Shown: piece by piece, positions 1-64,000 of the stretch | Layout of the letters: each line of letters opens with the position of its first letter | Position numbering within the stretch: position 1 is the stretch's first letter | NCBI RefSeq assembly: GCF_037976325.1 | Contig: NZ_CP150265.1 | Location: 4,087,501 to 4,151,500, forward strand | Origin: Paenibacillus sp. FSL K6-3182 | GTDB taxonomy: Bacteria > Bacillota > Bacilli > Paenibacillales > Paenibacillaceae | DNA: 64,000 bases | Direction of reading: 5' to 3' | Position numbers and translations under genes: made by a program | The notes under the pieces: model-generated | The model's input: only the letters and a program-made list of their open reading frames with translations | What the model was told of the DNA's origin: nothing | The model's database searches: none

Positions 1-2
1 TA

Positions 3-320
3 GATGATGCCCTTAGTATCTTAGTAGGCAAATGGAAGCCCCTCATTTTGTTGCATCTTATGCATTCAGGCACAAACAGATTCAGTGAGTTGAAACGAAA
101 TCTACCAGGAATAACGCAGAAAATGTTAACCCAACAGCTGCGTGAGCTCGAAGAAGAGGACATCATCTCTCGAAAAGTATATGCTCAAGTACCGCCAAAA
201 GTAGAATATTCCATAACAGAATACGGCAAGAGCATAGAACCTGTTCTCGATATTATGCACGAATGGGGCACCAAGCACACCTTGTATAAAATGCAAAAAA
301 AGAATCAAAATAGCCTTTAA
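3..320 (+). CDS. HxlR family transcriptional regulator (5' end outside window)
   Basis: This is a winged-helix DNA-binding regulator of the HxlR type, a family that often responds to electrophile or redox stress. The frame is open to the left edge, so the N-terminus is missing; the visible part starts DDALSILVGKWKPLILLHL, a typical HxlR opening. The recognition helix region (FSELKRNLPGITQKMLTQQL) and the wing (VPPKVEYSITEYGKS) follow, then a short polar C-terminus. It converges on an FMN reductase/LLM oxidoreductase pair, and HxlR genes commonly sit beside such flavoenzymes, so it may control them, but the shared terminator shows they are separate transcripts. Confidence 0.9.
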   Translation, partial: DDALSILVGKWKPLILLHLMHSGTNRFSELKRNLPGITQKMLTQQLRELEEEDIISRKVYAQVPPKVEYSITEYGKSIEPVLDIMHEWGTKHTLYKMQKKNQNSL

Positions 321-322
321 GT

Positions 323-353
323 AAAAAAGATGAACTCTTCTGTTCATCTTTTT
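323..353. terminator. Bidirectional Rho-independent terminator
   Basis: A stem of about 12 bp (AAAAAGATGAAC paired with GTTCATCTTTTT, loop near TCTTCT) has A-rich and T-rich flanks. It can end both the HxlR transcript and the opposing flavoenzyme operon. Confidence 0.85.
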
Positions 354-396
354 ACTCTATGGCACAACGGGACTGCAACGTCTTCAAGCAGCTGTC

Positions 397-963
397 TTAG
401 AAATCGTACTTTTCTTCTTTCTGTTCACGAATCTTGGTAAATGTTTCGGTCAATACAACGGTATCCTCTACCAAACGTTCAATTCGAAAGATAACATCGT
501 CATTCGCAATTTCTTTCCGCTGAAAGTCCTTCTCTTCAATAAACACATAGGTTTGCACGATCTGAGCTTTCATATAAGCTAAAATTGGCTTCAATTGTTG
601 TTCTGCAATTAAATAGTGCTTGGATGACCCCGCTGTTACAAGCATACTCACAATTTTATCGCGAAAAGCATTAACGGGCAGCAAATCAAAAATATTTTTT
701 AAAGTAGCTGGAATGGAAGCTTGAAAGACGGGTGTCCCAATAATAATGGCATCTGCATCCATAATGGTTTTCGTAACGTAGCCCGTATCTCCTTCATATT
801 CCAAGTAATTTCGACCATCGCTGAATTGAATCGTATAATCGGCCAAATCAATTAACTTCACTTCCGCATCAGGGTATTGCTTTTTGACCGATTCCAAAGT
901 GTAATTCATTGCTGTTCTTGTTTTTGAGCCCACGATTGATCCCGACAAACCAACGATTTTCAT
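397..963 (-). CDS. NAD(P)H-dependent FMN reductase family protein
   Basis: A flavodoxin-fold oxidoreductase of 188 aa, the usual size of SsuE/MsuE-type FMN reductases that supply reduced flavin to partner monooxygenases. The N-terminal phosphate-binding loop is visible (VGLSGSIVGSKTRTAMN), as is the IIGTPVFQASIPATLKN segment typical of the flavin site. A good Shine-Dalgarno (GGAGGG) precedes the ATG. It lies 15 bp downstream of the LLM monooxygenase gene on the same strand, so the two form a two-component reductase/oxygenase operon by context. The organic substrate (possibly an alkanesulfonate or other sulfur compound) cannot be read from the sequence. Confidence 0.87.
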   Translation of the reverse strand: MKIVGLSGSIVGSKTRTAMNYTLESVKKQYPDAEVKLIDLADYTIQFSDGRNYLEYEGDTGYVTKTIMDADAIIIGTPVFQASIPATLKNIFDLLPVNAFRDKIVSMLVTAGSSKHYLIAEQQLKPILAYMKAQIVQTYVFIEEKDFQRKEIANDDVIFRIERLVEDTVVLTETFTKIREQKEEKYDF

Positions 964-978
964 AATAAATCCCTCCTA

Positions 979-2037
979 TTATTTCGCTGCTGTATATTTT
1001 TTTATAGCGGGTAAAATAACAGTACCAATCGTTTCAATCATCTCCATGATTTTTTCAAATGATACGCCGCCAAATTCGATTTGAGCGAGAAAACGCTGGT
1101 GACCAAACAGCTCATATTGATATAGAATTTTTTCAATAATTTCTTGAGGACTTCCGACCATCAAAGCATTGCGGGTATCGGCACCTTGAGCAAAATGCTG
1201 CTTCGGAAAACCGCGTCCGTTAGAAAATTCCATACCTTTGTTAACATGAGGGTACGCTTCCTTCATCGCTTGCTGTGAGGTTTCCGCTACATAAAACAAG
1301 CTAGTGGTTGCAACTGGCAGCGCTGCTGGGTCAAAACCACTTTGTTCAGCAGCTCTTCGGTAGGCGTCAACAGATAATTTGAAGCTTGATGACGGTCCTG
1401 CTAATGTCGCCAGCATCATTGGGACCCCTGCCATTCCAGCTTTTATCGCACTAGCTGGTGATCCCCCTACTGCACGCCATATCGGCAAAGAGCCGTTTAA
1501 CGGGCGTGGCAATATTTTTGCATCGTTAAGAGGAGCACGAAATTGTCCATTCCATGTAACCGTCTCCTGATTATTGATTACATTTAACAGCTCGAATTTC
1601 TCTTCATACAGCTCTTCATAATCACGAAGATCATACCCAAGCAATTGAAACAATCCGATTCGTGATGCTCTGCCAGCCACGATTTCTGCTCGTCCACTCG
1701 ATATCAAATCGATCGTCGCAAAGTCTTCATAGACACGAACGGGATCAGAAGTGCTTATAATCGATGCTGAGCTTGATATTTTAATTTTATCTGTCGCCTG
1801 AGCAATAGCGCTAAGAATAACTGCATGGGCTTGGGATACAAAGTATTCCTGGTGACTTTCACCAACGCTGAACACATCAAGACCTGCTTGTTCAGATAAT
1901 TTGGCCGCTTCAATGATTTCTTTAATGCGCTGCTGTGCAGAGATCCGCTCACCCGTATGCGGGTTGGGCATATGATCCCCTAGAGAGTAAAGCCCAAACT
2001 CTATTCCTTTGCTTTGATCAATACGATATTTTTCCAC
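979..2037 (-). CDS. LLM class flavin-dependent oxidoreductase (luciferase-like monooxygenase)
   Basis: A 352-aa bacterial-luciferase-like TIM-barrel protein that would use reduced FMN, probably from the reductase gene next to it. Hallmarks are the early EFGLYSLGD strand, AAKLSEQAGLDVFSVGESHQEYF, the ASIISTSDPVRVYEDFATIDLIS segment and the GRAEIVAGR loop. Translation starts at GTG (2037) behind an AGAGG Shine-Dalgarno. Together with the FMN reductase it forms a short operon facing the HxlR gene. The substrate is unknown. Confidence 0.9.
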   Translation of the reverse strand: MEKYRIDQSKGIEFGLYSLGDHMPNPHTGERISAQQRIKEIIEAAKLSEQAGLDVFSVGESHQEYFVSQAHAVILSAIAQATDKIKISSSASIISTSDPVRVYEDFATIDLISSGRAEIVAGRASRIGLFQLLGYDLRDYEELYEEKFELLNVINNQETVTWNGQFRAPLNDAKILPRPLNGSLPIWRAVGGSPASAIKAGMAGVPMMLATLAGPSSSFKLSVDAYRRAAEQSGFDPAALPVATTSLFYVAETSQQAMKEAYPHVNKGMEFSNGRGFPKQHFAQGADTRNALMVGSPQEIIEKILYQYELFGHQRFLAQIEFGGVSFEKIMEMIETIGTVILPAIKKYTAAK

Positions 2038-2196
2038 TATATATCAACCTCTTTCTTATCTAATTTAAGTTAATTACTTTTTGTTATGACCCTATTATTA
2101 CTCTTTTAAATAGGTAATGGAAGTACGTACTTTCGAGGAACAGGGTATCTAAAAGTATACTATTGTGATGTTTACACCTTTTTTAGATTTGAAATG

Positions 2197-2242
2197 ATAG
2201 CTCTATCGAGTCATCCGATGTTACCCTTCATGACGTTATAAT
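2197..2242 (+). promoter_or_regulatory. Dyad motif plus -10 box upstream of PepSY-FixH
   Basis: The dyad ATAGCTCTATCGAGTCAT (2197-2214) is followed by a consensus -10 TATAAT (2237-2242) with no good -35. The dyad centre would lie near -43 of the transcript, the usual place for a class II activator. The exact reverse complement of the 18 bp recurs at 42544-42561, and a perfect dyad version lies at 8164-8181 before the FixH-Nos operon. The cognate regulator is unknown. Confidence 0.6.
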
Positions 2243-2281
2243 AAATGAGATTTTATTATTACAGGAACGGGGTAACGTTTT

Positions 2282-3697
2282 ATGAGCAATATGCCAGTAG
2301 AAAAATTAAACGCATCTGAACCCGTGATGAAAAAACGCGCATCAACAGGATTACGCCAAGCCATTTATCAGTCGGTATGGAGATGGCATTTTTACGCAGG
2401 CATTATTTTTGCACCCTTCTTGATCGTTTTAGCATTCAGCGGTTCCGTCTATTTATTCAAACCGCAAATCGAGGGATATTTGTACAAAGATATGCTTACT
2501 GTTCGTGAAGTTGGAACAACCAAGATGCCGCCTGAGGGAATGATTGAAAAAACAACAAAAGCTTATCCAGGCACTATAGTATCGTCTATTACGCTCGACG
2601 ATGATCCTAAATCAAGCTACAAAATGGCGGTAAGCCGGAATGGAACCTCCACAACGATGTACGTGGATCCTTACACTGGCAATGTACTTGGCATGATGAA
2701 CAGCGACAAAACATTTTCCGCTTTTTTCAAAAAAATGCACAGCGAGCTCGTTATAGGCGGTACCTTTGCCAACCGGCTGGTAGAACTTGCAGCATGCTGG
2801 GCGATCATCATGTTATTGACCGGTTTATTCCTTTGGTGGCCTCGCAATAAAGCTGCCATATGGGGAACTATTCTTCCAAGGCTCAGTAAACCCGGAAGCC
2901 GTATTTTCTGGAGAGATTTGCATGCGCTTCCTGCCTTCTGGATATCCCTCGTTTTGTTAGCCATTATAGCTGGAGGACTGCCATGGTCTGGGATTATGGG
3001 TGGACAAATCGATAAGCTGGCTAATTCAACGAACACGAATACGCCTCCCTTCGCTTCCATCTTTGGCGCAAAACCCGAATCCGTTACGGTCGCCAAAGAT
3101 ATTGCCGAGGATTTGCCTTGGGCAGCAGAAAGTTTACCCGTTCCTGCTTCTGTACTAGGAGGTTATGTACCTTTAAGCATGAATGAAATGGAAGCTATTG
3201 CTGATCAGCGTCATGTTCTGAAACCCTACACGATTACAATCCCTATAGGAGAAAGTGGTGTATTTACTGTATCCACATCGCATCCCACACCGGGTAAGGA
3301 TGCAACGCTTCACATCGATCAATATAGCGGAGCAGTACTGACAGATGTACGCTTTGCAGATTATGGTATTATGGCCAAAGCGATTTCATATGGCATCGCT
3401 TTTCATGAAGGCACCCTATTTGGCTTAGCCAATCAGCTGCTTGGATTAATTGCCTGCATGGGACTTATTCTGGTAGCCATAAGCTCTTATGTAATGTGGC
3501 GCAAGCGTAAGCCTGAAGGCAAACTTGGCGCTCCAGCCAAACCAAAGAGCAGAAAAATAACGATTGGCGTACTGATCATCATGTTGGCATGCGGCGCTTT
3601 AATGCCCTTAGTTGGCTTATCGATTCTCGTTGTTCTTGTCCTCGATCTATTCATCCTCCGCAGAATAAAGTCGCTACGGCACTGGTTCTCGGTCTAA
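2282..3697 (+). CDS. PepSY-associated transmembrane protein
   Basis: A 471-aa integral membrane protein of the PepSY-TM family, several of which are linked to iron, heme or copper redox chemistry. It has a TM helix at about residues 36-59, an extracytoplasmic PepSY-like domain (SSYKMAVSRNGTSTTMYVDPYTGNVLG), a second TM near 163-185 (LFLWWPR), the family's FWRDLH motif, and three further hydrophobic segments including a long pair at the C-terminus. The FixH-like lipoprotein starts 19 bp downstream, so they are co-transcribed. A role in membrane redox or metal handling alongside the neighbouring Nos-like operon is inferred from context. Confidence 0.87.
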   Translation: MSNMPVEKLNASEPVMKKRASTGLRQAIYQSVWRWHFYAGIIFAPFLIVLAFSGSVYLFKPQIEGYLYKDMLTVREVGTTKMPPEGMIEKTTKAYPGTIVSSITLDDDPKSSYKMAVSRNGTSTTMYVDPYTGNVLGMMNSDKTFSAFFKKMHSELVIGGTFANRLVELAACWAIIMLLTGLFLWWPRNKAAIWGTILPRLSKPGSRIFWRDLHALPAFWISLVLLAIIAGGLPWSGIMGGQIDKLANSTNTNTPPFASIFGAKPESVTVAKDIAEDLPWAAESLPVPASVLGGYVPLSMNEMEAIADQRHVLKPYTITIPIGESGVFTVSTSHPTPGKDATLHIDQYSGAVLTDVRFADYGIMAKAISYGIAFHEGTLFGLANQLLGLIACMGLILVAISSYVMWRKRKPEGKLGAPAKPKSRKITIGVLIIMLACGALMPLVGLSILVVLVLDLFILRRIKSLRHWFSV

Positions 3698-3716
3698 GCT
3701 TAAGGAGAATGTACTT

Positions 3717-4208
3717 ATGAATGTAACCATCCGCCGTTTGTATAAGTCGGTATTGCCGCTTCTTCTTGTCGTATTATTATGTAGCTGCACTGCCAAAGCT
3801 GCTGATGTTGACGAGAGCGGTCTACCGCCTCATCTAACCGTTAATCTTCTTTTGCCTGAGAACATCGAAATTGAAAAACCAAACCATTTCTCCGTAGAAG
3901 TCCTTATGAGCGGTAAGCCGATGATAAACGCAGATCAAGCACAATTCATCATCTGGCAGGAAGACAACCAGTCTTCCGCCGTGACCATACAAGCAGAACA
4001 ATTGTCGCCTGGCGTATATAGTGTCACGCATCAAATTGCCAAGGAAGGCCTTTATGTTGTCCAATCTCGCATTCATTTTGCAAACGATCAGGTTATGCCG
4101 GCCAAACGCTTTGCGATTGGCAAGGATGCGATTGAAAAGCTAGCAATGCTGGAGAGCGCACAACATTCTGGTGAACCTGCACCTGTGGAGAGCGGACATC
4201 ATCATTAA
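3717..4208 (+). CDS. FixH/YtkA-like lipoprotein
   Basis: A 163-aa predicted lipoprotein. The signal peptide ends in a lipobox (LLVVLLCSC), so the mature protein would be anchored outside the membrane. The rest is a beta-sandwich like FixH/YtkA proteins (PNHFSVEVLMSGKPM, then GVYSVTHQIAKEGLYVVQSRI), a fold linked to copper delivery and cytochrome oxidase assembly. The C-terminus ends in GHHH, a possible metal site. Shine-Dalgarno AAGGAG supports the start. A second, shorter FixH-like lipoprotein opens the divergently placed Nos operon at 8103. Confidence 0.8.
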   Translation: MNVTIRRLYKSVLPLLLVVLLCSCTAKAADVDESGLPPHLTVNLLLPENIEIEKPNHFSVEVLMSGKPMINADQAQFIIWQEDNQSSAVTIQAEQLSPGVYSVTHQIAKEGLYVVQSRIHFANDQVMPAKRFAIGKDAIEKLAMLESAQHSGEPAPVESGHHH

Positions 4209-4220
4209 AGAATAGATGCA

Positions 4221-4255
4221 ACAAATCCCCCGCCTAAACAGGTCGGGGGATTTGT
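4221..4255. terminator. Bidirectional Rho-independent terminator
   Basis: A 12-bp stem (ACAAATCCCCCG / CGGGGGATTTGT) with flanking T and A residues lies between the converging FixH and NosF-like genes. Confidence 0.88.
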
Positions 4256-4274
4256 TTTGTGTATGAGGGAATAA

Positions 4275-5012
4275 TTAAAATCCGTTAAGGCTGCCCGTTA
4301 ATCCAAACCACTCTGCGAATGCATCCTGAAGTCCTCTCGCGCCTAATTGCTCCCGAATCTGTACAGAAGAACCTTCAAGCTCAATATGACCGCCTCTTAA
4401 CAGAGCAATTCGGTTAGCAAGCGCCTCTGCCACGTGAAGTTGATGGGTTGAAAAAATAACAGTTTGGCCATTCGCTGCGATTTCTTTCACCATACGTACG
4501 AAGGTTTCAATCCAGTATGGATCGAGACCATTAGTAGGCTCATCCATCAATACAATGGGCGGCTTGGCCAATAAAGCCTGTGCAAACAATACACGTTGTC
4601 GCATTCCTTTCGAGAAGGAGGATACTGATTTTTTCCCAGTATCCGCAAGGCCTACTTCCTCCAGCACTTTCAGTACTCTTAGTTTTGGTACCCCTCGCAG
4701 CGATGCCCAAAATGCAAGTGTTTCATAAGCTGTTAATCCAGTACCAAACCGAAAATCATCCGGCATGTAACCTATAAGCTCAGCATAACGCTTGCGATCC
4801 TCTTTCCAGCGCAAGCCTTGAACAGCAATAATACCGCTGTCAGGCTGTGATATACCTGCGATCATTCTTAAAATCGTACTTTTGCCTGCGCCATTTCCTC
4901 CGCACAAAGCCAAAATTTGACCTCGTTCCACGTTCAAATCAAGCGCATTAATGACGACTTGCTTCTTTATTGATTTCTTGACGCCTTCAAGCTTCACTAA
5001 AGGATCAGGCAC
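4275..5012 (-). CDS. nosF: NosF-like ABC transporter ATP-binding protein
   Basis: A 245-aa ABC ATPase with Walker A GGNGAGKST, signature SFSKGMRQRV and Walker B IVLMDEPTNGLD. The DRI/Nos-type layout and its pairing with NosY-, NosL- and NosD-like genes identify it as the NosF-type motor of the NosDFY complex, which in nitrous-oxide reducers supports copper-sulfur cluster assembly. GTG start behind AGGAGG; the first 8 bp overlap the end of the permease gene, indicating translational coupling. No nosZ lies in the window, so the client protein is uncertain. Confidence 0.82.
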   Translation of the reverse strand: MPDPLVKLEGVKKSIKKQVVINALDLNVERGQILALCGGNGAGKSTILRMIAGISQPDSGIIAVQGLRWKEDRKRYAELIGYMPDDFRFGTGLTAYETLAFWASLRGVPKLRVLKVLEEVGLADTGKKSVSSFSKGMRQRVLFAQALLAKPPIVLMDEPTNGLDPYWIETFVRMVKEIAANGQTVIFSTHQLHVAEALANRIALLRGGHIELEGSSVQIREQLGARGLQDAFAEWFGLTGSLNGF

Positions 5013-5826
5013 GTGATCGCCTCCTCTCCCAAATGAACTGTGCAGCTGTGATCACGCATCCTATCCATAGAACAGCTGTAAAAGCGAAACCTATACTCCC
5101 CGCAGGCTGCTTGATCCATTTGATCCATCCATAATATTCCGGACCTAATATGGCTCCCCCGCCAAGCTTCACCACTGTAAAAAGCCTGGAAAGCTCTGCC
5201 GGATTAACAAATGTGAGTAAAGTAACTGCTGGCTTGATAACGGGATATGGCATGAAGCCAAGGACAGAAATAAGCAATGGCGGCCAGCCGATAATGGCAA
5301 AAAACCAAATGGCTACACCAATCGTTAAAGCTTGCCAGCGATTTTTCGCGAGTGTACCTATGAGCAGAGCAATGGCAAGAAAAAACAAAGCAATGCTGGC
5401 GGAAAAGGATAGCAGCTGCACATATGTCTGCAATCCAAAGCCTGATCCAGCGGCCAAACCAAGAAGACCCGCAGCGCCAAAACCTACAAAAACGATAACT
5501 AGCAGCACAACTGCAAGCCCTAAGTATTTTCCGAGCATAAATGACCAGGTGCTGATAGGATATGTCGATAATAGCTCCCAGCTCCCGTCCTCCTTCTCTG
5601 CGGTCAAAGAAAACGAGCCGAGCAGCAGGGACATCAATGGCAATAAATATAAGACTAGATTAAGCGTTGTTCCGGTAATGCCAGAATAGCCCTGAACATA
5701 ACCTTGTGCGTTAATTAAGAGCAGGCAGAGCATAAATAATGCAAAAAGACCCATAAACGAATAGGCCCACGGATTGCGAAACCCTAACTTCAATTCCCTT
5801 ATTGCAAAATAAATCGTCTGAATCAC
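5005..5826 (-). CDS. nosY: NosY-like ABC-2 type permease
   Basis: A 273-aa membrane protein with about six TM helices and an ABC-2 permease layout (N-terminal MIQTIYFAIRELKLGFRNPWAYSF, then LTAEKEDGSWELLSTYPIS, a hallmark of this family). It would form the channel of the NosDFY complex with the ATPase. The GTG start overlaps the NosL-like stop codon by 4 bp (GTGA), so translation is coupled. Confidence 0.83.
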   Translation of the reverse strand: MIQTIYFAIRELKLGFRNPWAYSFMGLFALFMLCLLLINAQGYVQGYSGITGTTLNLVLYLLPLMSLLLGSFSLTAEKEDGSWELLSTYPISTWSFMLGKYLGLAVVLLVIVFVGFGAAGLLGLAAGSGFGLQTYVQLLSFSASIALFFLAIALLIGTLAKNRWQALTIGVAIWFFAIIGWPPLLISVLGFMPYPVIKPAVTLLTFVNPAELSRLFTVVKLGGGAILGPEYYGWIKWIKQPAGSIGFAFTAVLWIGCVITAAQFIWERRRSRA

Positions 5827-6392
5827 GACTGGTTACCTTCTGTTTCATGGCCCATGTTCATCTCATCTTTGCTTCCATCGGAATGCATGCTTTCATTGTG
5901 CTTCTCCATGTCTTCCATATCCATCATTTCTCGGTTAACTTCCCATTTATGATGAGCAAGCTCATCCGAGCTAAGGAGCTGTCCCTTACCTTGCTCGTCG
6001 ATGTAAGCTTGAGCGGACGCTTTATCCTCAAAGGCAATAACGCCATAAGCCATTGGAGTAATATACGCAGCATCGTAAGCATAATAAGCTTTCTCATATT
6101 TAACCCAATCTCCGCTATTATGATCTCTAACAAACCCTGCACCTAATGTTTCGGTTCCGTTCTCAACTTTCCACTTATTCATGCATCCAATATCATCAAA
6201 TTTTAAAGACTGACCGTCCTTCGTTATGATTTGGGTTGCGTAAGGATCATCCTTTACGGCCATATTGCAGATGACGCATTTATCCGTTTCTTCGTTAATT
6301 GCTTGAGGCTTGTATTCCTTGGCTCCACAAGCGCTTGCCAGCATCAAAATAACAAGTAAAAAAAGTGCTGCACCTAATCGTCCCGTTTTCAT
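5823..6392 (-). CDS. nosL: NosL-like copper-binding lipoprotein
   Basis: A 189-aa lipoprotein: the signal peptide ends LASAC, followed by the NosL domain with CVICNM (the Cys/Met copper(I)-binding segment of this family) and LKFDDIGCMNKW. The C-terminal 35 residues are rich in Met, His and Asp/Glu (for example MMDMEDMEKHNESMHS), suiting extra copper binding; typical NosL proteins lack so long a tail. Its ATG overlaps the NosD-like stop (ATGA). It is predicted to hand copper to a periplasm-side enzyme; the target is unknown because nosZ is not present here. Confidence 0.88.
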   Translation of the reverse strand: MKTGRLGAALFLLVILMLASACGAKEYKPQAINEETDKCVICNMAVKDDPYATQIITKDGQSLKFDDIGCMNKWKVENGTETLGAGFVRDHNSGDWVKYEKAYYAYDAAYITPMAYGVIAFEDKASAQAYIDEQGKGQLLSSDELAHHKWEVNREMMDMEDMEKHNESMHSDGSKDEMNMGHETEGNQS

Positions 6393-7729
6393 CTTTTTCT
6401 TACCCCCATATACATGATAAAAAACGCCAAAATCAAAAGTCCACTGCCAACTAATGCAGAATGCAGCAGCGTTTGTGTCGGTAATATAGCATTCAGTTTC
6501 CCATTTGGCTGCATCAACGGGGAAAAGTCTGTTGACCAGAGCTGTCTATCCGACTGATAGAGATCTTCGAGAAAGATCATACCTGGCGACTGAAAAAACA
6601 ATTGAAAACCTGGCTTCGCCTTAACAAGACTTTGAAAAAAAGGATTTAATGCATAGGCTATTTCGCTTCTGCCATCGCCATCCGTATCAATGCCTTGGAA
6701 GGAATCCCAGTAGTTACCGTCTAGCGCATTGCCAATACTATTTTTTGCTTCTGCGCTTGCCACATTACCTACAAACTGATTTTTAGTGATCACATTATCT
6801 TTAGCATCCAGCAGCTGTATCCCAATAAAATTACCGATTACAGCATTGTCTTCTATTTTGTTTTGCGTGGATTGTTCAACATAAAGCCCGACGCGATTTC
6901 CCTCGACATGATTGCCTATGATTGATGTATCATGTGCGTCAAACAATAAAATGCCTTGGGAATTAACACTTTCACTTTGTTTATTGAATCGGTTTCCAGA
7001 AACCTCGACATCACGAACAGCCATAATCATTGCTCCAGTAATGTTCAGATTGCCGTAATTTTTGCGAATGACCGTCCCTTTGGTATACATGCAATGCACA
7101 CCATAACGCAGCAGCTCAAAATGATTATTTTCAATTAAATTATCATCGCTGTTCTCCATATAAATACCATCGTGCATAGAAGAAATCGTATTTCCATCGA
7201 AGTTATTCCCATTCGACTCATACAGGTCTATTCCATTTCCTTTGTCAGAAAGTTTCAATGGACGATTCTGAGCTACGCCAACCCAATCAATTCTTGTGTT
7301 TCGAACTTCACCGTTATTTGCTTTCCTCATCTTGATACCAAAGGAGCCAGTGTGTATTTGCAAACCATCCAGTAAAACGCCATTCGCTTGCACTAAAATA
7401 GTAGGGTCTCTCTTAATCTTCTCATCCAAAATGTTAATTCCAGTGATAGAAACGTTGTTAGCCTTTATTTGTATGGCTGATTTTTCAGATGTATTTTTAA
7501 TCGTAACCTCTGCGCCAGACTCTGCTGCCAGTTGCAACGGTTTATCAATCATTATGGGGCCTTCATATGTTCCTGAAGAAAGCAGCAGAATATCGCCTGC
7601 CTGGGCCTCATTAATCAACATCTGCAACGATTTCGCCGTTGCTTCAGCCTTTACACTGCTTGCCCCAATCAAAATAGGCAGCATTGCCACAATTAAACCA
7701 AACATTAATTTCTGTACAGCTGCTCTCAT
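6389..7729 (-). CDS. nosD: NosD-like right-handed beta-helix protein
   Basis: A 446-aa exported protein with signal peptide (residues 1-28), a long run of parallel beta-helix repeats (N-x-I-x-x-N patterns such as NGNNFDGNTISSMHDGIYMENSDDNLIENN) and a C-terminal TM helix (SALVGSGLLILAFFIMYMGVRKR), the classic NosD layout. NosD works with NosF and NosY. The start codon overlaps the FixH-like stop (ATGA). Confidence 0.87.
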   Translation of the reverse strand: MRAAVQKLMFGLIVAMLPILIGASSVKAEATAKSLQMLINEAQAGDILLLSSGTYEGPIMIDKPLQLAAESGAEVTIKNTSEKSAIQIKANNVSITGINILDEKIKRDPTILVQANGVLLDGLQIHTGSFGIKMRKANNGEVRNTRIDWVGVAQNRPLKLSDKGNGIDLYESNGNNFDGNTISSMHDGIYMENSDDNLIENNHFELLRYGVHCMYTKGTVIRKNYGNLNITGAMIMAVRDVEVSGNRFNKQSESVNSQGILLFDAHDTSIIGNHVEGNRVGLYVEQSTQNKIEDNAVIGNFIGIQLLDAKDNVITKNQFVGNVASAEAKNSIGNALDGNYWDSFQGIDTDGDGRSEIAYALNPFFQSLVKAKPGFQLFFQSPGMIFLEDLYQSDRQLWSTDFSPLMQPNGKLNAILPTQTLLHSALVGSGLLILAFFIMYMGVRKR

Positions 7730-8103
7730 TGCACCTCTACCTGCTTCTTTTTCGTCACATGGATATCGTCGGTATACAGATGCATGTAGACCTCGTATGT
7801 ACCCGGCTCTGGAAATGTGTACGTGCCGCTAAATACATTTTGTCCTTCCTTTTTTGCCTCAATAAACACAGGCTCCTCTTTCACACGGACTTCAAATGTC
7901 ATCCCTGAGGAATCGGTAAGCTCAGCTCCCGTGAAATCTGCCATAAGTTCTATCGGCGAGCCTGATACTGGCTTGTCAGGATCTGTCCTCAAGTTCACCT
8001 CGATGGCTGCAGGGTCGTTTGTCACTGGAGCCGAAGCAGAGCAAGCTGCTAAGCAAACTAGAATGAAACACAATAACCCCGCTGCTATAATTATTTTTCG
8101 CAA
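7726..8103 (-). CDS. Small FixH-like lipoprotein, first gene of the Nos-like operon
   Basis: A 125-aa lipoprotein (lipobox LVCLAAC) with one FixH/YtkA-like beta-sandwich (TDPDKPVSGSPIELMADFTGAEL, ending GTYEVYMHLYTDDIHVTKKKQVEVQ). It begins with TTG; the AGGTG Shine-Dalgarno 5 nt upstream decides this start. It opens a five-gene operon with every junction overlapping by 4-8 bp. Confidence 0.8.
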   Translation of the reverse strand: MRKIIIAAGLLCFILVCLAACSASAPVTNDPAAIEVNLRTDPDKPVSGSPIELMADFTGAELTDSSGMTFEVRVKEEPVFIEAKKEGQNVFSGTYTFPEPGTYEVYMHLYTDDIHVTKKKQVEVQ

Positions 8104-8136
8104 TGGTTCACCTACTCTCCTAAAAGTACTTCTCTT

Positions 8137-8181
8137 ATTTTAACAACGTATACTTTTAACCAAATGACTCGAAAGAGTCAT
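8137..8181 (-). promoter_or_regulatory. Dyad operator and -10 box of the FixH-NosDLYF operon
   Basis: The perfect dyad ATGACTC-gaaa-GAGTCAT (8164-8181) lies 21 bp before a -10 box TAAAAT (8142-8137, minus strand). The 2197-2214 site has 22 bp before its -10. Near-identical geometry at two metal/respiration operons argues for one shared activator. Confidence 0.62.
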
Positions 8182-8211
8182 CTATAGTGCATAATCATCT
8201 GTTCACAAAAC

Positions 8212-8256
8212 AAAAAAAGCTGCTTCAAAAGTAAGTAGTTCTACTTTTGAAACAGC
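8212..8256 (-). terminator. Rho-independent terminator of the esterase gene
   Basis: A long stem (GCTGCTTCAAAAGTA at 8219-8233 with TACTTTTGAAACAGC at 8242-8256) is followed on the minus strand by seven T residues. A similar hairpin at 42909-42948 shares the TCAAAAGTAG core, so this may be a recurrent terminator family of the genome. Confidence 0.85.
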
Positions 8257-8284
8257 CTCTACACAAGGTTATGGGCATCATTTG

Positions 8285-9385
8285 TTAAGCAAGCAATTCT
8301 TTTAATCCTTTTGCGATTTCGTTCATACAATCTTCCGCTTGCGGATATAGCCCTATTTTGTCCATAAAAGCATGGTCAACACCGTTGTACCTGATCATCT
8401 TCGTCTTGACACCTGATCTAATTAATTTTCTGGCATAAGCCTCGCCTTCCAATCTCAGATAATCATATTCCGCTTCAATAATAAGGGTTGCTGGCAAACC
8501 GCTCAAATCGTCTGCTAACAACGGTGATACATAAGGATCGGTTACTTTAGTATTTCCATCCAAATAAATGTTCTCAAGCCCCGTAGAACTGCCTAATGCT
8601 CGTATGATTCCCTGAATAAGTTCGTGGTTGTGGTTAACGGTATACTCTTCCATATTCCATTCAAAATCATCGGTAGCAACGCCGCTCATGCTAACCGTAG
8701 GGTAGAGCAACGCCTGATATTTAATCATACCGGTTCCTAAATCCCTATCCATCAGAGAGCACACAGCTGACAAATTCCCGCCTGCACTGTCGCCTGCCAC
8801 TCCGATTTGTTCCGGGTTGACATTGATTTCAGCTGCATGCTCATATACCCATTTGACCGCATCAAAACAATCGGTAAGTCCGGCAGGATAAGGATTCTCC
8901 GGCGCTAAGCGGTAGTCAACGTTCACCACAACGGCCCCTGCTTTTTCTGCCAAACACTTGCACGGGTTTTCAACACTATCTACAGAACCCCCGATAAAAC
9001 CTCCACCATGGAAAAACACAATTGCTGGCATAGGCCCGCTCTTTTGCGGCGAATAGATACGGATAGGAATCGGACCATCTTTGCCATCAATCGTTTTATG
9101 ATCTGTTTCAATTTCGGTAACGGTAACATCTACGTTTGGCCATCCCATCATAGCTCTGAGTTGACCGATGTTATCCGCAGCGAGTGAACCAAATTCCATC
9201 TTGGGTCCGGAAGCCATCGCCTTCAGCATATCCAAAGTAACATTCATCACCCTTGGGTCCAGATCCCCTTCTACATCGGAATCAGGAATTTTTTTAATGA
9301 CAATATCAAGCCCTTTATGCTTATTGACCTCAACTCGTTGTTCCATCAAAGAAACTAATTTTTTGTACTCTTCATCCATAACCAT
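8285..9385 (-). CDS. Alpha/beta hydrolase, HSL/family IV esterase
   Basis: A carboxylesterase of about 366 aa. It has the oxyanion motif HGGGFIGG, nucleophile motif GDSAGG, an acid region (EAEYDYLRLEGEAYA) and the catalytic His in VDHAFMDK. An N-terminal helical cap of about 100 residues precedes the fold. The frame stays open to 9451, but the ATG at 9385 (MVMDEEY) is preferred because a GGGAG ribosome site lies upstream. There is no signal peptide, so it is cytoplasmic. A consensus cre site lies upstream. The divergent IclR gene may regulate it. Confidence 0.88.
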   Translation of the reverse strand: MVMDEEYKKLVSLMEQRVEVNKHKGLDIVIKKIPDSDVEGDLDPRVMNVTLDMLKAMASGPKMEFGSLAADNIGQLRAMMGWPNVDVTVTEIETDHKTIDGKDGPIPIRIYSPQKSGPMPAIVFFHGGGFIGGSVDSVENPCKCLAEKAGAVVVNVDYRLAPENPYPAGLTDCFDAVKWVYEHAAEINVNPEQIGVAGDSAGGNLSAVCSLMDRDLGTGMIKYQALLYPTVSMSGVATDDFEWNMEEYTVNHNHELIQGIIRALGSSTGLENIYLDGNTKVTDPYVSPLLADDLSGLPATLIIEAEYDYLRLEGEAYARKLIRSGVKTKMIRYNGVDHAFMDKIGLYPQAEDCMNEIAKGLKELLA

Positions 9386-9458
9386 GATTTGTTCAGCTCC
9401 CTTTTCTTGTTTACTTTTATCAGGCCGTTCATTCAAACGTTCGTTCCACACGCAAATT

Positions 9459-9472
9459 TGTAAGCGTTATCA
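9459..9472. promoter_or_regulatory. cre (CcpA) site upstream of the esterase
   Basis: TGTAAGCGTTATCA matches the consensus TGNAARCGNWWNCA at every position. It lies about 75 bp upstream of the esterase start, in the divergent region shared with the IclR gene. Confidence 0.6.
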
Positions 9473-9648
9473 AATCATGATTGAGTCTGATTGCAAAATC
9501 AAAAATGTTCCACTTGTCAACTACTCCTCCTTCTAAAAAACTTGATTGGATAAGAGCTCTTATGTATGTATAATAATAGGCAAAGTCGACGCAAACAATG
9601 TAATTGTTCCTGTATACGGAATTATTAAATTAAAATATACATCGGAGA

Positions 9649-10437
9649 ATGGGGTTTCAACTCGTGCCGAATACAAATCCGCAGACGCTCTCTTCTGTTA
9701 AAAACGCACTACGTTTATTAAAATTGTTTACTGTGCAAACGCCTGATAAAAGACTAACGGAACTGGCCAAAGAATTAGGTCTAGGTAAAAGCACAACCAG
9801 CCGCCTGCTGTCTACCTTGCTGAGCGAAGGTTTTGTTTTTCAAGATCCAGTTTCTCATAAATACAGACTTGGCCAACGCATCGTATCGTTATATCATGTT
9901 ATGGTTATGTCCTTTGAGGACTTAGCTGAAGCAGCAAGCCCCTTCATTGAGCGTCTCGCGCAAGAAACCTCCGAAGCACTCCGAATAGCTGTATTGGAGG
10001 AAAATGAAGTAGCTTATATTTATCAAAGAGAGGGTTCAAGTAAAGAAGACATTGGTTCTTTTGTGGGAGGGAGAAATCCGTTACATTGCACGAGTTCCGG
10101 AAAAATGCTTTTAGCCTTTCAAAATGAGCTTGATATGAACAAAATGTTGAACCAACCTCTTAGCAAGTTTACTTCAAAAACAATTACTGACCCCTCCCTG
10201 TTGAAAGAGGAACTGAAACGTATTCGGAAACAGGATTATTGCGTCGTAATTGGGGAATTCAACGAAAACTTAGTTTCCATTTCATCTCCAATTCGAGACT
10301 CGAACGGTCAGGTTATTTCCGCTCTTACTTTAATTAGCTCCATACATCGTATGGATGAAAATCGAATCATTTCCTATACGAATAAAGTCTTAAAAACGGC
10401 TAAAGAAATTTCACGGCAGTTTGGTTACTTGAAATAA
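9649..10437 (+). CDS. IclR family transcriptional regulator
   Basis: A 262-aa IclR protein. The N-terminal winged helix (SSVKNALRLLKLFTVQTPDKRLTELAKELGLGKSTTSRLLSTL) is followed by the GAF-like effector domain (HCTSSGKMLLAF, then SISSPIRDSNGQVISALTLI), a complete family architecture. The start is uncertain: ATG at 9649 has a GGAG only 1 nt away, whereas a GTG at 9664 has GGGG at a normal distance and gives an N-terminus closer to the family. It is divergent from the esterase gene, which is a candidate target. Confidence 0.9.
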   Translation: MGFQLVPNTNPQTLSSVKNALRLLKLFTVQTPDKRLTELAKELGLGKSTTSRLLSTLLSEGFVFQDPVSHKYRLGQRIVSLYHVMVMSFEDLAEAASPFIERLAQETSEALRIAVLEENEVAYIYQREGSSKEDIGSFVGGRNPLHCTSSGKMLLAFQNELDMNKMLNQPLSKFTSKTITDPSLLKEELKRIRKQDYCVVIGEFNENLVSISSPIRDSNGQVISALTLISSIHRMDENRIISYTNKVLKTAKEISRQFGYLK

Positions 10438-10455
10438 TCACAGCATCGCTTTGTA

Positions 10456-11631
10456 TTATTTCGAAGGGTCTTTATGGTTTGTAACAGAATACTTTTCAGA
10501 ACTCGAATGCACAATATTCAAGTCAATTTTGACTTCATTAATTGGATTTTCTTTTAACAGCAGTTCCCCTGCCGGAGAGCTGGCTTTCCACTGGCGGTAA
10601 TGGTGTCGATATAAATCATGCTCAAGATTTAAGACATCTGTCTTCGTCTCTTTTCCTGTTCGGAATAAATCAACAATTTCTTGATCGATTGTTTTTTTCG
10701 TCTCGTCAGTTAATTTCTTCAGCCCAAGAAAGCTGTTCTTGGTCTGGCTTACGATATAAGCTTTCGCTTTAATCTCAATATTATATTTAGGTTTTCCTTC
10801 CGCACTTACAAGCTTCAACTTGGTTTTAGGATTTTCAACAACAATTTGAACGGTTTCCTGCGTATTTTTAGGTACAGATACACCTGCACGAATTGTACCC
10901 TGCTGCATCCAGCGCAGTCCGGACAATTTTTTTAATGGGATGTAGCTTTGATAAGCTTCGTTTTTGAGAAATATAGCCCCATCAATCATCAGTTTGGGCT
11001 CGTTTTGGTTTTTTTCCTTCCATTGCTTGTTGTTTACAGCTAGTACTGGAATACAAGAAGTATAGCCAGGTTCATATATCTCTCCGATTAATCGGTGGAG
11101 CTTAATCGGTTTTATAGTAGAGCTTTGAGCATAAATTCCTTCCGGTTCATGGAGAATGGTGCTCAGCGGAGACTGTCCTAGAAAACCACCTGTGCTGAGA
11201 ATATCCTTTACCGATTCTCTTGTCCCGAATACCCAAGGTGTTAAACGAAATTCATAATATCGAACAATACTATCGTAGATTTCCCCAAATCCTCTTATGA
11301 AAGCCGCTTCGCTCACGATAACAGAAGTCAAATGCCCCCAATAAATTCGTTCTTGTGCGGTTTGATATAGGGCAAAGAAGGACTCTTCAAAAGAGCTTCC
11401 TACCCCCTCGCCCACCCAAATTTTCGCTGTTTGCATCTTTCCTTCAGTCGATTTAGAGATCGATTGAAAATCAACAAACTGGATATAACCGTGATATTTT
11501 CCATCCTTGTAATCCACGCCAATTGCCGATGCATAATTCAATTTCTCAATATCCTTAACATCTGAAGCACAACCTGAGATACATAGCGTGAGGACTATCA
11601 GAACAAAAGTCAATCGAAAATTACGCATCAT
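10456..11631 (-). CDS. Ger(x)C family spore germination lipoprotein
   Basis: C subunit of a GerA-type nutrient germinant receptor: a lipoprotein (signal peptide ending LCISGC) of about 391 aa with the family's three-domain extracellular region. Recognisable segments are LNYASAIGVDYKDGKYHGYIQFVDFQ and GHLTSVIVSEA near the N-terminus. It is last in a B-A-C operon. The GTG at 11640 overlaps the gerA stop, but AAGGTGAG upstream of the ATG at 11631 (or 11628) favours a slightly later start. Confidence 0.92.
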   Translation of the reverse strand: MMRNFRLTFVLIVLTLCISGCASDVKDIEKLNYASAIGVDYKDGKYHGYIQFVDFQSISKSTEGKMQTAKIWVGEGVGSSFEESFFALYQTAQERIYWGHLTSVIVSEAAFIRGFGEIYDSIVRYYEFRLTPWVFGTRESVKDILSTGGFLGQSPLSTILHEPEGIYAQSSTIKPIKLHRLIGEIYEPGYTSCIPVLAVNNKQWKEKNQNEPKLMIDGAIFLKNEAYQSYIPLKKLSGLRWMQQGTIRAGVSVPKNTQETVQIVVENPKTKLKLVSAEGKPKYNIEIKAKAYIVSQTKNSFLGLKKLTDETKKTIDQEIVDLFRTGKETKTDVLNLEHDLYRHHYRQWKASSPAGELLLKENPINEVKIDLNIVHSSSEKYSVTNHKDPSK

Positions 11632-11636
11632 TTCTC

Positions 11637-13115
11637 TCACCTTTTCCTTTTGTTTAACATCGCCGAAGAGAAACGTGACCTTCTGAATGGATCAGCAAGC
11701 AACGCAGATAACCAGTCTTTCATTCGCAAGGAGGATACCGGTTCTAGATAGGAAAGCCCAAACGAATCGAGCCTGCATAAATAGATCAGAATCAGAAACA
11801 TGCACAGAAAGAAACCGTAAATGCCAAGCATAGAGGAAATCAGCAAAATAAAAAGTCTGAGCAAGCTGACTGTTCCTGACAACGACTGATTGACCAAACT
11901 AAATGTAGCTACCACCGAAATAGCAATAACAACAAGCAATGTCGGTGAAGCAAGTCCAGCCTTTATTAACGAGTCTCCAATAATTAAACCGCCGACGATT
12001 CCGATGGTTTGTCCAACAGCTTTAGGCAGCCGAACGCCAGCTTCTCTAAGCAATTCAAATTGAAATAACAGCAGCAATGCTTCAAGGAAAGAAGGCATAG
12101 GAACACCTTCACGAGATATGACTACTGTTGATAATAAGGAAAAAGGGATTTGATCCAGATTTACGGTCGCAATGGCAATCCAGAAGCCAGGTAAAAAAAT
12201 ACTGAGGACGAGCCCCATTATGCGAAGGGTTCGTTGGAGCATGACATAAAAATATGGGAAATGGACATCCTCAGGTGATTTTAATAACTCAAAAAAGTTG
12301 CTCGGTCCGATCAGTACCATGGGTGATCCGTCTACTACAATGATAAATCTCCCCCGCAGAAGGGTTTCAATAACAAAATCAGGGCGACCAATATAATCAA
12401 TTAATGGAAACAGCGAGAAGGTTCGATCCGATAACCATTGCTCCAACTGCCCACTGCTTACCACACTTTCCAAATCAATGTTACTCAATCGTTTACGTGC
12501 TTCGGCTATCATTTCCGGGTTCGCTTTATGACTAAGATAAAGCAGAGATACTTCGGTTTTGCTAATGTTCCCAATGACGAACTGCTCACTGAACAATAAA
12601 CCCGTTTGCATCCGTTTCCGAATGAGTGAGATATTCGTAAACAAATCTTCCGTGAAGGCGTCTTTTGGCCCCTTAATTGAAATTTCTGTATTCGATTCCT
12701 GCAACGACCGCTGTGGAATCTTAGAAATGTGAACAACCCAAAAGTCCACTGCTCCTTCACAATATATAATCAAGCTGCCGCAAAATAAATGAGACACCAT
12801 ATCTTCAGCTGTCGTTTTTATTGCGAATAAGGGTAATTCGTCCACTTGAGCCTGTACTTCATCCGTACCGCATAACATGGCGTTAATATACTGGCACATG
12901 CGGGTGAAATAGATGTTCAACTCCGTTTTATCAACCATTCCTTCACAATAAAATGCCGTCAGCTTATCCTGCATCTCCAGTTGCGGCAATGGGGGAAATT
13001 GCACATCTGAGTAATTGGAGAATACATCTATCAATTGGCTCTTCCTTAGGCTTCCACTTTGCAGGCTAGTTTCTAGATCAACAAAAAGCTTTGATTCTTC
13101 AAGCAGCTGATTCAT
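11637..13115 (-). CDS. GerA family spore germination protein (A subunit)
   Basis: A 492-aa A subunit of a germinant receptor: a large N-terminal cytoplasmic domain (about 1-240), then an integral membrane domain of about five helices (MLQRTLRIMGLVLSIFLPGFWIA, QTIGIVGGLIIGDSLIKAGL) and a short basic tail. The ATG at 13115 (MNQLLEES) overlaps the gerB stop by 4 bp and has an AGAGGAAG ribosome site, so the longer open frame to 13187 is not used. It resides in the spore inner membrane. Confidence 0.93.
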   Translation of the reverse strand: MNQLLEESKLFVDLETSLQSGSLRKSQLIDVFSNYSDVQFPPLPQLEMQDKLTAFYCEGMVDKTELNIYFTRMCQYINAMLCGTDEVQAQVDELPLFAIKTTAEDMVSHLFCGSLIIYCEGAVDFWVVHISKIPQRSLQESNTEISIKGPKDAFTEDLFTNISLIRKRMQTGLLFSEQFVIGNISKTEVSLLYLSHKANPEMIAEARKRLSNIDLESVVSSGQLEQWLSDRTFSLFPLIDYIGRPDFVIETLLRGRFIIVVDGSPMVLIGPSNFFELLKSPEDVHFPYFYVMLQRTLRIMGLVLSIFLPGFWIAIATVNLDQIPFSLLSTVVISREGVPMPSFLEALLLLFQFELLREAGVRLPKAVGQTIGIVGGLIIGDSLIKAGLASPTLLVVIAISVVATFSLVNQSLSGTVSLLRLFILLISSMLGIYGFFLCMFLILIYLCRLDSFGLSYLEPVSSLRMKDWLSALLADPFRRSRFSSAMLNKRKR

Positions 13116-14194
13116 TGGGCTTCCTCTCTTCGATGTGGCATATAGGTGATCATAAAGAGTATCGCCGTTATGGCTACTCCAAACCACAGTGAATAGCTAT
13201 AGAAGTAGCGCTGAATGAACGCCTGCATGCTAATATCACTAATCATTAATAGCGAAGGTATAGAAATGACAACTGTTATGCAAATCATAATCGTTTTTGA
13301 ATATTTCTCAGAACCACGTCCAATAAGTTGAGCTAAAAAATAGATGATAAGGGCCGTTCTCACGATACTTCCGGCCATTAATTGAAAAGCTGCAAAAAAG
13401 TCTACATGCGAAATATGTCTTCCGATCATCACCAGCCTCCACTGTTCAAAAGCGGGAAACCGAAAATTTTCAGCCTGGATCGGCCCAAAGGAAGCTAAAG
13501 ATCCTATAGTAGGTCCCATGATCAATCCCACTAATAAGGTAAGCAGCACAAAAACGGTGCTATAATTCAAAGGTTTCTTCAATTTATGCTGTAATAGAAG
13601 CAGCACCATGAGGTCTATGCTCCCTCCAAAAACGACCACTATTCCTCTCAGATCTGGACCTATTCCTTCTGTCAAAATGGGTTGCAGCATGCCGTAATCT
13701 TTGCTGTTCTTTGTCATAATAGCTACGCCGATTCCCAATATCCAAACGACAGGCAATAATACGGTAGACATATATACGATGGTTTTGAGTCCCCCTCTAG
13801 CAGCGCAGTAAGCCAAGAAAATAAAGCTGAGGATAACGATAGCACTCGGTGTTCTCGGGAGGAAATAAATATTGACGTTTTTTGTTGTATCAAAAACAAT
13901 CATCATGCCGGCTACCAGTAAATATAGAGCGAATCCACCGCCAATGACATTAAAACCGATTTTTCCGATTCGGCCTTCAATCCAGCTTTGAAACGATAAA
14001 GTACTCATCGATTTTAAAATCCAATATAAGATCAGGCTCCAAACAATCAATCCAGCATAAGCAAGCAGAATACTAATCCAGGCATCGCGTCCCGCTGCTT
14101 TTAACAGATGCGGAATGATTAGTACATGATTCGATATTCCGAGCGATAACAACAATAAAAAAATGATTTGAAGTCTAGAAAAGGATACTTCCAC
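13112..14194 (-). CDS. GerB family spore germination permease (B subunit)
   Basis: A 360-aa APC-like membrane protein with about ten TM helices, first gene of the germination operon. The N-terminus SFSRLQIIFLLLLSLGISNHVLIIPHLLKAAGRDAWISILLA is typical of GerB/endospore permeases that bind the germinant. Start codon GTG (14194) follows a perfect GGAGGTG. The operon order B-A-C differs from the textbook A-B-C order of gerA in Bacillus subtilis. Confidence 0.92.
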   Translation of the reverse strand: MEVSFSRLQIIFLLLLSLGISNHVLIIPHLLKAAGRDAWISILLAYAGLIVWSLILYWILKSMSTLSFQSWIEGRIGKIGFNVIGGGFALYLLVAGMMIVFDTTKNVNIYFLPRTPSAIVILSFIFLAYCAARGGLKTIVYMSTVLLPVVWILGIGVAIMTKNSKDYGMLQPILTEGIGPDLRGIVVVFGGSIDLMVLLLLQHKLKKPLNYSTVFVLLTLLVGLIMGPTIGSLASFGPIQAENFRFPAFEQWRLVMIGRHISHVDFFAAFQLMAGSIVRTALIIYFLAQLIGRGSEKYSKTIMICITVVISIPSLLMISDISMQAFIQRYFYSYSLWFGVAITAILFMITYMPHRREEAQ

Positions 14195-14233
14195 TGTTAT
14201 TCACCTCCATTTTCCGGACAATATTTCATTTGG

Positions 14234-14263
14234 TATAATTACCCTCGAAGCGCCCAATTATGC
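14234..14263 (-). promoter_or_regulatory. Possible sigma-G promoter of the gerBAC operon
   Basis: On the minus strand GCATA (-35 like, consensus GMATR) is followed after 18 bp by AATTATA (-10 like, consensus CATNHTA, one mismatch). It ends about 40 bp before the GerB start. Forespore expression fits the known biology of germination receptors. Confidence 0.45.
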
Positions 14264-14334
14264 ATGGAGATGGAGCTTTATCCCATTTCACATCAATTGA
14301 CTAATAATATGAATGCACGATTTAAATGAAATGT

Positions 14335-14363
14335 AAAAAAGCATGCTGCATTACGCAGCATGC
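14335..14363 (-). terminator. Rho-independent terminator of the old yellow enzyme gene
   Basis: A 9-bp perfect stem (GCATGCTGC / GCAGCATGC, loop ATTAC) is followed on the minus strand by six T residues. Confidence 0.9.
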
Positions 14364-14408
14364 TTACTCACCTATTATTTCCACCTGAAAGTCGATTAAT
14401 ATCCTGAC

Positions 14409-15449
14409 TTAATTTAGTGTTTTTAATGCCTCTGAAGTAAATGGAATCAGCTCGTCTGTCCGGCCGTCCCTGATTTTGGCTGCCCAAGCCGGATCAACCA
14501 ATAGCGCTCGGCCGATGGCTACCATGTCGAACTCTTCACGCTCGAGCCTTTGAATCAATCCTTCAAGCCCGACGTTAGCGGCACCCTTTCCTTCTTGGAA
14601 AAGGCTAATGAAGTCGCCATCAAGACCAACAGATCCAACGGTAATCGTTGGTTTGCCTGTAAGCTTTTTGACCCATCCGGCAAAATTAAGATCAGAGCCT
14701 TCGAATTCAGGCTCCCAGAAACGGCGAGTGGAACAATGGAATATATCTACGCCTGCCTCAACGAGCGGGGCGAGGAACTGTTCCAGCAGTTCCGGGGTTT
14801 CTGCTATTTTTGCTGTGTATTCATTCGATTTCCATTGGGATAATCGCAGAACGATGGGGAATTCTGCTCCGACTGCCAGGCGGCAAGCTTTGACAACCTC
14901 TACCGCAAAGGTAGTGCGTGCCAGCATGTCCCCGCCATAACGATCCGTGCGCGGGTTAGTCTTCTCCCAAAGGAATTGATCAATTAAATATCCATGCGCG
15001 CCGTGCAGCTCAATGCCATCGAATCCTATCCGCTTGGCTTCCAGCGCTGAATGTGCGAACGATTGGACGATATCTGCAATTTCTGCTTCCGTATAATCGC
15101 CAACATGTCCGCGTGCTCCCATATGCCAAATTTGCGGAATAATCTTACCGCCTGCTTCATGTACTTCAGACACCACATTTGCCCAGCCATTTAAGGCTGC
15201 TTCGCCGTAAAAATGGGGAATGTTCTGCTGATTGGAAGCATCCGGGTGATTGATTATGGTTCCTTCAGTCACAATCAGACCTACACCGTTCTCTGCTCTG
15301 TGACGATAGTAGGAAGCTACATTTGCACCTGGCACGCCGTTAGGTGAAAATTGACGGGTCATCGGTGCCATGACGATTCGATTAGCTAATTCCAAATTTC
15401 CTAACTTGAAAGGTTTAAACAGCGGTTCTACGGTTTGAGTATAGTTCAT
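14409..15449 (-). CDS. NADH:flavin oxidoreductase / old yellow enzyme family
   Basis: A 346-aa FMN-dependent ene-reductase. Visible family motifs: LFKPFKLGNLELANRIVMAPMTR at the N-terminus, the AKRIGFDGIELHGAHGYLIDQFLWEKTNPRTDRYGG block with the substrate-site His, and the C-terminal FDMVAIGRALLVDPAWAAKI phosphate-binding segment. ATG at 15449 is chosen because GGAGG lies 5 nt upstream; the TTG at 15461 would swallow the ribosome site. Such enzymes reduce electrophilic alkenes, quinones or nitro compounds. The TetR gene upstream on the same strand probably controls it, as in nemRA-like pairs. Confidence 0.92.
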   Translation of the reverse strand: MNYTQTVEPLFKPFKLGNLELANRIVMAPMTRQFSPNGVPGANVASYYRHRAENGVGLIVTEGTIINHPDASNQQNIPHFYGEAALNGWANVVSEVHEAGGKIIPQIWHMGARGHVGDYTEAEIADIVQSFAHSALEAKRIGFDGIELHGAHGYLIDQFLWEKTNPRTDRYGGDMLARTTFAVEVVKACRLAVGAEFPIVLRLSQWKSNEYTAKIAETPELLEQFLAPLVEAGVDIFHCSTRRFWEPEFEGSDLNFAGWVKKLTGKPTITVGSVGLDGDFISLFQEGKGAANVGLEGLIQRLEREEFDMVAIGRALLVDPAWAAKIRDGRTDELIPFTSEALKTLN

Positions 15450-15612
15450 AATAGCCTCCAAAATTAATTTTATAATGTTTCGTAATATAACAGGCAGTCG
15501 CCTGCAGCAATCTGCGCGATTTTAATGTGAATGTTCATCCAAAGGGAATTACCTGCCCACCACCTCCTTAAGGTTGTAGTGTTTGTTTATCATCTGAATT
15601 CATTTCATATTC

Positions 15613-15628
15613 TTGACTCATCGGTCAA
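15613..15628. promoter_or_regulatory. Putative TetR operator before the old yellow enzyme gene
   Basis: TTGACTCATCGGTCAA is an imperfect dyad sharing its TTGACT and GTCAA ends with the core of the perfect palindrome upstream of the TetR gene (16234-16265). It lies about 165 bp upstream of the old yellow enzyme start, just past the TetR stop codon. Confidence 0.5.
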
Positions 15629-15645
15629 CATCTTAGCAAAAAAAA

Positions 15646-16221
15646 TCAAGGCAAAATCATTGCAAAAGATGTACGCAAGACCGCCTCGATTTGTTCACGA
15701 GCTGCGCCTGATTTCTCTAAAATTCTAGCGCCTGAAATAGCGTTGTTCAAATAAGCTGCAAGCTCTTTGCTGGAAAAACGGGAGGTGATCAATTGCTGCT
15801 GCTGACCGCTGCTCATGATTTTCTCTAGAACCTGTTCGGCTTCGAGGAACATGAGCTCGATTTCACGAGTGACCTGCTCGTCCTCTTTTCCGAACTCCAG
15901 AGACGAATTGACCATTAAGCATCCTCGGCACATGGCTTCATCGTTTAGAAGAGATCTGCGTAATGAGTCGAGCTTCTCTAGTGGAGAAATGTTCTGCTCC
16001 TCCAGCTCTTTCAGTAACGAAATGCTCTGTTCACGATAATGTGCTAAAGCCTTCAGGAACAAGGCTCTCTTGTCATGAAATACACAGTATAAGCTTTGCT
16101 TCTTGACTCCCGTCATACGGGTTAGATCCTCATAAGAGGTGGACTTAAACCCTTTGGACCAGAACACTTCCATGGACTGGTGCAAAACACGATCGACATC
16201 AAATTCTCTTGGTCTGCTCAT
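15646..16221 (-). CDS. TetR/AcrR family transcriptional regulator
   Basis: A 191-aa repressor with an N-terminal TetR helix-turn-helix (VLHQSMEVFWSKGFKSTSYEDLTRMTGVKKQSLYCVFHDKRALF) and an all-helical ligand domain resembling AcrR/NemR regulators (MCRGCLMVNSSLEFGKEDEQV). A Cys-rich MCRGC segment near residue 95 could sense electrophiles, as Cys residues do in NemR; that is inference. The start ATGAGCAGACC is close behind AAGG, with the large palindrome immediately upstream. The likely target is the downstream old yellow enzyme gene and itself. Confidence 0.9.
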   Translation of the reverse strand: MSRPREFDVDRVLHQSMEVFWSKGFKSTSYEDLTRMTGVKKQSLYCVFHDKRALFLKALAHYREQSISLLKELEEQNISPLEKLDSLRRSLLNDEAMCRGCLMVNSSLEFGKEDEQVTREIELMFLEAEQVLEKIMSSGQQQQLITSRFSSKELAAYLNNAISGARILEKSGAAREQIEAVLRTSFAMILP

Positions 16222-16233
16222 GAGATAACCTTA

Positions 16234-16265
16234 CCACGTTCTTGACTGTACAGTCAAGAACGTGG
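16234..16265. promoter_or_regulatory. 32-bp perfect palindrome, TetR operator and possible MFS terminator
   Basis: Sixteen bases from 16234 are perfectly reverse-complementary to the next sixteen; the core is TTGACTGTACAGTCAA. It sits 12 bp upstream of the TetR start and 24 bp after the stop of the upstream MFS gene, so it can be both an autoregulatory operator and a hairpin in the MFS transcript. Confidence 0.65.
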
Positions 16266-16289
16266 AAGGATGCTTAAAGTCATGCGTTT

Positions 16290-17744
16290 TTAGGCTGTTG
16301 CTCTTTTTGCTTTTTTCATAATGACGAGTCTCCAGCAAGTCAGCATTGCACATACTAAGCAGATGGCCGATGATGTCATGAATACGACATGCATGCCGGA
16401 TAGGAAAATAGCGGGTTGGCCTGGAATTAAGTCGGTTACCCGGTATCCGGCTTTGCTGCTCATTTCGTGAAACAAGATGGTAGTGGCAAGCGTAATACCG
16501 ACAACCATACCCACGTTGCGGACCAGTGAGTTGACACTGCCGGCAGAGCCGAGCTGTGTGCGTGGAACCTTGGACATAATAAGAGAATTGTTTGGCGGCT
16601 GAAATAAACCGCTGCCGATGCCGAGCATAGCGATCCAAACGCCCACGAGCACAACAGAGCTGCCGTCATGCAGGCGGGCTAGCCCAAACTGTGCGATGAC
16701 CATAACGATTAGCCCAGCGAAGGTGAGTGCCTCAGAGCCGATCTTATCCGATAATGCCCCACTTATCGGAGAGATGACGACCATGCAGATCGGGAATAAC
16801 ATAAGCAGGAACCCTGCATAGAAGGGGGAGAGCTCCAGCATATTCTGCGCATAGAAAGGTGCAATAATGTTAAAGCAGAAGTTAGCTACAAACACAAGGA
16901 ATCCGCAAAGAATACTGAGTGAAAACAAAGAATTTTTAAATAGCGAAAGCTGCAACAGCGGATGAGAACTGCGAAGCTCCACTCCTATAAAAGCGATAAA
17001 AGCAGCGCCTGCTACGATCAGTGATAAAATAATCAGGCTGTCTCCATACCCTAATTGCTGACCAAGCAGCAGTCCAGCAAACAGAGCGATAATGAACACG
17101 GCGAACAAAAGACTACCGGGAATATCGATTTTAGATTTTACCTTGATAAAGTCCGAAGGCAATACCTTCCATCCGAGGATAATGGCAATCAGTCCGATCG
17201 GAACGTTCACCCAGAAAATATATTCCCAGCCTAAGGTCGAGACAATAATGCCGCCCAAGCTAGGTCCCGCAATACTGCCTAACGAAACGAAGGTACCGAT
17301 CAACCCAATCGCTTTGCCCCTCTCAGTGGACGGGAAAATATCGGTGACAATGCCCTGGCTGTTGGCCATGGTCATCGAAGCCCCAATCGCCTGTATAACC
17401 CGTGAAGCGATGAGGAATGGTAGGGATGAGCTTAGTCCGCAAAGCAGTGATCCAAAAATGAAAACGACCATACCAATTTTGAAGATTTTTATTTTGCCAG
17501 CAATATCCCCCAGCTTTCCAAAGAAAAGTATGGCCGTGCAAATCGACATTAAATAGATGGTCGTCACCCACTCTACCTTCGCTAGAGGCAGATGCAGCTG
17601 CTTGACCAGCACAGGCAAAGCAATATTGACAATGCTGCCATCAAGCGTCGCCATAAAAGTGAATAAATTTAATACGATCAGGATCATCCAGCGTTTTTTC
17701 TGGATCGCCTCATCCTCTTGATAGGTTGCACCGATTGTACTCAT
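16290..17744 (-). CDS. MFS drug efflux transporter, DHA2 (EmrB/QacA) family
   Basis: A 484-aa major facilitator with about 14 TM helices. Signature parts are LDGSIVNIALPVLVKQLHL in TM1 (motif D1-like), GKLGDIAGKIKIFKIGMVVF (motif A) and the motif C-type segment GTFVSLGSIAGPSLGGIIVSTLGWEYIFWVNVPIG. The ATG at 17744 (MSTIGATYQ) has AGGTG upstream; the frame runs open to 17834 through the operator region, which is not coding. It is divergent from a MarR gene, with two operator-like dyads between them, so MarR repression is likely. Confidence 0.9.
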   Translation of the reverse strand: MSTIGATYQEDEAIQKKRWMILIVLNLFTFMATLDGSIVNIALPVLVKQLHLPLAKVEWVTTIYLMSICTAILFFGKLGDIAGKIKIFKIGMVVFIFGSLLCGLSSSLPFLIASRVIQAIGASMTMANSQGIVTDIFPSTERGKAIGLIGTFVSLGSIAGPSLGGIIVSTLGWEYIFWVNVPIGLIAIILGWKVLPSDFIKVKSKIDIPGSLLFAVFIIALFAGLLLGQQLGYGDSLIILSLIVAGAAFIAFIGVELRSSHPLLQLSLFKNSLFSLSILCGFLVFVANFCFNIIAPFYAQNMLELSPFYAGFLLMLFPICMVVISPISGALSDKIGSEALTFAGLIVMVIAQFGLARLHDGSSVVLVGVWIAMLGIGSGLFQPPNNSLIMSKVPRTQLGSAGSVNSLVRNVGMVVGITLATTILFHEMSSKAGYRVTDLIPGQPAIFLSGMHVVFMTSSAICLVCAMLTCWRLVIMKKAKRATA

Positions 17745-17777
17745 ACCTAGCACCTCATGCCTCTTTATTGATATATA

Positions 17778-17835
17778 GTTGCGAACGCAACCAAATAATA
17801 CACCCAGTGTACTACAATGTAGTTGCGCGTGCAAC
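17778..17835. promoter_or_regulatory. Two MarR-type operators in the MFS/MarR divergent promoter
   Basis: The dyads GTTGCGAACGCAAC (17778-17791) and GTTGCGCGTGCAAC (17822-17835) share TAGTTGCG...GCAACCAA and are 44 bp apart centre to centre, about four helical turns. They lie between the divergent MFS and MarR genes. Confidence 0.7.
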
Positions 17836-17899
17836 CAATTTCATGTAGTGTTTGAGGAAAGGCTAATCGACGATTTGAAATTTATTTAAAGAGGTGCGC

Positions 17900-18334
17900 A
17901 TGATGAAATCGAACCAGGAACCGATCGGCAAGCTGATTTCTCAGCTTCATCGCCAAAATCAAAAAAAGCTCGCTGGTGAGCTTTTGCCCTATGGTATCGG
18001 CAGTGGCGGGCAGCCAAGCTTCCTTAAGCTGATTCTGAAACAACCTGGCATAACACAGGATCAAATGACCAATGAGTTGAAATTTGATAAGGCAACAACG
18101 GCTCGTTCAGTAAAGCAACTGGAGGAGTCCGGATATATCGAGCGGAGAGTTGATCCTAAGGACCGCCGCTCTTCACTGCTCTACCCGACATCGAAGGCAC
18201 TTGAGTTTGCTCCGGTGCTCCAAGCGATTCTTGCGGAAATAAATAACACGCTTGCCGAAGGATTATCAGCAGAAGAGATAGAACTATTGGTTACTTTGCT
18301 CCAAAAGATCAATAAGAATTCTGCGCACTTATAA
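17900..18334 (+). CDS. MarR family transcriptional regulator
   Basis: A winged-helix repressor of about 144 aa. The family core is visible: FLKLILKQPGITQDQMTNELKFDKATTARSVKQLEESGYIERRVDPKDRRSSLLYPTSKA, including the DxRxS/L wing. GAGGTG lies 3-6 nt before two adjacent ATG codons (17900 and 17903); either may be used. It probably represses the divergent DHA2 pump and itself through the paired GTTGCG dyads. Confidence 0.92.
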   Translation: MMKSNQEPIGKLISQLHRQNQKKLAGELLPYGIGSGGQPSFLKLILKQPGITQDQMTNELKFDKATTARSVKQLEESGYIERRVDPKDRRSSLLYPTSKALEFAPVLQAILAEINNTLAEGLSAEEIELLVTLLQKINKNSAHL

Positions 18335-18400
18335 GCGATTTTGTCAAATATAGAGCGAGAAAATCAGAGATAAGATCTGGAATACAAATGGAATGCGAAA

Positions 18401-18437
18401 AAAAGAGCGGGTTATCTTTTCGATAACCTGCTCTTTT
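18401..18437. terminator. Bidirectional Rho-independent terminator
   Basis: A 16-bp stem (AAAAGAGCGGGTTATC / GATAACCTGCTCTTTT, one mismatch) has A/T tracts on both sides. It ends the MarR transcript on one strand and the rhamnosidase locus on the other. Confidence 0.88.
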
Positions 18438-18506
18438 CCTTGATCTTTGACCCTGTGTCTTAACTTTAAGCATAACCATTATTTTTCTTAATCAATTACA
18501 AAAATG

Positions 18507-19910
18507 CTATTCTGTTCGCCACTCGTCGAGGATCATTTGGGCAACTGCCGCTAAAGTACGAATGTCAATTGCATTTATGCCTAGCACATCCGCTTTCTCA
18601 ATTTCAGACCAGTTCGGATCTGCTGAGGTTACGCCGTAGAACTTCGCAATAATCGATAGATCTCGAATCGTAACCTTCGTTTGTCCCTCGATTAATGTCA
18701 CGATCTTCGCTGTGAATACTTGAACAGCTTTGTTTAGCAACGTTACAGCTTCATCCACCTGCCACTGACTGCTGCCAGCGTTTTTGGCCGTATTAATAGC
18801 TGCTTGAAGCGCCGCTTTTGATCCTGCAGCATACTTTCCAACCTTAGTCCCTTCAATCGCCCTGTCATGTTTCGTCTGTGCTGCTGCAATCGCAGCGTTC
18901 AATACGGTTCTGTCCACAGGAATCGATGGAATGACCGAGTCGGCAAACTGTTTCATAGCCGCATTCAAAGCATTAAGCGCACCAGCAACTTCCTCACCTG
19001 TCGCATTCGCATCATTCTTGACGGCTGTCGCGCTGTTGATTGCTGCTTGCAATGCTGCTTTAGCTCCAATTGGATACTGACCAGGTAAAGTTCCTTCCAC
19101 CGCAGCTTCATGAGCGGACTCCGCTTGCTGGATTGCTGCATTCAGTGCCGTTTTATCAGCAAGATTCACTTCGATCAATAGCGACGCTTGGGACACATTC
19201 ATTATCGTTCCTTTGCCATTCATCGATACTTCGAAATCAGACAACGATGCGGTCGTGCTGCCTGCCTTCGCATCTGCCTTCACCTTACCGTGGAGGCTGA
19301 ACAAAGGACCACTGTCGATACCGCCTTGCTGCTCACCCGTGGTTGCCATAATGATTCGAATCTGGCCAAGTTCTGGTTTAACCGCACTCCCGAATACAGC
19401 GAAATTCGGCTTCAACGATTGAATGGCTGACGTATCTAACGCTTGAGATATGCCTTCTTTCACTGTCTGGAATTCAAACTTCTGCGGATCATAATGAAAA
19501 ATAACATCAAGAGCCGTGAAATTCGAACTTATATTGTCCGTTCCAATTGTCCACTCTGCCTCCTGCCCTGCGAAGACCATTGCAGGACCTGACAGTGTGG
19601 CCATATCTTTTTCTGAAGCAACTGCGGTTACTTTGACATTCAGCTCAGCTGTTTTTGCTCCATCTTCCGTCTTCGCCGTTATGAGACCTGTTAATGCTTC
19701 CGCTCCCTTATTGGTTGCCGTAACGGTTGCTTTGGTTGCTGCACTAGCCTCATCATAATGAACATTCGTGACAACGATGTTCTCATGATTAGAGACAAAA
19801 TGCACATTTTTGTTTGTTGCATTTGCCGGAAAGACGGTCGCAGAAATTTCAATGCTTTCACCATCCTTCAATTCGATGGAAGAACGATCCAGCTTTAGTT
19901 CAGTAACAGG
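18507..19910 (-). repeat. C-terminal module cassette, copy 1 of a 1.4-kb direct repeat
   Basis: This part encodes Ig-like, cohesin-like, FIVAR, FIVAR and dockerin-like modules (468 residues). The same cassette, 468 residues long and with long runs of identical DNA, ends the other GH78 gene at 25953-27355. The enzyme parts before it are much less alike. Confidence 0.8.
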
Positions 19911-22900
19911 GATATTTGCACTTACTTCGAAACGCTTGATTGCTTGCGTCGTTCCATTGCCTGCAACCACTGTATAAGTTCCCGAAGACGCATCTTTTTC
20001 TATTAAATAGGATGCACTAAATACACCGCCAGGCAATTCTTTATTGAACAACATTGCTTGATCCGGCCCTAGTACCTTTACCTCCACTTTATCGAGTGTC
20101 GTATACCCCGCTATCGTTATGGAGTCCCCAGCTACTCTAGCAGGAATATCCTGTAATGAGACATATTCTGCGTTCAGCGGCATCGTCCAAACGTCGGCAA
20201 TCGAAGGATCATAATTGCGTCCTTCCTCATCTTCTTGGAACCGAACAGTCACCTTGCCATCCTTTGTTAAAGAGATATCATCAACAACAAATTGATAGGT
20301 TACAATACCTCGGCTATCTTTTTCATTCACGCGGCTGAGCACTTTCGTTCCGTTTACCAATACATAATAATCTTTCATTTGTGCCCGATCATACGTTTCG
20401 ATTGCCCTAATGATGAAAGGTTTGCCTGACTCAACGGTCATATCAAATTGGAAATAACCATTTGCGTCTCCATGATTAACATACCTTCTCGTTAATCCCT
20501 CCTCAACATTTGCACCGGACTGAGCGGAAAACTTTACATTATGTTTTTGTTCAGAGCCTTGTTCGCCAACGTCTACATGATCGTAAAAGTCTAGCGGCGG
20601 GTTTTTATAACGCACTTGAATGGTCGTACTGCTCTTGGCTGCTTCAGCTCCATTAAACGAAGCAATCGCATGTAGCTCAGCAGCCGTTTCAACGGCAAGA
20701 AGCGGTGATTTCACCTCAAAACTAATATTCTTTTCTTCACCGGCTTCAAGGCTATAGGCTTGGTGTGCAGGGGAAACCGTCCAGTTTAAAGGAGCACTGA
20801 GCTCTATAGATCCTTCAACGGAAAAGCTTCCTTTATTTTGAATGGTTGTATTAACCGTTGCTGTACCGCTAGGCTCGATTGTTGCTGGTTCAGCCTTTAA
20901 TGCTTTGATAATAATTGGCGAATCGATCTTTATTGTCGTCTTCAAAGGCACTTCCACTGTTGCATCATTTATTTTGTAGCTTCCGCTGCCAACTATATTA
21001 AATAGGCTAGTGGGTTTTTGTTGCTCCGACACTTTCACACGAAATGCAGCAGCAAACGTTTCACCTGGTTTAATGACAGACGTTTGGTTATCTCCTATCG
21101 AAGTGACTTCCCATCCTTCGGGTTTCTGGAGAGTATAACGAACATCATTAATGCTCACATCGCCATCGTTAGTTGCTTTCACTTCAACTGTAAATGTATT
21201 TCCGGGCAGTACGGATACCTCGGAAGGGCTAATTAACCACTTTATTCCTAGCTTTTCATTACTAATGGCTGACAAAAACGTTGTTGCGTTTGAAACAAGA
21301 TTTGCTAATTTTTTAGCAATAATGTCGTTTATTGACCCAGCATTGTTTTGTTCTTGCAACCATAGCTGTAAACCGTCTGTTTCATATAAAGCATGATGAA
21401 CTTGCTCGATAAAGAGAGTATCATCACTTGCTTTGTACGCCTCAATACTTGCTTCAATTCGGCTTGCAAGCGCCTCGCCTTTATCTGAAAGTGCATGAGT
21501 TTGTTCGCTGGTGAGCTCTCCATTATTGGAATAGCTTATTACTTCATTTTGAAATTTCACCGCTTCATCAAGTGCACTGCCTAACTCTCCAATAATAGGA
21601 TCAACTACAAACTGATAATCACCCGAGCCTACAGTGAATACCGCATTGCCTTCCTCCATACCAGCAAATTGTACACCTTCCACCGACAATGCAAATTGGC
21701 CGCTCTCTGTTACTGCCCACTTGCTGTCTGCAGGGATATAGACCGTAGCCGTTGTGTTTGCTGGAATCGTGACATGCTGGCTAAAAATATCCCCTTCTTT
21801 TTTCCAATCGCTTACAATCATGCCGTAAACAGAATTGTACGATCCTTTGGCACTAGTCAAATCTCCACCAGGTCGAGGTTTAATCAAAATATGCTTATAA
21901 CCCGGGCTTGCAGGGTCCTGTTGAATGCCGGCAATATTTTGATACATCCAGTCTCCGACTGCTCCATAAGCATAATGGTTAAAAGAGTTCATGCCAATGT
22001 CTTGGAAACTGCCATCCGGCTTAATAGAATCCCAGCGCTCCCACATCGTAGTCGCACCATTTTTGATCTGATATCCCCATGAAGGATAAGTGTCATTGTT
22101 GAGCAATCGGTAAGCAACATCCAAATGTCCCGTTTCGCTCAATACCGGCAATAAATCTCTCGTCCCAAGAAAACCGGTTGATAAATGCCAGTCGCGCGCT
22201 TTAATCAGCTCTACCAAATGATCCGCCGCAGCTTGACGTTTCGATTCGGGAACCAAATCCATGTACAAAGCCAAGACGTATCCCGTTTGGCTATTTCCTT
22301 TAACTTTTCCATCTTCGCTAACATAGGCTTTAACAAACGCTGCTTTCACTTGCTCATAAAGCTGCTCGTACTTGTCGGCATCTTCTTGACGGCCGATGGC
22401 ATGCCCCATTTCGGATACCAGTTTTGTACTGTACGCAAAATAAGCGGTAGAGATTAAATCTCCTGGCGTTGGATCATTCACATCCAGCCAATCACCATAC
22501 ATCGACGACGGACGAATAAGTCCAGAGCTATTTTTTCTCATATATTCGATCCAGTGAACCATTTCATCATAATTTTCTTCAATAACACGGATATCTCCGT
22601 AACGCTGCCAAATGGTATACGGAACGGTAACGCCAGCATCCCCCCAGCCGGCATTGCCTCTTTCTCCGAGAACATTAGGCGCTACATCGGGAAAAGCACC
22701 GTTAATCGATTGTCCATCTCTCAAATCTCTCATCCATTTGCTTCCTATAAACTTTGCCACGTCCATATTAAAAGCAGCAGCTCCAATAAAGACATTGATA
22801 TCACCGGTCCAACCCAAACGCTCGTCACGCGCAGGCGTATCGGTAGGAACCTCTAAAAAATTGCCTCGCTGCCCCCAAGTAATATTGCTTTGCAGTTGAT

Positions 22901-24821
22901 TCAACATCGCACTAGAAGTTTCTAATTTGCCGCTAAACGGTGCTGCTGTATGCATGACCAGCCCTGTAACGGCATCCATACTCGGCACACCGGGATAACC
23001 CGTCACCTCCACATAACGGAAACCATGAAACGTAAACTTCGGCTCGTATACTTCATCTCCGCCGCCCTTCAAGGTATAACGGTCCGTTGCTTTTGCCGCA
23101 CGCAAGTTTGCTGTATAGAAGGTCCCGTCCGGGTTTAACACCTCTGCATGTCGCAGAGTAACCGTTTGACCTGCTTCACCGCTTACTTTTAGCCTTACGG
23201 TTCCGACCATGTTCTGCCCTAAATCAAACACATATTTGCCAGGTTCCGGCTCTGTCATCTTAATCGGCTTAATTTCTTCAATTATTTGTACCGTTGGGCC
23301 ATCCTGGGCGACTAGCTTCCCAGTCACTTCATCCTCTAATTTCTGAACCGAATCCCAGCTCGATGCATCGAAGGCAGGAGTATCCCATCCGTCTAATTCC
23401 TTCGTTGCATCATAGGTCTCTCCCATCAAAATACTAGAAGATACAATTGGTCCTGTAGCCCATTTCCATGATTGATCCGTTCCAATTGTTTCTGTTGAAC
23501 CGTCTGTGTACTCAAGATTTAATTGCATGAACAAATAATTGCTATCGCCATAAATGTTCGGACCAATAAAACCGACATGTCCGGAATACCATCCCTCAGC
23601 CAATATAGCGCCAATGACGTTGTCACCGTTTTGAAGCAAATCAGTTACATCATAAGTCTGGTATTGAATATGCTTCGTGTAATCTGTCCATCCTGGCGTA
23701 AATAAATCTCTGCCTATACGTTTGCCGTTAATGCTAGGTTCATATATTCCGAGAGCGCTGGAGTAAAGTCTTGCTTTTGCAATGGACTTCTCTAAAGAGA
23801 AACCTTTGCGAATGTAAGGAGGCGAAGCTGTAATTTTTACGTTTTTCCCCCACGGCGACTCCCCATAGGACGCGACGATCATCGCAGCTGACCAGCTGCT
23901 GTCATCAAAATCTGATTTCTCCCATCCCTCCATCTTTACCTTGGCCGCTTTCAAACCTTGATCCATATTCAATTGAAGAGGTGTTCCTTCCTCAAATACC
24001 ACTTTCAAGCTGCCAAGAAGACCAGCAGGTCCGCCATCGTTTGATGTTTGGATTGCAATCGTATTAGATCCAGGAATGAGTGCACTTGAGACATCTACAA
24101 TTTTGCCTTCTTTCCATGAATCGACCGCTTTGATAGAACTGCCCATTCGCTTTCCATTCACATATAACACGAACCCATCATCCGCAGTTAATAAAAATTT
24201 TCCTTGTGTTATTGTCCGGTCTAACGGCAATTGAATGGTTTTGCGAAAATAGCGATCTCCTGCAGGAGCATTTGAAGCCGGATTCCCTTCCGGAAACCAA
24301 ACCCATTTAAGACCTTCTGTTGTCATATTGTTCGCGTCGCTCATACCGATCCATTCCGCTTGCCAATCCGAACCATGGAGAAGACCCATTTCCCACCAAG
24401 CAGGATCACTCCATTCTGAAGCCTTCTCATTGTTCAAGTCCCATACTTTTACTCTCCAAAAGTAACGTTTGCCAGACTCCAGAGGTTTGCCGTCATAAAC
24501 GACATTTACCGATTGATTCGAATCAACTATATCGGTATTCCACACGTCCGGTTGATTATCCAGCAATTTCTGTTTGGTGCTAGCTACCTGAATGGCGTAT
24601 GCTGTTTGAAGCTGTCCACGTTTATCGGACTGAAGCTTCCAACTCATCCTTGGCTTCACCACATCAATACCGATCGGATTGTTCGTGTACTCCGTCGTTA
24701 AATCGGTTACCGCCATCGTTGCTCCCGTTCCACCCGCTTCGCCATACGCCGTACTAGTCATAGGCAAGCATAATGTGAAGCCAATCACTAAAGCTAATAG
24801 AAGACTCATGGTTTTTCTCAT
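18507..24821 (-). CDS. Secreted multimodular alpha-L-rhamnosidase (GH78) with cohesin- and dockerin-like modules
   Basis: A 2104-aa exported enzyme. Signal peptide about 1-27; GH78 N-terminal Fn3-like domain 37-157; an inserted beta-sandwich 165-285; rhamnosidase N domain about 330-500; concanavalin-like domain 518-612; six-hairpin catalytic domain about 617-960 with DERLGWTGD (666-674) and WERWDS (927-932, expected base Glu928); C-terminal sandwich to 1050. Then come a helical segment, two NEW3-like domains (1195-1400), another sandwich (1410-1550), an Ig-like domain (1636-1735), a cohesin-like domain (1738-1886), two FIVAR repeats (1890-1960, 1970-2040) and a dockerin-like tail (2041-2104) that lacks most calcium ligands. 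It should release terminal rhamnose from plant or algal polysaccharide at the cell surface. It is the last gene of the locus, 42 bp after the cohesin-SLH gene. Confidence 0.9.
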   Translation of the reverse strand: MRKTMSLLLALVIGFTLCLPMTSTAYGEAGGTGATMAVTDLTTEYTNNPIGIDVVKPRMSWKLQSDKRGQLQTAYAIQVASTKQKLLDNQPDVWNTDIVDSNQSVNVVYDGKPLESGKRYFWRVKVWDLNNEKASEWSDPAWWEMGLLHGSDWQAEWIGMSDANNMTTEGLKWVWFPEGNPASNAPAGDRYFRKTIQLPLDRTITQGKFLLTADDGFVLYVNGKRMGSSIKAVDSWKEGKIVDVSSALIPGSNTIAIQTSNDGGPAGLLGSLKVVFEEGTPLQLNMDQGLKAAKVKMEGWEKSDFDDSSWSAAMIVASYGESPWGKNVKITASPPYIRKGFSLEKSIAKARLYSSALGIYEPSINGKRIGRDLFTPGWTDYTKHIQYQTYDVTDLLQNGDNVIGAILAEGWYSGHVGFIGPNIYGDSNYLFMQLNLEYTDGSTETIGTDQSWKWATGPIVSSSILMGETYDATKELDGWDTPAFDASSWDSVQKLEDEVTGKLVAQDGPTVQIIEEIKPIKMTEPEPGKYVFDLGQNMVGTVRLKVSGEAGQTVTLRHAEVLNPDGTFYTANLRAAKATDRYTLKGGGDEVYEPKFTFHGFRYVEVTGYPGVPSMDAVTGLVMHTAAPFSGKLETSSAMLNQLQSNITWGQRGNFLEVPTDTPARDERLGWTGDINVFIGAAAFNMDVAKFIGSKWMRDLRDGQSINGAFPDVAPNVLGERGNAGWGDAGVTVPYTIWQRYGDIRVIEENYDEMVHWIEYMRKNSSGLIRPSSMYGDWLDVNDPTPGDLISTAYFAYSTKLVSEMGHAIGRQEDADKYEQLYEQVKAAFVKAYVSEDGKVKGNSQTGYVLALYMDLVPESKRQAAADHLVELIKARDWHLSTGFLGTRDLLPVLSETGHLDVAYRLLNNDTYPSWGYQIKNGATTMWERWDSIKPDGSFQDIGMNSFNHYAYGAVGDWMYQNIAGIQQDPASPGYKHILIKPRPGGDLTSAKGSYNSVYGMIVSDWKKEGDIFSQHVTIPANTTATVYIPADSKWAVTESGQFALSVEGVQFAGMEEGNAVFTVGSGDYQFVVDPIIGELGSALDEAVKFQNEVISYSNNGELTSEQTHALSDKGEALASRIEASIEAYKASDDTLFIEQVHHALYETDGLQLWLQEQNNAGSINDIIAKKLANLVSNATTFLSAISNEKLGIKWLISPSEVSVLPGNTFTVEVKATNDGDVSINDVRYTLQKPEGWEVTSIGDNQTSVIKPGETFAAAFRVKVSEQQKPTSLFNIVGSGSYKINDATVEVPLKTTIKIDSPIIIKALKAEPATIEPSGTATVNTTIQNKGSFSVEGSIELSAPLNWTVSPAHQAYSLEAGEEKNISFEVKSPLLAVETAAELHAIASFNGAEAAKSSTTIQVRYKNPPLDFYDHVDVGEQGSEQKHNVKFSAQSGANVEEGLTRRYVNHGDANGYFQFDMTVESGKPFIIRAIETYDRAQMKDYYVLVNGTKVLSRVNEKDSRGIVTYQFVVDDISLTKDGKVTVRFQEDEEGRNYDPSIADVWTMPLNAEYVSLQDIPARVAGDSITIAGYTTLDKVEVKVLGPDQAMLFNKELPGGVFSASYLIEKDASSGTYTVVAGNGTTQAIKRFEVSANIPVTELKLDRSSIELKDGESIEISATVFPANATNKNVHFVSNHENIVVTNVHYDEASAATKATVTATNKGAEALTGLITAKTEDGAKTAELNVKVTAVASEKDMATLSGPAMVFAGQEAEWTIGTDNISSNFTALDVIFHYDPQKFEFQTVKEGISQALDTSAIQSLKPNFAVFGSAVKPELGQIRIIMATTGEQQGGIDSGPLFSLHGKVKADAKAGSTTASLSDFEVSMNGKGTIMNVSQASLLIEVNLADKTALNAAIQQAESAHEAAVEGTLPGQYPIGAKAALQAAINSATAVKNDANATGEEVAGALNALNAAMKQFADSVIPSIPVDRTVLNAAIAAAQTKHDRAIEGTKVGKYAAGSKAALQAAINTAKNAGSSQWQVDEAVTLLNKAVQVFTAKIVTLIEGQTKVTIRDLSIIAKFYGVTSADPNWSEIEKADVLGINAIDIRTLAAVAQMILDEWRTE

Positions 24822-24863
24822 ACTTTTTTTCCCCTCGACTTTCCTTTGTTATTGTTTATCGTT

Positions 24864-25877
24864 CTATTTTTGCTTCAGCATTGCAAGGATGACGACTACC
24901 GACTCAGCCCGAGTAGCATGCTCTTGAGGTGCAAACCGATTACCATTTCGCCCTTTGATTATTCCTGTCTCCACAGCTGCAGCTACGTAACCAGTCGCCC
25001 AAACAGGAATTTCTAACGCATCCACAAACTGCAGCTTCGTTTTTTGGTCTGCTTTTAGATCAAGAGCCCTCATGACGACAGCAACCATTTCTGTCCGATT
25101 AATTAACTGGTCTGCGCGTAAGCTTCCGTCATCATAACCTTTTAGTAGACCTGCCTTAACCGCTGTTGCGATATACGGTTTCGCCCACGCAGCTATTCTA
25201 TCGCTATCTTTGAAGGCAAGTTTACTGTCTGCTCCAAGTTCTAGATGAAGCGCCCGAACCATCATAGCAGAGAACTCCGCACGCGTTACTGCGCGGTTAG
25301 GAAGGAATGTTCCATCGGCATACCCCGTAACAAAACCGAGCTCTGCCGCTTCCCTAATCGCACTCTCCGCCCAATGTCCTTTAATATCTTTCCAATCCAC
25401 AGAAATAGATTTTCCAGCTACAGTTACCTGCAGCACAGGTTTCAGTTCATTCATCTCCAATTTCGAATTAACAAGCTGCACAGCTTGAAGGCTGACCTCA
25501 GCATTCCCCTCAGCCATTCGCTCAAATTTCAGAAATACCAGCTCTTTGTCCCCTGTCTCGCCAGCTGAATTTCCTGTCTTCGTATGGGCAAACCGAATGG
25601 TCCCCTTCTTTACGATCGGATCGACAGAAAAACCTGTCAAAGCAGTACGTGCTCCAACAAACTTCAATCGAGTGGAATCGTATTTCATCGAAATATCATA
25701 GGCAAATACATCGGTTAAGTTTTTTCCCACTACTGAAATTTCAGTTTTGGCTTCTTGACTAGTAATCTTTAGTTCAAAAGAAGCAGCTGCCTTATCCGCC
25801 ATTGCCGAAATGGGCATTAAACTGAACATACTGATTAAAATTGTGAATACTATCGTCATTCGTTTTGCATTCGACAT
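24864..25877 (-). CDS. Surface anchor: single cohesin domain plus three SLH repeats
   Basis: A 337-aa exported protein. Signal peptide 1-28; a cohesin-type beta-sandwich about 32-155 (FELKITSQEAKTEISVVGKNLTDVFAYDISMKYDSTRLKFVG); then SLH repeats at 163-212, 222-273 and 283-333, carrying TRAE, NRTE and TRAE at the cell-wall-polymer-binding positions. SLH triplets bind pyruvylated secondary wall polymers, so the cohesin would be displayed on the cell surface. It lies between two GH78 genes that both end in dockerin-like modules, with about 40-75 bp gaps, so it probably docks them; that link is inferred from gene order, not shown. Confidence 0.9.
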   Translation of the reverse strand: MSNAKRMTIVFTILISMFSLMPISAMADKAAASFELKITSQEAKTEISVVGKNLTDVFAYDISMKYDSTRLKFVGARTALTGFSVDPIVKKGTIRFAHTKTGNSAGETGDKELVFLKFERMAEGNAEVSLQAVQLVNSKLEMNELKPVLQVTVAGKSISVDWKDIKGHWAESAIREAAELGFVTGYADGTFLPNRAVTRAEFSAMMVRALHLELGADSKLAFKDSDRIAAWAKPYIATAVKAGLLKGYDDGSLRADQLINRTEMVAVVMRALDLKADQKTKLQFVDALEIPVWATGYVAAAVETGIIKGRNGNRFAPQEHATRAESVVVILAMLKQK

Positions 25878-25952
25878 ATCGCATGAATCCTTTCATAGCA
25901 GAGTTTATGAGGCAGGTTAGTGTGCCTGCCTCCTACTTCGAAATTCGTATGT

Positions 25953-27355
25953 CTATTCCAAGCTCCACTCTTCAAGAATCATTTGCGCAATGGAAGCTAA
26001 TACACGAATGTCGATTACATTTGCGCCGATCACATCTGCTTTCTCAATTTCTGACCAGTTTGGATCTTTGGAGGTAACACCATAGAAATTCGCTATGATC
26101 GACAGATCTCGAATCGTAACCTTCGTTTGTCCCTCGATCAGTGTCACAATCTTCGCTTTGAAAACTTGAAGAGCTTTGTTTAGCATCGTTACAGCCTCAT
26201 CTATTTGCCACTGGCTGCTTCCTGTATTCTTGGCTGTGTTAATGGCTGCCAGCAGCAGTGCTTTTGATCCCGCAGCATACTTGCCGACCTTTGTGCCTTC
26301 GATTGCCCTATCATGTTTTAATTGTGCTTCTGCAATCAATCGGTTTAACTCCGTCCTGTCACCAGGAGCTGATGGAATCACCGATTCGTTAAACACTTTT
26401 ACTGCTCCATTCAAGCCGTTAAGCGCTATGGTGACTTGCTCCACAGTCGCATTCGGATCATTCTTCACTGCAATCGCACTGTTGATTACTGCTTGCAATG
26501 CCGCCTTAGAACCCGTTGGGTACTGGCCCGGCTGCGTGCCTTCTATTGCGGCATCATGTAACACCTGCGCTTGTTCGATTGCCGTATTCAACGCTGTTTT
26601 GTCAGCGAGGAGCACTTCCATCGAGAGTACAGCTCGCGATACATTCATCATTGTTCCCTTCCCATTATCCGACACTTGGAAATCAGACAGCGATATCGTT
26701 GTATTGCCTGCTAGCGCACTCGGTTTCACCTTCCCGTGGAGGCGGAACAGATTGCCACCATCAATACCTGCTTGCTGCTGGCCTGAGGTGACCATGATGA
26801 TCCGAATCTGGCCAAGCTCGGCTTTAACCGCCGTTCCAAACACTTCGAAATTCGGCTTCAACGACTGAATGACCGATGGGTCCAGCGAGAGGTAAGTACT
26901 TTCCCCAACCGTCTGGAATTCGAATTTCTGCGGGTCATAATGAACAATAACATCAAGAGCCGTGAAGTTTGAGCTTACATTTTCAGCACCGATCGTCCAT
27001 TCCGTTCCCTGTCCTGCTATGACAGTGTCACTTCCAGACAAAGCAGCCATATCTCGTTCTGCGGAAGCTGCGGTTACCGTAACATTTAGCGCAGCCGTCT
27101 TGCTGCCGTCTTCTGTCGTCGCAGTTATGACGCCATTTACTTGATCTGCTCCCTTATTGGTTGCTGTTACTGTTGCTTTGGTAGTATTACTTGCTTCATC
27201 ATAATGAACATTCGTGATGATAATGCTCTCGTGATTCGACTCAAAATGCACCAGCTTATTTGCAGCATTTGCCGGAAGCACTGTCGCAGCAATTTCGATG
27301 CTTTCTCCATCCTTCATTTCGAGCGAAGTACGATCTAGGCTTATGCCAGTAACGG
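25953..27355 (-). repeat. C-terminal module cassette, copy 2 of a 1.4-kb direct repeat
   Basis: The last 468 codons of the upstream GH78 gene, same orientation as copy 1 (18507-19910). By eye the DNA is mostly identical over long runs, with insertions absent. Confidence 0.8.
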
Positions 27356-30300
27356 GCAAGCCAGCTTGATTGTTATATACCTCCAGCTCAGCTAATTGGA
27401 GCCTATAGTAAATATCGTCTGATGCCATTTCTCCAAGCTTATTGACCGAAAGCCTCACATATCTAGCTGTCTGGTTTTCAAACGTATACAGCTGTGGCTG
27501 CATCAACGGGTTCGGCTCTCCAGTCATTCTCTTTACTTCTAAATAATCTCCTCCATCAGCCTTAACCTGAATAAGGAAATCAATAGGATAGGAGGCGGTT
27601 CGTGAATCTGTTGTACTGGAGTCCGTTCTTGGATACAACACCACACTATTCAGATCTTGATTCGCACCCAGATCAATCTCTACCCAAAGCGGGTTGTTTT
27701 CCTGAGATTGCGAAGGTGAGCCTGTTGATGAATATTTTCGCGCCAAATTGCCGTCCGTGAGCCCTGCTGCCCCCCACTCTGGCGAAATCTCCAACGTTTC
27801 GCGTGCGGTTGCCTTTTTGCCTAACGCCAGATTCGCCCCGGTAACTACGATCAACCGAATAGAGGAAGTAAGCACAACTTCTCCTGATTTTACCGTTGCA
27901 GTAATTTCTGCGGAGCCGGGTCCAACTGCAGCTGCGATTCCGTTATCAGCAACTTTGATCACATTAGTGTTGCTGCTCTCATACTTAATCTCAGCATTAG
28001 TGAAATCGGCTTCCATGCCATTATCCATACTTCCGCTTAATGTGAGCTGAGTTTGTTCACCTTGCTGCAGCTTCGTTGCTTTGCTGCTCAAGTTGATGCT
28101 CTCCAGCTTTAAGTTGGAATCAGCCATTGTACTAGCGAACGAGTATGCTCCAGATCCGACCGAATAGACTGCTTTGTCCCCTTCCATTTGCAAAAACTTG
28201 ACACCTGCGGCTTCTTCAGCAGGCTGTCCGCCTTCACTCACGGATGCTTTATCTGCCGCTGGAATGTATACGGTCGCTGTTGTATTAACTGGAATTGTCA
28301 CATTCAGCTTGAAGGCTGAGCCTTCCTGCTCCCAGCGGCTCTTGATCAAGCCGTAAATAGACTTGTATTCTCCATTCACATGGCTAAACTCTCCACCAGG
28401 TGTAGGCTGAATGATAATATGTTTGAATCCGGGCTGCTCAGGATCAGCCTCGATTCCTGCCGCATAGCGGAACATCCATTCTCCAACGGAGCCAAGCGAA
28501 TAATGGTTAAAAGAGTTCATTCCTGCGTCACCGAATCCATTCTCCTGTGTATAGGAATTCCATCTCTCCCAAATGGTCGTTGCGCCATTTTTGATGCTGT
28601 ATCCCCATGAGGGGTACGTATCGTTCGTCAACAAGCGGTAAGCAACCTCTGTATAGCCCGCCTCTGTAAGTACCGGCAGTAAATAACCTACACCAAGAAA
28701 CCCGGTCGACAGATGCCAGTTTTTGCTTTTAATATTTTTAACTAGATGCTCAGCAGCTTTTTTCTTGATATCTCCATCCAATAATTCCATGTGCAGTGCA
28801 AACACATAACCTGCTTGCGTATTGCCTTTGATCTGTCCGTCCAAACCAACAAACGCGGTGTTAAAAGCAGCTTTAATATCTTTGAATAATTGACTATATT
28901 TCTCCGCATCGTCTGTTTTCCCAATGATCGCTGCCATCTTGGACAACAAATTCGTACTGTATGCAAAATAGGCCGTATTCACCACATCCGTTGGTGTGGT
29001 TTCATTCACGCTCAACCAGTCCCCGTAACCACCGGCTGGACGAATGAGCTTGTTGCTGTTCGTTTTGAGAAACTCGATCCATTTCACCATCGCATCATAA
29101 TGCTCTTTGATTACGGAAGTATCGTTATAAGCTAAATACAGTGTCCATGGGATAATAACGCCTGCATCTCCCCAGCCGTTGCTTCCATTACCCATTCCGC
29201 TAACATTTGGCGCAACGTCTGGGAATGCTCCATTTGCCCCCTGCGCATCAACAACATCCCGCATATATTTCTCGTAAAACCCAGGAACTTCCATGTTGTA
29301 GGTAGCAGTGCGAACGAATACCTGCGCATCTCCTGTCCAGCCCATTCGTTCATTACGCTGAGGACAGTCTGTTGGAACGCTTAAAAAATTTCCTCGTTGT
29401 CCCCATGTGATGTTGCTATAAAGCTGATTGACCATCGGATTGGAGGTTTCAAATGTCCCGGTCTTCGGTGTATCGGTGTGAACAACAATCCCCGTTATGC
29501 TATCTAAAGCAGGTTCACCCGGATAACCAGTCACTTCTACGTAACGGAAACCGTGGAATGTGAAATGCGGTTCATATTGCTCAAGCCCGCTTCCTTTCAG
29601 GACATATTCATCTGTTTGTTTAGCTGTACGCAAGTTCTCCGTGTAGAGCGTCCCATCATCATTCAGCATCTCGGCAAACCGCAGCTTCACTTTCGTTCCG
29701 GCAGTGCCTTCGACTTTTAACCTTGCCCAGCCAACCATGTTCTGTCCCATATCAAAAATGTAAGTGCCGGCTCTTGGCTGCTTCACTGAGATCGGCTTCA
29801 ATTCTTCCGTCGCCTTGACGGTAGGGCCTACCTGTGCAACCAGCTTCCCGCGGAAATGGCTGACCTCTTTTACATCGTTCCATGATGAAGCGTCATAATT
29901 CGAACGGTTCCACTTATCCATTTCTTTGCGAGCGTCATATGTCTCTCCCATTAGAATATCGGAGTAGCGAACGGGACCCGAAGTCGTTGAATGCCAAGAA
30001 GAATCGGTCATTACCGTTTCACTAGTGCCGTCTTCATATTCAATTTTTAATTGGAATAAAAACGACAGCTCAGTTCCGTACTGATTTGGACCAACATGTG
30101 CTACATTTCCCGCGTACCAACCGTCACCCAGCATGGCCCCAACCGCATTTCCTCCTTCAAGGAGCATGTCGGTTACATCATAGGTCTGATACTGCAAACG
30201 CTTATTGTAATCCGTCCATCCCGGATTAAAGTAATCGCTGCCTACCCGTGTCCCATTTAAGCTGAGCTCATAAAGTCCAAGCGCCGTCGAGTAAACAGTC

Positions 30301-31376
30301 GCTTTACGCACTGGCTTCGCAATATCAAATTCTTTCCTCATCATAGGTGAGCTTCTGCTTTCGACTTTCTGATAAAAAGTGCCGTTCTCTACGAGAAGTT
30401 TTCCATCTTCCGTTAATTGCCCCCCTTCAAAGCTTGCTGCTTCCTTATCATCAAAATTTGCTTGAAACAACTCCTTGCCATGTTCATCCTTAATGACGAT
30501 ATTGTCGAACAAGGCGCGCTCATTCGTCCTTGCGTCTTTATGCTGACGAAATCCAATAGGACCGAACGAAATATTGTCATTTTTCATCGTGTCGATTAAT
30601 TCATTGTTGAGGTAGGTTTTGATCTCTTTGCCGTTCACTTCAATTTTCAGATGATAAGCAACATTCAATTGCTTGTCATTCGGAATGACACGTGAAATAT
30701 CTACTTCCTTCATAAGCTTCGTACCGCCGACATTCGTGTGTGGCCGAAACTGGGCATACGCTTTTTCTTTTACGTTAAACTGCCAGAAAAAATTATTGGA
30801 GGCATTAGGTCCGCCAAACAAAATCGCTGCCCCATCATTTAATATTGTAAAATCCAGCTCGATTGAATAGCTTGACGGCACGGTCGCAGGTGTGGAGGCG
30901 GCAATCCACTTGGCTTGCCAATCAGTTGGCGCGAGCAATCCCATTTCCCAGAAGCCCGGCTCACTCCATGCTGAAGCGTGATCATTGTTATCCCAAACCT
31001 TCACTTTCCAAAAATAACGTTTTCCGGATTGTAAAGCTTCTCCTTTGTATTCCACATTGTTGGAATCGCTGGACATAATTTTGCCAGAATCCCATATGTC
31101 TCCTTCATTGCCAGCCAAATGGCTCTCTTCTGAAGCGACAATGATTTGATAGGCAGTTTGCATCTGTGCTCTCTCTGTTGATTCAAGCAACCAGCTGAGT
31201 CTCGGCTTGCTGTTATCGATTCCGATTGGGTTATGGCTATACTCTGTATGTAAGTCATATGCAGTCATTTGGCCCGTTCCTTCTGCTCCGAATGCGGCTA
31301 CTGGCTGTAATAAAGCAATTACAAGAACTGTTGCTAAAAATAAACCAAGCAGCTTCTTCCTGAACAAACTATTCAT
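25953..31376 (-). CDS. Secreted multimodular alpha-L-rhamnosidase (GH78) with CBM32-like, cohesin- and dockerin-like modules
   Basis: An 1807-aa exported enzyme counted from ATG 31376 (MNSLFRKKLLGLF). Signal peptide about 1-30; GH78 Fn3-like domain 37-157; an inserted LamG-like jelly roll 165-310 absent from the other enzyme; rhamnosidase N domain 340-500; concanavalin-like domain 525-615; catalytic six-hairpin domain 620-970 with NERMGWTGD (675-683) and WERWNS (936-941). After it come an Ig-like domain (1092-1178), a discoidin/CBM32-like domain (1180-1336), Ig-like (1341-1438), cohesin-like (1440-1590), two FIVAR repeats and a dockerin-like tail (1745-1807). The open frame reaches 31484 but passes through a hairpin, so the longer start is rejected. 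A consensus cre lies just upstream. Confidence 0.9.
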   Translation of the reverse strand: MNSLFRKKLLGLFLATVLVIALLQPVAAFGAEGTGQMTAYDLHTEYSHNPIGIDNSKPRLSWLLESTERAQMQTAYQIIVASEESHLAGNEGDIWDSGKIMSSDSNNVEYKGEALQSGKRYFWKVKVWDNNDHASAWSEPGFWEMGLLAPTDWQAKWIAASTPATVPSSYSIELDFTILNDGAAILFGGPNASNNFFWQFNVKEKAYAQFRPHTNVGGTKLMKEVDISRVIPNDKQLNVAYHLKIEVNGKEIKTYLNNELIDTMKNDNISFGPIGFRQHKDARTNERALFDNIVIKDEHGKELFQANFDDKEAASFEGGQLTEDGKLLVENGTFYQKVESRSSPMMRKEFDIAKPVRKATVYSTALGLYELSLNGTRVGSDYFNPGWTDYNKRLQYQTYDVTDMLLEGGNAVGAMLGDGWYAGNVAHVGPNQYGTELSFLFQLKIEYEDGTSETVMTDSSWHSTTSGPVRYSDILMGETYDARKEMDKWNRSNYDASSWNDVKEVSHFRGKLVAQVGPTVKATEELKPISVKQPRAGTYIFDMGQNMVGWARLKVEGTAGTKVKLRFAEMLNDDGTLYTENLRTAKQTDEYVLKGSGLEQYEPHFTFHGFRYVEVTGYPGEPALDSITGIVVHTDTPKTGTFETSNPMVNQLYSNITWGQRGNFLSVPTDCPQRNERMGWTGDAQVFVRTATYNMEVPGFYEKYMRDVVDAQGANGAFPDVAPNVSGMGNGSNGWGDAGVIIPWTLYLAYNDTSVIKEHYDAMVKWIEFLKTNSNKLIRPAGGYGDWLSVNETTPTDVVNTAYFAYSTNLLSKMAAIIGKTDDAEKYSQLFKDIKAAFNTAFVGLDGQIKGNTQAGYVFALHMELLDGDIKKKAAEHLVKNIKSKNWHLSTGFLGVGYLLPVLTEAGYTEVAYRLLTNDTYPSWGYSIKNGATTIWERWNSYTQENGFGDAGMNSFNHYSLGSVGEWMFRYAAGIEADPEQPGFKHIIIQPTPGGEFSHVNGEYKSIYGLIKSRWEQEGSAFKLNVTIPVNTTATVYIPAADKASVSEGGQPAEEAAGVKFLQMEGDKAVYSVGSGAYSFASTMADSNLKLESINLSSKATKLQQGEQTQLTLSGSMDNGMEADFTNAEIKYESSNTNVIKVADNGIAAAVGPGSAEITATVKSGEVVLTSSIRLIVVTGANLALGKKATARETLEISPEWGAAGLTDGNLARKYSSTGSPSQSQENNPLWVEIDLGANQDLNSVVLYPRTDSSTTDSRTASYPIDFLIQVKADGGDYLEVKRMTGEPNPLMQPQLYTFENQTARYVRLSVNKLGEMASDDIYYRLQLAELEVYNNQAGLPVTGISLDRTSLEMKDGESIEIAATVLPANAANKLVHFESNHESIIITNVHYDEASNTTKATVTATNKGADQVNGVITATTEDGSKTAALNVTVTAASAERDMAALSGSDTVIAGQGTEWTIGAENVSSNFTALDVIVHYDPQKFEFQTVGESTYLSLDPSVIQSLKPNFEVFGTAVKAELGQIRIIMVTSGQQQAGIDGGNLFRLHGKVKPSALAGNTTISLSDFQVSDNGKGTMMNVSRAVLSMEVLLADKTALNTAIEQAQVLHDAAIEGTQPGQYPTGSKAALQAVINSAIAVKNDPNATVEQVTIALNGLNGAVKVFNESVIPSAPGDRTELNRLIAEAQLKHDRAIEGTKVGKYAAGSKALLLAAINTAKNTGSSQWQIDEAVTMLNKALQVFKAKIVTLIEGQTKVTIRDLSIIANFYGVTSKDPNWSEIEKADVIGANVIDIRVLASIAQMILEEWSLE

Positions 31377-31405
31377 TTGCCAAAACACTCCCTTTTCCAA
31401 TACAT

Positions 31406-31419
31406 TGGTATCGCTTTCA
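31406..31419. promoter_or_regulatory. cre (CcpA) site before the first GH78 gene
   Basis: On the minus strand TGAAAGCGATACCA fits TGNAARCGNWWNCA at every position. It lies 30 bp upstream of the GH78 start, consistent with glucose repression of the enzyme genes. Confidence 0.6.
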
Positions 31420-31452
31420 ATTTGGAAGACTAAACATAAATCCATAAAGAAA

Positions 31453-31514
31453 TAGCCGGGAGTACAAGAAAGGAGTTCCTGCATGCTGCAGATCCTTCAA
31501 CGACTACCCGGCTA
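31453..31514 (-). terminator. Long interrupted hairpin between transporter and enzyme genes
   Basis: TAGCCGGG at the outside pairs with CCCGGCTA, and inner segments also pair (GAAGGA with TCCTTtC, CTGCA with TGCAG around a 3-nt loop), giving a 62-nt near-continuous stem. The minus-strand continuation is only moderately T-rich (ATTTCTTTAT). It may be an attenuator or a 3' stabilising structure for the binding-protein mRNA. Confidence 0.6.
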
Positions 31515-31557
31515 ATCTTCTCATTCTTCGATTATGTGTAATGATGAAAGGTTTGTT

Positions 31558-32655
31558 TTAATAAACATCCTTCCATTCAGCGATGTTAGAGGAATCGAAT
31601 TTGAAGGGATCGCCAAGCATAATTTGCGTGCCTTCACCATCTTTCACGACTTCTTTCTCACCTAGTTTGCCAGCTGTCAGCTTATCCCCAACCGCACCTG
31701 TAATCTTGCCGTTCACCAATGCGTCTGCTGCATAACCGGACAAGTAACCAACATCAATCGGATTCCACAAATACATCCACTGACATACGCCGCTCACGAT
31801 ATATTCCGCCATTTCACTTGGCAGGCCAAGACCGGTCAATTGTACTTTCCCAGTGAGACCCTTATCCGTTAAAACCTTGCCCGCTGCCGCGATTCCTACA
31901 GTCGTAGGTGCAATAATGCCTTTCAGATCAGGATACGATTTCAAGAGCGCCTCTGTCTCGGACACGCTTTTATCGCGCAAATCATCACCGTAAGCCACTT
32001 TAACGAGCTTGATCTTACTGTATTTTGAATCCTCCAACTCTTTCTTCATCCATTCGATCCACGTGTTTTGGTTTGTCGCTTGCGAGGTCGCGCTCAGGAT
32101 CGCAATTTCGCCTTCGCCGCCAATCATTTCCGATACACCTTGAATTAGTGTGCGGCCGATACGCTCAGGATCTGCTTGATTTACATGAACCATGCGACTG
32201 GCTGCGTTAACCGCTGAATCTAAAGAAAGAACTTTAATTCCTTGATTCATCGCTTTCTTCAGCGCCGGCTGGAGCGCATCCGGATCATTTGCCGCAATTG
32301 CGATCACGTCCACCTTTTGCGAGATAAGCTCTTCAATCATTTGAATTTGTGCTTCTGCTGTCGGCTGATCTGGCGCCTTCAAAATCGCTTCATATCCGAG
32401 CTCTTCAACAGCATTTTTATAGCCTTCCATTTGCTTCTCACCGTATGGATTACCCGTGTTTTTAAAGATAATGGCATATTTCTTCTTTTTCGCGCTGTCC
32501 GTTGTGTCATTTCCTTTGTTTTTCTCTGTAGCTTCGCTCTTGTTGCCGCCCGTATTTTTGGAATTACTGCCGCTGTTGCCTCCTCCGCATGCGGTTAACA
32601 TCGAGATCGTAAGCAAAAAAGTTAAGCATACAGATAACACTTTGTTTCTTCTCAT
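31558..32655 (-). CDS. Sugar ABC transporter substrate-binding lipoprotein (RhaS/LsrB-like)
   Basis: A 365-aa periplasmic-binding-protein-like lipoprotein. Lipobox LTACGGG, then a Ser/Asn/Lys-rich linker, then a type I fold (YAIIFKNTGNPYGEKQMEGYKNAVEELGYEA; VIAIAANDPDALQPALKKAMNQGIKVLSLDSAV). The sequence resembles binding proteins of CUT2 carriers for rhamnose and autoinducer-2. It is the last gene of an ATPase-permease-permease-binding protein operon directly upstream of a GH78 gene, so rhamnose or a short rhamnoside is the most likely ligand. Confidence 0.88.
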   Translation of the reverse strand: MRRNKVLSVCLTFLLTISMLTACGGGNSGSNSKNTGGNKSEATEKNKGNDTTDSAKKKKYAIIFKNTGNPYGEKQMEGYKNAVEELGYEAILKAPDQPTAEAQIQMIEELISQKVDVIAIAANDPDALQPALKKAMNQGIKVLSLDSAVNAASRMVHVNQADPERIGRTLIQGVSEMIGGEGEIAILSATSQATNQNTWIEWMKKELEDSKYSKIKLVKVAYGDDLRDKSVSETEALLKSYPDLKGIIAPTTVGIAAAGKVLTDKGLTGKVQLTGLGLPSEMAEYIVSGVCQWMYLWNPIDVGYLSGYAADALVNGKITGAVGDKLTAGKLGEKEVVKDGEGTQIMLGDPFKFDSSNIAEWKDVY

Positions 32656-32723
32656 TGTCTTTCCTCCCTTTTTTTGTCCAATCCTTTATATACAAAACAG
32701 CCGATCGACTGTATTGCACCAAC

Positions 32724-33713
32724 TTAAGTTTTCTTCGTACGACTCCGACCTACTTTAAGTCTCGGAACAGCGACGGCAAATATAAGAAGCAAGCCTATAA
32801 TAATGAGCAGGATTTGCGCTTGTACGTTGACTAATCCTAAACCATAACGCAGGAAACCTATGAGGAAGACCGCTAGTATGGCTCCTACCATTCTTCCTTT
32901 TCCTCCAGCCGTGCTAATGCCGCCGAGCACAACCATGGCAATGACATCGAGCTCATACCCCATCGCAATATTAGGACGCGTGCTTCCCATACGGGAAGTT
33001 AGAAACAAAGCAGTCACAGCGGACATCAGTCCTGCAAGCGTAAAGACAATTACTTTTACACGATCGACATTCACACCTGAGAAGCGGGCCGCATTGATGT
33101 TATTACCCATCGCGTACAATTGCCGGCCGAACACGGTTTTGTGCAGCAGTAAGCTAAACACAATGGCAAATACCGCAAAAACAATCAAGATAAACGGAAT
33201 CGGTCCCACGTACCCCCAGCCCAAATAGCTAAACCACTCTGGAAAAGATCCCGCTGCTTGATCCTCCAAAATAATGTAGGCGATTCCCCGATAAATGATC
33301 ATCGTTGCCAAAGTAATGATGACCGCGGACAATTCCTTGTACTTCACAATGAGGATGCCGTTAATCCATCCGCAAATGGTGCCCACTGCCAAACAAATGA
33401 CCATAGCTAGTACAATAGGGACACCTTTATTGAATAAGTCCGCCATAATAACAGACGATAGAGCCACAATCGATGCGACGGATATATCAATATCCGCGAG
33501 GATGATGATGAACACCATAGGAAGCACGATAAATGCTTTATCCAGAAATCCCATTGTTGCATCACGCAAATTATCGTAATCCCAATAAAACTCTGATAGA
33601 TTCATATTCATCACGGTTATGGCAAGAAACAATACGACCAACATCCATTCCCACTGAAGGAAAAACCGTTTGAAGGAAAAATCTTGCTTATTCGTAACAA
33701 TTCTCGGCTCCAT
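32724..33713 (-). CDS. CUT2-family sugar ABC transporter permease
   Basis: A 329-aa membrane protein of the RbsC/LsrD/RhaQ type with about 8-10 TM helices. Family segments include FIVLPMVFIIILADIDISVASIVALSSVIMADL and the cytoplasmic EAA-like region GRQLYAMGNNINAARFSGVNVDRVKVIVF. Its start is 4 bp after the stop of the other permease gene; the two would form a heterodimeric channel. Confidence 0.92.
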   Translation of the reverse strand: MEPRIVTNKQDFSFKRFFLQWEWMLVVLFLAITVMNMNLSEFYWDYDNLRDATMGFLDKAFIVLPMVFIIILADIDISVASIVALSSVIMADLFNKGVPIVLAMVICLAVGTICGWINGILIVKYKELSAVIITLATMIIYRGIAYIILEDQAAGSFPEWFSYLGWGYVGPIPFILIVFAVFAIVFSLLLHKTVFGRQLYAMGNNINAARFSGVNVDRVKVIVFTLAGLMSAVTALFLTSRMGSTRPNIAMGYELDVIAMVVLGGISTAGGKGRMVGAILAVFLIGFLRYGLGLVNVQAQILLIIIGLLLIFAVAVPRLKVGRSRTKKT

Positions 33714-33717
33714 AGCG

Positions 33718-34767
33718 TTAGATTTTCCTCCTCATCAGATTGTTGCGATCAACGCCGCGCTTGACGATTGCATTAATAAGGACCGCGATCAAAATAATTG
33801 CGCCTTGAATGCCGTTCTGCCAGAAGGGCGATACGTTAATCAAAGGAAGTGCATTATTCAAGATACCTAGCAAAATAGAGCCAAGGATGATGCCTGAGAT
33901 TTTGCCAGAACCACCTGCAATGCTCACACCGCCTAGTACACACGCAGCAATTACACTGAGCTCATAACCCGATGCCGTATCTCCTTGCGCTGATGCAAAT
34001 TTGGATACCCATAGCACACCCGCTAAGCCGGAGAGACCGCCCATAATGGAATATACGAGCCATAATATTTTGTCTACCTTAATGCCGCTTATTACTGCCG
34101 AATCTGGATTGCTTCCAACAGCATAGATTTGTCTGCCCGTTCGGGTATGATTAACGAAATAATAAGCGATGAAATAAATGAGGATTGCAATAAAGATTAG
34201 GTTATTGATTCCGAGCGTTGTTCCCGTTGCCATCGCTTTGAAACTTGCAGGCATTTGATGTGCACTAACCCATTTGCCCCCACTCGTTAGATAAGTAAAC
34301 CCGCGGAATACGTTCATCATCCCAAGTGTGGCTATGATGGGCAGGATACCGATTTTTGAAACCAGGAAACCAATGATCACACCGCTGACAAGTCCCGTTA
34401 AAGTGCCGATCAGAAGGGCGACGACAGCTGGTATTTCCGGAAATGCACTGACCGTCTGTGCCGCGATCATGCCTGAAAGAGCCAATGTTGCACCGATGGA
34501 AAGATCAATTCCGCGGGTAACGATTACGAGCATCATCCCTACAGCCAAAATGCTCAAAATCGCGGTGTTCGTCACCATATCGTTTATATTTTCCAAGGTC
34601 AAAAAGCTGGGGTTGCGAAGCTGAACGCCAATGGAAAGCAAAACAATAAATCCGAGTAGTCCAAGCTCTCTGAATTTGGCAATCTTAGCGCTGAGCGTGC
34701 GCGTTGGCCTTGTAGCTCTAAGCGAAGCTGCGGTTATACCTCTCGTACTGAGTTCTCTCTCCTGCAT
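33718..34767 (-). CDS. CUT2-family sugar ABC transporter permease
   Basis: A 349-aa RbsC/LsrC/RhaP-type permease with the diagnostic MMLVIVTRGIDLSIGATLALSGMIAA segment and GRQIYAVGSNPDSAVISGIKVDKI. The N-terminus is unusually basic and Arg-rich (about 30 residues before TM1). It sits 16 bp after the ATPase gene and 4 bp before the second permease. Confidence 0.92.
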   Translation of the reverse strand: MQERELSTRGITAASLRATRPTRTLSAKIAKFRELGLLGFIVLLSIGVQLRNPSFLTLENINDMVTNTAILSILAVGMMLVIVTRGIDLSIGATLALSGMIAAQTVSAFPEIPAVVALLIGTLTGLVSGVIIGFLVSKIGILPIIATLGMMNVFRGFTYLTSGGKWVSAHQMPASFKAMATGTTLGINNLIFIAILIYFIAYYFVNHTRTGRQIYAVGSNPDSAVISGIKVDKILWLVYSIMGGLSGLAGVLWVSKFASAQGDTASGYELSVIAACVLGGVSIAGGSGKISGIILGSILLGILNNALPLINVSPFWQNGIQGAIILIAVLINAIVKRGVDRNNLMRRKI

Positions 34768-34782
34768 GTGTCATGCCCACCT

Positions 34783-36297
34783 TTAATGTTGTTGTATAAG
34801 AGGGCGATCGTCAGCCATTGATGCTTGAAGTATCGCTTCCTGCGAGATCGAATCGCGGTCTAGAAAAGCTGTTATCCGGCCCTCGCGCATGACGGCTACC
34901 CGATCGCACATCCCAATCATTTCAGGCATCTCTGACGATACCATCAATATCCCATACCCTTGACATGCCAAATCGCTAATCATTTCATATATGGCAGATT
35001 TGGCGCCAACATCCACACCCTTGGTTGGTTCATCCAAAATGATGACATCCACATCAGCAGTCAGCAGCTTTGCAAATACAACCTTCTGCTGGTTGCCGCC
35101 TGAGAGCGAGCTGGCCAAATCAAATATGCTTTTTGCTTTAACATTTACCTTCTCCGCTAATTGCTTAGCGATACTCGCTTCCTTACCAGTGTTAAGAACA
35201 CCTTTGCTTGAAATCTTATCAAGTGATGATAATGTTATATTTCTACCGATGCTCCACTGTAGAACGAGCCCCTGCTTTTGCCTGTCCTCCGGCAAGTAGC
35301 CAATCCCCATACGCATCGCATCGATCGGTTTTCGGATGTTCACTTCCTGCCCCTTGAAGAACACCTTTCCTTTGTCGCTTCGCTCAATGCCGAAGATGCT
35401 TTGGCAAACCTCTGTCCGTCCTGCCCCAACGAGCCCAGTCAATCCTAATATTTCCCCTCTTCGCAGCGCAAAAGAAATATCAGCAAAGTAGCCGGTTCTG
35501 CCAAGTCCTTCAACCCTAAGCAATTCTTCCCCAATCTGCGCTTCCTTCTTCGGAAACAATTGCGTAATTTCACGACCTACCATCGCAATAATTAGATCTT
35601 GGTTCGATATTTCATCCACATTCCAAGTCCCGATGTATCTGGAATCCCGGAATACGGTCACCTTGCTGGCCAGTCGATACATGTCCTCGAAGCGATGAGA
35701 GATAAAAATAATAGCTGTTCCCTTGTCACGCAAACGCTCTGTAATCCGGTATAAGTCTTCGCTTTCCCTATTGGTAAGAGCGGCTGTTGGTTCATCCATA
35801 ATAATGATCTTCGCATCAACGGAAAGCGCTTTCGCAATTTCGACGATTTGCTGCTCAGCTACACTTAATGCTCCCATTTGCGTTTTGGGGCTGAATGCTG
35901 CGCCAAGCTCCTTCAGAAGCTTATCGGCCTCCTTATGCATTTCGTTCCAAAGAATCCGCTTAGTCCCTTTTTGAATTTTCTCATGCCCCATAAATATATT
36001 TTCTGTGACGCTTAAATCAGGATAACAAGTAACATGCTGATAAATGGCTGCAATGCCCATCCGCTTTGCATCCGTAGGATTTTTAAAATCCACGCGTTGT
36101 CCATCAAAGAGGATTTCGCCGACATCTGCTGGGTGGACACCGGTAATCACCTTAATAAAGGTTGATTTCCCTGCTCCATTTTCGCCCATCAACGCATGAA
36201 TCTCACCGGGCTTTAACTTAAAATAGACATTATCAAGCGCCTTGACGCCTGGAAAAGTTTTTGTAATTCCCTCTAGCTCCAAAATGTACTCGGCCAT
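34783..36297 (-). CDS. Sugar ABC transporter ATP-binding protein with two ATPase domains (RbsA/RhaT type)
   Basis: A 504-aa duplicated ATPase as expected for CUT2 carriers. First half: Walker A GENGAGKST, signature LSVAEQQ, Walker B IIIMDEPTAALT. Second half: degenerate Walker A GLVGAGRTE, signature LSGGNQQKV, Walker B VIILDEPTKGVD. The degenerate second Walker A is normal for this family. ATG at 36297 (MAEYILELEGITK) is preferred, with GGAGGG upstream; the frame is open to 36315. First gene of the transporter operon. Confidence 0.93.
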   Translation of the reverse strand: MAEYILELEGITKTFPGVKALDNVYFKLKPGEIHALMGENGAGKSTFIKVITGVHPADVGEILFDGQRVDFKNPTDAKRMGIAAIYQHVTCYPDLSVTENIFMGHEKIQKGTKRILWNEMHKEADKLLKELGAAFSPKTQMGALSVAEQQIVEIAKALSVDAKIIIMDEPTAALTNRESEDLYRITERLRDKGTAIIFISHRFEDMYRLASKVTVFRDSRYIGTWNVDEISNQDLIIAMVGREITQLFPKKEAQIGEELLRVEGLGRTGYFADISFALRRGEILGLTGLVGAGRTEVCQSIFGIERSDKGKVFFKGQEVNIRKPIDAMRMGIGYLPEDRQKQGLVLQWSIGRNITLSSLDKISSKGVLNTGKEASIAKQLAEKVNVKAKSIFDLASSLSGGNQQKVVFAKLLTADVDVIILDEPTKGVDVGAKSAIYEMISDLACQGYGILMVSSEMPEMIGMCDRVAVMREGRITAFLDRDSISQEAILQASMADDRPLIQQH

Positions 36298-36466
36298 TGC
36301 CGAATCACCCTCCATCCTTCGCTGTTCTCTACATGCTGCTGCTTCTTGCTTCCTTCTAGCTCTACCTTACCGAAATTACAGTTCGTGAAGAAGGAGACAT
36401 TCGTTACTTATGGGGGAGTGTATTCGCTTTGTATATGGAATCGACATTGTATGGCTGTTTGTGAAC

Positions 36467-36495
36467 AAAATAAAAAGGCAGGCGCTAGGCCCACC
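36467..36495 (-). terminator. Terminator after the sensor operon
   Basis: On the minus strand a 7-bp stem with two G-T pairs (GGTGGGC / GCCTGCC) is followed by TTTTTATTTT. It separates the binding protein-kinase-regulator operon from the transporter operon. Confidence 0.7.
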
Positions 36496-36521
36496 CTTTA
36501 GTTTTTCAACTATACTGATGA

Positions 36522-38168
36522 TCATTTCGAAAACTTCTGTTCACGATATTTAGATGGCGTCTCCCCAGACCATTGCTTGAACAGCTTGCTGAAATACTTT
36601 ACGTCCTGATAACCAACAAGAACGCTTATATCGTAGAGCTTTAATTGCGAATCAATAAGCAGCTCCTTTGCTTTCTCCATTCTAAGACGCGTGATGTAAT
36701 CGAGAATTGTTTCACCTGTTTGCGTCTTGAAATGCCGACAGAAATACGAGGGATTCATATAGACTTGCTCAGCTATACGCTTAATCGTTAAGTCGTCTTG
36801 TAGATTGGCTATGATCCAAGCTTTGGCTTGCTCTATCGGCTTCATGCTGCCGCTTTGACGCATTCGCTTCATTTCCAGAACAAGCTGAGCGATCTGCTGA
36901 TCGAGTTCCACTTTGAGCTCATTAAGATTTATCGCCCGTTTAATCGTTTGAAGTCGGCTCTCGAGCGAATCTAGCATAGGCGTATTCACTTTCATTTCAA
37001 CGCCGACCGAATGGATAAGAATAAATGCTTTCATTATTGCTCGTTGAATCGCGGCTGGCGAATCCATTTTTTCAAGCCGGGCAAAAAACTCCTTCGTAAA
37101 CTGAGCCGCTGCTTGCTCATTTACTTGTTCGACTGCCTGCTTCATTCGCTGCGCAATATGGACAAGCTCATTATCCATTTGGTCTGAAGAGCTCTCCGTC
37201 TTGAATTGAATGCCATCTCTGCCAAACAACTGATTGCCGCCATATAATAAACGATAATACATTAATGATAATGCTTGATCCTTTGCTTCTGGCAGCAAAT
37301 ATAAATCCTCAATCGAGCTGCCGCATGAAACAGAAACTGTAAATGGCGTGTAGGACTGAATCGCTGAACGAATTTGACCAGACAGCTCGAACGATGTTTT
37401 TTCTAATAAACCATTGTTTTCGCCATAAGCCTCGGGAAGATGCAGCAATATCCAAAAATTCGAGTCGTCCCCTCTCCAGCACCAGCCTATGATTTCTGAT
37501 TCATTCGAACATTTCTCTACCACTTCTTTGATGATATTCTCAAGCACATAAACATAAGCTTCCCAGTCTTTTGGGGTATAACTTCTTGTTTTTACCGGAA
37601 GAGCATCGAGGCTTACATATTGAAGGACGTATCGGCCTTTCGGAAACTCATCCACCCAATATCCTAGCCGCGAAATATCGAGTCCTGCCGAAGTAACATA
37701 GCTTAACAGTTGCACTTGTTGCGATGTTTTTAACTCCTCTGATTTTCTTTCCATCTCATTCCATTTCATATGCTGAAACCGTCCGCTTTCAATTTTCACC
37801 TTGATTTCTGCCATTCGATTCTTAAACTGCTCCCGGTCAATCGGCTTTAAAAAATAGTCAACAGCTCCTTCTCGAAGCGCTGTCTGAATATATTGAAATT
37901 CATCATAACCACTAATTACGAGCGGGAAGAAGGAATAATGGCGTTTGCCCTCGCTTATTAATGTTAGACCATCCATCACGGGCATCTTCACATCCGTAAT
38001 AAGCAAATCTACTGCTCCATGAGACTGATGCAAATAATCCATTGCTTCTTTGCCATCAGACAGCGTCGCAACGATTTCCCACCCCTCACCGCAAGAGCGT
38101 ATGAGTCTAGCAATGCCGTTTCGAATCATTTCTTCATCATCTACAATCAATGTTCTGATCGCCTGCAT
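36522..38168 (-). CDS. YesN-like response regulator with AraC-type DNA-binding domain
   Basis: A 548-aa response regulator. N-terminal receiver domain (residues 1-120) with DDEE acidic pocket, phospho-acceptor Asp in LLITDVKMPVMDG and the conserved Lys in DYFLKPID. A middle region of about 300 residues is followed by a C-terminal double AraC helix-turn-helix (DDLTIKRIAEQVYMNPSYFCRHFKTQTGETILDYITRLRMEKAKELL). It starts 2 bp after the kinase stop. It probably activates the transporter and GH78 genes when the kinase senses sugar. Confidence 0.93.
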   Translation of the reverse strand: MQAIRTLIVDDEEMIRNGIARLIRSCGEGWEIVATLSDGKEAMDYLHQSHGAVDLLITDVKMPVMDGLTLISEGKRHYSFFPLVISGYDEFQYIQTALREGAVDYFLKPIDREQFKNRMAEIKVKIESGRFQHMKWNEMERKSEELKTSQQVQLLSYVTSAGLDISRLGYWVDEFPKGRYVLQYVSLDALPVKTRSYTPKDWEAYVYVLENIIKEVVEKCSNESEIIGWCWRGDDSNFWILLHLPEAYGENNGLLEKTSFELSGQIRSAIQSYTPFTVSVSCGSSIEDLYLLPEAKDQALSLMYYRLLYGGNQLFGRDGIQFKTESSSDQMDNELVHIAQRMKQAVEQVNEQAAAQFTKEFFARLEKMDSPAAIQRAIMKAFILIHSVGVEMKVNTPMLDSLESRLQTIKRAINLNELKVELDQQIAQLVLEMKRMRQSGSMKPIEQAKAWIIANLQDDLTIKRIAEQVYMNPSYFCRHFKTQTGETILDYITRLRMEKAKELLIDSQLKLYDISVLVGYQDVKYFSKLFKQWSGETPSKYREQKFSK

Positions 38169-38170
38169 GC

Positions 38171-40006
38171 TTACTCCTCCTTGCTTTTCGATTTTTCTGC
38201 CACATCGTTCAGGGTGATGACAGGAATACGGATAATAACCTCAGTACCCTTACCAAAAATGCTATGAAGCTGCACCCCATACTGCTGGCCTAACATAATC
38301 ATAATTCTAGCGTTTACATTGCTTAACCCAAACCCAGAATCCTTGTGGGCTAGTGTCTCCGATCTTAGTGACCTCTCGAGCTTCTCCAATCGATCATGAT
38401 CGATTCCCGGACCGTTGTCCCATATGCGAAAAACGATATCTTCCTCACCAGAACGCGCACCAAATTCACGACTGATGCTTAGCCGAATATCGAGTGCTTT
38501 ACGGGTTTCAAGACCATATTTAATGGCATTCTCAATGACCGGCTGCAAAATAAATTTAGGTGTATAAAAGGATTCGATGTCCGTTTTTTTATCGATCTCA
38601 AACAACAGCCGATCATTGAATCGATATTTCTGAATGGTCAAATAATTGCTAATATGCTGGACTTCATCCGCAATCGCTACAAATTTGTTTTTGTTGCTAA
38701 CAGAAAAACGAAGCATGCGGCCAAGCAGTGTGACCATCTCGACAACCATTTCCGATCTGCCGTCCTCTACCGCCATGTTAATGGTCTCCAGCGTATTGTA
38801 CATAAAGTGCGGATTGATCTGAGACTGCAGGGCGTACAGCTCTGCTTCCTTCTGTCTAATTTTGATATCAAAATTCGTTTCGATCAGCTCATGAATCGTA
38901 GCTACCATCGAATTAAAGCTGCGCGCGAGTGCTCCAATTTCATCATTGCTTTCAACCTTAAGATCCACCTGAAACCTGCCCATTTCTACATCCTTCATTA
39001 GACGGGAAAGCTTCTTGATCGGCCGCGTTACATTCATTGCGAAGAAAATCGAAATAATCGAAGTAATGAGGACAAAGCAAATAAATACAAAAATGGTCAC
39101 ATTCATAACCAAATCTGTACGCTCTGTTAAATATTTTAGCGGTATGCTATGAGCTAGAATCCAATCAAAATCATTTGATTCGCTAAGGCTTACAATCACC
39201 GCTTTTTTCCCTGACCCTTTTCGAAAGCTGCCGTTAAAAATGGGATATCGATTTATTTCTTCATCAAAGCCTCCTATTTTCTCCTCATCTGTATGAAAGA
39301 TGATTTCGCCCTCACGGTTCATCAGCCATAAATCCGCTGTATTGTTCTGTTCAAACTCCCGCAATATGTTGTCAATAAAAGAGAGCTTTACCGCAACCAG
39401 CATTGTCGCCAGGCTTTTGCGGTTATCCACATCATTCATCTGTTTCATGATCAGTACATAGGGTTCGTTATTCTCGAATGTCAGATTGATTTGGCTAGGA
39501 AGAATAATTTTCGCTTTTCCCCTTAAATCAAGATCCTGCCCATAAGGGATAAAAGCATTATCCGCATTAAGACCTGTAAACTTTGATCTCGCACTGTAAA
39601 AAAACCTGTTTTTCGAAAATATGAAAACACCCATAACATCGGGGTTCCCCGTATTTAAATAAGTACGTGCCAAATAATTGTTTACCTCGAATTGGTCCTG
39701 ATTCAGCTGTGAACGGCTCTGATAGGAGTCGCGACGCAAAATAGCGATCATATTGTCAGAGTTGAACATTAACGTATGCAGCTCTGCAAAATCCTCCATA
39801 TGCTTCGTTATATTCGCATTTGCTTGATACAGAAAACGGGGCATATATTCACCAATTTGTTCTTCAATTGATTTTGTGTACTGCAAATAAGAAAAAGTAC
39901 CGAGCAGCGACATGGGGATAACGCTTAGCAGTAAATAAACTAATATAAGCTTAGAGCTGAACCGATAGTTTCTGAAGCGCAGTTGCTCTGGAAATTTAAA
40001 AATCAT
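38171..40006 (-). CDS. YesM-like sensor histidine kinase
   Basis: About 611 aa. N-terminal TM helix (SSKLILVYLLLSVIPMSLLGTFSYL), an extracytoplasmic Cache-like sensor of about 240 residues, a second TM near 300 (MNVTIFVFICFVLITSIISIFFA), HAMP, then His_kinase domain with QINPHFMYNTLETINM (phospho-acceptor His) and a HATPase domain (NDNGPGIDHDRL-like DNGPGI and GFGLSNVNARI). The ATG at 40006 overlaps the stop of the binding-lipoprotein gene; the open frame to 40045 may give an earlier start. Confidence 0.92.
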   Translation of the reverse strand: MIFKFPEQLRFRNYRFSSKLILVYLLLSVIPMSLLGTFSYLQYTKSIEEQIGEYMPRFLYQANANITKHMEDFAELHTLMFNSDNMIAILRRDSYQSRSQLNQDQFEVNNYLARTYLNTGNPDVMGVFIFSKNRFFYSARSKFTGLNADNAFIPYGQDLDLRGKAKIILPSQINLTFENNEPYVLIMKQMNDVDNRKSLATMLVAVKLSFIDNILREFEQNNTADLWLMNREGEIIFHTDEEKIGGFDEEINRYPIFNGSFRKGSGKKAVIVSLSESNDFDWILAHSIPLKYLTERTDLVMNVTIFVFICFVLITSIISIFFAMNVTRPIKKLSRLMKDVEMGRFQVDLKVESNDEIGALARSFNSMVATIHELIETNFDIKIRQKEAELYALQSQINPHFMYNTLETINMAVEDGRSEMVVEMVTLLGRMLRFSVSNKNKFVAIADEVQHISNYLTIQKYRFNDRLLFEIDKKTDIESFYTPKFILQPVIENAIKYGLETRKALDIRLSISREFGARSGEEDIVFRIWDNGPGIDHDRLEKLERSLRSETLAHKDSGFGLSNVNARIMIMLGQQYGVQLHSIFGKGTEVIIRIPVITLNDVAEKSKSKEE

Positions 40007-41033
40007 ATTGATCCACATTCTCTGCTGTAAAATCGATCGGTTCACCCATAATGACCGTATCCCTGTTCACCCTAATAGTGCCGACATTATAAATGTCTTG
40101 ACCATCATACGGCAGCTTGCCTTCGAGCAGATTTTTTGCAAGCACAACAGTTAAATATCCAAGTTTTTTGGGACTCCAAAGTGTCGCCATTTGTGCCGAG
40201 CCGTCCTTTAAATAATCGCGCATCAAATTCGGCGTGGAGAGACCGACAACTTTGACCTGACCTGTTTTTCCAGCTTCTCTTACAGCTTGTGCGGCAGCTG
40301 GAGGTCCTACAGAAGAATTGCCGATAATGCCTGCAAGATTCGGGTACTTAGCTAACAGTTGCTTTGCTTTCTCATAAGCCTTTTGCGGATCATCTTCCGT
40401 CTCTACAATATCAATCAGCCTCATTTTTGGGTAAAACTCACTCTGCTGATGTTTGATCCATTTGAGCCATTCATTATGATTAGAAGCAGAGAACGCTCCT
40501 GTCATAATTGCGTATTCGCCAGTTTCTTCTGTGTTCCATGCAAGCGTATCCAACAAATGGCGGCCTAATGTCTCTGTATCGACCATGTTGACAAAAAAAT
40601 CTCTGCCTTCTGGATTCGTATCTGCATCCCAAGTAATGACCTTGATCCCCTTGCTTTTGGCTTCTAAAATGATTGGCAGCAGCTTTTCTGGATCGTTTGC
40701 AGAAACTGCAATCGCATCTACCGACAAATTGATAAGATGTCTAATCACATTAATCTGCTTTGATGCATCAGCGATTGGAGGCCCTTCATAAATGACGTTA
40801 ACGTCTAAATCATTAGCTGCTTCCATCGCACCTTCTTCTGCGACATTAAAATAAGAAATCCCCATTACTTTTGGTACGATGCCGATGGTGTACTTTCGAT
40901 GATCTTCCTGTTTCTCTGAGGTTGAATTCGATTTAATGGAATGGATCACGTCATATTCACTTTGTGAGTAACGCCCCTGACATGCGGTTGCAGTAAAAAT
41001 TAATAACAGGATAACAATCATTTTCCTGAACAT
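39996..41033 (-). CDS. Sugar-binding lipoprotein of the sensor operon (LsrB/RhaS-like)
   Basis: A 345-aa lipoprotein (LLLIFTATACQG lipobox) with a type I periplasmic-binding fold (YTIGIVPKVMGISYFNVAEEGAMEAANDLDVNVIYEG; DAIAVSANDPEKLLPIILEAKSKGIKVITWDAD). It is related to the transport binding protein at 31558 but is co-transcribed with, and overlaps by 11 bp, a YesM-like kinase. This is the arrangement of three-component sugar sensors such as XylFII-LytSR, so it likely presents the inducing sugar to the kinase. ATG 41033 follows AAGGGTG. Confidence 0.88.
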   Translation of the reverse strand: MFRKMIVILLLIFTATACQGRYSQSEYDVIHSIKSNSTSEKQEDHRKYTIGIVPKVMGISYFNVAEEGAMEAANDLDVNVIYEGPPIADASKQINVIRHLINLSVDAIAVSANDPEKLLPIILEAKSKGIKVITWDADTNPEGRDFFVNMVDTETLGRHLLDTLAWNTEETGEYAIMTGAFSASNHNEWLKWIKHQQSEFYPKMRLIDIVETEDDPQKAYEKAKQLLAKYPNLAGIIGNSSVGPPAAAQAVREAGKTGQVKVVGLSTPNLMRDYLKDGSAQMATLWSPKKLGYLTVVLAKNLLEGKLPYDGQDIYNVGTIRVNRDTVIMGEPIDFTAENVDQYDF

Positions 41034-41416
41034 GCCTTCACCCTTTTCCATTAACCGTTTGCGATAGTTTCATTAAATGATGACAAAACATTCTAGTTGC
41101 TTAACAACTGCCTTAGAATTGAAAGCGTTTTCCTAAATCAACTGAATTCTTCTTTTTATTGACGCCACCCCTCGCTGGAATTCATAGCTACTCTATTCTA
41201 CATTCAGCTTAGCTATCCTCCCATTATGTAAAATTGATAAAAGTTAAATTCAATGTTGACTCCTACACTGAAATTGATTGGTACATTGCTCACATGAACG
41301 AAACATATCGGACACATTTAGCATGGAAATGACTACTTCGAGCTATTATTTTCAGACACCATTTCCTTTTATAATGAATGGACTAACGAAATAGATTCAG
41401 AAAGGAGAAATGAAAC
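41034..41416. other. Intergenic region with divergent promoters
   Basis: No gene was found in these 383 bases. They hold the cre site (41120-41133) of the sensor operon and, near the right end, a -10 TATAAT (41370-41375) for the small ORF at 41417. Confidence 0.6.
41120..41133. promoter_or_regulatory. cre-like site upstream of the sensor operon
   Basis: TGAAAGCGTTTTCC matches the cre consensus with one mismatch at the last base. It is about 87 bp upstream of the binding-lipoprotein start, suggesting CcpA control of the sensing genes. Confidence 0.55.
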
Positions 41417-41569
41417 ATGCTGTATTGGATTATTTTAGGAGGCTTATTTCTGTCAGGCGGCTCATATCTCATGCTGAATGGAGCAAAACTTGTTCAAGAA
41501 GACAACGTCCTTCAGGATAAAATGGCGAAGTCTTATGTATCCACACCTCATGAGGATGTCAATTCGTAA
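41417..41569 (+). CDS. Small predicted membrane protein (50 aa)
   Basis: An ORF too short for usual cut-offs but well supported: strong AAAGGAG ribosome site, ATG, and a TATAAT -10 about 45 bp upstream. The peptide has one TM helix with Gly-rich faces (MLYWIILGGLFLSGGSYLML) then a charged tail (NGAKLVQEDNVLQDKMAKSY). I do not recognise the family. It is divergent from the sensor operon, from which it is separated by 383 bp. Confidence 0.65.
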   Translation: MLYWIILGGLFLSGGSYLMLNGAKLVQEDNVLQDKMAKSYVSTPHEDVNS

Positions 41570-41779
41570 GCATACACCACACTTGATGCTGCAGCAAAAA
41601 GCTTAATAATAATCAATAAGATCATACGGTGACCGATCCCCTGCTCGTTGGTGCGAAGCAGCCTATTCAAGAATACTTGTCGCTTAGGCGAGGAAATGGT
41701 CATCCACTTATCTTGATGAATATAAATAAACACTCGAAAGAAAAACAGTGTTCAGAAACTCTACTTTAAGAGATGAATA

Positions 41780-41830
41780 AAGGGTCTACTCTATAAGTCA
41801 ATTTGACTTGTGGAGTAGACCCTTGTTTTT
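41780..41830 (+). terminator. Rho-independent terminator
   Basis: A perfect 12-bp stem (AAGGGTCTACTC / GAGTAGACCCTT) with an inner AGTCAA/TTGACT dyad is followed by GTTTTT. It is about 210 bp after the small membrane ORF on the plus strand and could also stop the cytochrome transcript from the other side. Confidence 0.8.
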
Positions 41831-41871
41831 CTTTGTAAATGGTTGAGTCTATTGATTAACGGTTCTTTGGC

Positions 41872-41901
41872 ATTTATTTATATTTATTTATATTTATTTA
41901 T
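41872..41901. repeat. Perfect 10-bp tandem repeat, three units
   Basis: ATTTATTTAT occurs three times head to tail. It overlaps the stop codon and last codon of the cytochrome c gene, so slippage could move the stop. Confidence 0.85.
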
Positions 41902-42241
41902 GTTCAGCCAGCCATGCAGCCAAACTTTGAATCTGTTCCGTCGTTAAGCTGCTCTCGAACTTTGGCATACCCTTACGTCCATTGGAAACGACATCCACTA
42001 TTTCCTCTTCTGTCAGCTTGGCCCCGACCTGCTGCAAATTAGGGCCGGCTCTTCCCTGCAGCTCCGTGCCATGACAAGAAATACACCTTTTCTTATATAG
42101 TGCCACCGCCTCGCTGCTCTCTGTGCCTTCACCGCTGTTGTCCTTATTTGGCACTTCTCCTGTTGTTCCTCCGCCGCAAGCTGACAATAACAAAACCAAC
42201 ACAATCGCAACACCTACTGAAAACTGTTTTAACCTACTCAT
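41894..42241 (-). CDS. Lipoprotein cytochrome c (c-551/CccB-like)
   Basis: A 115-aa small c-type cytochrome. Lipobox LVLLLSACGGG, a Gly/Ser/Glu linker, then one heme motif CISCH and distal Met ligand in GRKGMPKFESSLTTEQIQSLAAWLAEHK, the layout of membrane-anchored cytochrome c-551 of Bacillales. ATG 42241 (MSRLKQFSVG) follows AGAGGAGG; the frame is open to 42304 but without a better ribosome site. It would carry electrons to a cytochrome oxidase. A dyad shared with the PepSY-FixH promoter lies about 300 bp upstream. Confidence 0.92.
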   Translation of the reverse strand: MSRLKQFSVGVAIVLVLLLSACGGGTTGEVPNKDNSGEGTESSEAVALYKKRCISCHGTELQGRAGPNLQQVGAKLTEEEIVDVVSNGRKGMPKFESSLTTEQIQSLAAWLAEHK

Positions 42242-42379
42242 TTTAGGTTTGCCTCCTCTCATTTTTGTCGTGGTAACATTACATTTTGATAAAATCCCCT
42301 TCATAGGTTTATCCGCCGAGTTGGGCTCGGTGATTCACATGAAAGTTGTACTAGTAAGCTGTGATAGCTTTGATCGCTA

Positions 42380-42499
42380 TTAAAAATCTACAAAAGCTTC
42401 AAATCCTTTAAAAACTTCAAAACCACCTAAAGCTCCTAGAACTCCTAGAGTTCCTAAAGCTCCTAGAGCTTCAAATGCTTCAAAAGCATCAAAAAGCAT
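42380..42499 (-). CDS. Repetitive 39-codon small ORF
   Basis: ATG 42499 preceded by AAGG at 6 nt and, further up, by a TATAAA (42528-42523) and the shared dyad. The peptide is regular: MLFDAFEAFEALGAL, then LGTLGVLGALGG with Gly every third residue, then FEVFKGFEAFVDF. It is acidic, lacks Cys, and has an FE...LG...FE mirror-like layout; the DNA has a 9-bp-based repeat (CTAGGAGCT/TTAGGAACT). No frame-breaking base occurs in 40 codons. I do not recognise the family. It lies 138 bp before the cytochrome c gene and may share its transcript. Confidence 0.5.
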   Translation of the reverse strand: MLFDAFEAFEALGALGTLGVLGALGGFEVFKGFEAFVDF

Positions 42500-42543
42500 C
42501 GATTGCCTTAATATCATTTTCTTTTATACTTGCTTGCTTACGC

Positions 42544-42561
42544 ATGACTCGATAGAGCTAT
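42544..42561 (-). promoter_or_regulatory. Third copy of the shared dyad motif
   Basis: ATGACTCGATAGAGCTAT is the exact reverse complement of 2197-2214. Read on the minus strand it points at the 39-codon ORF and cytochrome c gene, but the nearest -10 like box (TATAAA) is 15 bp away rather than 21-22 bp, so the geometry here is less certain. Confidence 0.55.
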
Positions 42562-43687
42562 TGCTGGATAAAGTCATATCTTTGTAATAAATTTTACGAT
42601 AAATAGCCACATTAAAGCATTTTCCATGTCCTCTTTCTACTCCTAACAGCAATAACTACTTTATACCGACTTGCTCTTGGTCTACTTCGTTTATGAATAC
42701 ATACAATCTCAATTAAGAAAATAACATTACCGATACTTATTCAGAAAAATACGAAGAAAAGAAGCGTTAGTCGAAAAAGCAAATCAATTCTTAATCCCTA
42801 AACATCGACTTAAATAGGTCAGATGTACATTGGAAATGCGCTTATTATCACTCACAAGACAATAATTAGCTCATTTCACTTTCACTTTTCTCGCTTTATA
42901 CAGCAAAAGGCCGTCTCAAAAGTAGATTTATCTACATTTGAGACAGCCCCTATCTAATCGTGCTATATGTTGAAGCGATATTTTTACTTTTTAAACTCAT
43001 TATGTATAGTCGCTTATCCAAATTCACGAAAGCAGCCTAAGCTTTAGACGCTCAAAAACCGTTGTTCGCAGCTGTCATTAATAGTGTATAAATCTCTTAC
43101 GAACCTAGCAGCTCTTATTTAGACCCTTTATAGTGAATATATATTTTAACGAACTCCACAATCGTTATTTCGTGGAAAATAACGCAAAACACCCTCTACA
43201 GCATGAAATAACGACGTTACGGTTCATTAAAACTTTAGAAGAGTAATTTTCTGTATAATAAGGTTGCTACAGTTCGTTAGCGAATTCGGCACCGGATGAT
43301 ATGCGCTGACGGTGAGATTAATGATTAAACACAAAAGCTTATTCTGGCAAATGAATGACAACTTGAGTTTTCAATTTTTTATGCATCTAGACTTGCTAAG
43401 CAGTAAACTACGAGTCGAAGCCTCTGTTTGCCCTATACGCTGCATCTCAAGTTCGAGTACATACAGAACCTCCAGCGGAGGATTCATCCATCATATAACA
43501 TATTTCTCTCCTCAAAAGTTTTAGCATATGTCGATAACGTCCATATATGATGCGGTGAGTAATTCAAGCTCATACATATCCTCACTGAAATATCGTGATG
43601 AGATCGCATCTCTTTCGATCAATACACTCTTTGTGTTAAGCACTCCTCGCATATTTCGGCTTGTACATGCTAAGCCGAGCTGAAACA
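42562..43687. other. Gene-poor stretch of about 1.1 kb
   Basis: AT-rich sequence without a convincing gene. It contains a hairpin (42909-42948) and a small dyad near 43656-43678 (TCGGCTT / AAGCCGA). A 70-codon plus-strand frame at 43312 starts GTG, resembles no family I know and was not accepted. Confidence 0.6.
42909..42948 (-). terminator. Strong hairpin, terminator-like
   Basis: An 18-bp stem with two mismatches around a TTTA loop (GGCCGTCTCAAAAGTAGA / TCTACATTTGAGACAGCC). On the minus strand a short TTTTG follows. No minus-strand gene precedes it closely, so it may be a remnant terminator or a dispersed repeat; it resembles the hairpin at 8219-8256. Confidence 0.55.
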
Positions 43688-44023
43688 CTAAATGATGAAA
43701 TAAGATAAAGTTACACCAATAACTAAAACGAGAAGTGTAACCATATATTCTTTTGATCCTTTTAGAAACTTCCAGTCTACAAATGATTGAAAACCCGCAA
43801 CGATAAAAATTAACAGCATACAAAACCATTTCAGAGCATTTCCTTCTAAATCAATAAAAATAATAATAGCTGTTGCTATGAGTGCTGCGATGATCATTCC
43901 CCACATACTCACTTTTTTACCCTTATCTGAAGTTTCTTTTTTTGCGGTTCCAACTATCCATTTTCTTAAAAATAAACTAGCAAAAACGAGTAGTATGCCT
44001 ACTAATCCAATTTGACCACCCAA
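43688..44023 (-). CDS. DUF4181-like small membrane protein
   Basis: About 111 aa with four hydrophobic segments. LFLRKWIVGTAKKE after TM1 and FQSFVDWKFLKGSKEYMVTLLVLVIGV near the end match my memory of DUF4181 proteins of Bacillales, function unknown. A TTG at 44023 with GGGAG 7 nt upstream gives the family-like length. The frame remains open to an ATG at 44164 (158 aa), but that start has no ribosome site; the extra 47 residues look protein-like, so the longer form cannot be excluded. Confidence 0.6.
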   Translation of the reverse strand: MGGQIGLVGILLVFASLFLRKWIVGTAKKETSDKGKKVSMWGMIIAALIATAIIIFIDLEGNALKWFCMLLIFIVAGFQSFVDWKFLKGSKEYMVTLLVLVIGVTLSYFII

Positions 44024-44317
44024 TAAATCACTCCCTCGTACTCTCTCTGCTGAATAAATAAAATAATTTGTTTTATTATCAAATCCCATTTCATTTGTTT
44101 TTGATCCATTGCGGAGAATAAATTTGGCCAACTCATCATTATTTAAACCAAGAACAATTTCCATGTAATAGCAAGTACCGTACTACATTTATGAAGCTCA
44201 AAAGGGAAGGAATGATTATGCGATTGTTAAGTCGCTCCAGTTTTATTTCTTAAAGTTTAATTATTTCATTTGCAGGGTAATATACACACAATAAATTAAG
44301 CGAGGTGAGGCTAACGA

Positions 44318-46144
44318 ATGTTTTCTTCATTAAAAAGGTTTTTAATCGGACGACCATTAAAATCAACGGAATTAGGCGAGCAAAAACTGAATAAAACAAA
44401 AGCTCTTGCCATTCTTTCTTCAGATGCCTTATCCTCTGTGGCATATGGTCCTGAGCAAATATTGTTAGTCTTAATCACCGTTAGTGCCGCAGCGTTTTGG
44501 TATTCCATACCAATTGCCATTGGTGTATTGATTTTATTATTAGCACTTATTTTATCTTATAGGCAAATTATTTTCGCATATCCTCATGGCGGAGGAGCGT
44601 ATGTCGTATCCAAGAAAAATCTAGGTGTATACTCTGGGTTAGTAGCCGGAGGCTCACTTTTAGTTGACTATATTTTAACGGTAGCGGTAAGTGTATCAGC
44701 TGGAACAGATGCCATTACGTCAGCTTTTCCAAGCTTGCATCCTTATAATGTAATTGTTGCGATTATTTTTGTATTGTTCATAACCATCTTGAATTTAAGG
44801 GGAGTAACGGAGTCCGCTTCAATATTAGCCTATCCGGTTTATTTATTTGTTTTGGCTTTATTCATTTTAATCATTGTAGGCATTTACAACATTTTATTAG
44901 GCAATGTCTCGCCAGCATTACATACACCAATTGGAACGCCAGTGGCGGGAATCAGTTTGTTTCTGCTGCTAAAAGCTTTTTCCTCTGGAAGTTCTGCTTT
45001 AACAGGGGTTGAAGCTATTTCGAACGCAATACCCAACTTTAAAAGCCCGTCTCCAAATAATGCATCCAAAACGTTAATTGCGATGGGAACGCTGCTTGCC
45101 ATATTATTTTCGGGAATCGTATTTTTAGCTTATTACTATGGTATTAGTCCCCGGGAAGAAGTCACCGTTGTTTCAGACATTGCTGAACATACGTTTGGTC
45201 GGAACTTTATGTATTATTTTATTCAAGGAACAACCGCTTTAATTCTGATCCTCGCTGCTAATACAGGGTATTCTGCTTTCCCATTGCTGGCAGTCAACTT
45301 AGCAAAAGATAAATTTATCCCTAGAATGTTTACCATTAGAGGAGACAGATTAGGTTATTCCAATGGCATTATTATTCTGGGCGTTTTCTCAATCCTGTTG
45401 ATTATAGCATTTGAAGGCCGAACTGAGCATCTCATCCCACTTTATGCCGTAGGTGTGTTTATCCCCTTTACACTCTCGCAGACGGGTATGATGGTAAAAT
45501 GGATTCGCGAAAAACCGCAAGGCTGGGTATCTAAGCTAATCATTAACTCAACAGGTGCGGTTATAAGCTTTATCGTCACCATGATGTTCTTTTTAACCAA
45601 ATTCGCACAGGTGTGGTCCGTATTAGTTTTTCTACCTCTTATCATTTTGCTCTTTCACCGAATTAGAAAACATTATGAATCTGTAGCCGATCAACTGCGA
45701 ATTACGACCTCTGAAGCAGCGATACCAATTGAGGGGAATGTGATCATACTTCCTGTGGCTGGGATTACGCATGTGGTCGAAAACTCATTGAATTACGCCA
45801 AATCACTTTCTGCTCACCAGATCATTGCGGTTCACATTCCATTTGAAAGAGAGGATGAATTCACTTTCGAAGAGAAATGGAAAACGTGGCAGCCTGATGT
45901 GAGACTAGTTACTTTACATTCGCCTTATCGAAGCATCATTCAACCATTAACTAAATTTATTGATACCGTTCAGCGCAAGGCGAGTGAATCAAATTACAAA
46001 GTTACTGTCATCATCCCGCAGTTTATTCCAAAAAAAGGTTGGCACAATATGCTGCATAACCAATCCAGTTTATTGATTCGTGCTCACTTGTTATATAGAA
46101 GAAATGTGATCGTCACTACAGTACCTTATCACTTAAAAAAATAA
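44318..46144 (+). CDS. APC family amino acid permease
   Basis: A 608-aa transporter: about 12 TM helices (residues about 50-460) and a cytoplasmic tail of 140 residues. The opening LSSDALSSVAYGPEQILLVL and the GGGAYVVSKKNLG loop in TM2 are typical of the large APC/KUP-like amino-acid transporter group in Firmicutes. The C-terminal part (GNVIILPVAGITHVVENSLNYAKSLSAHQIIAVHIPFE) resembles a universal-stress-like nucleotide-binding fold. AGGTGAGG precedes the ATG. Substrate unknown. Confidence 0.9.
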   Translation: MFSSLKRFLIGRPLKSTELGEQKLNKTKALAILSSDALSSVAYGPEQILLVLITVSAAAFWYSIPIAIGVLILLLALILSYRQIIFAYPHGGGAYVVSKKNLGVYSGLVAGGSLLVDYILTVAVSVSAGTDAITSAFPSLHPYNVIVAIIFVLFITILNLRGVTESASILAYPVYLFVLALFILIIVGIYNILLGNVSPALHTPIGTPVAGISLFLLLKAFSSGSSALTGVEAISNAIPNFKSPSPNNASKTLIAMGTLLAILFSGIVFLAYYYGISPREEVTVVSDIAEHTFGRNFMYYFIQGTTALILILAANTGYSAFPLLAVNLAKDKFIPRMFTIRGDRLGYSNGIIILGVFSILLIIAFEGRTEHLIPLYAVGVFIPFTLSQTGMMVKWIREKPQGWVSKLIINSTGAVISFIVTMMFFLTKFAQVWSVLVFLPLIILLFHRIRKHYESVADQLRITTSEAAIPIEGNVIILPVAGITHVVENSLNYAKSLSAHQIIAVHIPFEREDEFTFEEKWKTWQPDVRLVTLHSPYRSIIQPLTKFIDTVQRKASESNYKVTVIIPQFIPKKGWHNMLHNQSSLLIRAHLLYRRNVIVTTVPYHLKK

Positions 46145-46181
46145 TGACTTGAACGATTTTGATGCAATTGTTCCATGAATA

Positions 46182-46205
46182 AAGGGCTGCCGATGGCAGC
46201 CTTTT
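46182..46205 (+). terminator. Terminator of the APC permease gene
   Basis: GGCTGCC / GGCAGCC around a 3-nt loop, followed by TTTTATT. Confidence 0.85.
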
Positions 46206-46209
46206 ATTG

Positions 46210-46791
46210 CTATCTAGTTGCTGCGATTAAATGACCGTTATTATCTATACCACGAAAAACAAATCCCCTATTGTCCTTAGGATTAATTTCTAGATATGAT
46301 ACCGCATACCCATTTCGTACAGGTAATTCAATGTATAGCGTTGATTCACTTTTAATGAATTCCAAATTGTCCTCTTCAACATTGTTAAAATTATCATTGC
46401 TAATAATGACTCGCTTTATCTCAGGGTTAATCGTCGAGAATACAAAAATAATATCGTACATTTTATTGGCATTCAATTGAGCTGACCATGTTCGTTGAAT
46501 GGTATTCGGCTCGCTCGCGCTAGGCACTAATGGAGAGGTCTCGGATACGCGATACAGAAATCCCCATTTCTTCGTAACGAGCTTAACAAGATCCATATCC
46601 TCCATTTTCCATATAACTATTTTATCCTTCCCGAATGCTTGTTGATACACCGCTTCTCCGTCTGCACGAGGAAATGCCTCTTTCAGTGCTTTTCTTTCAC
46701 TAAATACATACCCGCTTCTATTTCCAAAATAAACTAGAAGTAGAAATACACATACAAAGTAAATAAGTATTCTCGACCGTTTTGAATTCAT
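46210..46791 (-). CDS. Hypothetical membrane-anchored protein
   Basis: A 193-aa protein of unknown function with an N-terminal anchor (ILIYFVCVFLLLVYFG) and a soluble extracytoplasmic domain of mixed alpha/beta pattern (KIVIWKMEDMDLVKLVTKKWGFLYRV; NNGHLIAATR at the end). AGGAGACAAG precedes the ATG, which supports translation. No Cys or lipobox, no recognised motif. It stands alone between two terminators. Confidence 0.7.
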   Translation of the reverse strand: MNSKRSRILIYFVCVFLLLVYFGNRSGYVFSERKALKEAFPRADGEAVYQQAFGKDKIVIWKMEDMDLVKLVTKKWGFLYRVSETSPLVPSASEPNTIQRTWSAQLNANKMYDIIFVFSTINPEIKRVIISNDNFNNVEEDNLEFIKSESTLYIELPVRNGYAVSYLEINPKDNRGFVFRGIDNNGHLIAATR

Positions 46792-46964
46792 CTTGTCTCC
46801 TATTCGTAATTAATGATCTTACAAAGGTTAAATTTCTTTCTAATTTTATGTTTTCAATATAATCCCATAATTTACAGACGTGTAAGAGGATTGAAAGTTG
46901 CGCTTAACAAATCGTTCCTTTTACAAAGAAAAAAGAATCTGTGCTCTTGTATCACCATGAACAC

Positions 46965-47007
46965 AAAAAAAGTTGAGCAGAGGTTTTCCTTCTACTCAAC
47001 TTTTTTT
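46965..47007. terminator. Bidirectional Rho-independent terminator
   Basis: AAAAAAAGTTGAG pairs with CTCAACTTTTTTT; it follows the small gene ending at 47023 on the minus strand. Confidence 0.85.
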
Positions 47008-47022
47008 GTGGCTGCGAATGGG

Positions 47023-47322
47023 TTACTCTACGCCGTCCTTGAAGTTTTTTGTATAGTTTTTATCACCTTTGTGCTCCAGGTCCTTCACCGTTTTCTCCAG
47101 CGTAGACACAATCTCTTCTTTCACTTGTGTCAGCGTTTCATAAAACAAAGCCTCTTCCGTACCTATGATTTTGACGCCGCTAATGGCCTGCATGGATTGA
47201 AAGCGTCTGTGCTGATCAGCAAGATCGTCAATCGCTTTCAGCGTGTGCATCGTTTGCAGAAATAAATCCTTATGTTGCTGGTTGGAAAGTCGATCCTCAA
47301 GTTGTTTCATTCGTGTGTTCAT
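47023..47322 (-). CDS. Hypothetical helical protein
   Basis: A 99-aa soluble protein predicted to be nearly all helix (MKQLEDRLSNQQHKDLFLQTMHTLKAIDDLADQHRRF; then EEALFYETLTQVKEEIVSTLEKTVKDLEHKG), with coiled-coil-like heptads. ATG 47322 follows GGGAAGAG; the frame is open to 47340. No family recognised. It lies between a terminator and the gnd terminator and is probably a single-gene transcript. Confidence 0.65.
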   Translation of the reverse strand: MNTRMKQLEDRLSNQQHKDLFLQTMHTLKAIDDLADQHRRFQSMQAISGVKIIGTEEALFYETLTQVKEEIVSTLEKTVKDLEHKGDKNYTKNFKDGVE

Positions 47323-47462
47323 CGGCACTCTTCCCTTCATTTACAATATGAGGATGGCTACTTCAAGCAGTTCCTTACTTCCATTGTATAATTTTCCTTC
47401 TGTCAAAAACAACTTTTATCCATCCCGCTCCAAAATCACTGTCTCCATACGCCATTTGAAAC

Positions 47463-47518
47463 AAAAAACTCCTACACAGATAACATGAAAAATGAATTCA
47501 TGATTATCTGCTAGGAGT
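47463..47518 (-). terminator. Terminator of the pentose phosphate operon
   Basis: A long stem on the minus strand (ACTCCTA..CAGATAA..CATGA with TCATG..TTATCTG..TAGGAGT) followed by TTTTTTG, directly after gnd. Confidence 0.85.
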
Positions 47519-47536
47519 CTGTGTTGTTTTTAATCG

Positions 47537-48955
47537 TTATTCGTTATTTTCCATCCATTGAAAGTGGAAGCTTCCTTCTTTATCAAGGCGCTGGAACGTA
47601 TGTGCTCCAAAATAATCCCGTTGCGCTTGCAGCAAATTAGCAGGAAGTCTTTCAGTACGATAGCTGTCATAATACGCTAATGCGGAAGCGAATGCTGGAA
47701 CCGGAATGCCTCTAGTTACAGCGATGGAAATGACTTTTCTCCAAGCCTCTTGATAGTTCTCAACAATATTGCTGAAGTATTCATCCATCAATAGGTTATT
47801 CAAAGCTGGATTGCGGTCATAGGCATCCTTAATATTTTGCAAAAATCTTGCACGGATAATACATCCTCCGCGGAAGATCATCGCAATGCTGCCATATTTC
47901 AAATCCCAGTTATAAGCGTCAGAAGCAGCTCTCATTTGGGCAAAGCCTTGCGCGTAGGAAGCGATTTTGCTTGTGTACAGCGCTTTGCGAACAGCTTCGA
48001 TAAATTCCTGCGGATCACCGTCGTAGCTGGATACCGCTGGTCCGTTTAATTTTTTGCTTGCAGCCACACGTTCTTCTTTCATAGCGGAGATAAAGCGTGC
48101 GAACACGGATTCCGTAATGATCGACAATGGCACGCCCAAATCCAATGCACTTTGGCTAGTCCACTTGCCAGTACCCTTTTGTCCTGCTGAATCGAGAATG
48201 ACATCTACCATTGGTTTACCTGTTTCCGGATCAATTTTCTTGAAAATATCAGCCGTTATCTCAATCAAATAACTATCCAGCTCGCCATTGTTCCATTCCG
48301 TGAAAATGTCATGAAGCTGGCTAGTGTTCAGGTTCAATACATCTTTGAGCAGGTGGTACGCTTCGCCAATGAGCTGCATATCGCCGTATTCGATGCCGTT
48401 GTGTACCATTTTGACATAGTGACCAGCGCCGTCAGCACCGATATAAGTGCTGCATGGGTCACCATTCACTTTTGCTGAAATAGCTGTCAAGATTGGCTCT
48501 ACAAGCTCGTATGCGTCCCTTTGACCGCCTGGCATGATAGCTGGTCCATTAAGCGCACCCTCTTCGCCGCCAGAAACACCGGCTCCGATAAAGCGGAAGC
48601 CTAATGCTTGAAGTTCTTTGTTTCTGCGCTGTGTGTCTGGAAAATAGGCGTTTCCGCCATCAATTAGAATATCTCCTTGATCCAGATACGGCACCAACTG
48701 ATTGATCGTATCATCTGTCGGTTGACCTGCTTTCACCATGATAAGAATTTTACGCGGCGATTCCAGTGATTGTACAAATTCTTCCACACTGAATGCGCCG
48801 ACAAAATCTTTCCCTTGCGCCTCCGCCAATAGTTCATTCGTTTTCTCTGCTGAACGATTATACACGGCAACCGAGAAACCTTTGCTTTCTATATTCAAGG
48901 CTAGGTTTTTACCCATTACGGCCAAACCAACCACGCCAATTTGTTGTTTCTTCAT
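47537..48955 (-). CDS. gnd: 6-phosphogluconate dehydrogenase, decarboxylating
   Basis: Oxidises 6-phosphogluconate to ribulose 5-phosphate, CO2 and NADPH. The 472 aa match the long-chain GND form. Rossmann start [22 protein letters not shown], a NADP-consistent NRS at the end of strand 2, the substrate loop [16 protein letters not shown] and catalytic [23 protein letters not shown], and C-terminal [19 protein letters not shown]. Last gene of the zwf-tkt-tal-gnd cluster, after a 160-bp gap containing an imperfect hairpin. Confidence 0.97.
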
Positions 48956-49030
48956 CTTAACTGCCTCCCTGTCATTACTGTCCTGATGTAATTAAAAGCT
49001 TTAAAAACTCTGCTTATTCCCTTCGACATC

Positions 49031-49088
49031 CGACTTGCCTAGCAGTGCGAATATATGAACTATATAGGCTTCTATGCAAGGCTAGTCG
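49031..49088. other. Imperfect hairpin between tal and gnd
   Basis: CGACTTGCCTAGCA pairs with TGCAAGGCTAGTCG (two mismatches) around about 30 nt. No T-tract follows on the minus strand, so it is not a clear terminator; it could tune gnd expression relative to tal. Confidence 0.4.
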
Positions 49089-49115
49089 AACCGATTAAGG
49101 TTTGGGAACCGCAGC

Positions 49116-49784
49116 TTATTGCTGCGCTGTTTTCTTCCAATCAGCTGCGAACTTCTCCATGCCTTGATCCGTTAGAGGATGTTTGGAGATTTGTTCGATT
49201 ACAGAGAACGGAATCGTTGCTATATGTGCCCCAGCCATCGCTACACGAGTAACATGATCCGGGTGGCGAACAGATGCAGCGATGATTTGGGCATCCAGAT
49301 TGTGCGTGCGGAACAATTCAGCAATCTTCGTAACGAGCAATACGCCATCTTCCGAAATATCATCCAAACGACCGAGGAATGGAGAAACGTAAGTCGCACC
49401 AGCGCGAGCAGCCAAAAGCGCTTGGTTCACAGTGAAGATCAAAGTTACGTTTGTTTTCACGCCTTTTTTCGTCAAGTAGCGGCAAGCTTCTAGACCAGCT
49501 AGCGTCATCGGAAGCTTAATTGTAATGTTTTTATCATTGTTGTTGATTTTGATCAGTTCATTTGCCTGCGCGATCATTTCTTCAGCTGTTTCTGCATCAG
49601 GCGTTACTTCTGCTGATACCGATTCAACCTCAGGCACTTCGCGGAGAATTTCTGCTATGCGGTCTTCGAATTTCACGCCTTCTTTGGCAACCAATGATGG
49701 ATTCGTCGTAACACCAGACAATACACCGATTTTATAAGCTTTTTTGATATCTACCAAATTCGCAGTGTCGATGAAAAATTTCAT
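49116..49784 (-). CDS. tal: Transaldolase (small, FSA/TalC-like subfamily)
   Basis: A 222-aa TIM-barrel transaldolase of the short class. [36 protein letters not shown] at the N-terminus and [28 protein letters not shown], containing the Schiff-base Lys (ITIKLPM), are diagnostic. It transfers dihydroxyacetone units between sugar phosphates in the non-oxidative branch, fitting the adjacent transketolase gene. Confidence 0.95.
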
Positions 49785-49835
49785 ATTTAAAACCTCCGTT
49801 TTTTTTATTAAATTTTTATTGTCTTCATGTGTTGC

Positions 49836-51827
49836 TTAACGTAATTCTTTCGCCATTCGAACCACATTATCTACCGAAAATCCGAAAAACTCTAAAACTT
49901 CACCACCTGGGCCAGAAGCGCCAAAAGTATCGATGGACAATACGCTGCCGCTTGGTCCTGTGTAACTATCCCAGCCTAACGAAATGCCAGCTTCAATAGC
50001 TAAACGTTTCGTAACAGATGCAGGCAGCACTGATTTCTTATATTCTGCCGATTGACGGTTGAACAATTCACGGCTTGGCATAGCTACTACACGAACCGAG
50101 ATATTTTCCTTCTCAAGTTCAGCTTTTGCGCCAACTGCCAAGGAAACCTCAGAACCGGTACCTATCAGAATAATGTCAGGCTTGTCGTTCGTCTCCGTAA
50201 GAACATAACCACCGCTCGCAACCGCAGCGATATTGCCTTTAGTTTCTTCATATATAGGCAAGTTTTGTCTGCTTAGTACTAAAGCTACTGGTCCTTCATT
50301 TTGCTGCAAAGCATAAGCCCAAGCATTAGCCGTTTCATTAGCATCAGTCGGACGGATGACTGTAAGCCCAGGAATCGTGCGCAATGCGGTCAAATGTTCA
50401 ACGGGCTCATGAGTAGGTCCATCTTCGCCAACAGCGATGGAATCATGTGTAAATACGTAAATGACAGGAAGCTTCTGCAGTGCAGCCAAACGAATGGACG
50501 GACGCAGATAGTCGCTGAACACGAAGAATGTACTTACAAACGGTTTTACGCCGCCGTGAAGTGCCATACCATTACCAGCAGCGCCCATAGCATGCTCGCG
50601 AACGCCGAAGTAAATATTACGTCCTGCATAAGATTCAACAGCAAAGGTTTTTTCACCGTTAATATCCGTCATCGTTGAATGCGACAAATCTGCGCTACCG
50701 CCAAAAATTGAAGGCACCGTTTTAAGGTAATGATTGATCGCTTGACCGCTCGCTACACGTGTAGAAACTGTTTTGGAAGCATCAAAAGTAAGAAGATCTG
50801 CAGCATCGATGACAACAGAACCTTCAATGACTTGCTCAAGTTCCGTACCAAGCGCCGGATGCTGTTCTTTATAAGCAACCATTAGCTGATTCCACGCTGC
50901 TTCTTTTGCTTCGCCTTTTTGTTTCAACTGTGCAAAGTGAGCTTGAACTTCTGCTGGAACGGTAAATTCTTCCTCATGCTCCCAACCGTAAACCGCTTTT
51001 GTCGCTTTTGCCTCTTCTTTGCCTAGTGGATTGCCGTGTACTTTATTCGTTCCTGCTGCCTTGCTTCCGAATCCGATAACCGTACGAACTTCGATAATGG
51101 TCGGCTGCTCTTCATTGCTCTTCGCTGCCTCGATCGCTTTCGTGATTTGTTCGATATCATTGCCATCTTCAACTCGCAAATAGTGCCAGTTAGCAGATTC
51201 CGCCCTCTTCTGCATGTTTTCCCCGAAAGAAAGATTGAGGTCGCCGTCTAAGGAAATATCGTTGGAATCGTACAATACAACGAGTTTATCGAGCTTCATA
51301 TGTCCAGCCATAGACATCGCCTCGTAAGAAATTCCTTCCATTAAGCAGCCGTCTCCGACAAGTGCATACGTGTAATGATCAACAACCGGGTAACCGTTTT
51401 GATTAAATTTTGATGCTAGGTGAGCTTCGGCCATTGCCATACCTACAGCCATCGCAAGTCCTTGTCCCAGTGGCCCTGTTGTTGCATCAACGCCATCTGT
51501 ATGGCCATATTCAGGATGTCCAGGCGTTTTGCTGTTCAGCTTACGGAACTGCTTCAAGTCCTCGAGTGATACATTATAGCCGGATAAATGCAGCAGGCTG
51601 TAAAGCAAAGCCGAGCCATGACCCGCGGATAAAACAAAACGGTCACGGTTGAACCATTTTGAATGGCTAGGGTTGTGATTAAGATGGTTGCCCCAAAGTG
51701 AGTACGCCATAGGCGCAGCTCCCATTGGAAGCCCCGGATGTCCGGAATTTGCAGCGTTTATAGCATCGATAGACAGTGTACGGATTGTATCAATAGATAG
51801 TTGTTCAATTGTTTTTGTATTAAGCAT
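49836..51827 (-). CDS. tkt: Transketolase
   Basis: A 663-aa thiamine-diphosphate enzyme. Family signatures: [35 protein letters not shown], the ThDP motif [35 protein letters not shown], and [43 protein letters not shown]. Transfers two-carbon units in the pentose phosphate pathway. Its start overlaps the end of zwf by 8 bp, with AAAGGAG inside zwf, so the two are translationally coupled. Confidence 0.97.
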
Positions 51828-53328
51828 ATTGTTCTCCTTTTATGGTTTCGATTTCTTGTTCGGTCTTCTCATCGAACCACCAATGGAAGCCGTCTTGTGC
51901 AAGCAGCATATCAGACTCAACCGGTCCGTATGTGCCAGCTGCATAACGATGCAGCGGAACTAAGTTTTCTTCATAAGCTTCCAAAATGGGTTGAACCCAT
52001 TTCCATGACAATTCGACTTCGTCCCAATGCGCGAAAAATGTAGAGTCGCCGTGCAAAGCATCGTGAATCAAATTCTCATAAGCTTCAGGCACATTGTCTC
52101 TTGTCGCATGAAAATCGATATTCATGGGCTTGAATTCGCCCTTGTGCTGAGGGTCCCTCGTATTTAATTGCAATCTGATGCTCTCGTCAGGACTGATCTC
52201 AAATACAAGCAAATTAGGCATCTTACTATCATCGTTTGTAGCAGCCTGCTTGATTGGTTCTTTGAACTCGATCACAATTCTAGTCGATTTGTCCTTCATT
52301 CTTTTGCCTGTACGGATATAGAAAGGAACGCCTCGCCAGAAGTAATCGTCGATTTGCAGTTTAGCTGCAATAAAGGTGTCGTTCATGGAGTTTGCAGCAA
52401 TGTTTGGTTCGGAGGTATAACCGACCACCGATTTCCCTTGAATCGCTCCTTCTCCATATTGTCCCCTTACAACTTGGGTGTTGACATCTGCTTTTTGCAG
52501 CAGCTCCAATGATTCCATGACCAGCTTCTTTTTGAAACGGACATTTTCTGAGGTGCTGTTGTTCGGAAGATGAATGGTCAACATCATGAGCAATTGAAGC
52601 ATATGGTTCTGGAACATGTCTCTGATTGCACCAACATGATCATAATAGCCAGCTCTTTCTTCCACGCCTACAATTTCGTTTGCCGTAATTTGAACGTTGG
52701 CAATGTAGCGTTTGTCCCAAAGTGCTTGAAGGACTGGATTGCTTTGCTGCAGAACCTCAAGCTTCTGAACCATCGGCTTGCCAAGATAATGATCAATGCG
52801 GAAAACTTCTTCTTCTTCAAACGATTTGCTCAGGTTTTCATTCAATTCCCGAGCAGACTGCAAATCATGACCAAATGGCTTCTCTATTACAAGCCGCTTC
52901 CAACCATTTGCAGAACCAAGACCGCTCTCGTGAATGTTAGCTGCAATCGGTTCAAAAAATTCAGGTCCAACCGACAAGTAAAACAAGCGATTTGGGGCGA
53001 TGCGCAGCTCTTCTTCCCGTTGCTCAATAAGATGAAGAAGCTTATGGTAATCTTCTTTGCGGCCAACATCCAATACACTATAGCGGAAAGCACGCAAAAA
53101 ATTTTGAATCAATTCGGGATCATTTGCTTCACGCCTGGAAAACATACGAAGAGATTGTTCGACATTGTCTTGAAAGGTTTTATCGGATAGCTCTCTTCTT
53201 CCGAGGCCGACCACGGAGAAGAACTCCGGCAGCTTCTGATCAATAAATAAATTATACAAAGCAGGGTAAATTTTTCTTTTTGCTAAATCCCCTGTCGCTC
53301 CAAACAAAACAAATGTGGTAGCCTCCAT
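51820..53328 (-). CDS. zwf: Glucose-6-phosphate 1-dehydrogenase
   Basis: A 502-aa enzyme starting the oxidative pentose phosphate pathway. N-terminal NADP loop [20 protein letters not shown], active-site [14 protein letters not shown] with the catalytic His, and substrate-site [17 protein letters not shown]. First gene of the zwf-tkt-tal-gnd order; a 6-phosphogluconolactonase gene is not in the cluster. Divergent from a LysR gene that may control it. Confidence 0.97.
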
Positions 53329-53451
53329 GTTCTTACTCCTTCCAGCAGTGCTTTGTAGTTAGTACTGGTTTCTATTTCCTAATTCCACTATAATACGAAT
53401 ATGACCTATACAAGTAATTCATATTTTTCACAGGAGCTATAGATACTGTCT

Positions 53452-54327
53452 ATGATCAATTATGAGCTATACAAAGTTTTTTACTGGACGGCGAAGAAGG
53501 GAAGCTTATCCCAAGCCGCAAAATCGTTATATATCACCCAGCCGAGCGTTAGCCATGCCATCAAGCAGCTGGAAGACAGCTTAGGCATCATTTTGTTTTA
53601 CCGGAATTCAAAGGGTGTTGCTCTGACGCAAGAAGGTGAAATCCTTTATTCCTATATTGAGAAATCTCAAATTCTCATCTCGCTAGCCGAAGAAAAGATG
53701 GCGGCGCTTAAAAATTTGGACAGCGGTGAGCTGCGGATCGGTGGAAGTGATTCGTTATTCAAGCATTATTTGCTGCCTTATTTGGAAACTTATCACGAAA
53801 AATATCCCGGTATCAAGCTGCATCTGAATCATGGAACGACACCAGAAACCATCGCTTTTCTGAAGGAAGGCAAAATCGATTTGGGCGTCGTTCGTATGCC
53901 CATCGTCGATTCGCAGCTAGAGGTTATGAAGGGCATTCAGCTGCAGGATTGTTTTGTAGCAGGAGCAAGATATGCTGAGCTTAAGGACAAGGTGCTTTCT
54001 CTAGAAGTGCTGCTCCAGTATCCAATTATCCTGTTCTCTCGAAACAGTCGTGTACGAATGGCGATTACCGAATTATTCCAAAATTATGGGTATCAAATCA
54101 AGCCTGAAATTGAAGTAGGAAGCGTTGATTTGCTCATCGAATTCGCGCGGAAAGGCCTCGGTATTTCTTATGTGACTAAAGAATTTATTGCCAAAGAATT
54201 GGAAGAAGGCTCTCTCTTTGAGATTCAGTTGGATATTCAGATGCCTCCTTCCCAAGTAGGCTTTATGATCATGCACAATATGCCATTATCCAATGCGGCA
54301 AGCAAGTTTTTGGAGTTAGTTAAATAG
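53452..54327 (+). CDS. LysR family transcriptional regulator
   Basis: A 291-aa LysR-type protein: N-terminal helix-turn-helix (ELYKVFYWTAKKGSLSQAAKSLYITQPSVSHAIKQLEDSLGIILFYRNSKGVALTQEG) and a C-terminal effector-binding domain (GELRIGGSDSLFKHYLLPYLETYHEKYPGIKL). It is divergent from zwf, 123 bp away; a TATAAT at 53389-53394 on the plus strand may be its -10. Control of the pentose phosphate operon is inferred from position only. Confidence 0.92.
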   Translation: MINYELYKVFYWTAKKGSLSQAAKSLYITQPSVSHAIKQLEDSLGIILFYRNSKGVALTQEGEILYSYIEKSQILISLAEEKMAALKNLDSGELRIGGSDSLFKHYLLPYLETYHEKYPGIKLHLNHGTTPETIAFLKEGKIDLGVVRMPIVDSQLEVMKGIQLQDCFVAGARYAELKDKVLSLEVLLQYPIILFSRNSRVRMAITELFQNYGYQIKPEIEVGSVDLLIEFARKGLGISYVTKEFIAKELEEGSLFEIQLDIQMPPSQVGFMIMHNMPLSNAASKFLELVK

Positions 54328-54337
54328 CAGATTATGG

Positions 54338-54382
54338 AAAAAGGTCAAGTGCGGTGAGTACACACCATGCTTGACCTTTTTT
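54338..54382. terminator. Bidirectional Rho-independent terminator
   Basis: AAAAAGGTCAAG pairs with CTTGACCTTTTT, with an inner GGTG/CACC pair; T-rich on both strands. It separates the LysR gene from the converging AraC-lipoprotein gene. Confidence 0.85.
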
Positions 54383-54482
54383 CTATCTGTGTTCATGCAT
54401 CCAATTTCATACCAGCGTTTTAAATACTTTGTGTAAGAATATTGAATGATTGCTAAACTTACAGGTATTTCCCATACCTAAA

Positions 54483-55487
54483 TTACTTAAGCTTCGATAG
54501 ACCAACAATCCAGTCCGCCAACTCCTTCGTTTGTGCGAGGAGAGCGATAGGATCACGATACCATGAACGTTCTTCATTCCAAAGGAAAATTCGTTCTTCA
54601 CGTACCGCTTCCAGAGAACCCCATATCGGATCTTTTTTGAGCTCTTCCAGCGATGACTCGGTCGTGAGGACGATGTAGTCCCCTGCATACTCCGGCAGTT
54701 TCTCTATTGATATTTTCGAGTAAGTATTAGCTAATATATTTTCAGGGATTGCAGTTGGAGCAGCAAGGCCCAGCATCTGATAAATATTTCTGCCTCCACG
54801 ACCTGATTTGGGGCCAAATGCGAAAACTTGTCCATCATACTCCTGGAATACAGAAAATGTAGAACCTTCTGGTAAAAGCCCTGCGATTTTCTCCTTCGCT
54901 TCAGCTGTATGGAGATCATATTGTTTCAACCATTCAGCCGCCTCATCTTCTTTGCCTAATACTTCTCCAAAATAGGTCAATTCTTCATGAACACTATTGA
55001 AGGTATTAGAGGCGATAGACACCGTCGGTGCAATCTCACTATATTTCTCATAAACCTCTGGCTTGGTCGTATGTGTAATAATAATATCCGGTTCTATAGA
55101 AAGGAGCTTCTCTATGGAATCACCGACATCTTCCACACCTTCCAAATGACCCTGTAAATACGGGCTATTCAACAGCACATTATTGGAACCGATCGGTTCA
55201 ACACCAAGAGCAATTACGGTGCCCAAATAGTCAATAGAAGCAACTCGCTTCGGATTAATTGGAATTTCCACATCACCAAAATGGGTAGATACTATTTTTG
55301 TTTCATTTAACTGCGCAGCAGTTGAAGAACTATTGGCAGACTGATTGTCTGATGTTTTCTCTGTTCCTGTCGTATTGCCCGAACTCGCGATTCTCGGGGT
55401 ATTAGTTGCTGCTGAGCATGCACTAACCATAATAGCAAAACAGAGCCATAATGTGGACAGCATTACCGTTTTGGAGCCTTTGTTCAT
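54483..55487 (-). CDS. Internal start: separate iron-siderophore-binding lipoprotein
   Basis: Alternative product of the fused frame. ATG 55487 has GAGAAGAGG 8 nt upstream, a promoter-like TATAAT (55538-55533) and a Fur-like dyad; the 334-aa product has a full lipoprotein signal (CFAIMVSAC) followed by an iron-complex-binding fold. It would be made independently of the AraC part and act outside the membrane with an ABC importer not present in the window. Confidence 0.65.
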   Translation of the reverse strand: MNKGSKTVMLSTLWLCFAIMVSACSAATNTPRIASSGNTTGTEKTSDNQSANSSSTAAQLNETKIVSTHFGDVEIPINPKRVASIDYLGTVIALGVEPIGSNNVLLNSPYLQGHLEGVEDVGDSIEKLLSIEPDIIITHTTKPEVYEKYSEIAPTVSIASNTFNSVHEELTYFGEVLGKEDEAAEWLKQYDLHTAEAKEKIAGLLPEGSTFSVFQEYDGQVFAFGPKSGRGGRNIYQMLGLAAPTAIPENILANTYSKISIEKLPEYAGDYIVLTTESSLEELKKDPIWGSLEAVREERIFLWNEERSWYRDPIALLAQTKELADWIVGLSKLK

Positions 55488-56447
55488 TGTGTAATCCTCT
55501 TCTCCTATGAATTGAGAATGTTTTTCATTCTCATTATAAATATAGTTTTGAGAGGTTTGATTAACAATGGAGTTTTTTAACGCTTTTTTTGTATGATTAG
55601 AACCCTGACCTTGATCGGACAGATGTTTATTTCGAAATTTACCAGGTGCAATACCTGCATATTTTTTGAAAATACGATTGAAATAGAACAAATCTGAATA
55701 TCCCACATTCAGTGCGATCTCTTGTAAAGTAGCATCTGTCGTAAGCAATAAAAATTGCGCTTTCTCTATTCTCAATTTAATGACATATTCAATCGGACTG
55801 AATCCTGTCTGCTCTTTAAATTTGCGCGTAAGATACTGTGGACTATAATTGAGCTCCAAAGATAATGATTCCATTGATTTCGGCTCTTGATATCTATCGG
55901 ATAAAAAGCGCAATACTTGCTCTGCTAGATTATTTTGACTGATTGCCTCAGAGCTTTGCAGCATTTGACGAAACAGCCTATGTACGAATTGATAAAATAC
56001 CCCTCTAACCTGCAGCATGTCCAGCTTGTTTGCTTGAATCCAATCCCTATGCATCATTTGTATAAATTCCAAGAGTGCCAACCCGTCATATGGAGTATAG
56101 CTGTATGCCTTCTCGAATGGATTATCACTTTGCATCAGTAATTTAAAATCATATAGACAGTTTTGCGGCAATACAGCCTTATAAAGAATCAGATAGTATT
56201 CAATTGCCGTTTCTGCTTCGATCTCCAAGCAAGCTCCTTTCCCACCATGCAGCACATAAAACCTGTCGGCAAAATGGACATCTCCGTCCAGCCAAAGCCG
56301 ACCTCTGCCGCGAACAATATAAACAAAGGTGCTGGTGGGCAATGTATACTTTTTCAAGCATTTTCCTTGCTCCAACGTGTTTTGTCTAACATCTAAAACC
56401 CTTACAATTGCCTGATCCCATAATTGGATATGGTCATTAATGTTCAT
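54483..56447 (-). CDS. AraC-type regulator fused in frame to an iron-siderophore-binding lipoprotein
   Basis: One open frame joins an AraC regulator and an iron-complex-binding protein. Numbering the full 668-codon frame from 56489: AraC sensor region 20-180, double helix-turn-helix about 188-288 (PKSMESLSLELNYSPQYLTRKFKEQTGFSPIEYVIKLRIEKAQFLL), linker 289-334, then a complete lipoprotein signal (MNKGSKTVMLSTLWLCFAIMVSAC, Met335) and a FecB/BtuF-like domain (INPKRVASIDYLGTVIALGVEPIG; YRDPIALLAQTKELADWI). Regulators of this plan such as Btr of Bacillus subtilis sense a siderophore directly, but they carry no signal peptide. Start uncertain (TTG 56489 or ATG 56447); neither has a strong ribosome site. 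Confidence 0.75.
   Translation of the reverse strand: MNINDHIQLWDQAIVRVLDVRQNTLEQGKCLKKYTLPTSTFVYIVRGRGRLWLDGDVHFADRFYVLHGGKGACLEIEAETAIEYYLILYKAVLPQNCLYDFKLLMQSDNPFEKAYSYTPYDGLALLEFIQMMHRDWIQANKLDMLQVRGVFYQFVHRLFRQMLQSSEAISQNNLAEQVLRFLSDRYQEPKSMESLSLELNYSPQYLTRKFKEQTGFSPIEYVIKLRIEKAQFLLLTTDATLQEIALNVGYSDLFYFNRIFKKYAGIAPGKFRNKHLSDQGQGSNHTKKALKNSIVNQTSQNYIYNENEKHSQFIGEEDYTMNKGSKTVMLSTLWLCFAIMVSACSAATNTPRIASSGNTTGTEKTSDNQSANSSSTAAQLNETKIVSTHFGDVEIPINPKRVASIDYLGTVIALGVEPIGSNNVLLNSPYLQGHLEGVEDVGDSIEKLLSIEPDIIITHTTKPEVYEKYSEIAPTVSIASNTFNSVHEELTYFGEVLGKEDEAAEWLKQYDLHTAEAKEKIAGLLPEGSTFSVFQEYDGQVFAFGPKSGRGGRNIYQMLGLAAPTAIPENILANTYSKISIEKLPEYAGDYIVLTTESSLEELKKDPIWGSLEAVREERIFLWNEERSWYRDPIALLAQTKELADWIVGLSKLK
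55513..55538 (-). promoter_or_regulatory. Fur-like dyad overlapping an internal promoter
   Basis: TGAGAATG-N5-CATTCTCA (55513? core 13-base arms spaced by TTTTT; 55513-55533) is a perfect 8-bp dyad resembling Fur boxes; a minus-strand -10 TATAAT (55538-55533) abuts it. It lies inside the open frame of the fusion gene, upstream of the lipoprotein start. Confidence 0.6.
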
Positions 56448-56541
56448 TTGCTTCGATTCAAATCCTCTCTCTGCTCTCGCAGCGATCAAAGTGTATTACT
56501 CTTTGCTTTTTAGCAATAAACACTTATATAAGTGCATTTAT

Positions 56542-56556
56542 TGAGAATTGTTCTCA
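56542..56556. promoter_or_regulatory. Fur-like box upstream of the AraC-lipoprotein gene
   Basis: TGAGAATTGTTCTCA has the 7-1-7 form of a Fur box (consensus TGATAATNATTATCA, differing mainly at the fourth and mirror positions). About 95-110 bp upstream of the fusion gene, suggesting iron repression. Confidence 0.6.
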
Positions 56557-56704
56557 TTGTTATTGTATAGGAAAATAATAGAACTTTCAATTTGCAATCA
56601 TGAACACAGTTGTAGATCAAACAAGTAATAAGCCTATTGCATGCAACCGTCGACCTCTATTTGGCATTCTGGCGGAGTTACAGCAAGTATGTTGTAGCTG
56701 CGAA

Positions 56705-56733
56705 AAGCAAAAAACCACCTCCAAGGATGGTTT
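56705..56733 (-). terminator. Terminator of the MFS gene
   Basis: AAACCA-T-CC / GG-T-GGTTT stem on the minus strand followed by TTTT, just downstream of the MFS stop. Confidence 0.65.
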
Positions 56734-56766
56734 CTAATACATAGTATTAATATCGATATTTTAAGA

Positions 56767-57942
56767 TTAGCGTGATTCGAGAGAAAGCGATTCTGCATGA
56801 AGAGACGGTTTCTTTTGTAACGAGCGTTTCGCAAAAAGAGTAAAAAGAATCAAGGAAATCGCGACGGACAAAGCACTGACGATGAACAACACCTTATAGC
56901 TTGCATACTGAGAGACAGAGCCTAATATGATCGCACCTAACCCAATACCAAGGTCATTAGCAGTCGAGATAGAGGCGTTCGCTACGCCTATACGGTTCGG
57001 GTGGGCCAAACGGATCGTAGCCGCTTGAAGAGCTGGCTGCGCGGAACCGAAGCCAATACCATATAAAATCGCCGATAGTAGTACGCCCATCAATCCGCTC
57101 GAGAGGCTCAACACAATCAATGCACCAAACGTAATTACAAGTGCCGGTACAATGACAAAAATTTCTCCGTACCGATCAGATAGTTTTCCCGAAATAGGAC
57201 GGCTTAGGGCAAGCGTTGCAGCAAATGCTAGAAAAAACGAGCCGGAATTAACCTGAATCGACTCAGCGAATAGCGGAACAAAGGTTGTAATGCCGCCATA
57301 AGCAATAAAGAGAAAAAAGACCGAGGCCGCAACGGGCAAAACCGAATTTTCGAATAATTCAATTTTTCTTGTGCCAGCTTTTGGCTGGAAAGGCATTTTT
57401 GCACCTAACATCAGGAGCAGTGCTCCTGCAGAGAGGAGCACAGCGATTAAAAACAAATCGCTGTATGATCGATTCTGAGCAACCCATATGCCGAACATTG
57501 GGCCGATTGCCATAGCCAGTGTCATGGATGTGCTAAACCACCCCATTCCCTCGCCGCGGCGGGTGGACGGGATCATATCTGTAATCGCCGTCATCGTAGC
57601 GGTTGTAGATAGCGCCCAGCTCATGCCATGCAATATTCTGAGCCCCAGCAAAACAGCAATTCCCCCGACCCAGTTATACAAATACATTGCTAGGATGAAG
57701 AGAATCAGGCCCCAAATGATAAACGGACGCCTGCCGAACCGGTCTAGCAGCCCGCCAACAAGCGGCCGTAAAATAACAGCAGACAACATAAAAGCACCCA
57801 TCGCTAGACCCACCTGCGATTCATTGCCTCCCAGTTGTTTAATGAACAGCGGTAGCGTTGGATACAGCATATAAAATGCGTTAAATAAGAACAGGTTACC
57901 TATAGTCATGAGAATAAACGACTTCGTCCATAGACGTTCGAT
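56767..57942 (-). CDS. MFS transporter (DHA1-like), apparent ATC start
   Basis: A 12-TM major facilitator of about 391 aa. MTIGNLFLFNAFYMLYPTLPLFIKQLGG in TM1, motif A-like GGLLDRFGRRPFIIWG and RRGEGMGWFSTSMTLAMAIGPMFGIW (motif C-like) are clear. The first ATG (57909) has no ribosome site and lies inside the conserved start. In the same frame the upstream codons read ERLWTKSFIL, which matches the usual N-terminus of this group; they are preceded by ATC (57942-57940) exactly 8 nt after a perfect GAGGAGG. Either ATC starts translation or the original ATG was mutated. A MerR-type promoter lies upstream. Confidence 0.8.
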   Translation of the reverse strand: MERLWTKSFILMTIGNLFLFNAFYMLYPTLPLFIKQLGGNESQVGLAMGAFMLSAVILRPLVGGLLDRFGRRPFIIWGLILFILAMYLYNWVGGIAVLLGLRILHGMSWALSTTATMTAITDMIPSTRRGEGMGWFSTSMTLAMAIGPMFGIWVAQNRSYSDLFLIAVLLSAGALLLMLGAKMPFQPKAGTRKIELFENSVLPVAASVFFLFIAYGGITTFVPLFAESIQVNSGSFFLAFAATLALSRPISGKLSDRYGEIFVIVPALVITFGALIVLSLSSGLMGVLLSAILYGIGFGSAQPALQAATIRLAHPNRIGVANASISTANDLGIGLGAIILGSVSQYASYKVLFIVSALSVAISLILFTLFAKRSLQKKPSLHAESLSLESR

Positions 57943-58020
57943 ATTTCATTCCTCCTCAAGTGCAAAATGTATTGATTTCTACTAATGAACAATAATCAGG
58001 AAATACAGATGATATAAAGA

Positions 58021-58051
58021 AGCTTAATCCTTGGAGTGAACTCTAAGTCAA
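58021..58051 (-). promoter_or_regulatory. MerR-type promoter (19-bp spacer) for the MFS gene
   Basis: On the minus strand TTGACT (58051-58046) and TAAGCT (58026-58021) are separated by 19 bp, the stretched spacer typical of MerR-family promoters. Between them lies the dyad CTTAGAGTTCACTCCAAG (58047-58030), close to operators of the NmlR/AdhR branch. No MerR gene is in the window. Confidence 0.65.
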
Positions 58052-58150
58052 TACATAAATTTCTCTTGCTTCGGAGCAAAATGTATGGCCAATTTCAATG
58101 ACGTAATAATAATCATTGATTCATTAATGAACACTTGTCTATAATTATAA

Positions 58151-58169
58151 GCAGATGCATAACATCTGC
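58151..58169. promoter_or_regulatory. Palindrome upstream of the TetR gene
   Basis: GCAGATG-CATAA-CATCTGC lies just after a TATAATTATAA box and about 85 bp before the TetR start; a candidate autoregulatory operator. Confidence 0.5.
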
Positions 58170-58253
58170 AATTGTTAACTGAACGCGATTTGTTAATTAA
58201 TGAACAACTTCTGTATATTTGTTAATTATTTACGAAAGCTTGGTGACCTGAAA

Positions 58254-58799
58254 TTGGCTAAAGTGGATCGAAGAATACAAAAAACGCAGGATGCGTTAAA
58301 AAAAGCGGTTATAGATCTGATGTCAGAAAAAAATTTTGATGATATTACAATTCAGGATCTTTCCGACAGGGCGAATGTGAGCCGCGGAACCATCTATCTT
58401 CATTATTTAGATAAATATGATCTGCTGGATAAACTCATTGAAGAACATATTGACGTGCTAAGGGTAACGTGCAGAGCGGCTGCGGAATTGGATTTTACCG
58501 AATCGACTCTAATCTGGACTGAATATTTTGAACGTCATTATTCATTCTTTTCCATGATGTTAGCGAGTAAAGGCGCTCCTTACTTTCACGGTCGATTTCT
58601 TGCATTTCTTATCGAAGAATTTAAGAATGAAATCGATATAACGAAAGGAAAAAATGAGGGGTTAAATGAAGATCTTCTCGTGAGGTTTGTCGCTTCTTCT
58701 TTTGTAGGAGTAGTGGAATGGTGGTTCATGAATGAAATGCCTGTCCCCCATCATGTCTTAGCAGAACAACTGGGGACATTGCTGGAGAGGAATGTATAA
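58254..58799 (+). CDS. TetR/AcrR family transcriptional regulator
   Basis: A TetR-type protein of 181 aa from TTG 58254. The DNA-binding part is standard (KVDRRIQKTQDALKKAVIDLMSEKNFDDITIQDLSDRANVSRGTIYLHYLDKYDLLDKLIEEH), and the C-terminal helical domain resembles the TetR_C group common in Bacillales. TTG 58254 is chosen because GGTG lies 9 nt upstream and the product then begins as family members do; the open frame extends to an ATG at 58200 without a ribosome site. It is divergent from the MFS gene, a possible second target. Confidence 0.88.
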   Translation: MAKVDRRIQKTQDALKKAVIDLMSEKNFDDITIQDLSDRANVSRGTIYLHYLDKYDLLDKLIEEHIDVLRVTCRAAAELDFTESTLIWTEYFERHYSFFSMMLASKGAPYFHGRFLAFLIEEFKNEIDITKGKNEGLNEDLLVRFVASSFVGVVEWWFMNEMPVPHHVLAEQLGTLLERNV

Positions 58800-58853
58800 T
58801 CGTTATAAACGAACGGCATACATCATCTTGCCAAGTTCGTCAGTACAATAACT

Positions 58854-59153
58854 TTAGTGCTCTCTAATATCTACTAAATAAGGCTTGCGTATTAAATTAA
58901 ATTTATAAACGAAAAAATATTCATTATCTGCCTTTACTAGATTCCAAGTTGTTAATGGAACTTTAATTTTATCCGTACGAGTTTGGTCAGCATATATAAT
59001 ACTTATAAAATGATTCCCGCCTTTACTCTCCTTGCTTTCAATCGTACCAACTGTGATACGAGTAGTCTCTATCGGCTTATAGATCCAAAATATGATAAAA
59101 ACGATAGAAACAATCAAAACAACAATATACTTGTTTCTCATCAATTTAAGCAT
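58854..59153 (-). CDS. Hypothetical small membrane-anchored protein
   Basis: A 99-aa protein with an N-terminal anchor (YIVVLIVSIVFIIFWIYKP) and a short extracytoplasmic beta-rich domain (RITVGTIESKESKGGNHFISIIYADQTRTDKIKVPLTTWNLVKADNEYFFVYKF). The domain pattern recalls small OB-like or DUF-type secreted proteins, but I recognise no family. The ribosome site is weak (GGGCGG about 12 nt upstream). Confidence 0.6.
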   Translation of the reverse strand: MLKLMRNKYIVVLIVSIVFIIFWIYKPIETTRITVGTIESKESKGGNHFISIIYADQTRTDKIKVPLTTWNLVKADNEYFFVYKFNLIRKPYLVDIREH

Positions 59154-59307
59154 TATTGCAGACCGCCCTTTCTTGTCTAATCGTTTTTTTGTTTGTAGAA
59201 GTTAATTATGGAAGTAATTTCTCTTATTTCAATTTTGTTACAAATAATAAAACTAATTAATACTATAGTCAATCATCTTTTCTAAGTAGACGCTTCACTT
59301 CCTATCA

Positions 59308-59335
59308 ATAAAATAGCCACCGCAATGGGTGGCTA
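59308..59335 (-). terminator. Terminator of the PhyH-type dioxygenase gene
   Basis: TAGCCACC / GGTGGCTA with a 6-nt loop, followed on the minus strand by TTTTATT. Confidence 0.87.
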
Positions 59336-59341
59336 GTACAA

Positions 59342-60166
59342 TTATTTAAAATGACCCTTCGGCTTTTTGCCGCTCCATCTTTCGTCAACCTTTTCGAAGG
59401 CTGATTGGTATCTCGCATCCACACTAATTCGGTATTGATTGGTTGTATTCTCCAGTGAGCAATGCATTAAAAACATGCCGAAAATGAGTACATCGCCTGC
59501 CTGAAACTGAGTTGTCGCCCACTGACCACCGAACTTCTCCGTAATAACAAGCGGATCATCCGTGTAATGTCCCAAACCATCACGATCCGAATCTTTGGAT
59601 CCATACGATTGCTTCAGCGTTTCAAATCGATGAGAGCCGAGGCAAATCGCCAGTCCCCCCATTTCATACGAAACGTCTCCAAGAGGAGACCATACGGTAT
59701 AGACATTCGGGGTACCTCTTCCCATGTAAACAATGTCGTAGTGCGCTCCTGTAAAATCACCTTTGCCTACCGCACGAAGCCACTTGTAGTGATAGGTCAG
59801 TGATTGCTCACCGAGAAATTCATCGAAGAAACGCATGATGTGCTCCCCATTCAAAACATTAAGCAGTGCAGGAAGATCCTCGTTCGTTCCTCCAAAAAAA
59901 ATCGTTTTGCTTCCGTCTGCCATGATGCCATCTTCTAATTGCGTATCCCGATCTAGCTTTCCCATCTGTTTCATCTTTTCCAAAATATTTGTTCGAGCCT
60001 GCATCACCTTATCGCGATCATGAAACCCGCGGATCAGTAAATAACCGTCTTCCTCCATCCGATCACGCAGCGCCTGAACATCATGAAAAATATCATTAGA
60101 GCTTCTGAGCTCTGTAAGCTCTTTTCCATCCATCTCCAACTCACGGCTTCCAACTTTTAGCTTCAT
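59342..60166 (-). CDS. Phytanoyl-CoA dioxygenase (PhyH) family protein
   Basis: A 274-aa Fe(II)/2-oxoglutarate-type oxygenase fold. Iron ligands fit HYD in GAHYDIVYMGRG and the distal His in MHCSLENTTNQYRISVDARYQ, with the Arg that binds 2-oxoglutarate in the same segment. AGGAG lies 9 nt before the ATG. The substrate is unknown; it is divergent from an AraC gene, the common arrangement for such enzymes in Paenibacillus. Confidence 0.9.
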   Translation of the reverse strand: MKLKVGSRELEMDGKELTELRSSNDIFHDVQALRDRMEEDGYLLIRGFHDRDKVMQARTNILEKMKQMGKLDRDTQLEDGIMADGSKTIFFGGTNEDLPALLNVLNGEHIMRFFDEFLGEQSLTYHYKWLRAVGKGDFTGAHYDIVYMGRGTPNVYTVWSPLGDVSYEMGGLAICLGSHRFETLKQSYGSKDSDRDGLGHYTDDPLVITEKFGGQWATTQFQAGDVLIFGMFLMHCSLENTTNQYRISVDARYQSAFEKVDERWSGKKPKGHFK

Positions 60167-60249
60167 TTCAATTACACTCCTCTACTCGGTATTTGTTCTA
60201 AGTGTAGAGGAAAATCTTCTATGCATCCATGGATACATGTATTCACATC

Positions 60250-60274
60250 ATGTATAATTGTACATATTATACAT
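60250..60274. promoter_or_regulatory. Inverted repeat with back-to-back -10 boxes
   Basis: ATGTATAAT and ATTATACAT, perfect 9-bp arms separated by TGTACAT, each carrying a TATAAT on its own strand. A second dyad ATACATGTAT lies at 60233-60242. Together they form the shared control region of the PhyH and AraC genes. Confidence 0.6.
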
Positions 60275-60336
60275 AGAATTTACGGAAATTAGTAAAATTA
60301 AATGTATATTAGAACAATGGCATGGAGTTGATTAAT

Positions 60337-61146
60337 ATGACTTACATGAATATTCCTTATATACTTGGAAAAGAACCCATCAGCTTCCCTCAATTTAATT
60401 CGATTTGGAAAGTGCAGGCTGACGATGCCTACAACATTTTAACCAGTGAAGGATTCGTCGTTCCCGGTCTTTTTATTACTTATGAAGGTAAGGGCATCCT
60501 ATCCCAAGGGAATGACCGCTATGAGCTGCATTCAGGCACTTTCTTTTTCGTTCAGGAGGGAATTCCCACCGAATACAAGTGTCAGGATAATAACTGGAAA
60601 TTTTATTATCTTGATTTCAATTCCCTGGATGCCATTCGAAATCTGCAGCTCCCTGTAAGCAAGGTCGAAACAACCGGAAAAGCTGCAGAGGCAGTACTGC
60701 TGTGCGAGCGTATCATTGATACTTTGATTGCAGAATCCTTCGGCTACGCTTATTCTTCGAATATCTTCTTGCAACAATTATTGGTACTCTTTGCTAGAGA
60801 ACTTGAGTCAGGGCAGACCTCGCGCCAAACCGAACTCAACAATATATTAATCTATATCCATCGGAATATGGATAAAGGTATTCGGGTCGAAGAACTCATC
60901 GAACGCAGCGGCTTGTCGCGAACGTCCTTTTTTTCGCGCTTCCGCGCATTAACAGGCCAATCCCCCAGCGAATACATGCAAAATTTAAAGCTAGAATCGG
61001 CCAAAGTATCGCTGGAGACAACAAGCCTGTCAGTGAAGGAAATTTCATCCCAGCTGCAATTTTATGACGAGTTTCACTTCTCTAAACTGTTTAAACGAAA
61101 GTATGGTCAGTCTCCAAGCAATTGGCGGTCTTCCAGAGGAACATGA
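60337..61146 (+). CDS. AraC family transcriptional regulator
   Basis: A 269-aa regulator from ATG 60337 (GGAG 9 nt upstream; the frame is open to 60322). N-terminal cupin-like sensor (GRPLFITYEGKGILSQGNDRYELHSGTFFFVQEGIPTEYKC-like segment, residues 30-90) and a C-terminal double helix-turn-helix (KGIRVEELIERSGLSRTSFFSRFRALTGQSPSEYMQNLKLESAKVSLETTSLSVKEISSQLQFYDEFHFSKLFKRKYGQSPSNWR). Likely controls the divergent PhyH gene. Confidence 0.9.
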   Translation: MTYMNIPYILGKEPISFPQFNSIWKVQADDAYNILTSEGFVVPGLFITYEGKGILSQGNDRYELHSGTFFFVQEGIPTEYKCQDNNWKFYYLDFNSLDAIRNLQLPVSKVETTGKAAEAVLLCERIIDTLIAESFGYAYSSNIFLQQLLVLFARELESGQTSRQTELNNILIYIHRNMDKGIRVEELIERSGLSRTSFFSRFRALTGQSPSEYMQNLKLESAKVSLETTSLSVKEISSQLQFYDEFHFSKLFKRKYGQSPSNWRSSRGT

Positions 61147-61149
61147 ATC

Positions 61150-61935
61150 CTAGCTGAATGATGAATCGTTTTTTGTCCGTTCCGCTTTTACATGTTTCAG
61201 CTGGGCGACGATAATGACACTAATGATTGCCAGAAGGAACCATGAGCTAATCTTACTGAAACTGACCAGCTGCCAGGTTTGATTCTGATCAGGATATTTC
61301 CAAGCATTAAAAAACGTGGCTATATTTTCAGCTAACCAAATAAAAAAACCTACAATAATAAATGAAAGGGTTAAAGGCATTCGATAAGTTATAGCTCTTA
61401 CCCGAAATATGATCCATGTTTTCCAGAATACAATAAATACAAGCGCCGTCAGCCACCAGCGAAAATCAGGAATAAAATGATGTGTGAAAAAGTTGAAATA
61501 GATGGCTCCTCCAAGCAGCGCCGATGACGTAAGTCCAGGCCAGCCCGTCATGTCAATGCGTAGTCTCCGCCAAACCTGACACATAAAGCTTGCAACACTT
61601 GCATACATAAATCCGCTATAGAGCGGAACACCTAGCAACTTTGTATACCCTAACTCCGGGTATGACCAAGAGCCCATCCTTACCTTATAGATCTCAAGCA
61701 GTAAACCAATGATATGAAATATACAGATTACTTTGATTTCATCACGTGTCTCTAATCCGCTGATATACATGAGGTATTGCACGCCAAGCAGTACAAGTAG
61801 AATGGCATCATAACGATGAATGAAAGGTATTTCTACGATGTTAGAAAGAGCTAATGTTCCAAAAATCGCAACAGGAAATATGCAGCTCATCGCCTGATGG
61901 TAGCCAAAATGCAGTAGCTGTAACATTGATTTCAA
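61150..61935 (-). CDS. DUF817 family membrane protein
   Basis: About 261 aa with eight or so TM helices; recognised as DUF817 from the pattern GYHQAMSCIFPVAIFGTLALS, IGLLLEIYKVRMGSWSYPE and FFIWLAENIATFFNAWKYPDQNQTWQLVSFSKISSWFLLAIISV. Function unknown (a homologue in Bacillus subtilis is yoaT, from memory). Start likely TTG 61935 behind GAGGAG, although the frame is open to ATG 61971. It converges on the AraC gene. Confidence 0.82.
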   Translation of the reverse strand: MKSMLQLLHFGYHQAMSCIFPVAIFGTLALSNIVEIPFIHRYDAILLVLLGVQYLMYISGLETRDEIKVICIFHIIGLLLEIYKVRMGSWSYPELGYTKLLGVPLYSGFMYASVASFMCQVWRRLRIDMTGWPGLTSSALLGGAIYFNFFTHHFIPDFRWWLTALVFIVFWKTWIIFRVRAITYRMPLTLSFIIVGFFIWLAENIATFFNAWKYPDQNQTWQLVSFSKISSWFLLAIISVIIVAQLKHVKAERTKNDSSFS

Positions 61936-62033
61936 TTTATTTCTCTCCTCACCATGACCAAAGGATAACATTTCACGACAGTGTCAACGTTCTACAAATG
62001 TCCTACGAGCTAGAGCTCCCGCCATGTTAAATA

Positions 62034-62072
62034 AAAAAACAATTTCCTTTTCTGATCAGGAAATTGTTTTTT
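62034..62072. terminator. Bidirectional Rho-independent terminator
   Basis: AAAAAACAATTTCCT / AGGAAATTGTTTTTT. It ends the 78-aa gene on the minus strand; an ATTTT repeat tract (to about 62093) follows on the plus strand. Confidence 0.85.
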
Positions 62073-62093
62073 ATTTTATTTTATTTTATTTTT

Positions 62094-62330
62094 CTATGAA
62101 TTATGTTTATTTTTTTTGATCATAGTAATGACAGCCATCAACAATAATATAATAATTCCACTTAAAAATAATAGATAACTTAATGGAATTAAAAAGAACA
62201 ATGGTTCTATTAGTGTACCATCTGGAGCGACTTCGGATTTCCCCATCATTCCGGTAACTAGACAAATGATTCCCAAAAAAATTGGGATAGAAACTAATTT
62301 TAACCACGCTGATAATCCTTTCTGTCTCAC
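62094..62330 (-). CDS. Hypothetical small membrane protein
   Basis: A 78-aa protein with two TM helices (WLKLVSIPIFLGIICLVTGMMG and FFLIPLSYLLFLSGIIILLLMAVITMI) and a basic C-terminal tail (KKNKHNS). GTG start with a strong AGAGGAGG 6 nt away. No family recognised; single-gene unit with its own terminator. Confidence 0.7.
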   Translation of the reverse strand: MRQKGLSAWLKLVSIPIFLGIICLVTGMMGKSEVAPDGTLIEPLFFLIPLSYLLFLSGIIILLLMAVITMIKKNKHNS

Positions 62331-62611
62331 AAAAATCCTCCTCTTAGCTATCTACGAAAATAATATCGTCAATATCCATGTAAGTCAACATAAAACTATC
62401 GTAAAACAATAAATATTTGTTGTTTTAATCTTTTTCTATGCTCTACACTTTCCTATTTATAAGCTCTCGCTCAAATCGTTTAGCTCAACGCCACAAATCC
62501 GTAACAACTTGCTCATTGTGCATCATTGCCCATTGGGCAATAATATAAGTAGGGAATATTTTTGAAAAAGCTTCCATTCTATTTGAAAAGGGGTGAACGC
62601 TTAAGCGTTAC
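62331..62611. other. Intergenic region before TetR-MMPL with two palindromes
   Basis: No gene. ATTGCCC-ATT-GGGCAAT (62525-62541) lies where a promoter for the TetR gene would be, and AACGCTTAAGCGTT (62596-62609) lies directly before the start codon; both are candidate operators. Confidence 0.5.
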
Positions 62612-63229
62612 ATGATGAACAAACAAAGCCTACGCGATATCAAAAGAGAAGCAACCGCAAATGCGCTTGCCGATGCAGCTTTCGCTCTTGCTCTGGAAAG
62701 GGGAATGGATGGTTTTGTCGTCGAAGATGTCGTGCAACGCGCCGGTTACTCCAGAAGAACGTTTGCCAACCACTACTCCTGTAAAGAGGAAGCGATAGCT
62801 TCAGCAGCTCTCATCTTTAAAGGCGCCGACGAAATTGGGAATTGGATCAAAAGCTTAAACGAGGACATGTCCCCACTCGACATTCTTCACCAGTTGATGA
62901 AGCTGCATCTGACAGGAGAACATATTGGAAAACTGCGGCAGCTTGTATCATTTTCGAGGCAACACCCTACGCTTGAGCCTTACATCTTAAGCGGACTGCG
63001 CCGTTTGCAAATTATGGCTCAGGAAACTTTAGATGAGTTTTCCCATGAACGATATCCCGATGGGTATACCCACCTCCTCGCCGGAGCTGTTTATGGAGCC
63101 ATGCTCCCCATACTGGATGGCAGCCTGAGTGTGCTGTTACCAGGTCAATCCGTCGCCGAGACCCCAGAGGCCGTAACGTTCGATCAATATTTAGACACCA
63201 TGTTTGGTTACTTGCGAAACGGATTTTAG
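62612..63229 (+). CDS. TetR family transcriptional regulator
   Basis: A 205-aa regulator. The helix-turn-helix is clear (LRDIKREATANALADAAFALALERGMDGFVVEDVVQRAGYSRRTFANHYSCKEEAIASAA) and the C-terminal domain is helical. Start at ATG 62612 or 62615. It precedes an MMPL transporter gene by 47 bp on the same strand, the common repressor-exporter arrangement, so it likely represses its own operon via one of the upstream palindromes. Confidence 0.9.
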   Translation: MMNKQSLRDIKREATANALADAAFALALERGMDGFVVEDVVQRAGYSRRTFANHYSCKEEAIASAALIFKGADEIGNWIKSLNEDMSPLDILHQLMKLHLTGEHIGKLRQLVSFSRQHPTLEPYILSGLRRLQIMAQETLDEFSHERYPDGYTHLLAGAVYGAMLPILDGSLSVLLPGQSVAETPEAVTFDQYLDTMFGYLRNGF

Positions 63230-63276
63230 TACACGACCTCACGTTATTTCTACATGCAAAGGAGAATCATTAACAG

Positions 63277-64000
63277 ATGTCAACTTTTCTGTACAGATTG
63301 GGTAAGTCAGCCTATACCAAGCCGTGGTATTTCATTATTAGCTGGATCGCAATTCTCGGAGTTGTACTCGCTATACTCGGAGTCAATGGAATCCATGTAA
63401 CCTCCGATATGAAAATTGAGGGAACGGAATCGCAGAAGGTATTGGATCAGTTGTCAGCGGAACTGCCAGAAGCTTCAGGCGGACAAGCCAGCATCGTATT
63501 TACGGCTCCCAAAGACGAACGACTAGATACACCAGAGCGTTTGAGCGCCATTACTAAAGCTGTTAATGATGTTTATAACCTTGAATATGTTATTAATGCT
63601 GCTGAATTGGCTGCTAAAGCCGGCGCTTCAGCTTCAGAAAACGCTCAAGGGAGTGCACCACAACAAGGGGACGGAACAGCGCAAGCAACCACAGGTGAAT
63701 TACCTCCCTTCGGCCCTCTAATGGTCAACGGTGTTCCGGTACCTGGCGTGATGCTTGCCTCTGACGGCAGCGTTGCCCTGTTCCAATTCCAATTCACCGT
63801 TCAGCAAATGTCACTTCCTGAATCGGTACCCGATTCCGTCATCGATGCCGCCATGTCTGTTGAACAAACGGGTATTCAAGCATTGCCAAGCGACTCGCTG
63901 TCAACTAAACCTTCCATTGGTTCGACAGAAGCTATCGGTATTGCCGTAGCTGCCGTTGTGCTATTCATGACACTTGGTTCGGTTGTTGCTGCTGGCTTGC
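63277..64000 (+). CDS. MMPL family transporter (3' end outside window)
   Basis: The first 241 codons of an RND/MMPL-type membrane transporter; the reading frame is open to the window end. N-terminal TM helix (WYFIISWIAILGVVLAILGV), then an extracytoplasmic domain (MKIEGTESQKVLDQLSAELPEASGGQASIVFTAP, with a Gln/Ala/Thr-rich stretch), then the start of TM2 (SIGSTEAIGIAVAAVVLFMTLGSVVAAGL), as in YdfJ/MmpL proteins. Ribosome site AAAGGAG about 12 nt upstream. Likely regulated by the upstream TetR. Confidence 0.9.
   Translation, partial: MSTFLYRLGKSAYTKPWYFIISWIAILGVVLAILGVNGIHVTSDMKIEGTESQKVLDQLSAELPEASGGQASIVFTAPKDERLDTPERLSAITKAVNDVYNLEYVINAAELAAKAGASASENAQGSAPQQGDGTAQATTGELPPFGPLMVNGVPVPGVMLASDGSVALFQFQFTVQQMSLPESVPDSVIDAAMSVEQTGIQALPSDSLSTKPSIGSTEAIGIAVAAVVLFMTLGSVVAAGL

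What the first reader, a model, noticed from the sequence alone, without database searches (positions are those of the whole stretch)
18507..31376. Candidate surface rhamnosidase complex: one cohesin-SLH anchor between two dockerin-tailed GH78 enzymes
Seen: two GH78 genes flank a gene encoding signal peptide, one cohesin and three SLH repeats, all on one strand with small gaps, and both enzymes end in the same dockerin-like module. Known: SLH triplets bind the cell wall and cohesin-dockerin pairs build cellulosomes. Inferred: a minimal cell-attached complex for rhamnose-rich polysaccharide, unlike classic multi-cohesin scaffoldins.
Basis: partly seen in the sequence, partly recalled or inferred. 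Interest (0 to 1): 0.82.

Follow-up and report, generated by a model that had tools for sequence, protein, structure and literature searches.

The report
Single-cohesin wall anchor for rhamnosidases
A soil Paenibacillus seems to hang rhamnose-releasing enzymes on its cell wall with a one-socket anchor protein, through a dockerin 'plug' that has lost most of its usual calcium-holding residues yet is kept under selection; such plugs are normally described as calcium-binding.

Summary
The three genes are as described: GH78 (E1), anchor (signal peptide, one cohesin, three SLH), GH78 (E2), one strand. (1) Each GH78 also carries its own cohesin before two FIVAR modules and the terminal dockerin: three cohesins and two dockerins, so enzymes could chain onto one another. 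(2) The dockerins keep one of six D/N calcium positions and Pfam misses them. They are not decaying: E1/E2 dN/dS is 0.13, and the class recurs in Paenibacillus and Cohnella. Of 146 sampled tails, 73 keep 1-3 and 73 keep 5-6 of the six positions, none 4. A cohesin-SLH gene lies within 500 bp of 52 of 73 ligand-poor and 27 of 73 canonical tails. AlphaFold2 of the E1 dockerin read in frame into the anchor cohesin gives pTM 0.73, the level my rough estimate assigns to docked modules; E1's own cohesin-FIVAR-FIVAR-dockerin gives 0.57. Binding is predicted, not shown, and co-variation does not single out the anchor as partner. Best reading: a surface-anchored, non-cellulosomal cohesin/FIVAR-dockerin system, kin to that of Clostridium perfringens and to OlpA-type anchors, in a calcium-ligand-poor variant.

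The parts
25953..31376 (-). E1: secreted GH78 alpha-L-rhamnosidase: GH78 - Big2 - F5/8C - Big2 - cohesin - FIVAR - FIVAR - dockerin (longest ORF begins at 31484)
28230..31259 (-). E1 GH78 region (Ig-N, N, ConA-like, 6-hairpin, C domains)
   Evidence: Pfam
27438..27809 (-). E1 F5/8-type C (galactose-binding-like) module
   Evidence: Pfam
26616..27047 (-).
26154..26609 (-). E1 two FIVAR modules
   Evidence: model residues 230-303 fit 2ozn_B, rmsd 1.0 over 74
25956..26153 (-). E1 calcium-ligand-poor ('class ii') dockerin
24864..25877 (-). Anchor: signal peptide - one cohesin - three SLH
25404..25790 (-). Anchor cohesin
24867..25400 (-). Three SLH repeats of the anchor
   Evidence: Pfam SLH E 5e-39, 3 stretches
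18507..24821 (-). E2: secreted GH78 with a lectin-like insert, NEW3 and DUF6805 regions, Big2-like and CARDB-like stretches below cut-off, cohesin, FIVAR x2, dockerin
21696..24710 (-). E2 GH78 region, full-length relative of 3w5m (putative rhamnosidase)
   Evidence: 1163 bits
23832..24317 (-). E2 insert matching solved lectins; probable CBM67-type rhamnose-binding module (name recalled)
19224..19571 (-).
18708..19163 (-). E2 two FIVAR modules (Pfam scores below cut-off)
18510..18707 (-). E2 calcium-ligand-poor dockerin
31558..32655 (-). Rhamnose ABC transporter substrate-binding protein (RhaS), upstream neighbour; sugar-ABC permease-like and ATPase-like genes follow to 36315
   Evidence: NCBIfam TIGR02637, 387.6 bits, cut-off 342.25

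Best explanation
This is a cell-surface rhamnosidase assembly of the non-cellulosomal cohesin/FIVAR-dockerin kind. The secreted anchor binds the wall through its SLH repeats (inferred: to pyruvylated wall polymer made through CsaB) and offers one cohesin. The C-terminal dockerin of E1 or E2 plugs into it (predicted, not measured). Each enzyme carries its own cohesin, which can take the dockerin of another enzyme, so enzymes may chain outward from the anchor (inferred). The enzymes release rhamnose close to the cell for the neighbouring Rha ABC transporter (inferred). The dockerins belong to a conserved class that has lost most calcium ligands but is under selection and predicted to fold, so docking here is probably calcium-independent (inferred).
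For: Domain content. Purifying selection on the ligand-poor dockerin: E1/E2 dN/dS 0.13; median 0.08 over 125 class-ii pairs of 70-90% identity with finite dS, not independent and with median dS 1.5. Ligand counts bimodal, 73 and 73 of 146 tails, none between. Anchor within 500 bp of 50 of 71 ligand-poor against 29 of 75 other tails at a cut of 2, Fisher p 1.4e-4; 52 of 73 against 27 of 73 at a cut of 3. Doc(E1)-linker-anchor-cohesin model: pLDDT 93-95 for residues 21-60 of the dockerin (79 and 62 on either side), pTM 0.73; my estimate is 0.51-0.56 with the dockerin placed to 10-20 A, 0.62-0.64 at 5 A, 0.66-0.72 at 2-3 A. E1's own tail: pLDDT 92 but pTM 0.57, within the 0.41-0.61 estimated without cis docking. 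CsaB and RhaS over cut-off.
Against: No binding data. pTM is indirect: no coordinates or PAE were seen, the fusion is artificial (gap stops read as Ser), the two models are not matched controls, and no negative-control fusion was folded. Co-variation does not single out the anchor: over 70 loci dockerin-anchor cohesin distance correlation is 0.34 (partial 0.02) against 0.78 for dockerin-own cohesin; within class ii alone 0.23 against 0.36. The anchor's SLH part predicts dockerin class at least as well as its cohesin does (60 against 52 of 70 at identity cap 0.5; majority guess 44 of 70). 21 ligand-poor tails have no anchor within 500 bp: 4 have one in the same region and 2 (L125, L151) have anchors split between frames. 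Some acidic residues remain in the loops: 2-5 of 8 ligand positions are D or E.
Confidence: 0.6

Rival explanations
1. The class-ii dockerin pairs mainly with enzyme-borne class-ii cohesins, giving enzyme-enzyme chains; the anchor cohesin serves other partners or only the end of a chain.
For: Enzyme cohesins fall into two groups that match dockerin class exactly (44 and 28 rows, one change each, support 94/90 and 93/86); dockerin-own cohesin distance correlation 0.78 against 0.34 with the anchor cohesin.
Against: Inheritance of the tail as a cassette explains the match equally well: FIVAR also predicts class in 70 of 70, and within one class the correlations differ little (0.36 against 0.23 in class ii). 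Does not explain why anchors lie beside so many class-ii enzymes. Fusion pTM fits docking to the anchor. Cis docking not predicted, though this does not test trans docking.
Confidence: 0.2
2. The tail is a decayed dockerin that no longer binds cohesins; the enzymes are simply secreted.
For: Most calcium ligands lost in both loops; Pfam finds no dockerin in E1 or E2.
Against: dN/dS 0.08-0.13, recurrence in many species, invariant residues in 25 aligned tails including a C-terminal Trp, conserved helices, high pLDDT.
Confidence: 0.06
3. The tail still binds calcium weakly through the acidic residues left and works as an ordinary dockerin.
For: Position 12 of loop 1 and position 1 of loop 2 are acidic in 71 of 73 class-ii tails each; other ligand positions are D or E in 0-19 of 73. 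E1 and E2 also keep Glu at loop-1 position 3.
Against: Loop-1 position 1 is never D, E or N, and loop-2 position 3 is D, E or N in 3 of 73; a canonical coordination is not possible with these residues (inference).
Confidence: 0.12

Closest known systems
Clostridium perfringens cohesin / FIVAR-dockerin glycoside hydrolase complexes (NagJ-NagH, 2ozn/2jnk)
   Same: Single cohesins and FIVAR-dockerins on glycoside hydrolases, no scaffoldin; the best sequence relative of the E1 tail in the PDB is 2jnk/2ozn (E 7e-4); cohesin and FIVAR folds match. One C. perfringens GH31 has both modules on one chain (passage of PMC12997984).
   Different: In this genome each of the six dockerin proteins found (four canonical, two ligand-poor) has a cohesin in the same open frame; a wall-anchor gene is linked; class-ii dockerins lack most calcium ligands.
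OlpA/OlpC-type single-cohesin SLH anchors of Clostridium thermocellum (3ul4, 4dh2; architecture recalled)
   Same: One cohesin plus SLH repeats (recalled); single-binding-mode dockerins recruit single enzymes to the C. thermocellum surface (passage of PMC5429695).
   Different: Found in a genome with a classic cellulosome and calcium dockerins; enzymes there do not carry cohesins (recalled).
Cellulosome
   Same: Cohesin-dockerin assembly of glycoside hydrolases at the cell surface.
   Different: No multi-cohesin scaffoldin seen in this genome: the 9 cohesin matches lie in 9 open frames; the L020 anchor adds a tenth below cut-off.
Paenibacillus curdlanolyticus B-6 multienzyme complex with SLH protein S1 (PMC6823336, passages)
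   Same: A surface multienzyme complex in Paenibacillus; its SLH domains bind the peptidoglycan layer with Kd about 0.1 uM.
   Different: The paper finds no cohesin or dockerin modules in S1 and supposes another assembly mechanism.
GH78 of 3w5m (SaRha78A, name recalled)
   Same: E2 catalytic region aligns over the full length.
   Different: E2 adds about 1000 residues of Ig-like, cohesin, FIVAR and dockerin modules.

Membership tests
GH78 alpha-L-rhamnosidase | GH78 domain set | tested here: met
   Five Pfam models over cut-off in E1 and E2; E2 to 3w5m 1163 bits
GH78 alpha-L-rhamnosidase | rhamnosidase activity | not testable with these tools
   needs enzyme assay
SLH wall anchor | three SLH repeats | tested here: met
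SLH wall anchor | CsaB-type pyruvylation gene in the genome | tested here: met
   TIGR03609 270.5 bits, cut-off 213.1; the same search rings in 8 of 14 control genomes, over the cut-off in 4
Dockerin type I (Pfam PF00404) | profile match | tested here: not met
   no match to E1/E2 tails at E up to 10 in the genome or E up to 1 in the proteins
Dockerin type I (Pfam PF00404) | two EF-hand-like calcium loops with D/N at positions 1, 3, 5 | tested here: not met
   E1 and E2 keep 1 of 6; class ii 1-3 of 6
Dockerin type I (Pfam PF00404) | homology to and same place as canonical dockerins | tested here: met
   one alignable set with class-i tails after cohesin-FIVAR; 2jnk match
Dockerin type I (Pfam PF00404) | dockerin fold | tested here: inconclusive
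   helical, pLDDT 93-95 in the core and 90-95 except the last few residues; the structure searches listed mainly the cohesin part
Dockerin type I (Pfam PF00404) | binds a cohesin | tested here: inconclusive
   pTM 0.73 fusion model only
Cohesin | cohesin profile and fold | tested here: met
   anchor just under cut-off and E1 not listed, both over cut-off
Cellulosome | scaffoldin with several cohesins | tested here: not met
   9 cohesin matches in 9 open frames; my own profile split the L017 module in two, Pfam sees one stretch
C. perfringens-type cohesin/FIVAR-dockerin enzymes | cohesin and FIVAR-dockerin on glycoside hydrolases | tested here: met

The most novel reading that the evidence does not exclude
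Class-ii tails are a calcium-independent dockerin family, shared by Paenibacillus and Cohnella, that plugs into single-cohesin SLH anchors and into enzyme-borne cohesins and so builds open-ended surface chains of polysaccharide-degrading enzymes in soil bacteria, working where pectin and soil ligands bind calcium.
Probability: 0.4. Interest if true: 0.78.

Novelty: new variant of a known kind. Interest (0 to 1): 0.64.

Why it matters
Dockerins are described as two calcium-binding EF-hand-like repeats (passage of PMC12484212). A large, selected class without most of the ligands would make the role of calcium in cohesin-dockerin docking directly testable and could give calcium-independent plug-and-socket pairs for protein engineering. 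It also suggests that surface enzyme complexes without scaffoldins are common here: 44 of 51 genomes of the genus have a cohesin over cut-off, while a recent genome survey that required a multi-cohesin protein names one Paenibacillus, among four genomes that barely met its criteria (PMC11557425, passages).

Tried and rejected
Decayed-dockerin idea: rejected on dN/dS and conservation. Class-ii dockerin tied to pectin enzymes only: rejected. A Pfam survey of about 1000 residues from the N-terminal part of 20 class-ii enzymes, picked by hand from the clusters (other class-ii clusters and singletons left out), gave GH3, PL8, heparinase II/III and GH123 besides PL11 with a GDSL esterase, GH51 and GH53; several gave only accessory or unknown domains and two (L092, L085) nothing at E 1e-5. 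Four catalytic clusters hold both tail classes, so the tail class does not follow the catalytic type. Co-evolution as proof of dockerin-anchor pairing: inconclusive. First class call by regular expression misplaced canonical tails with Q or H in loop 1; replaced by aligned D/N counts, which do not count Glu; one search adds D/E counts. One tail (L195) is intermediate: loop 1 lost, loop 2 kept. Internal repeat symmetry is not higher in class ii (helix identity 0.30 against 0.38). The structure searches listed mainly the cohesin part, one row (2ozn_B) the second FIVAR and the start of the tail. The homologue search with the anchor cohesin gave 4 clusters among 120 candidates.

Literature searches: (open-licence PMC only; listings with titles and starts of abstracts). 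None of the listings showed a calcium-ligand-poor dockerin class or a Paenibacillus/Cohnella anchor-enzyme system; most subscription papers are not held.

Full report
What is there. The window lies at 4,087,501-4,151,500 of a 7.56 Mb single-contig genome. A genome labelled same species, G033, has a contig of the same length (818,909) as Paenibacillus sp. FSL A5-0031, so this is a Paenibacillus. The locus on the minus strand is E1 (GH78), anchor, E2 (GH78), gaps 75 and 42 nt. E2 aligns end to end with 3w5m, with an insert that also matches solved lectins. Upstream lie a RhaS rhamnose-binding protein over its curated cut-off and, matching models below their cut-offs, two permease-like genes, an ATPase-like gene, an AraC/response-regulator-like gene, a kinase-like gene and a second RhaS-like protein: a rhamnose-uptake setting.

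Pfam Cohesin finds nine modules in the genome, in nine open frames; two are inside E1 and E2 (the hmmscan lists E2's but not E1's). The tail of each enzyme is cohesin-FIVAR-FIVAR-dockerin. The dockerin is not seen by Pfam. Against canonical tails in the same genome, loop 1 reads LIEGQTKVTIRDL in place of a D-x-N-x-D loop. At positions 1, 3, 5, 12 E1 has L, E, Q, D in loop 1 and D, I, A, V in loop 2. The genome also has four canonical dockerins over cut-off, each in an open frame with its own cohesin, two more cohesin-SLH anchors (L018, L020; the L020 cohesin is below cut-off) and a phosphoesterase with cohesin and SLH (L021).

How general. The E1 tail has relatives in 48 of 51 genomes of the genus at E 1e-3, counting FIVAR-only and canonical tails. 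Chains with a dockerin and a cohesin, or a dockerin and FIVAR, were kept; after removing repeats with identical last 120 residues, 146 tails remained, including the window's. D/N counts at positions 1, 3, 5 of both loops: 46 tails with 1, 25 with 2, 2 with 3, none with 4, 7 with 5, 66 with 6. A cohesin-SLH gene lies within 500 bp on the same strand for 50 of 71 ligand-poor and 29 of 75 other tails at a cut of 2 (Fisher p 1.4e-4), or 52 of 73 and 27 of 73 at a cut of 3. At the cut of 2, a Trp lies in the last nine residues of 69 of 71 against 28 of 75, and two or three FIVARs follow the cohesin in 59 of 71 against 1 of 75. The sample is biased to relatives of E1 and orthologues are not collapsed, so the p-value is only a guide. 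In a sample of the order, 105 of 392 genomes match the class-ii alignment at E 1e-20, which includes canonical tails.

Is the odd dockerin functional? E1 against E2: dN/dS 0.132 in the dockerin, 0.117 in the cohesin, 0.126 in FIVAR; 125 class-ii pairs (not independent) have median 0.08, with dS near saturation, median 1.5; orthologue pairs in G033 have too few changes to judge. So it is under selection.

Does it bind the anchor? The 75-nt gap between E1 and the anchor keeps the frame. Reading the window DNA through the gap stops gives dockerin-linker-signal peptide-cohesin as one chain; 12 other loci are also in frame. AlphaFold2 on 60 rows gives pLDDT 93-95 for residues 21-60 (79 before, 62 after), 90-98 for residues 131-250, 45-54 for 71-120, and pTM 0.73. 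I estimate pTM 0.51-0.56 if the dockerin is placed only to 10-20 A relative to the cohesin, 0.62-0.64 at 5 A and 0.66-0.72 at 2-3 A. E1's own cohesin-FIVAR-FIVAR-dockerin gives pLDDT 92 and pTM 0.57, within the 0.41-0.61 estimated for modules not docked in cis and below 0.72-0.74 for docking.

Which cohesin is the partner? In a tree of 144 cohesins, 72 anchor cohesins stand apart from 72 enzyme cohesins (100/100), and enzyme cohesins form two groups that match dockerin class exactly (94/90 and 93/86). Distance correlation over 70 loci is 0.78 for dockerin-own cohesin and 0.34 for dockerin-anchor cohesin; most of the 0.78 is the class split, since within class ii the values are 0.36 and 0.23, and 0.39 for dockerin-FIVAR. 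This favours enzyme-enzyme pairing or inheritance of the tail as a cassette (FIVAR also predicts class 70 of 70). Anchors cluster by neighbour class (3 changes; shuffled means 25 and 38), but the SLH part predicts class as well as the cohesin part (65 against 67 of 70 without a cap, 60 against 52 at identity cap 0.5), so this is not proof of pairing. I favour a model in which the dockerin can use both the anchor and enzyme cohesins.

Noticed in passing
L021:3736-7497 (G000:C1 about 5.608 Mb): A purple-acid-phosphatase-like protein with an internal cohesin (23.3 bits, just below cut-off, over it) and three SLH: a possible further socket for dockerin enzymes.
   Followed up: partly
L020:13205-13801: A thioredoxin/redoxin-family gene lies between the cohesin-SLH anchor and GH127/GH2-type enzymes; five relatives (L182, L187, L190, L191, L192) show gaps of similar size (667-734 nt), whose content was not examined.
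   Followed up: partly
L115:6086-7627 and L122:8873-10429: About 515-residue chains with cohesin-FIVAR-FIVAR-dockerin and no recognised catalytic domain (L115 scanned; L122 not): possible monovalent adaptors.
   Followed up: partly
L077 and L126: Three class-ii enzymes lie with one anchor gene, with near-identical dockerins in each locus: several enzymes per anchor.
   Followed up: no
window 39996-41051: A second RhaS-like binding protein, below the family cut-off, beside kinase-like and AraC-type genes: perhaps the sugar sensor of the locus.
   Followed up: no
window 13112-14194: Spore germination permease (2A0309 over cut-off) near the locus, no evident link.
   Followed up: no
L125:10436-11555 and L151:10423-11488: Anchor genes split between two frames (cohesin in one, SLH in the other): frameshift or sequencing error.
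   Followed up: no
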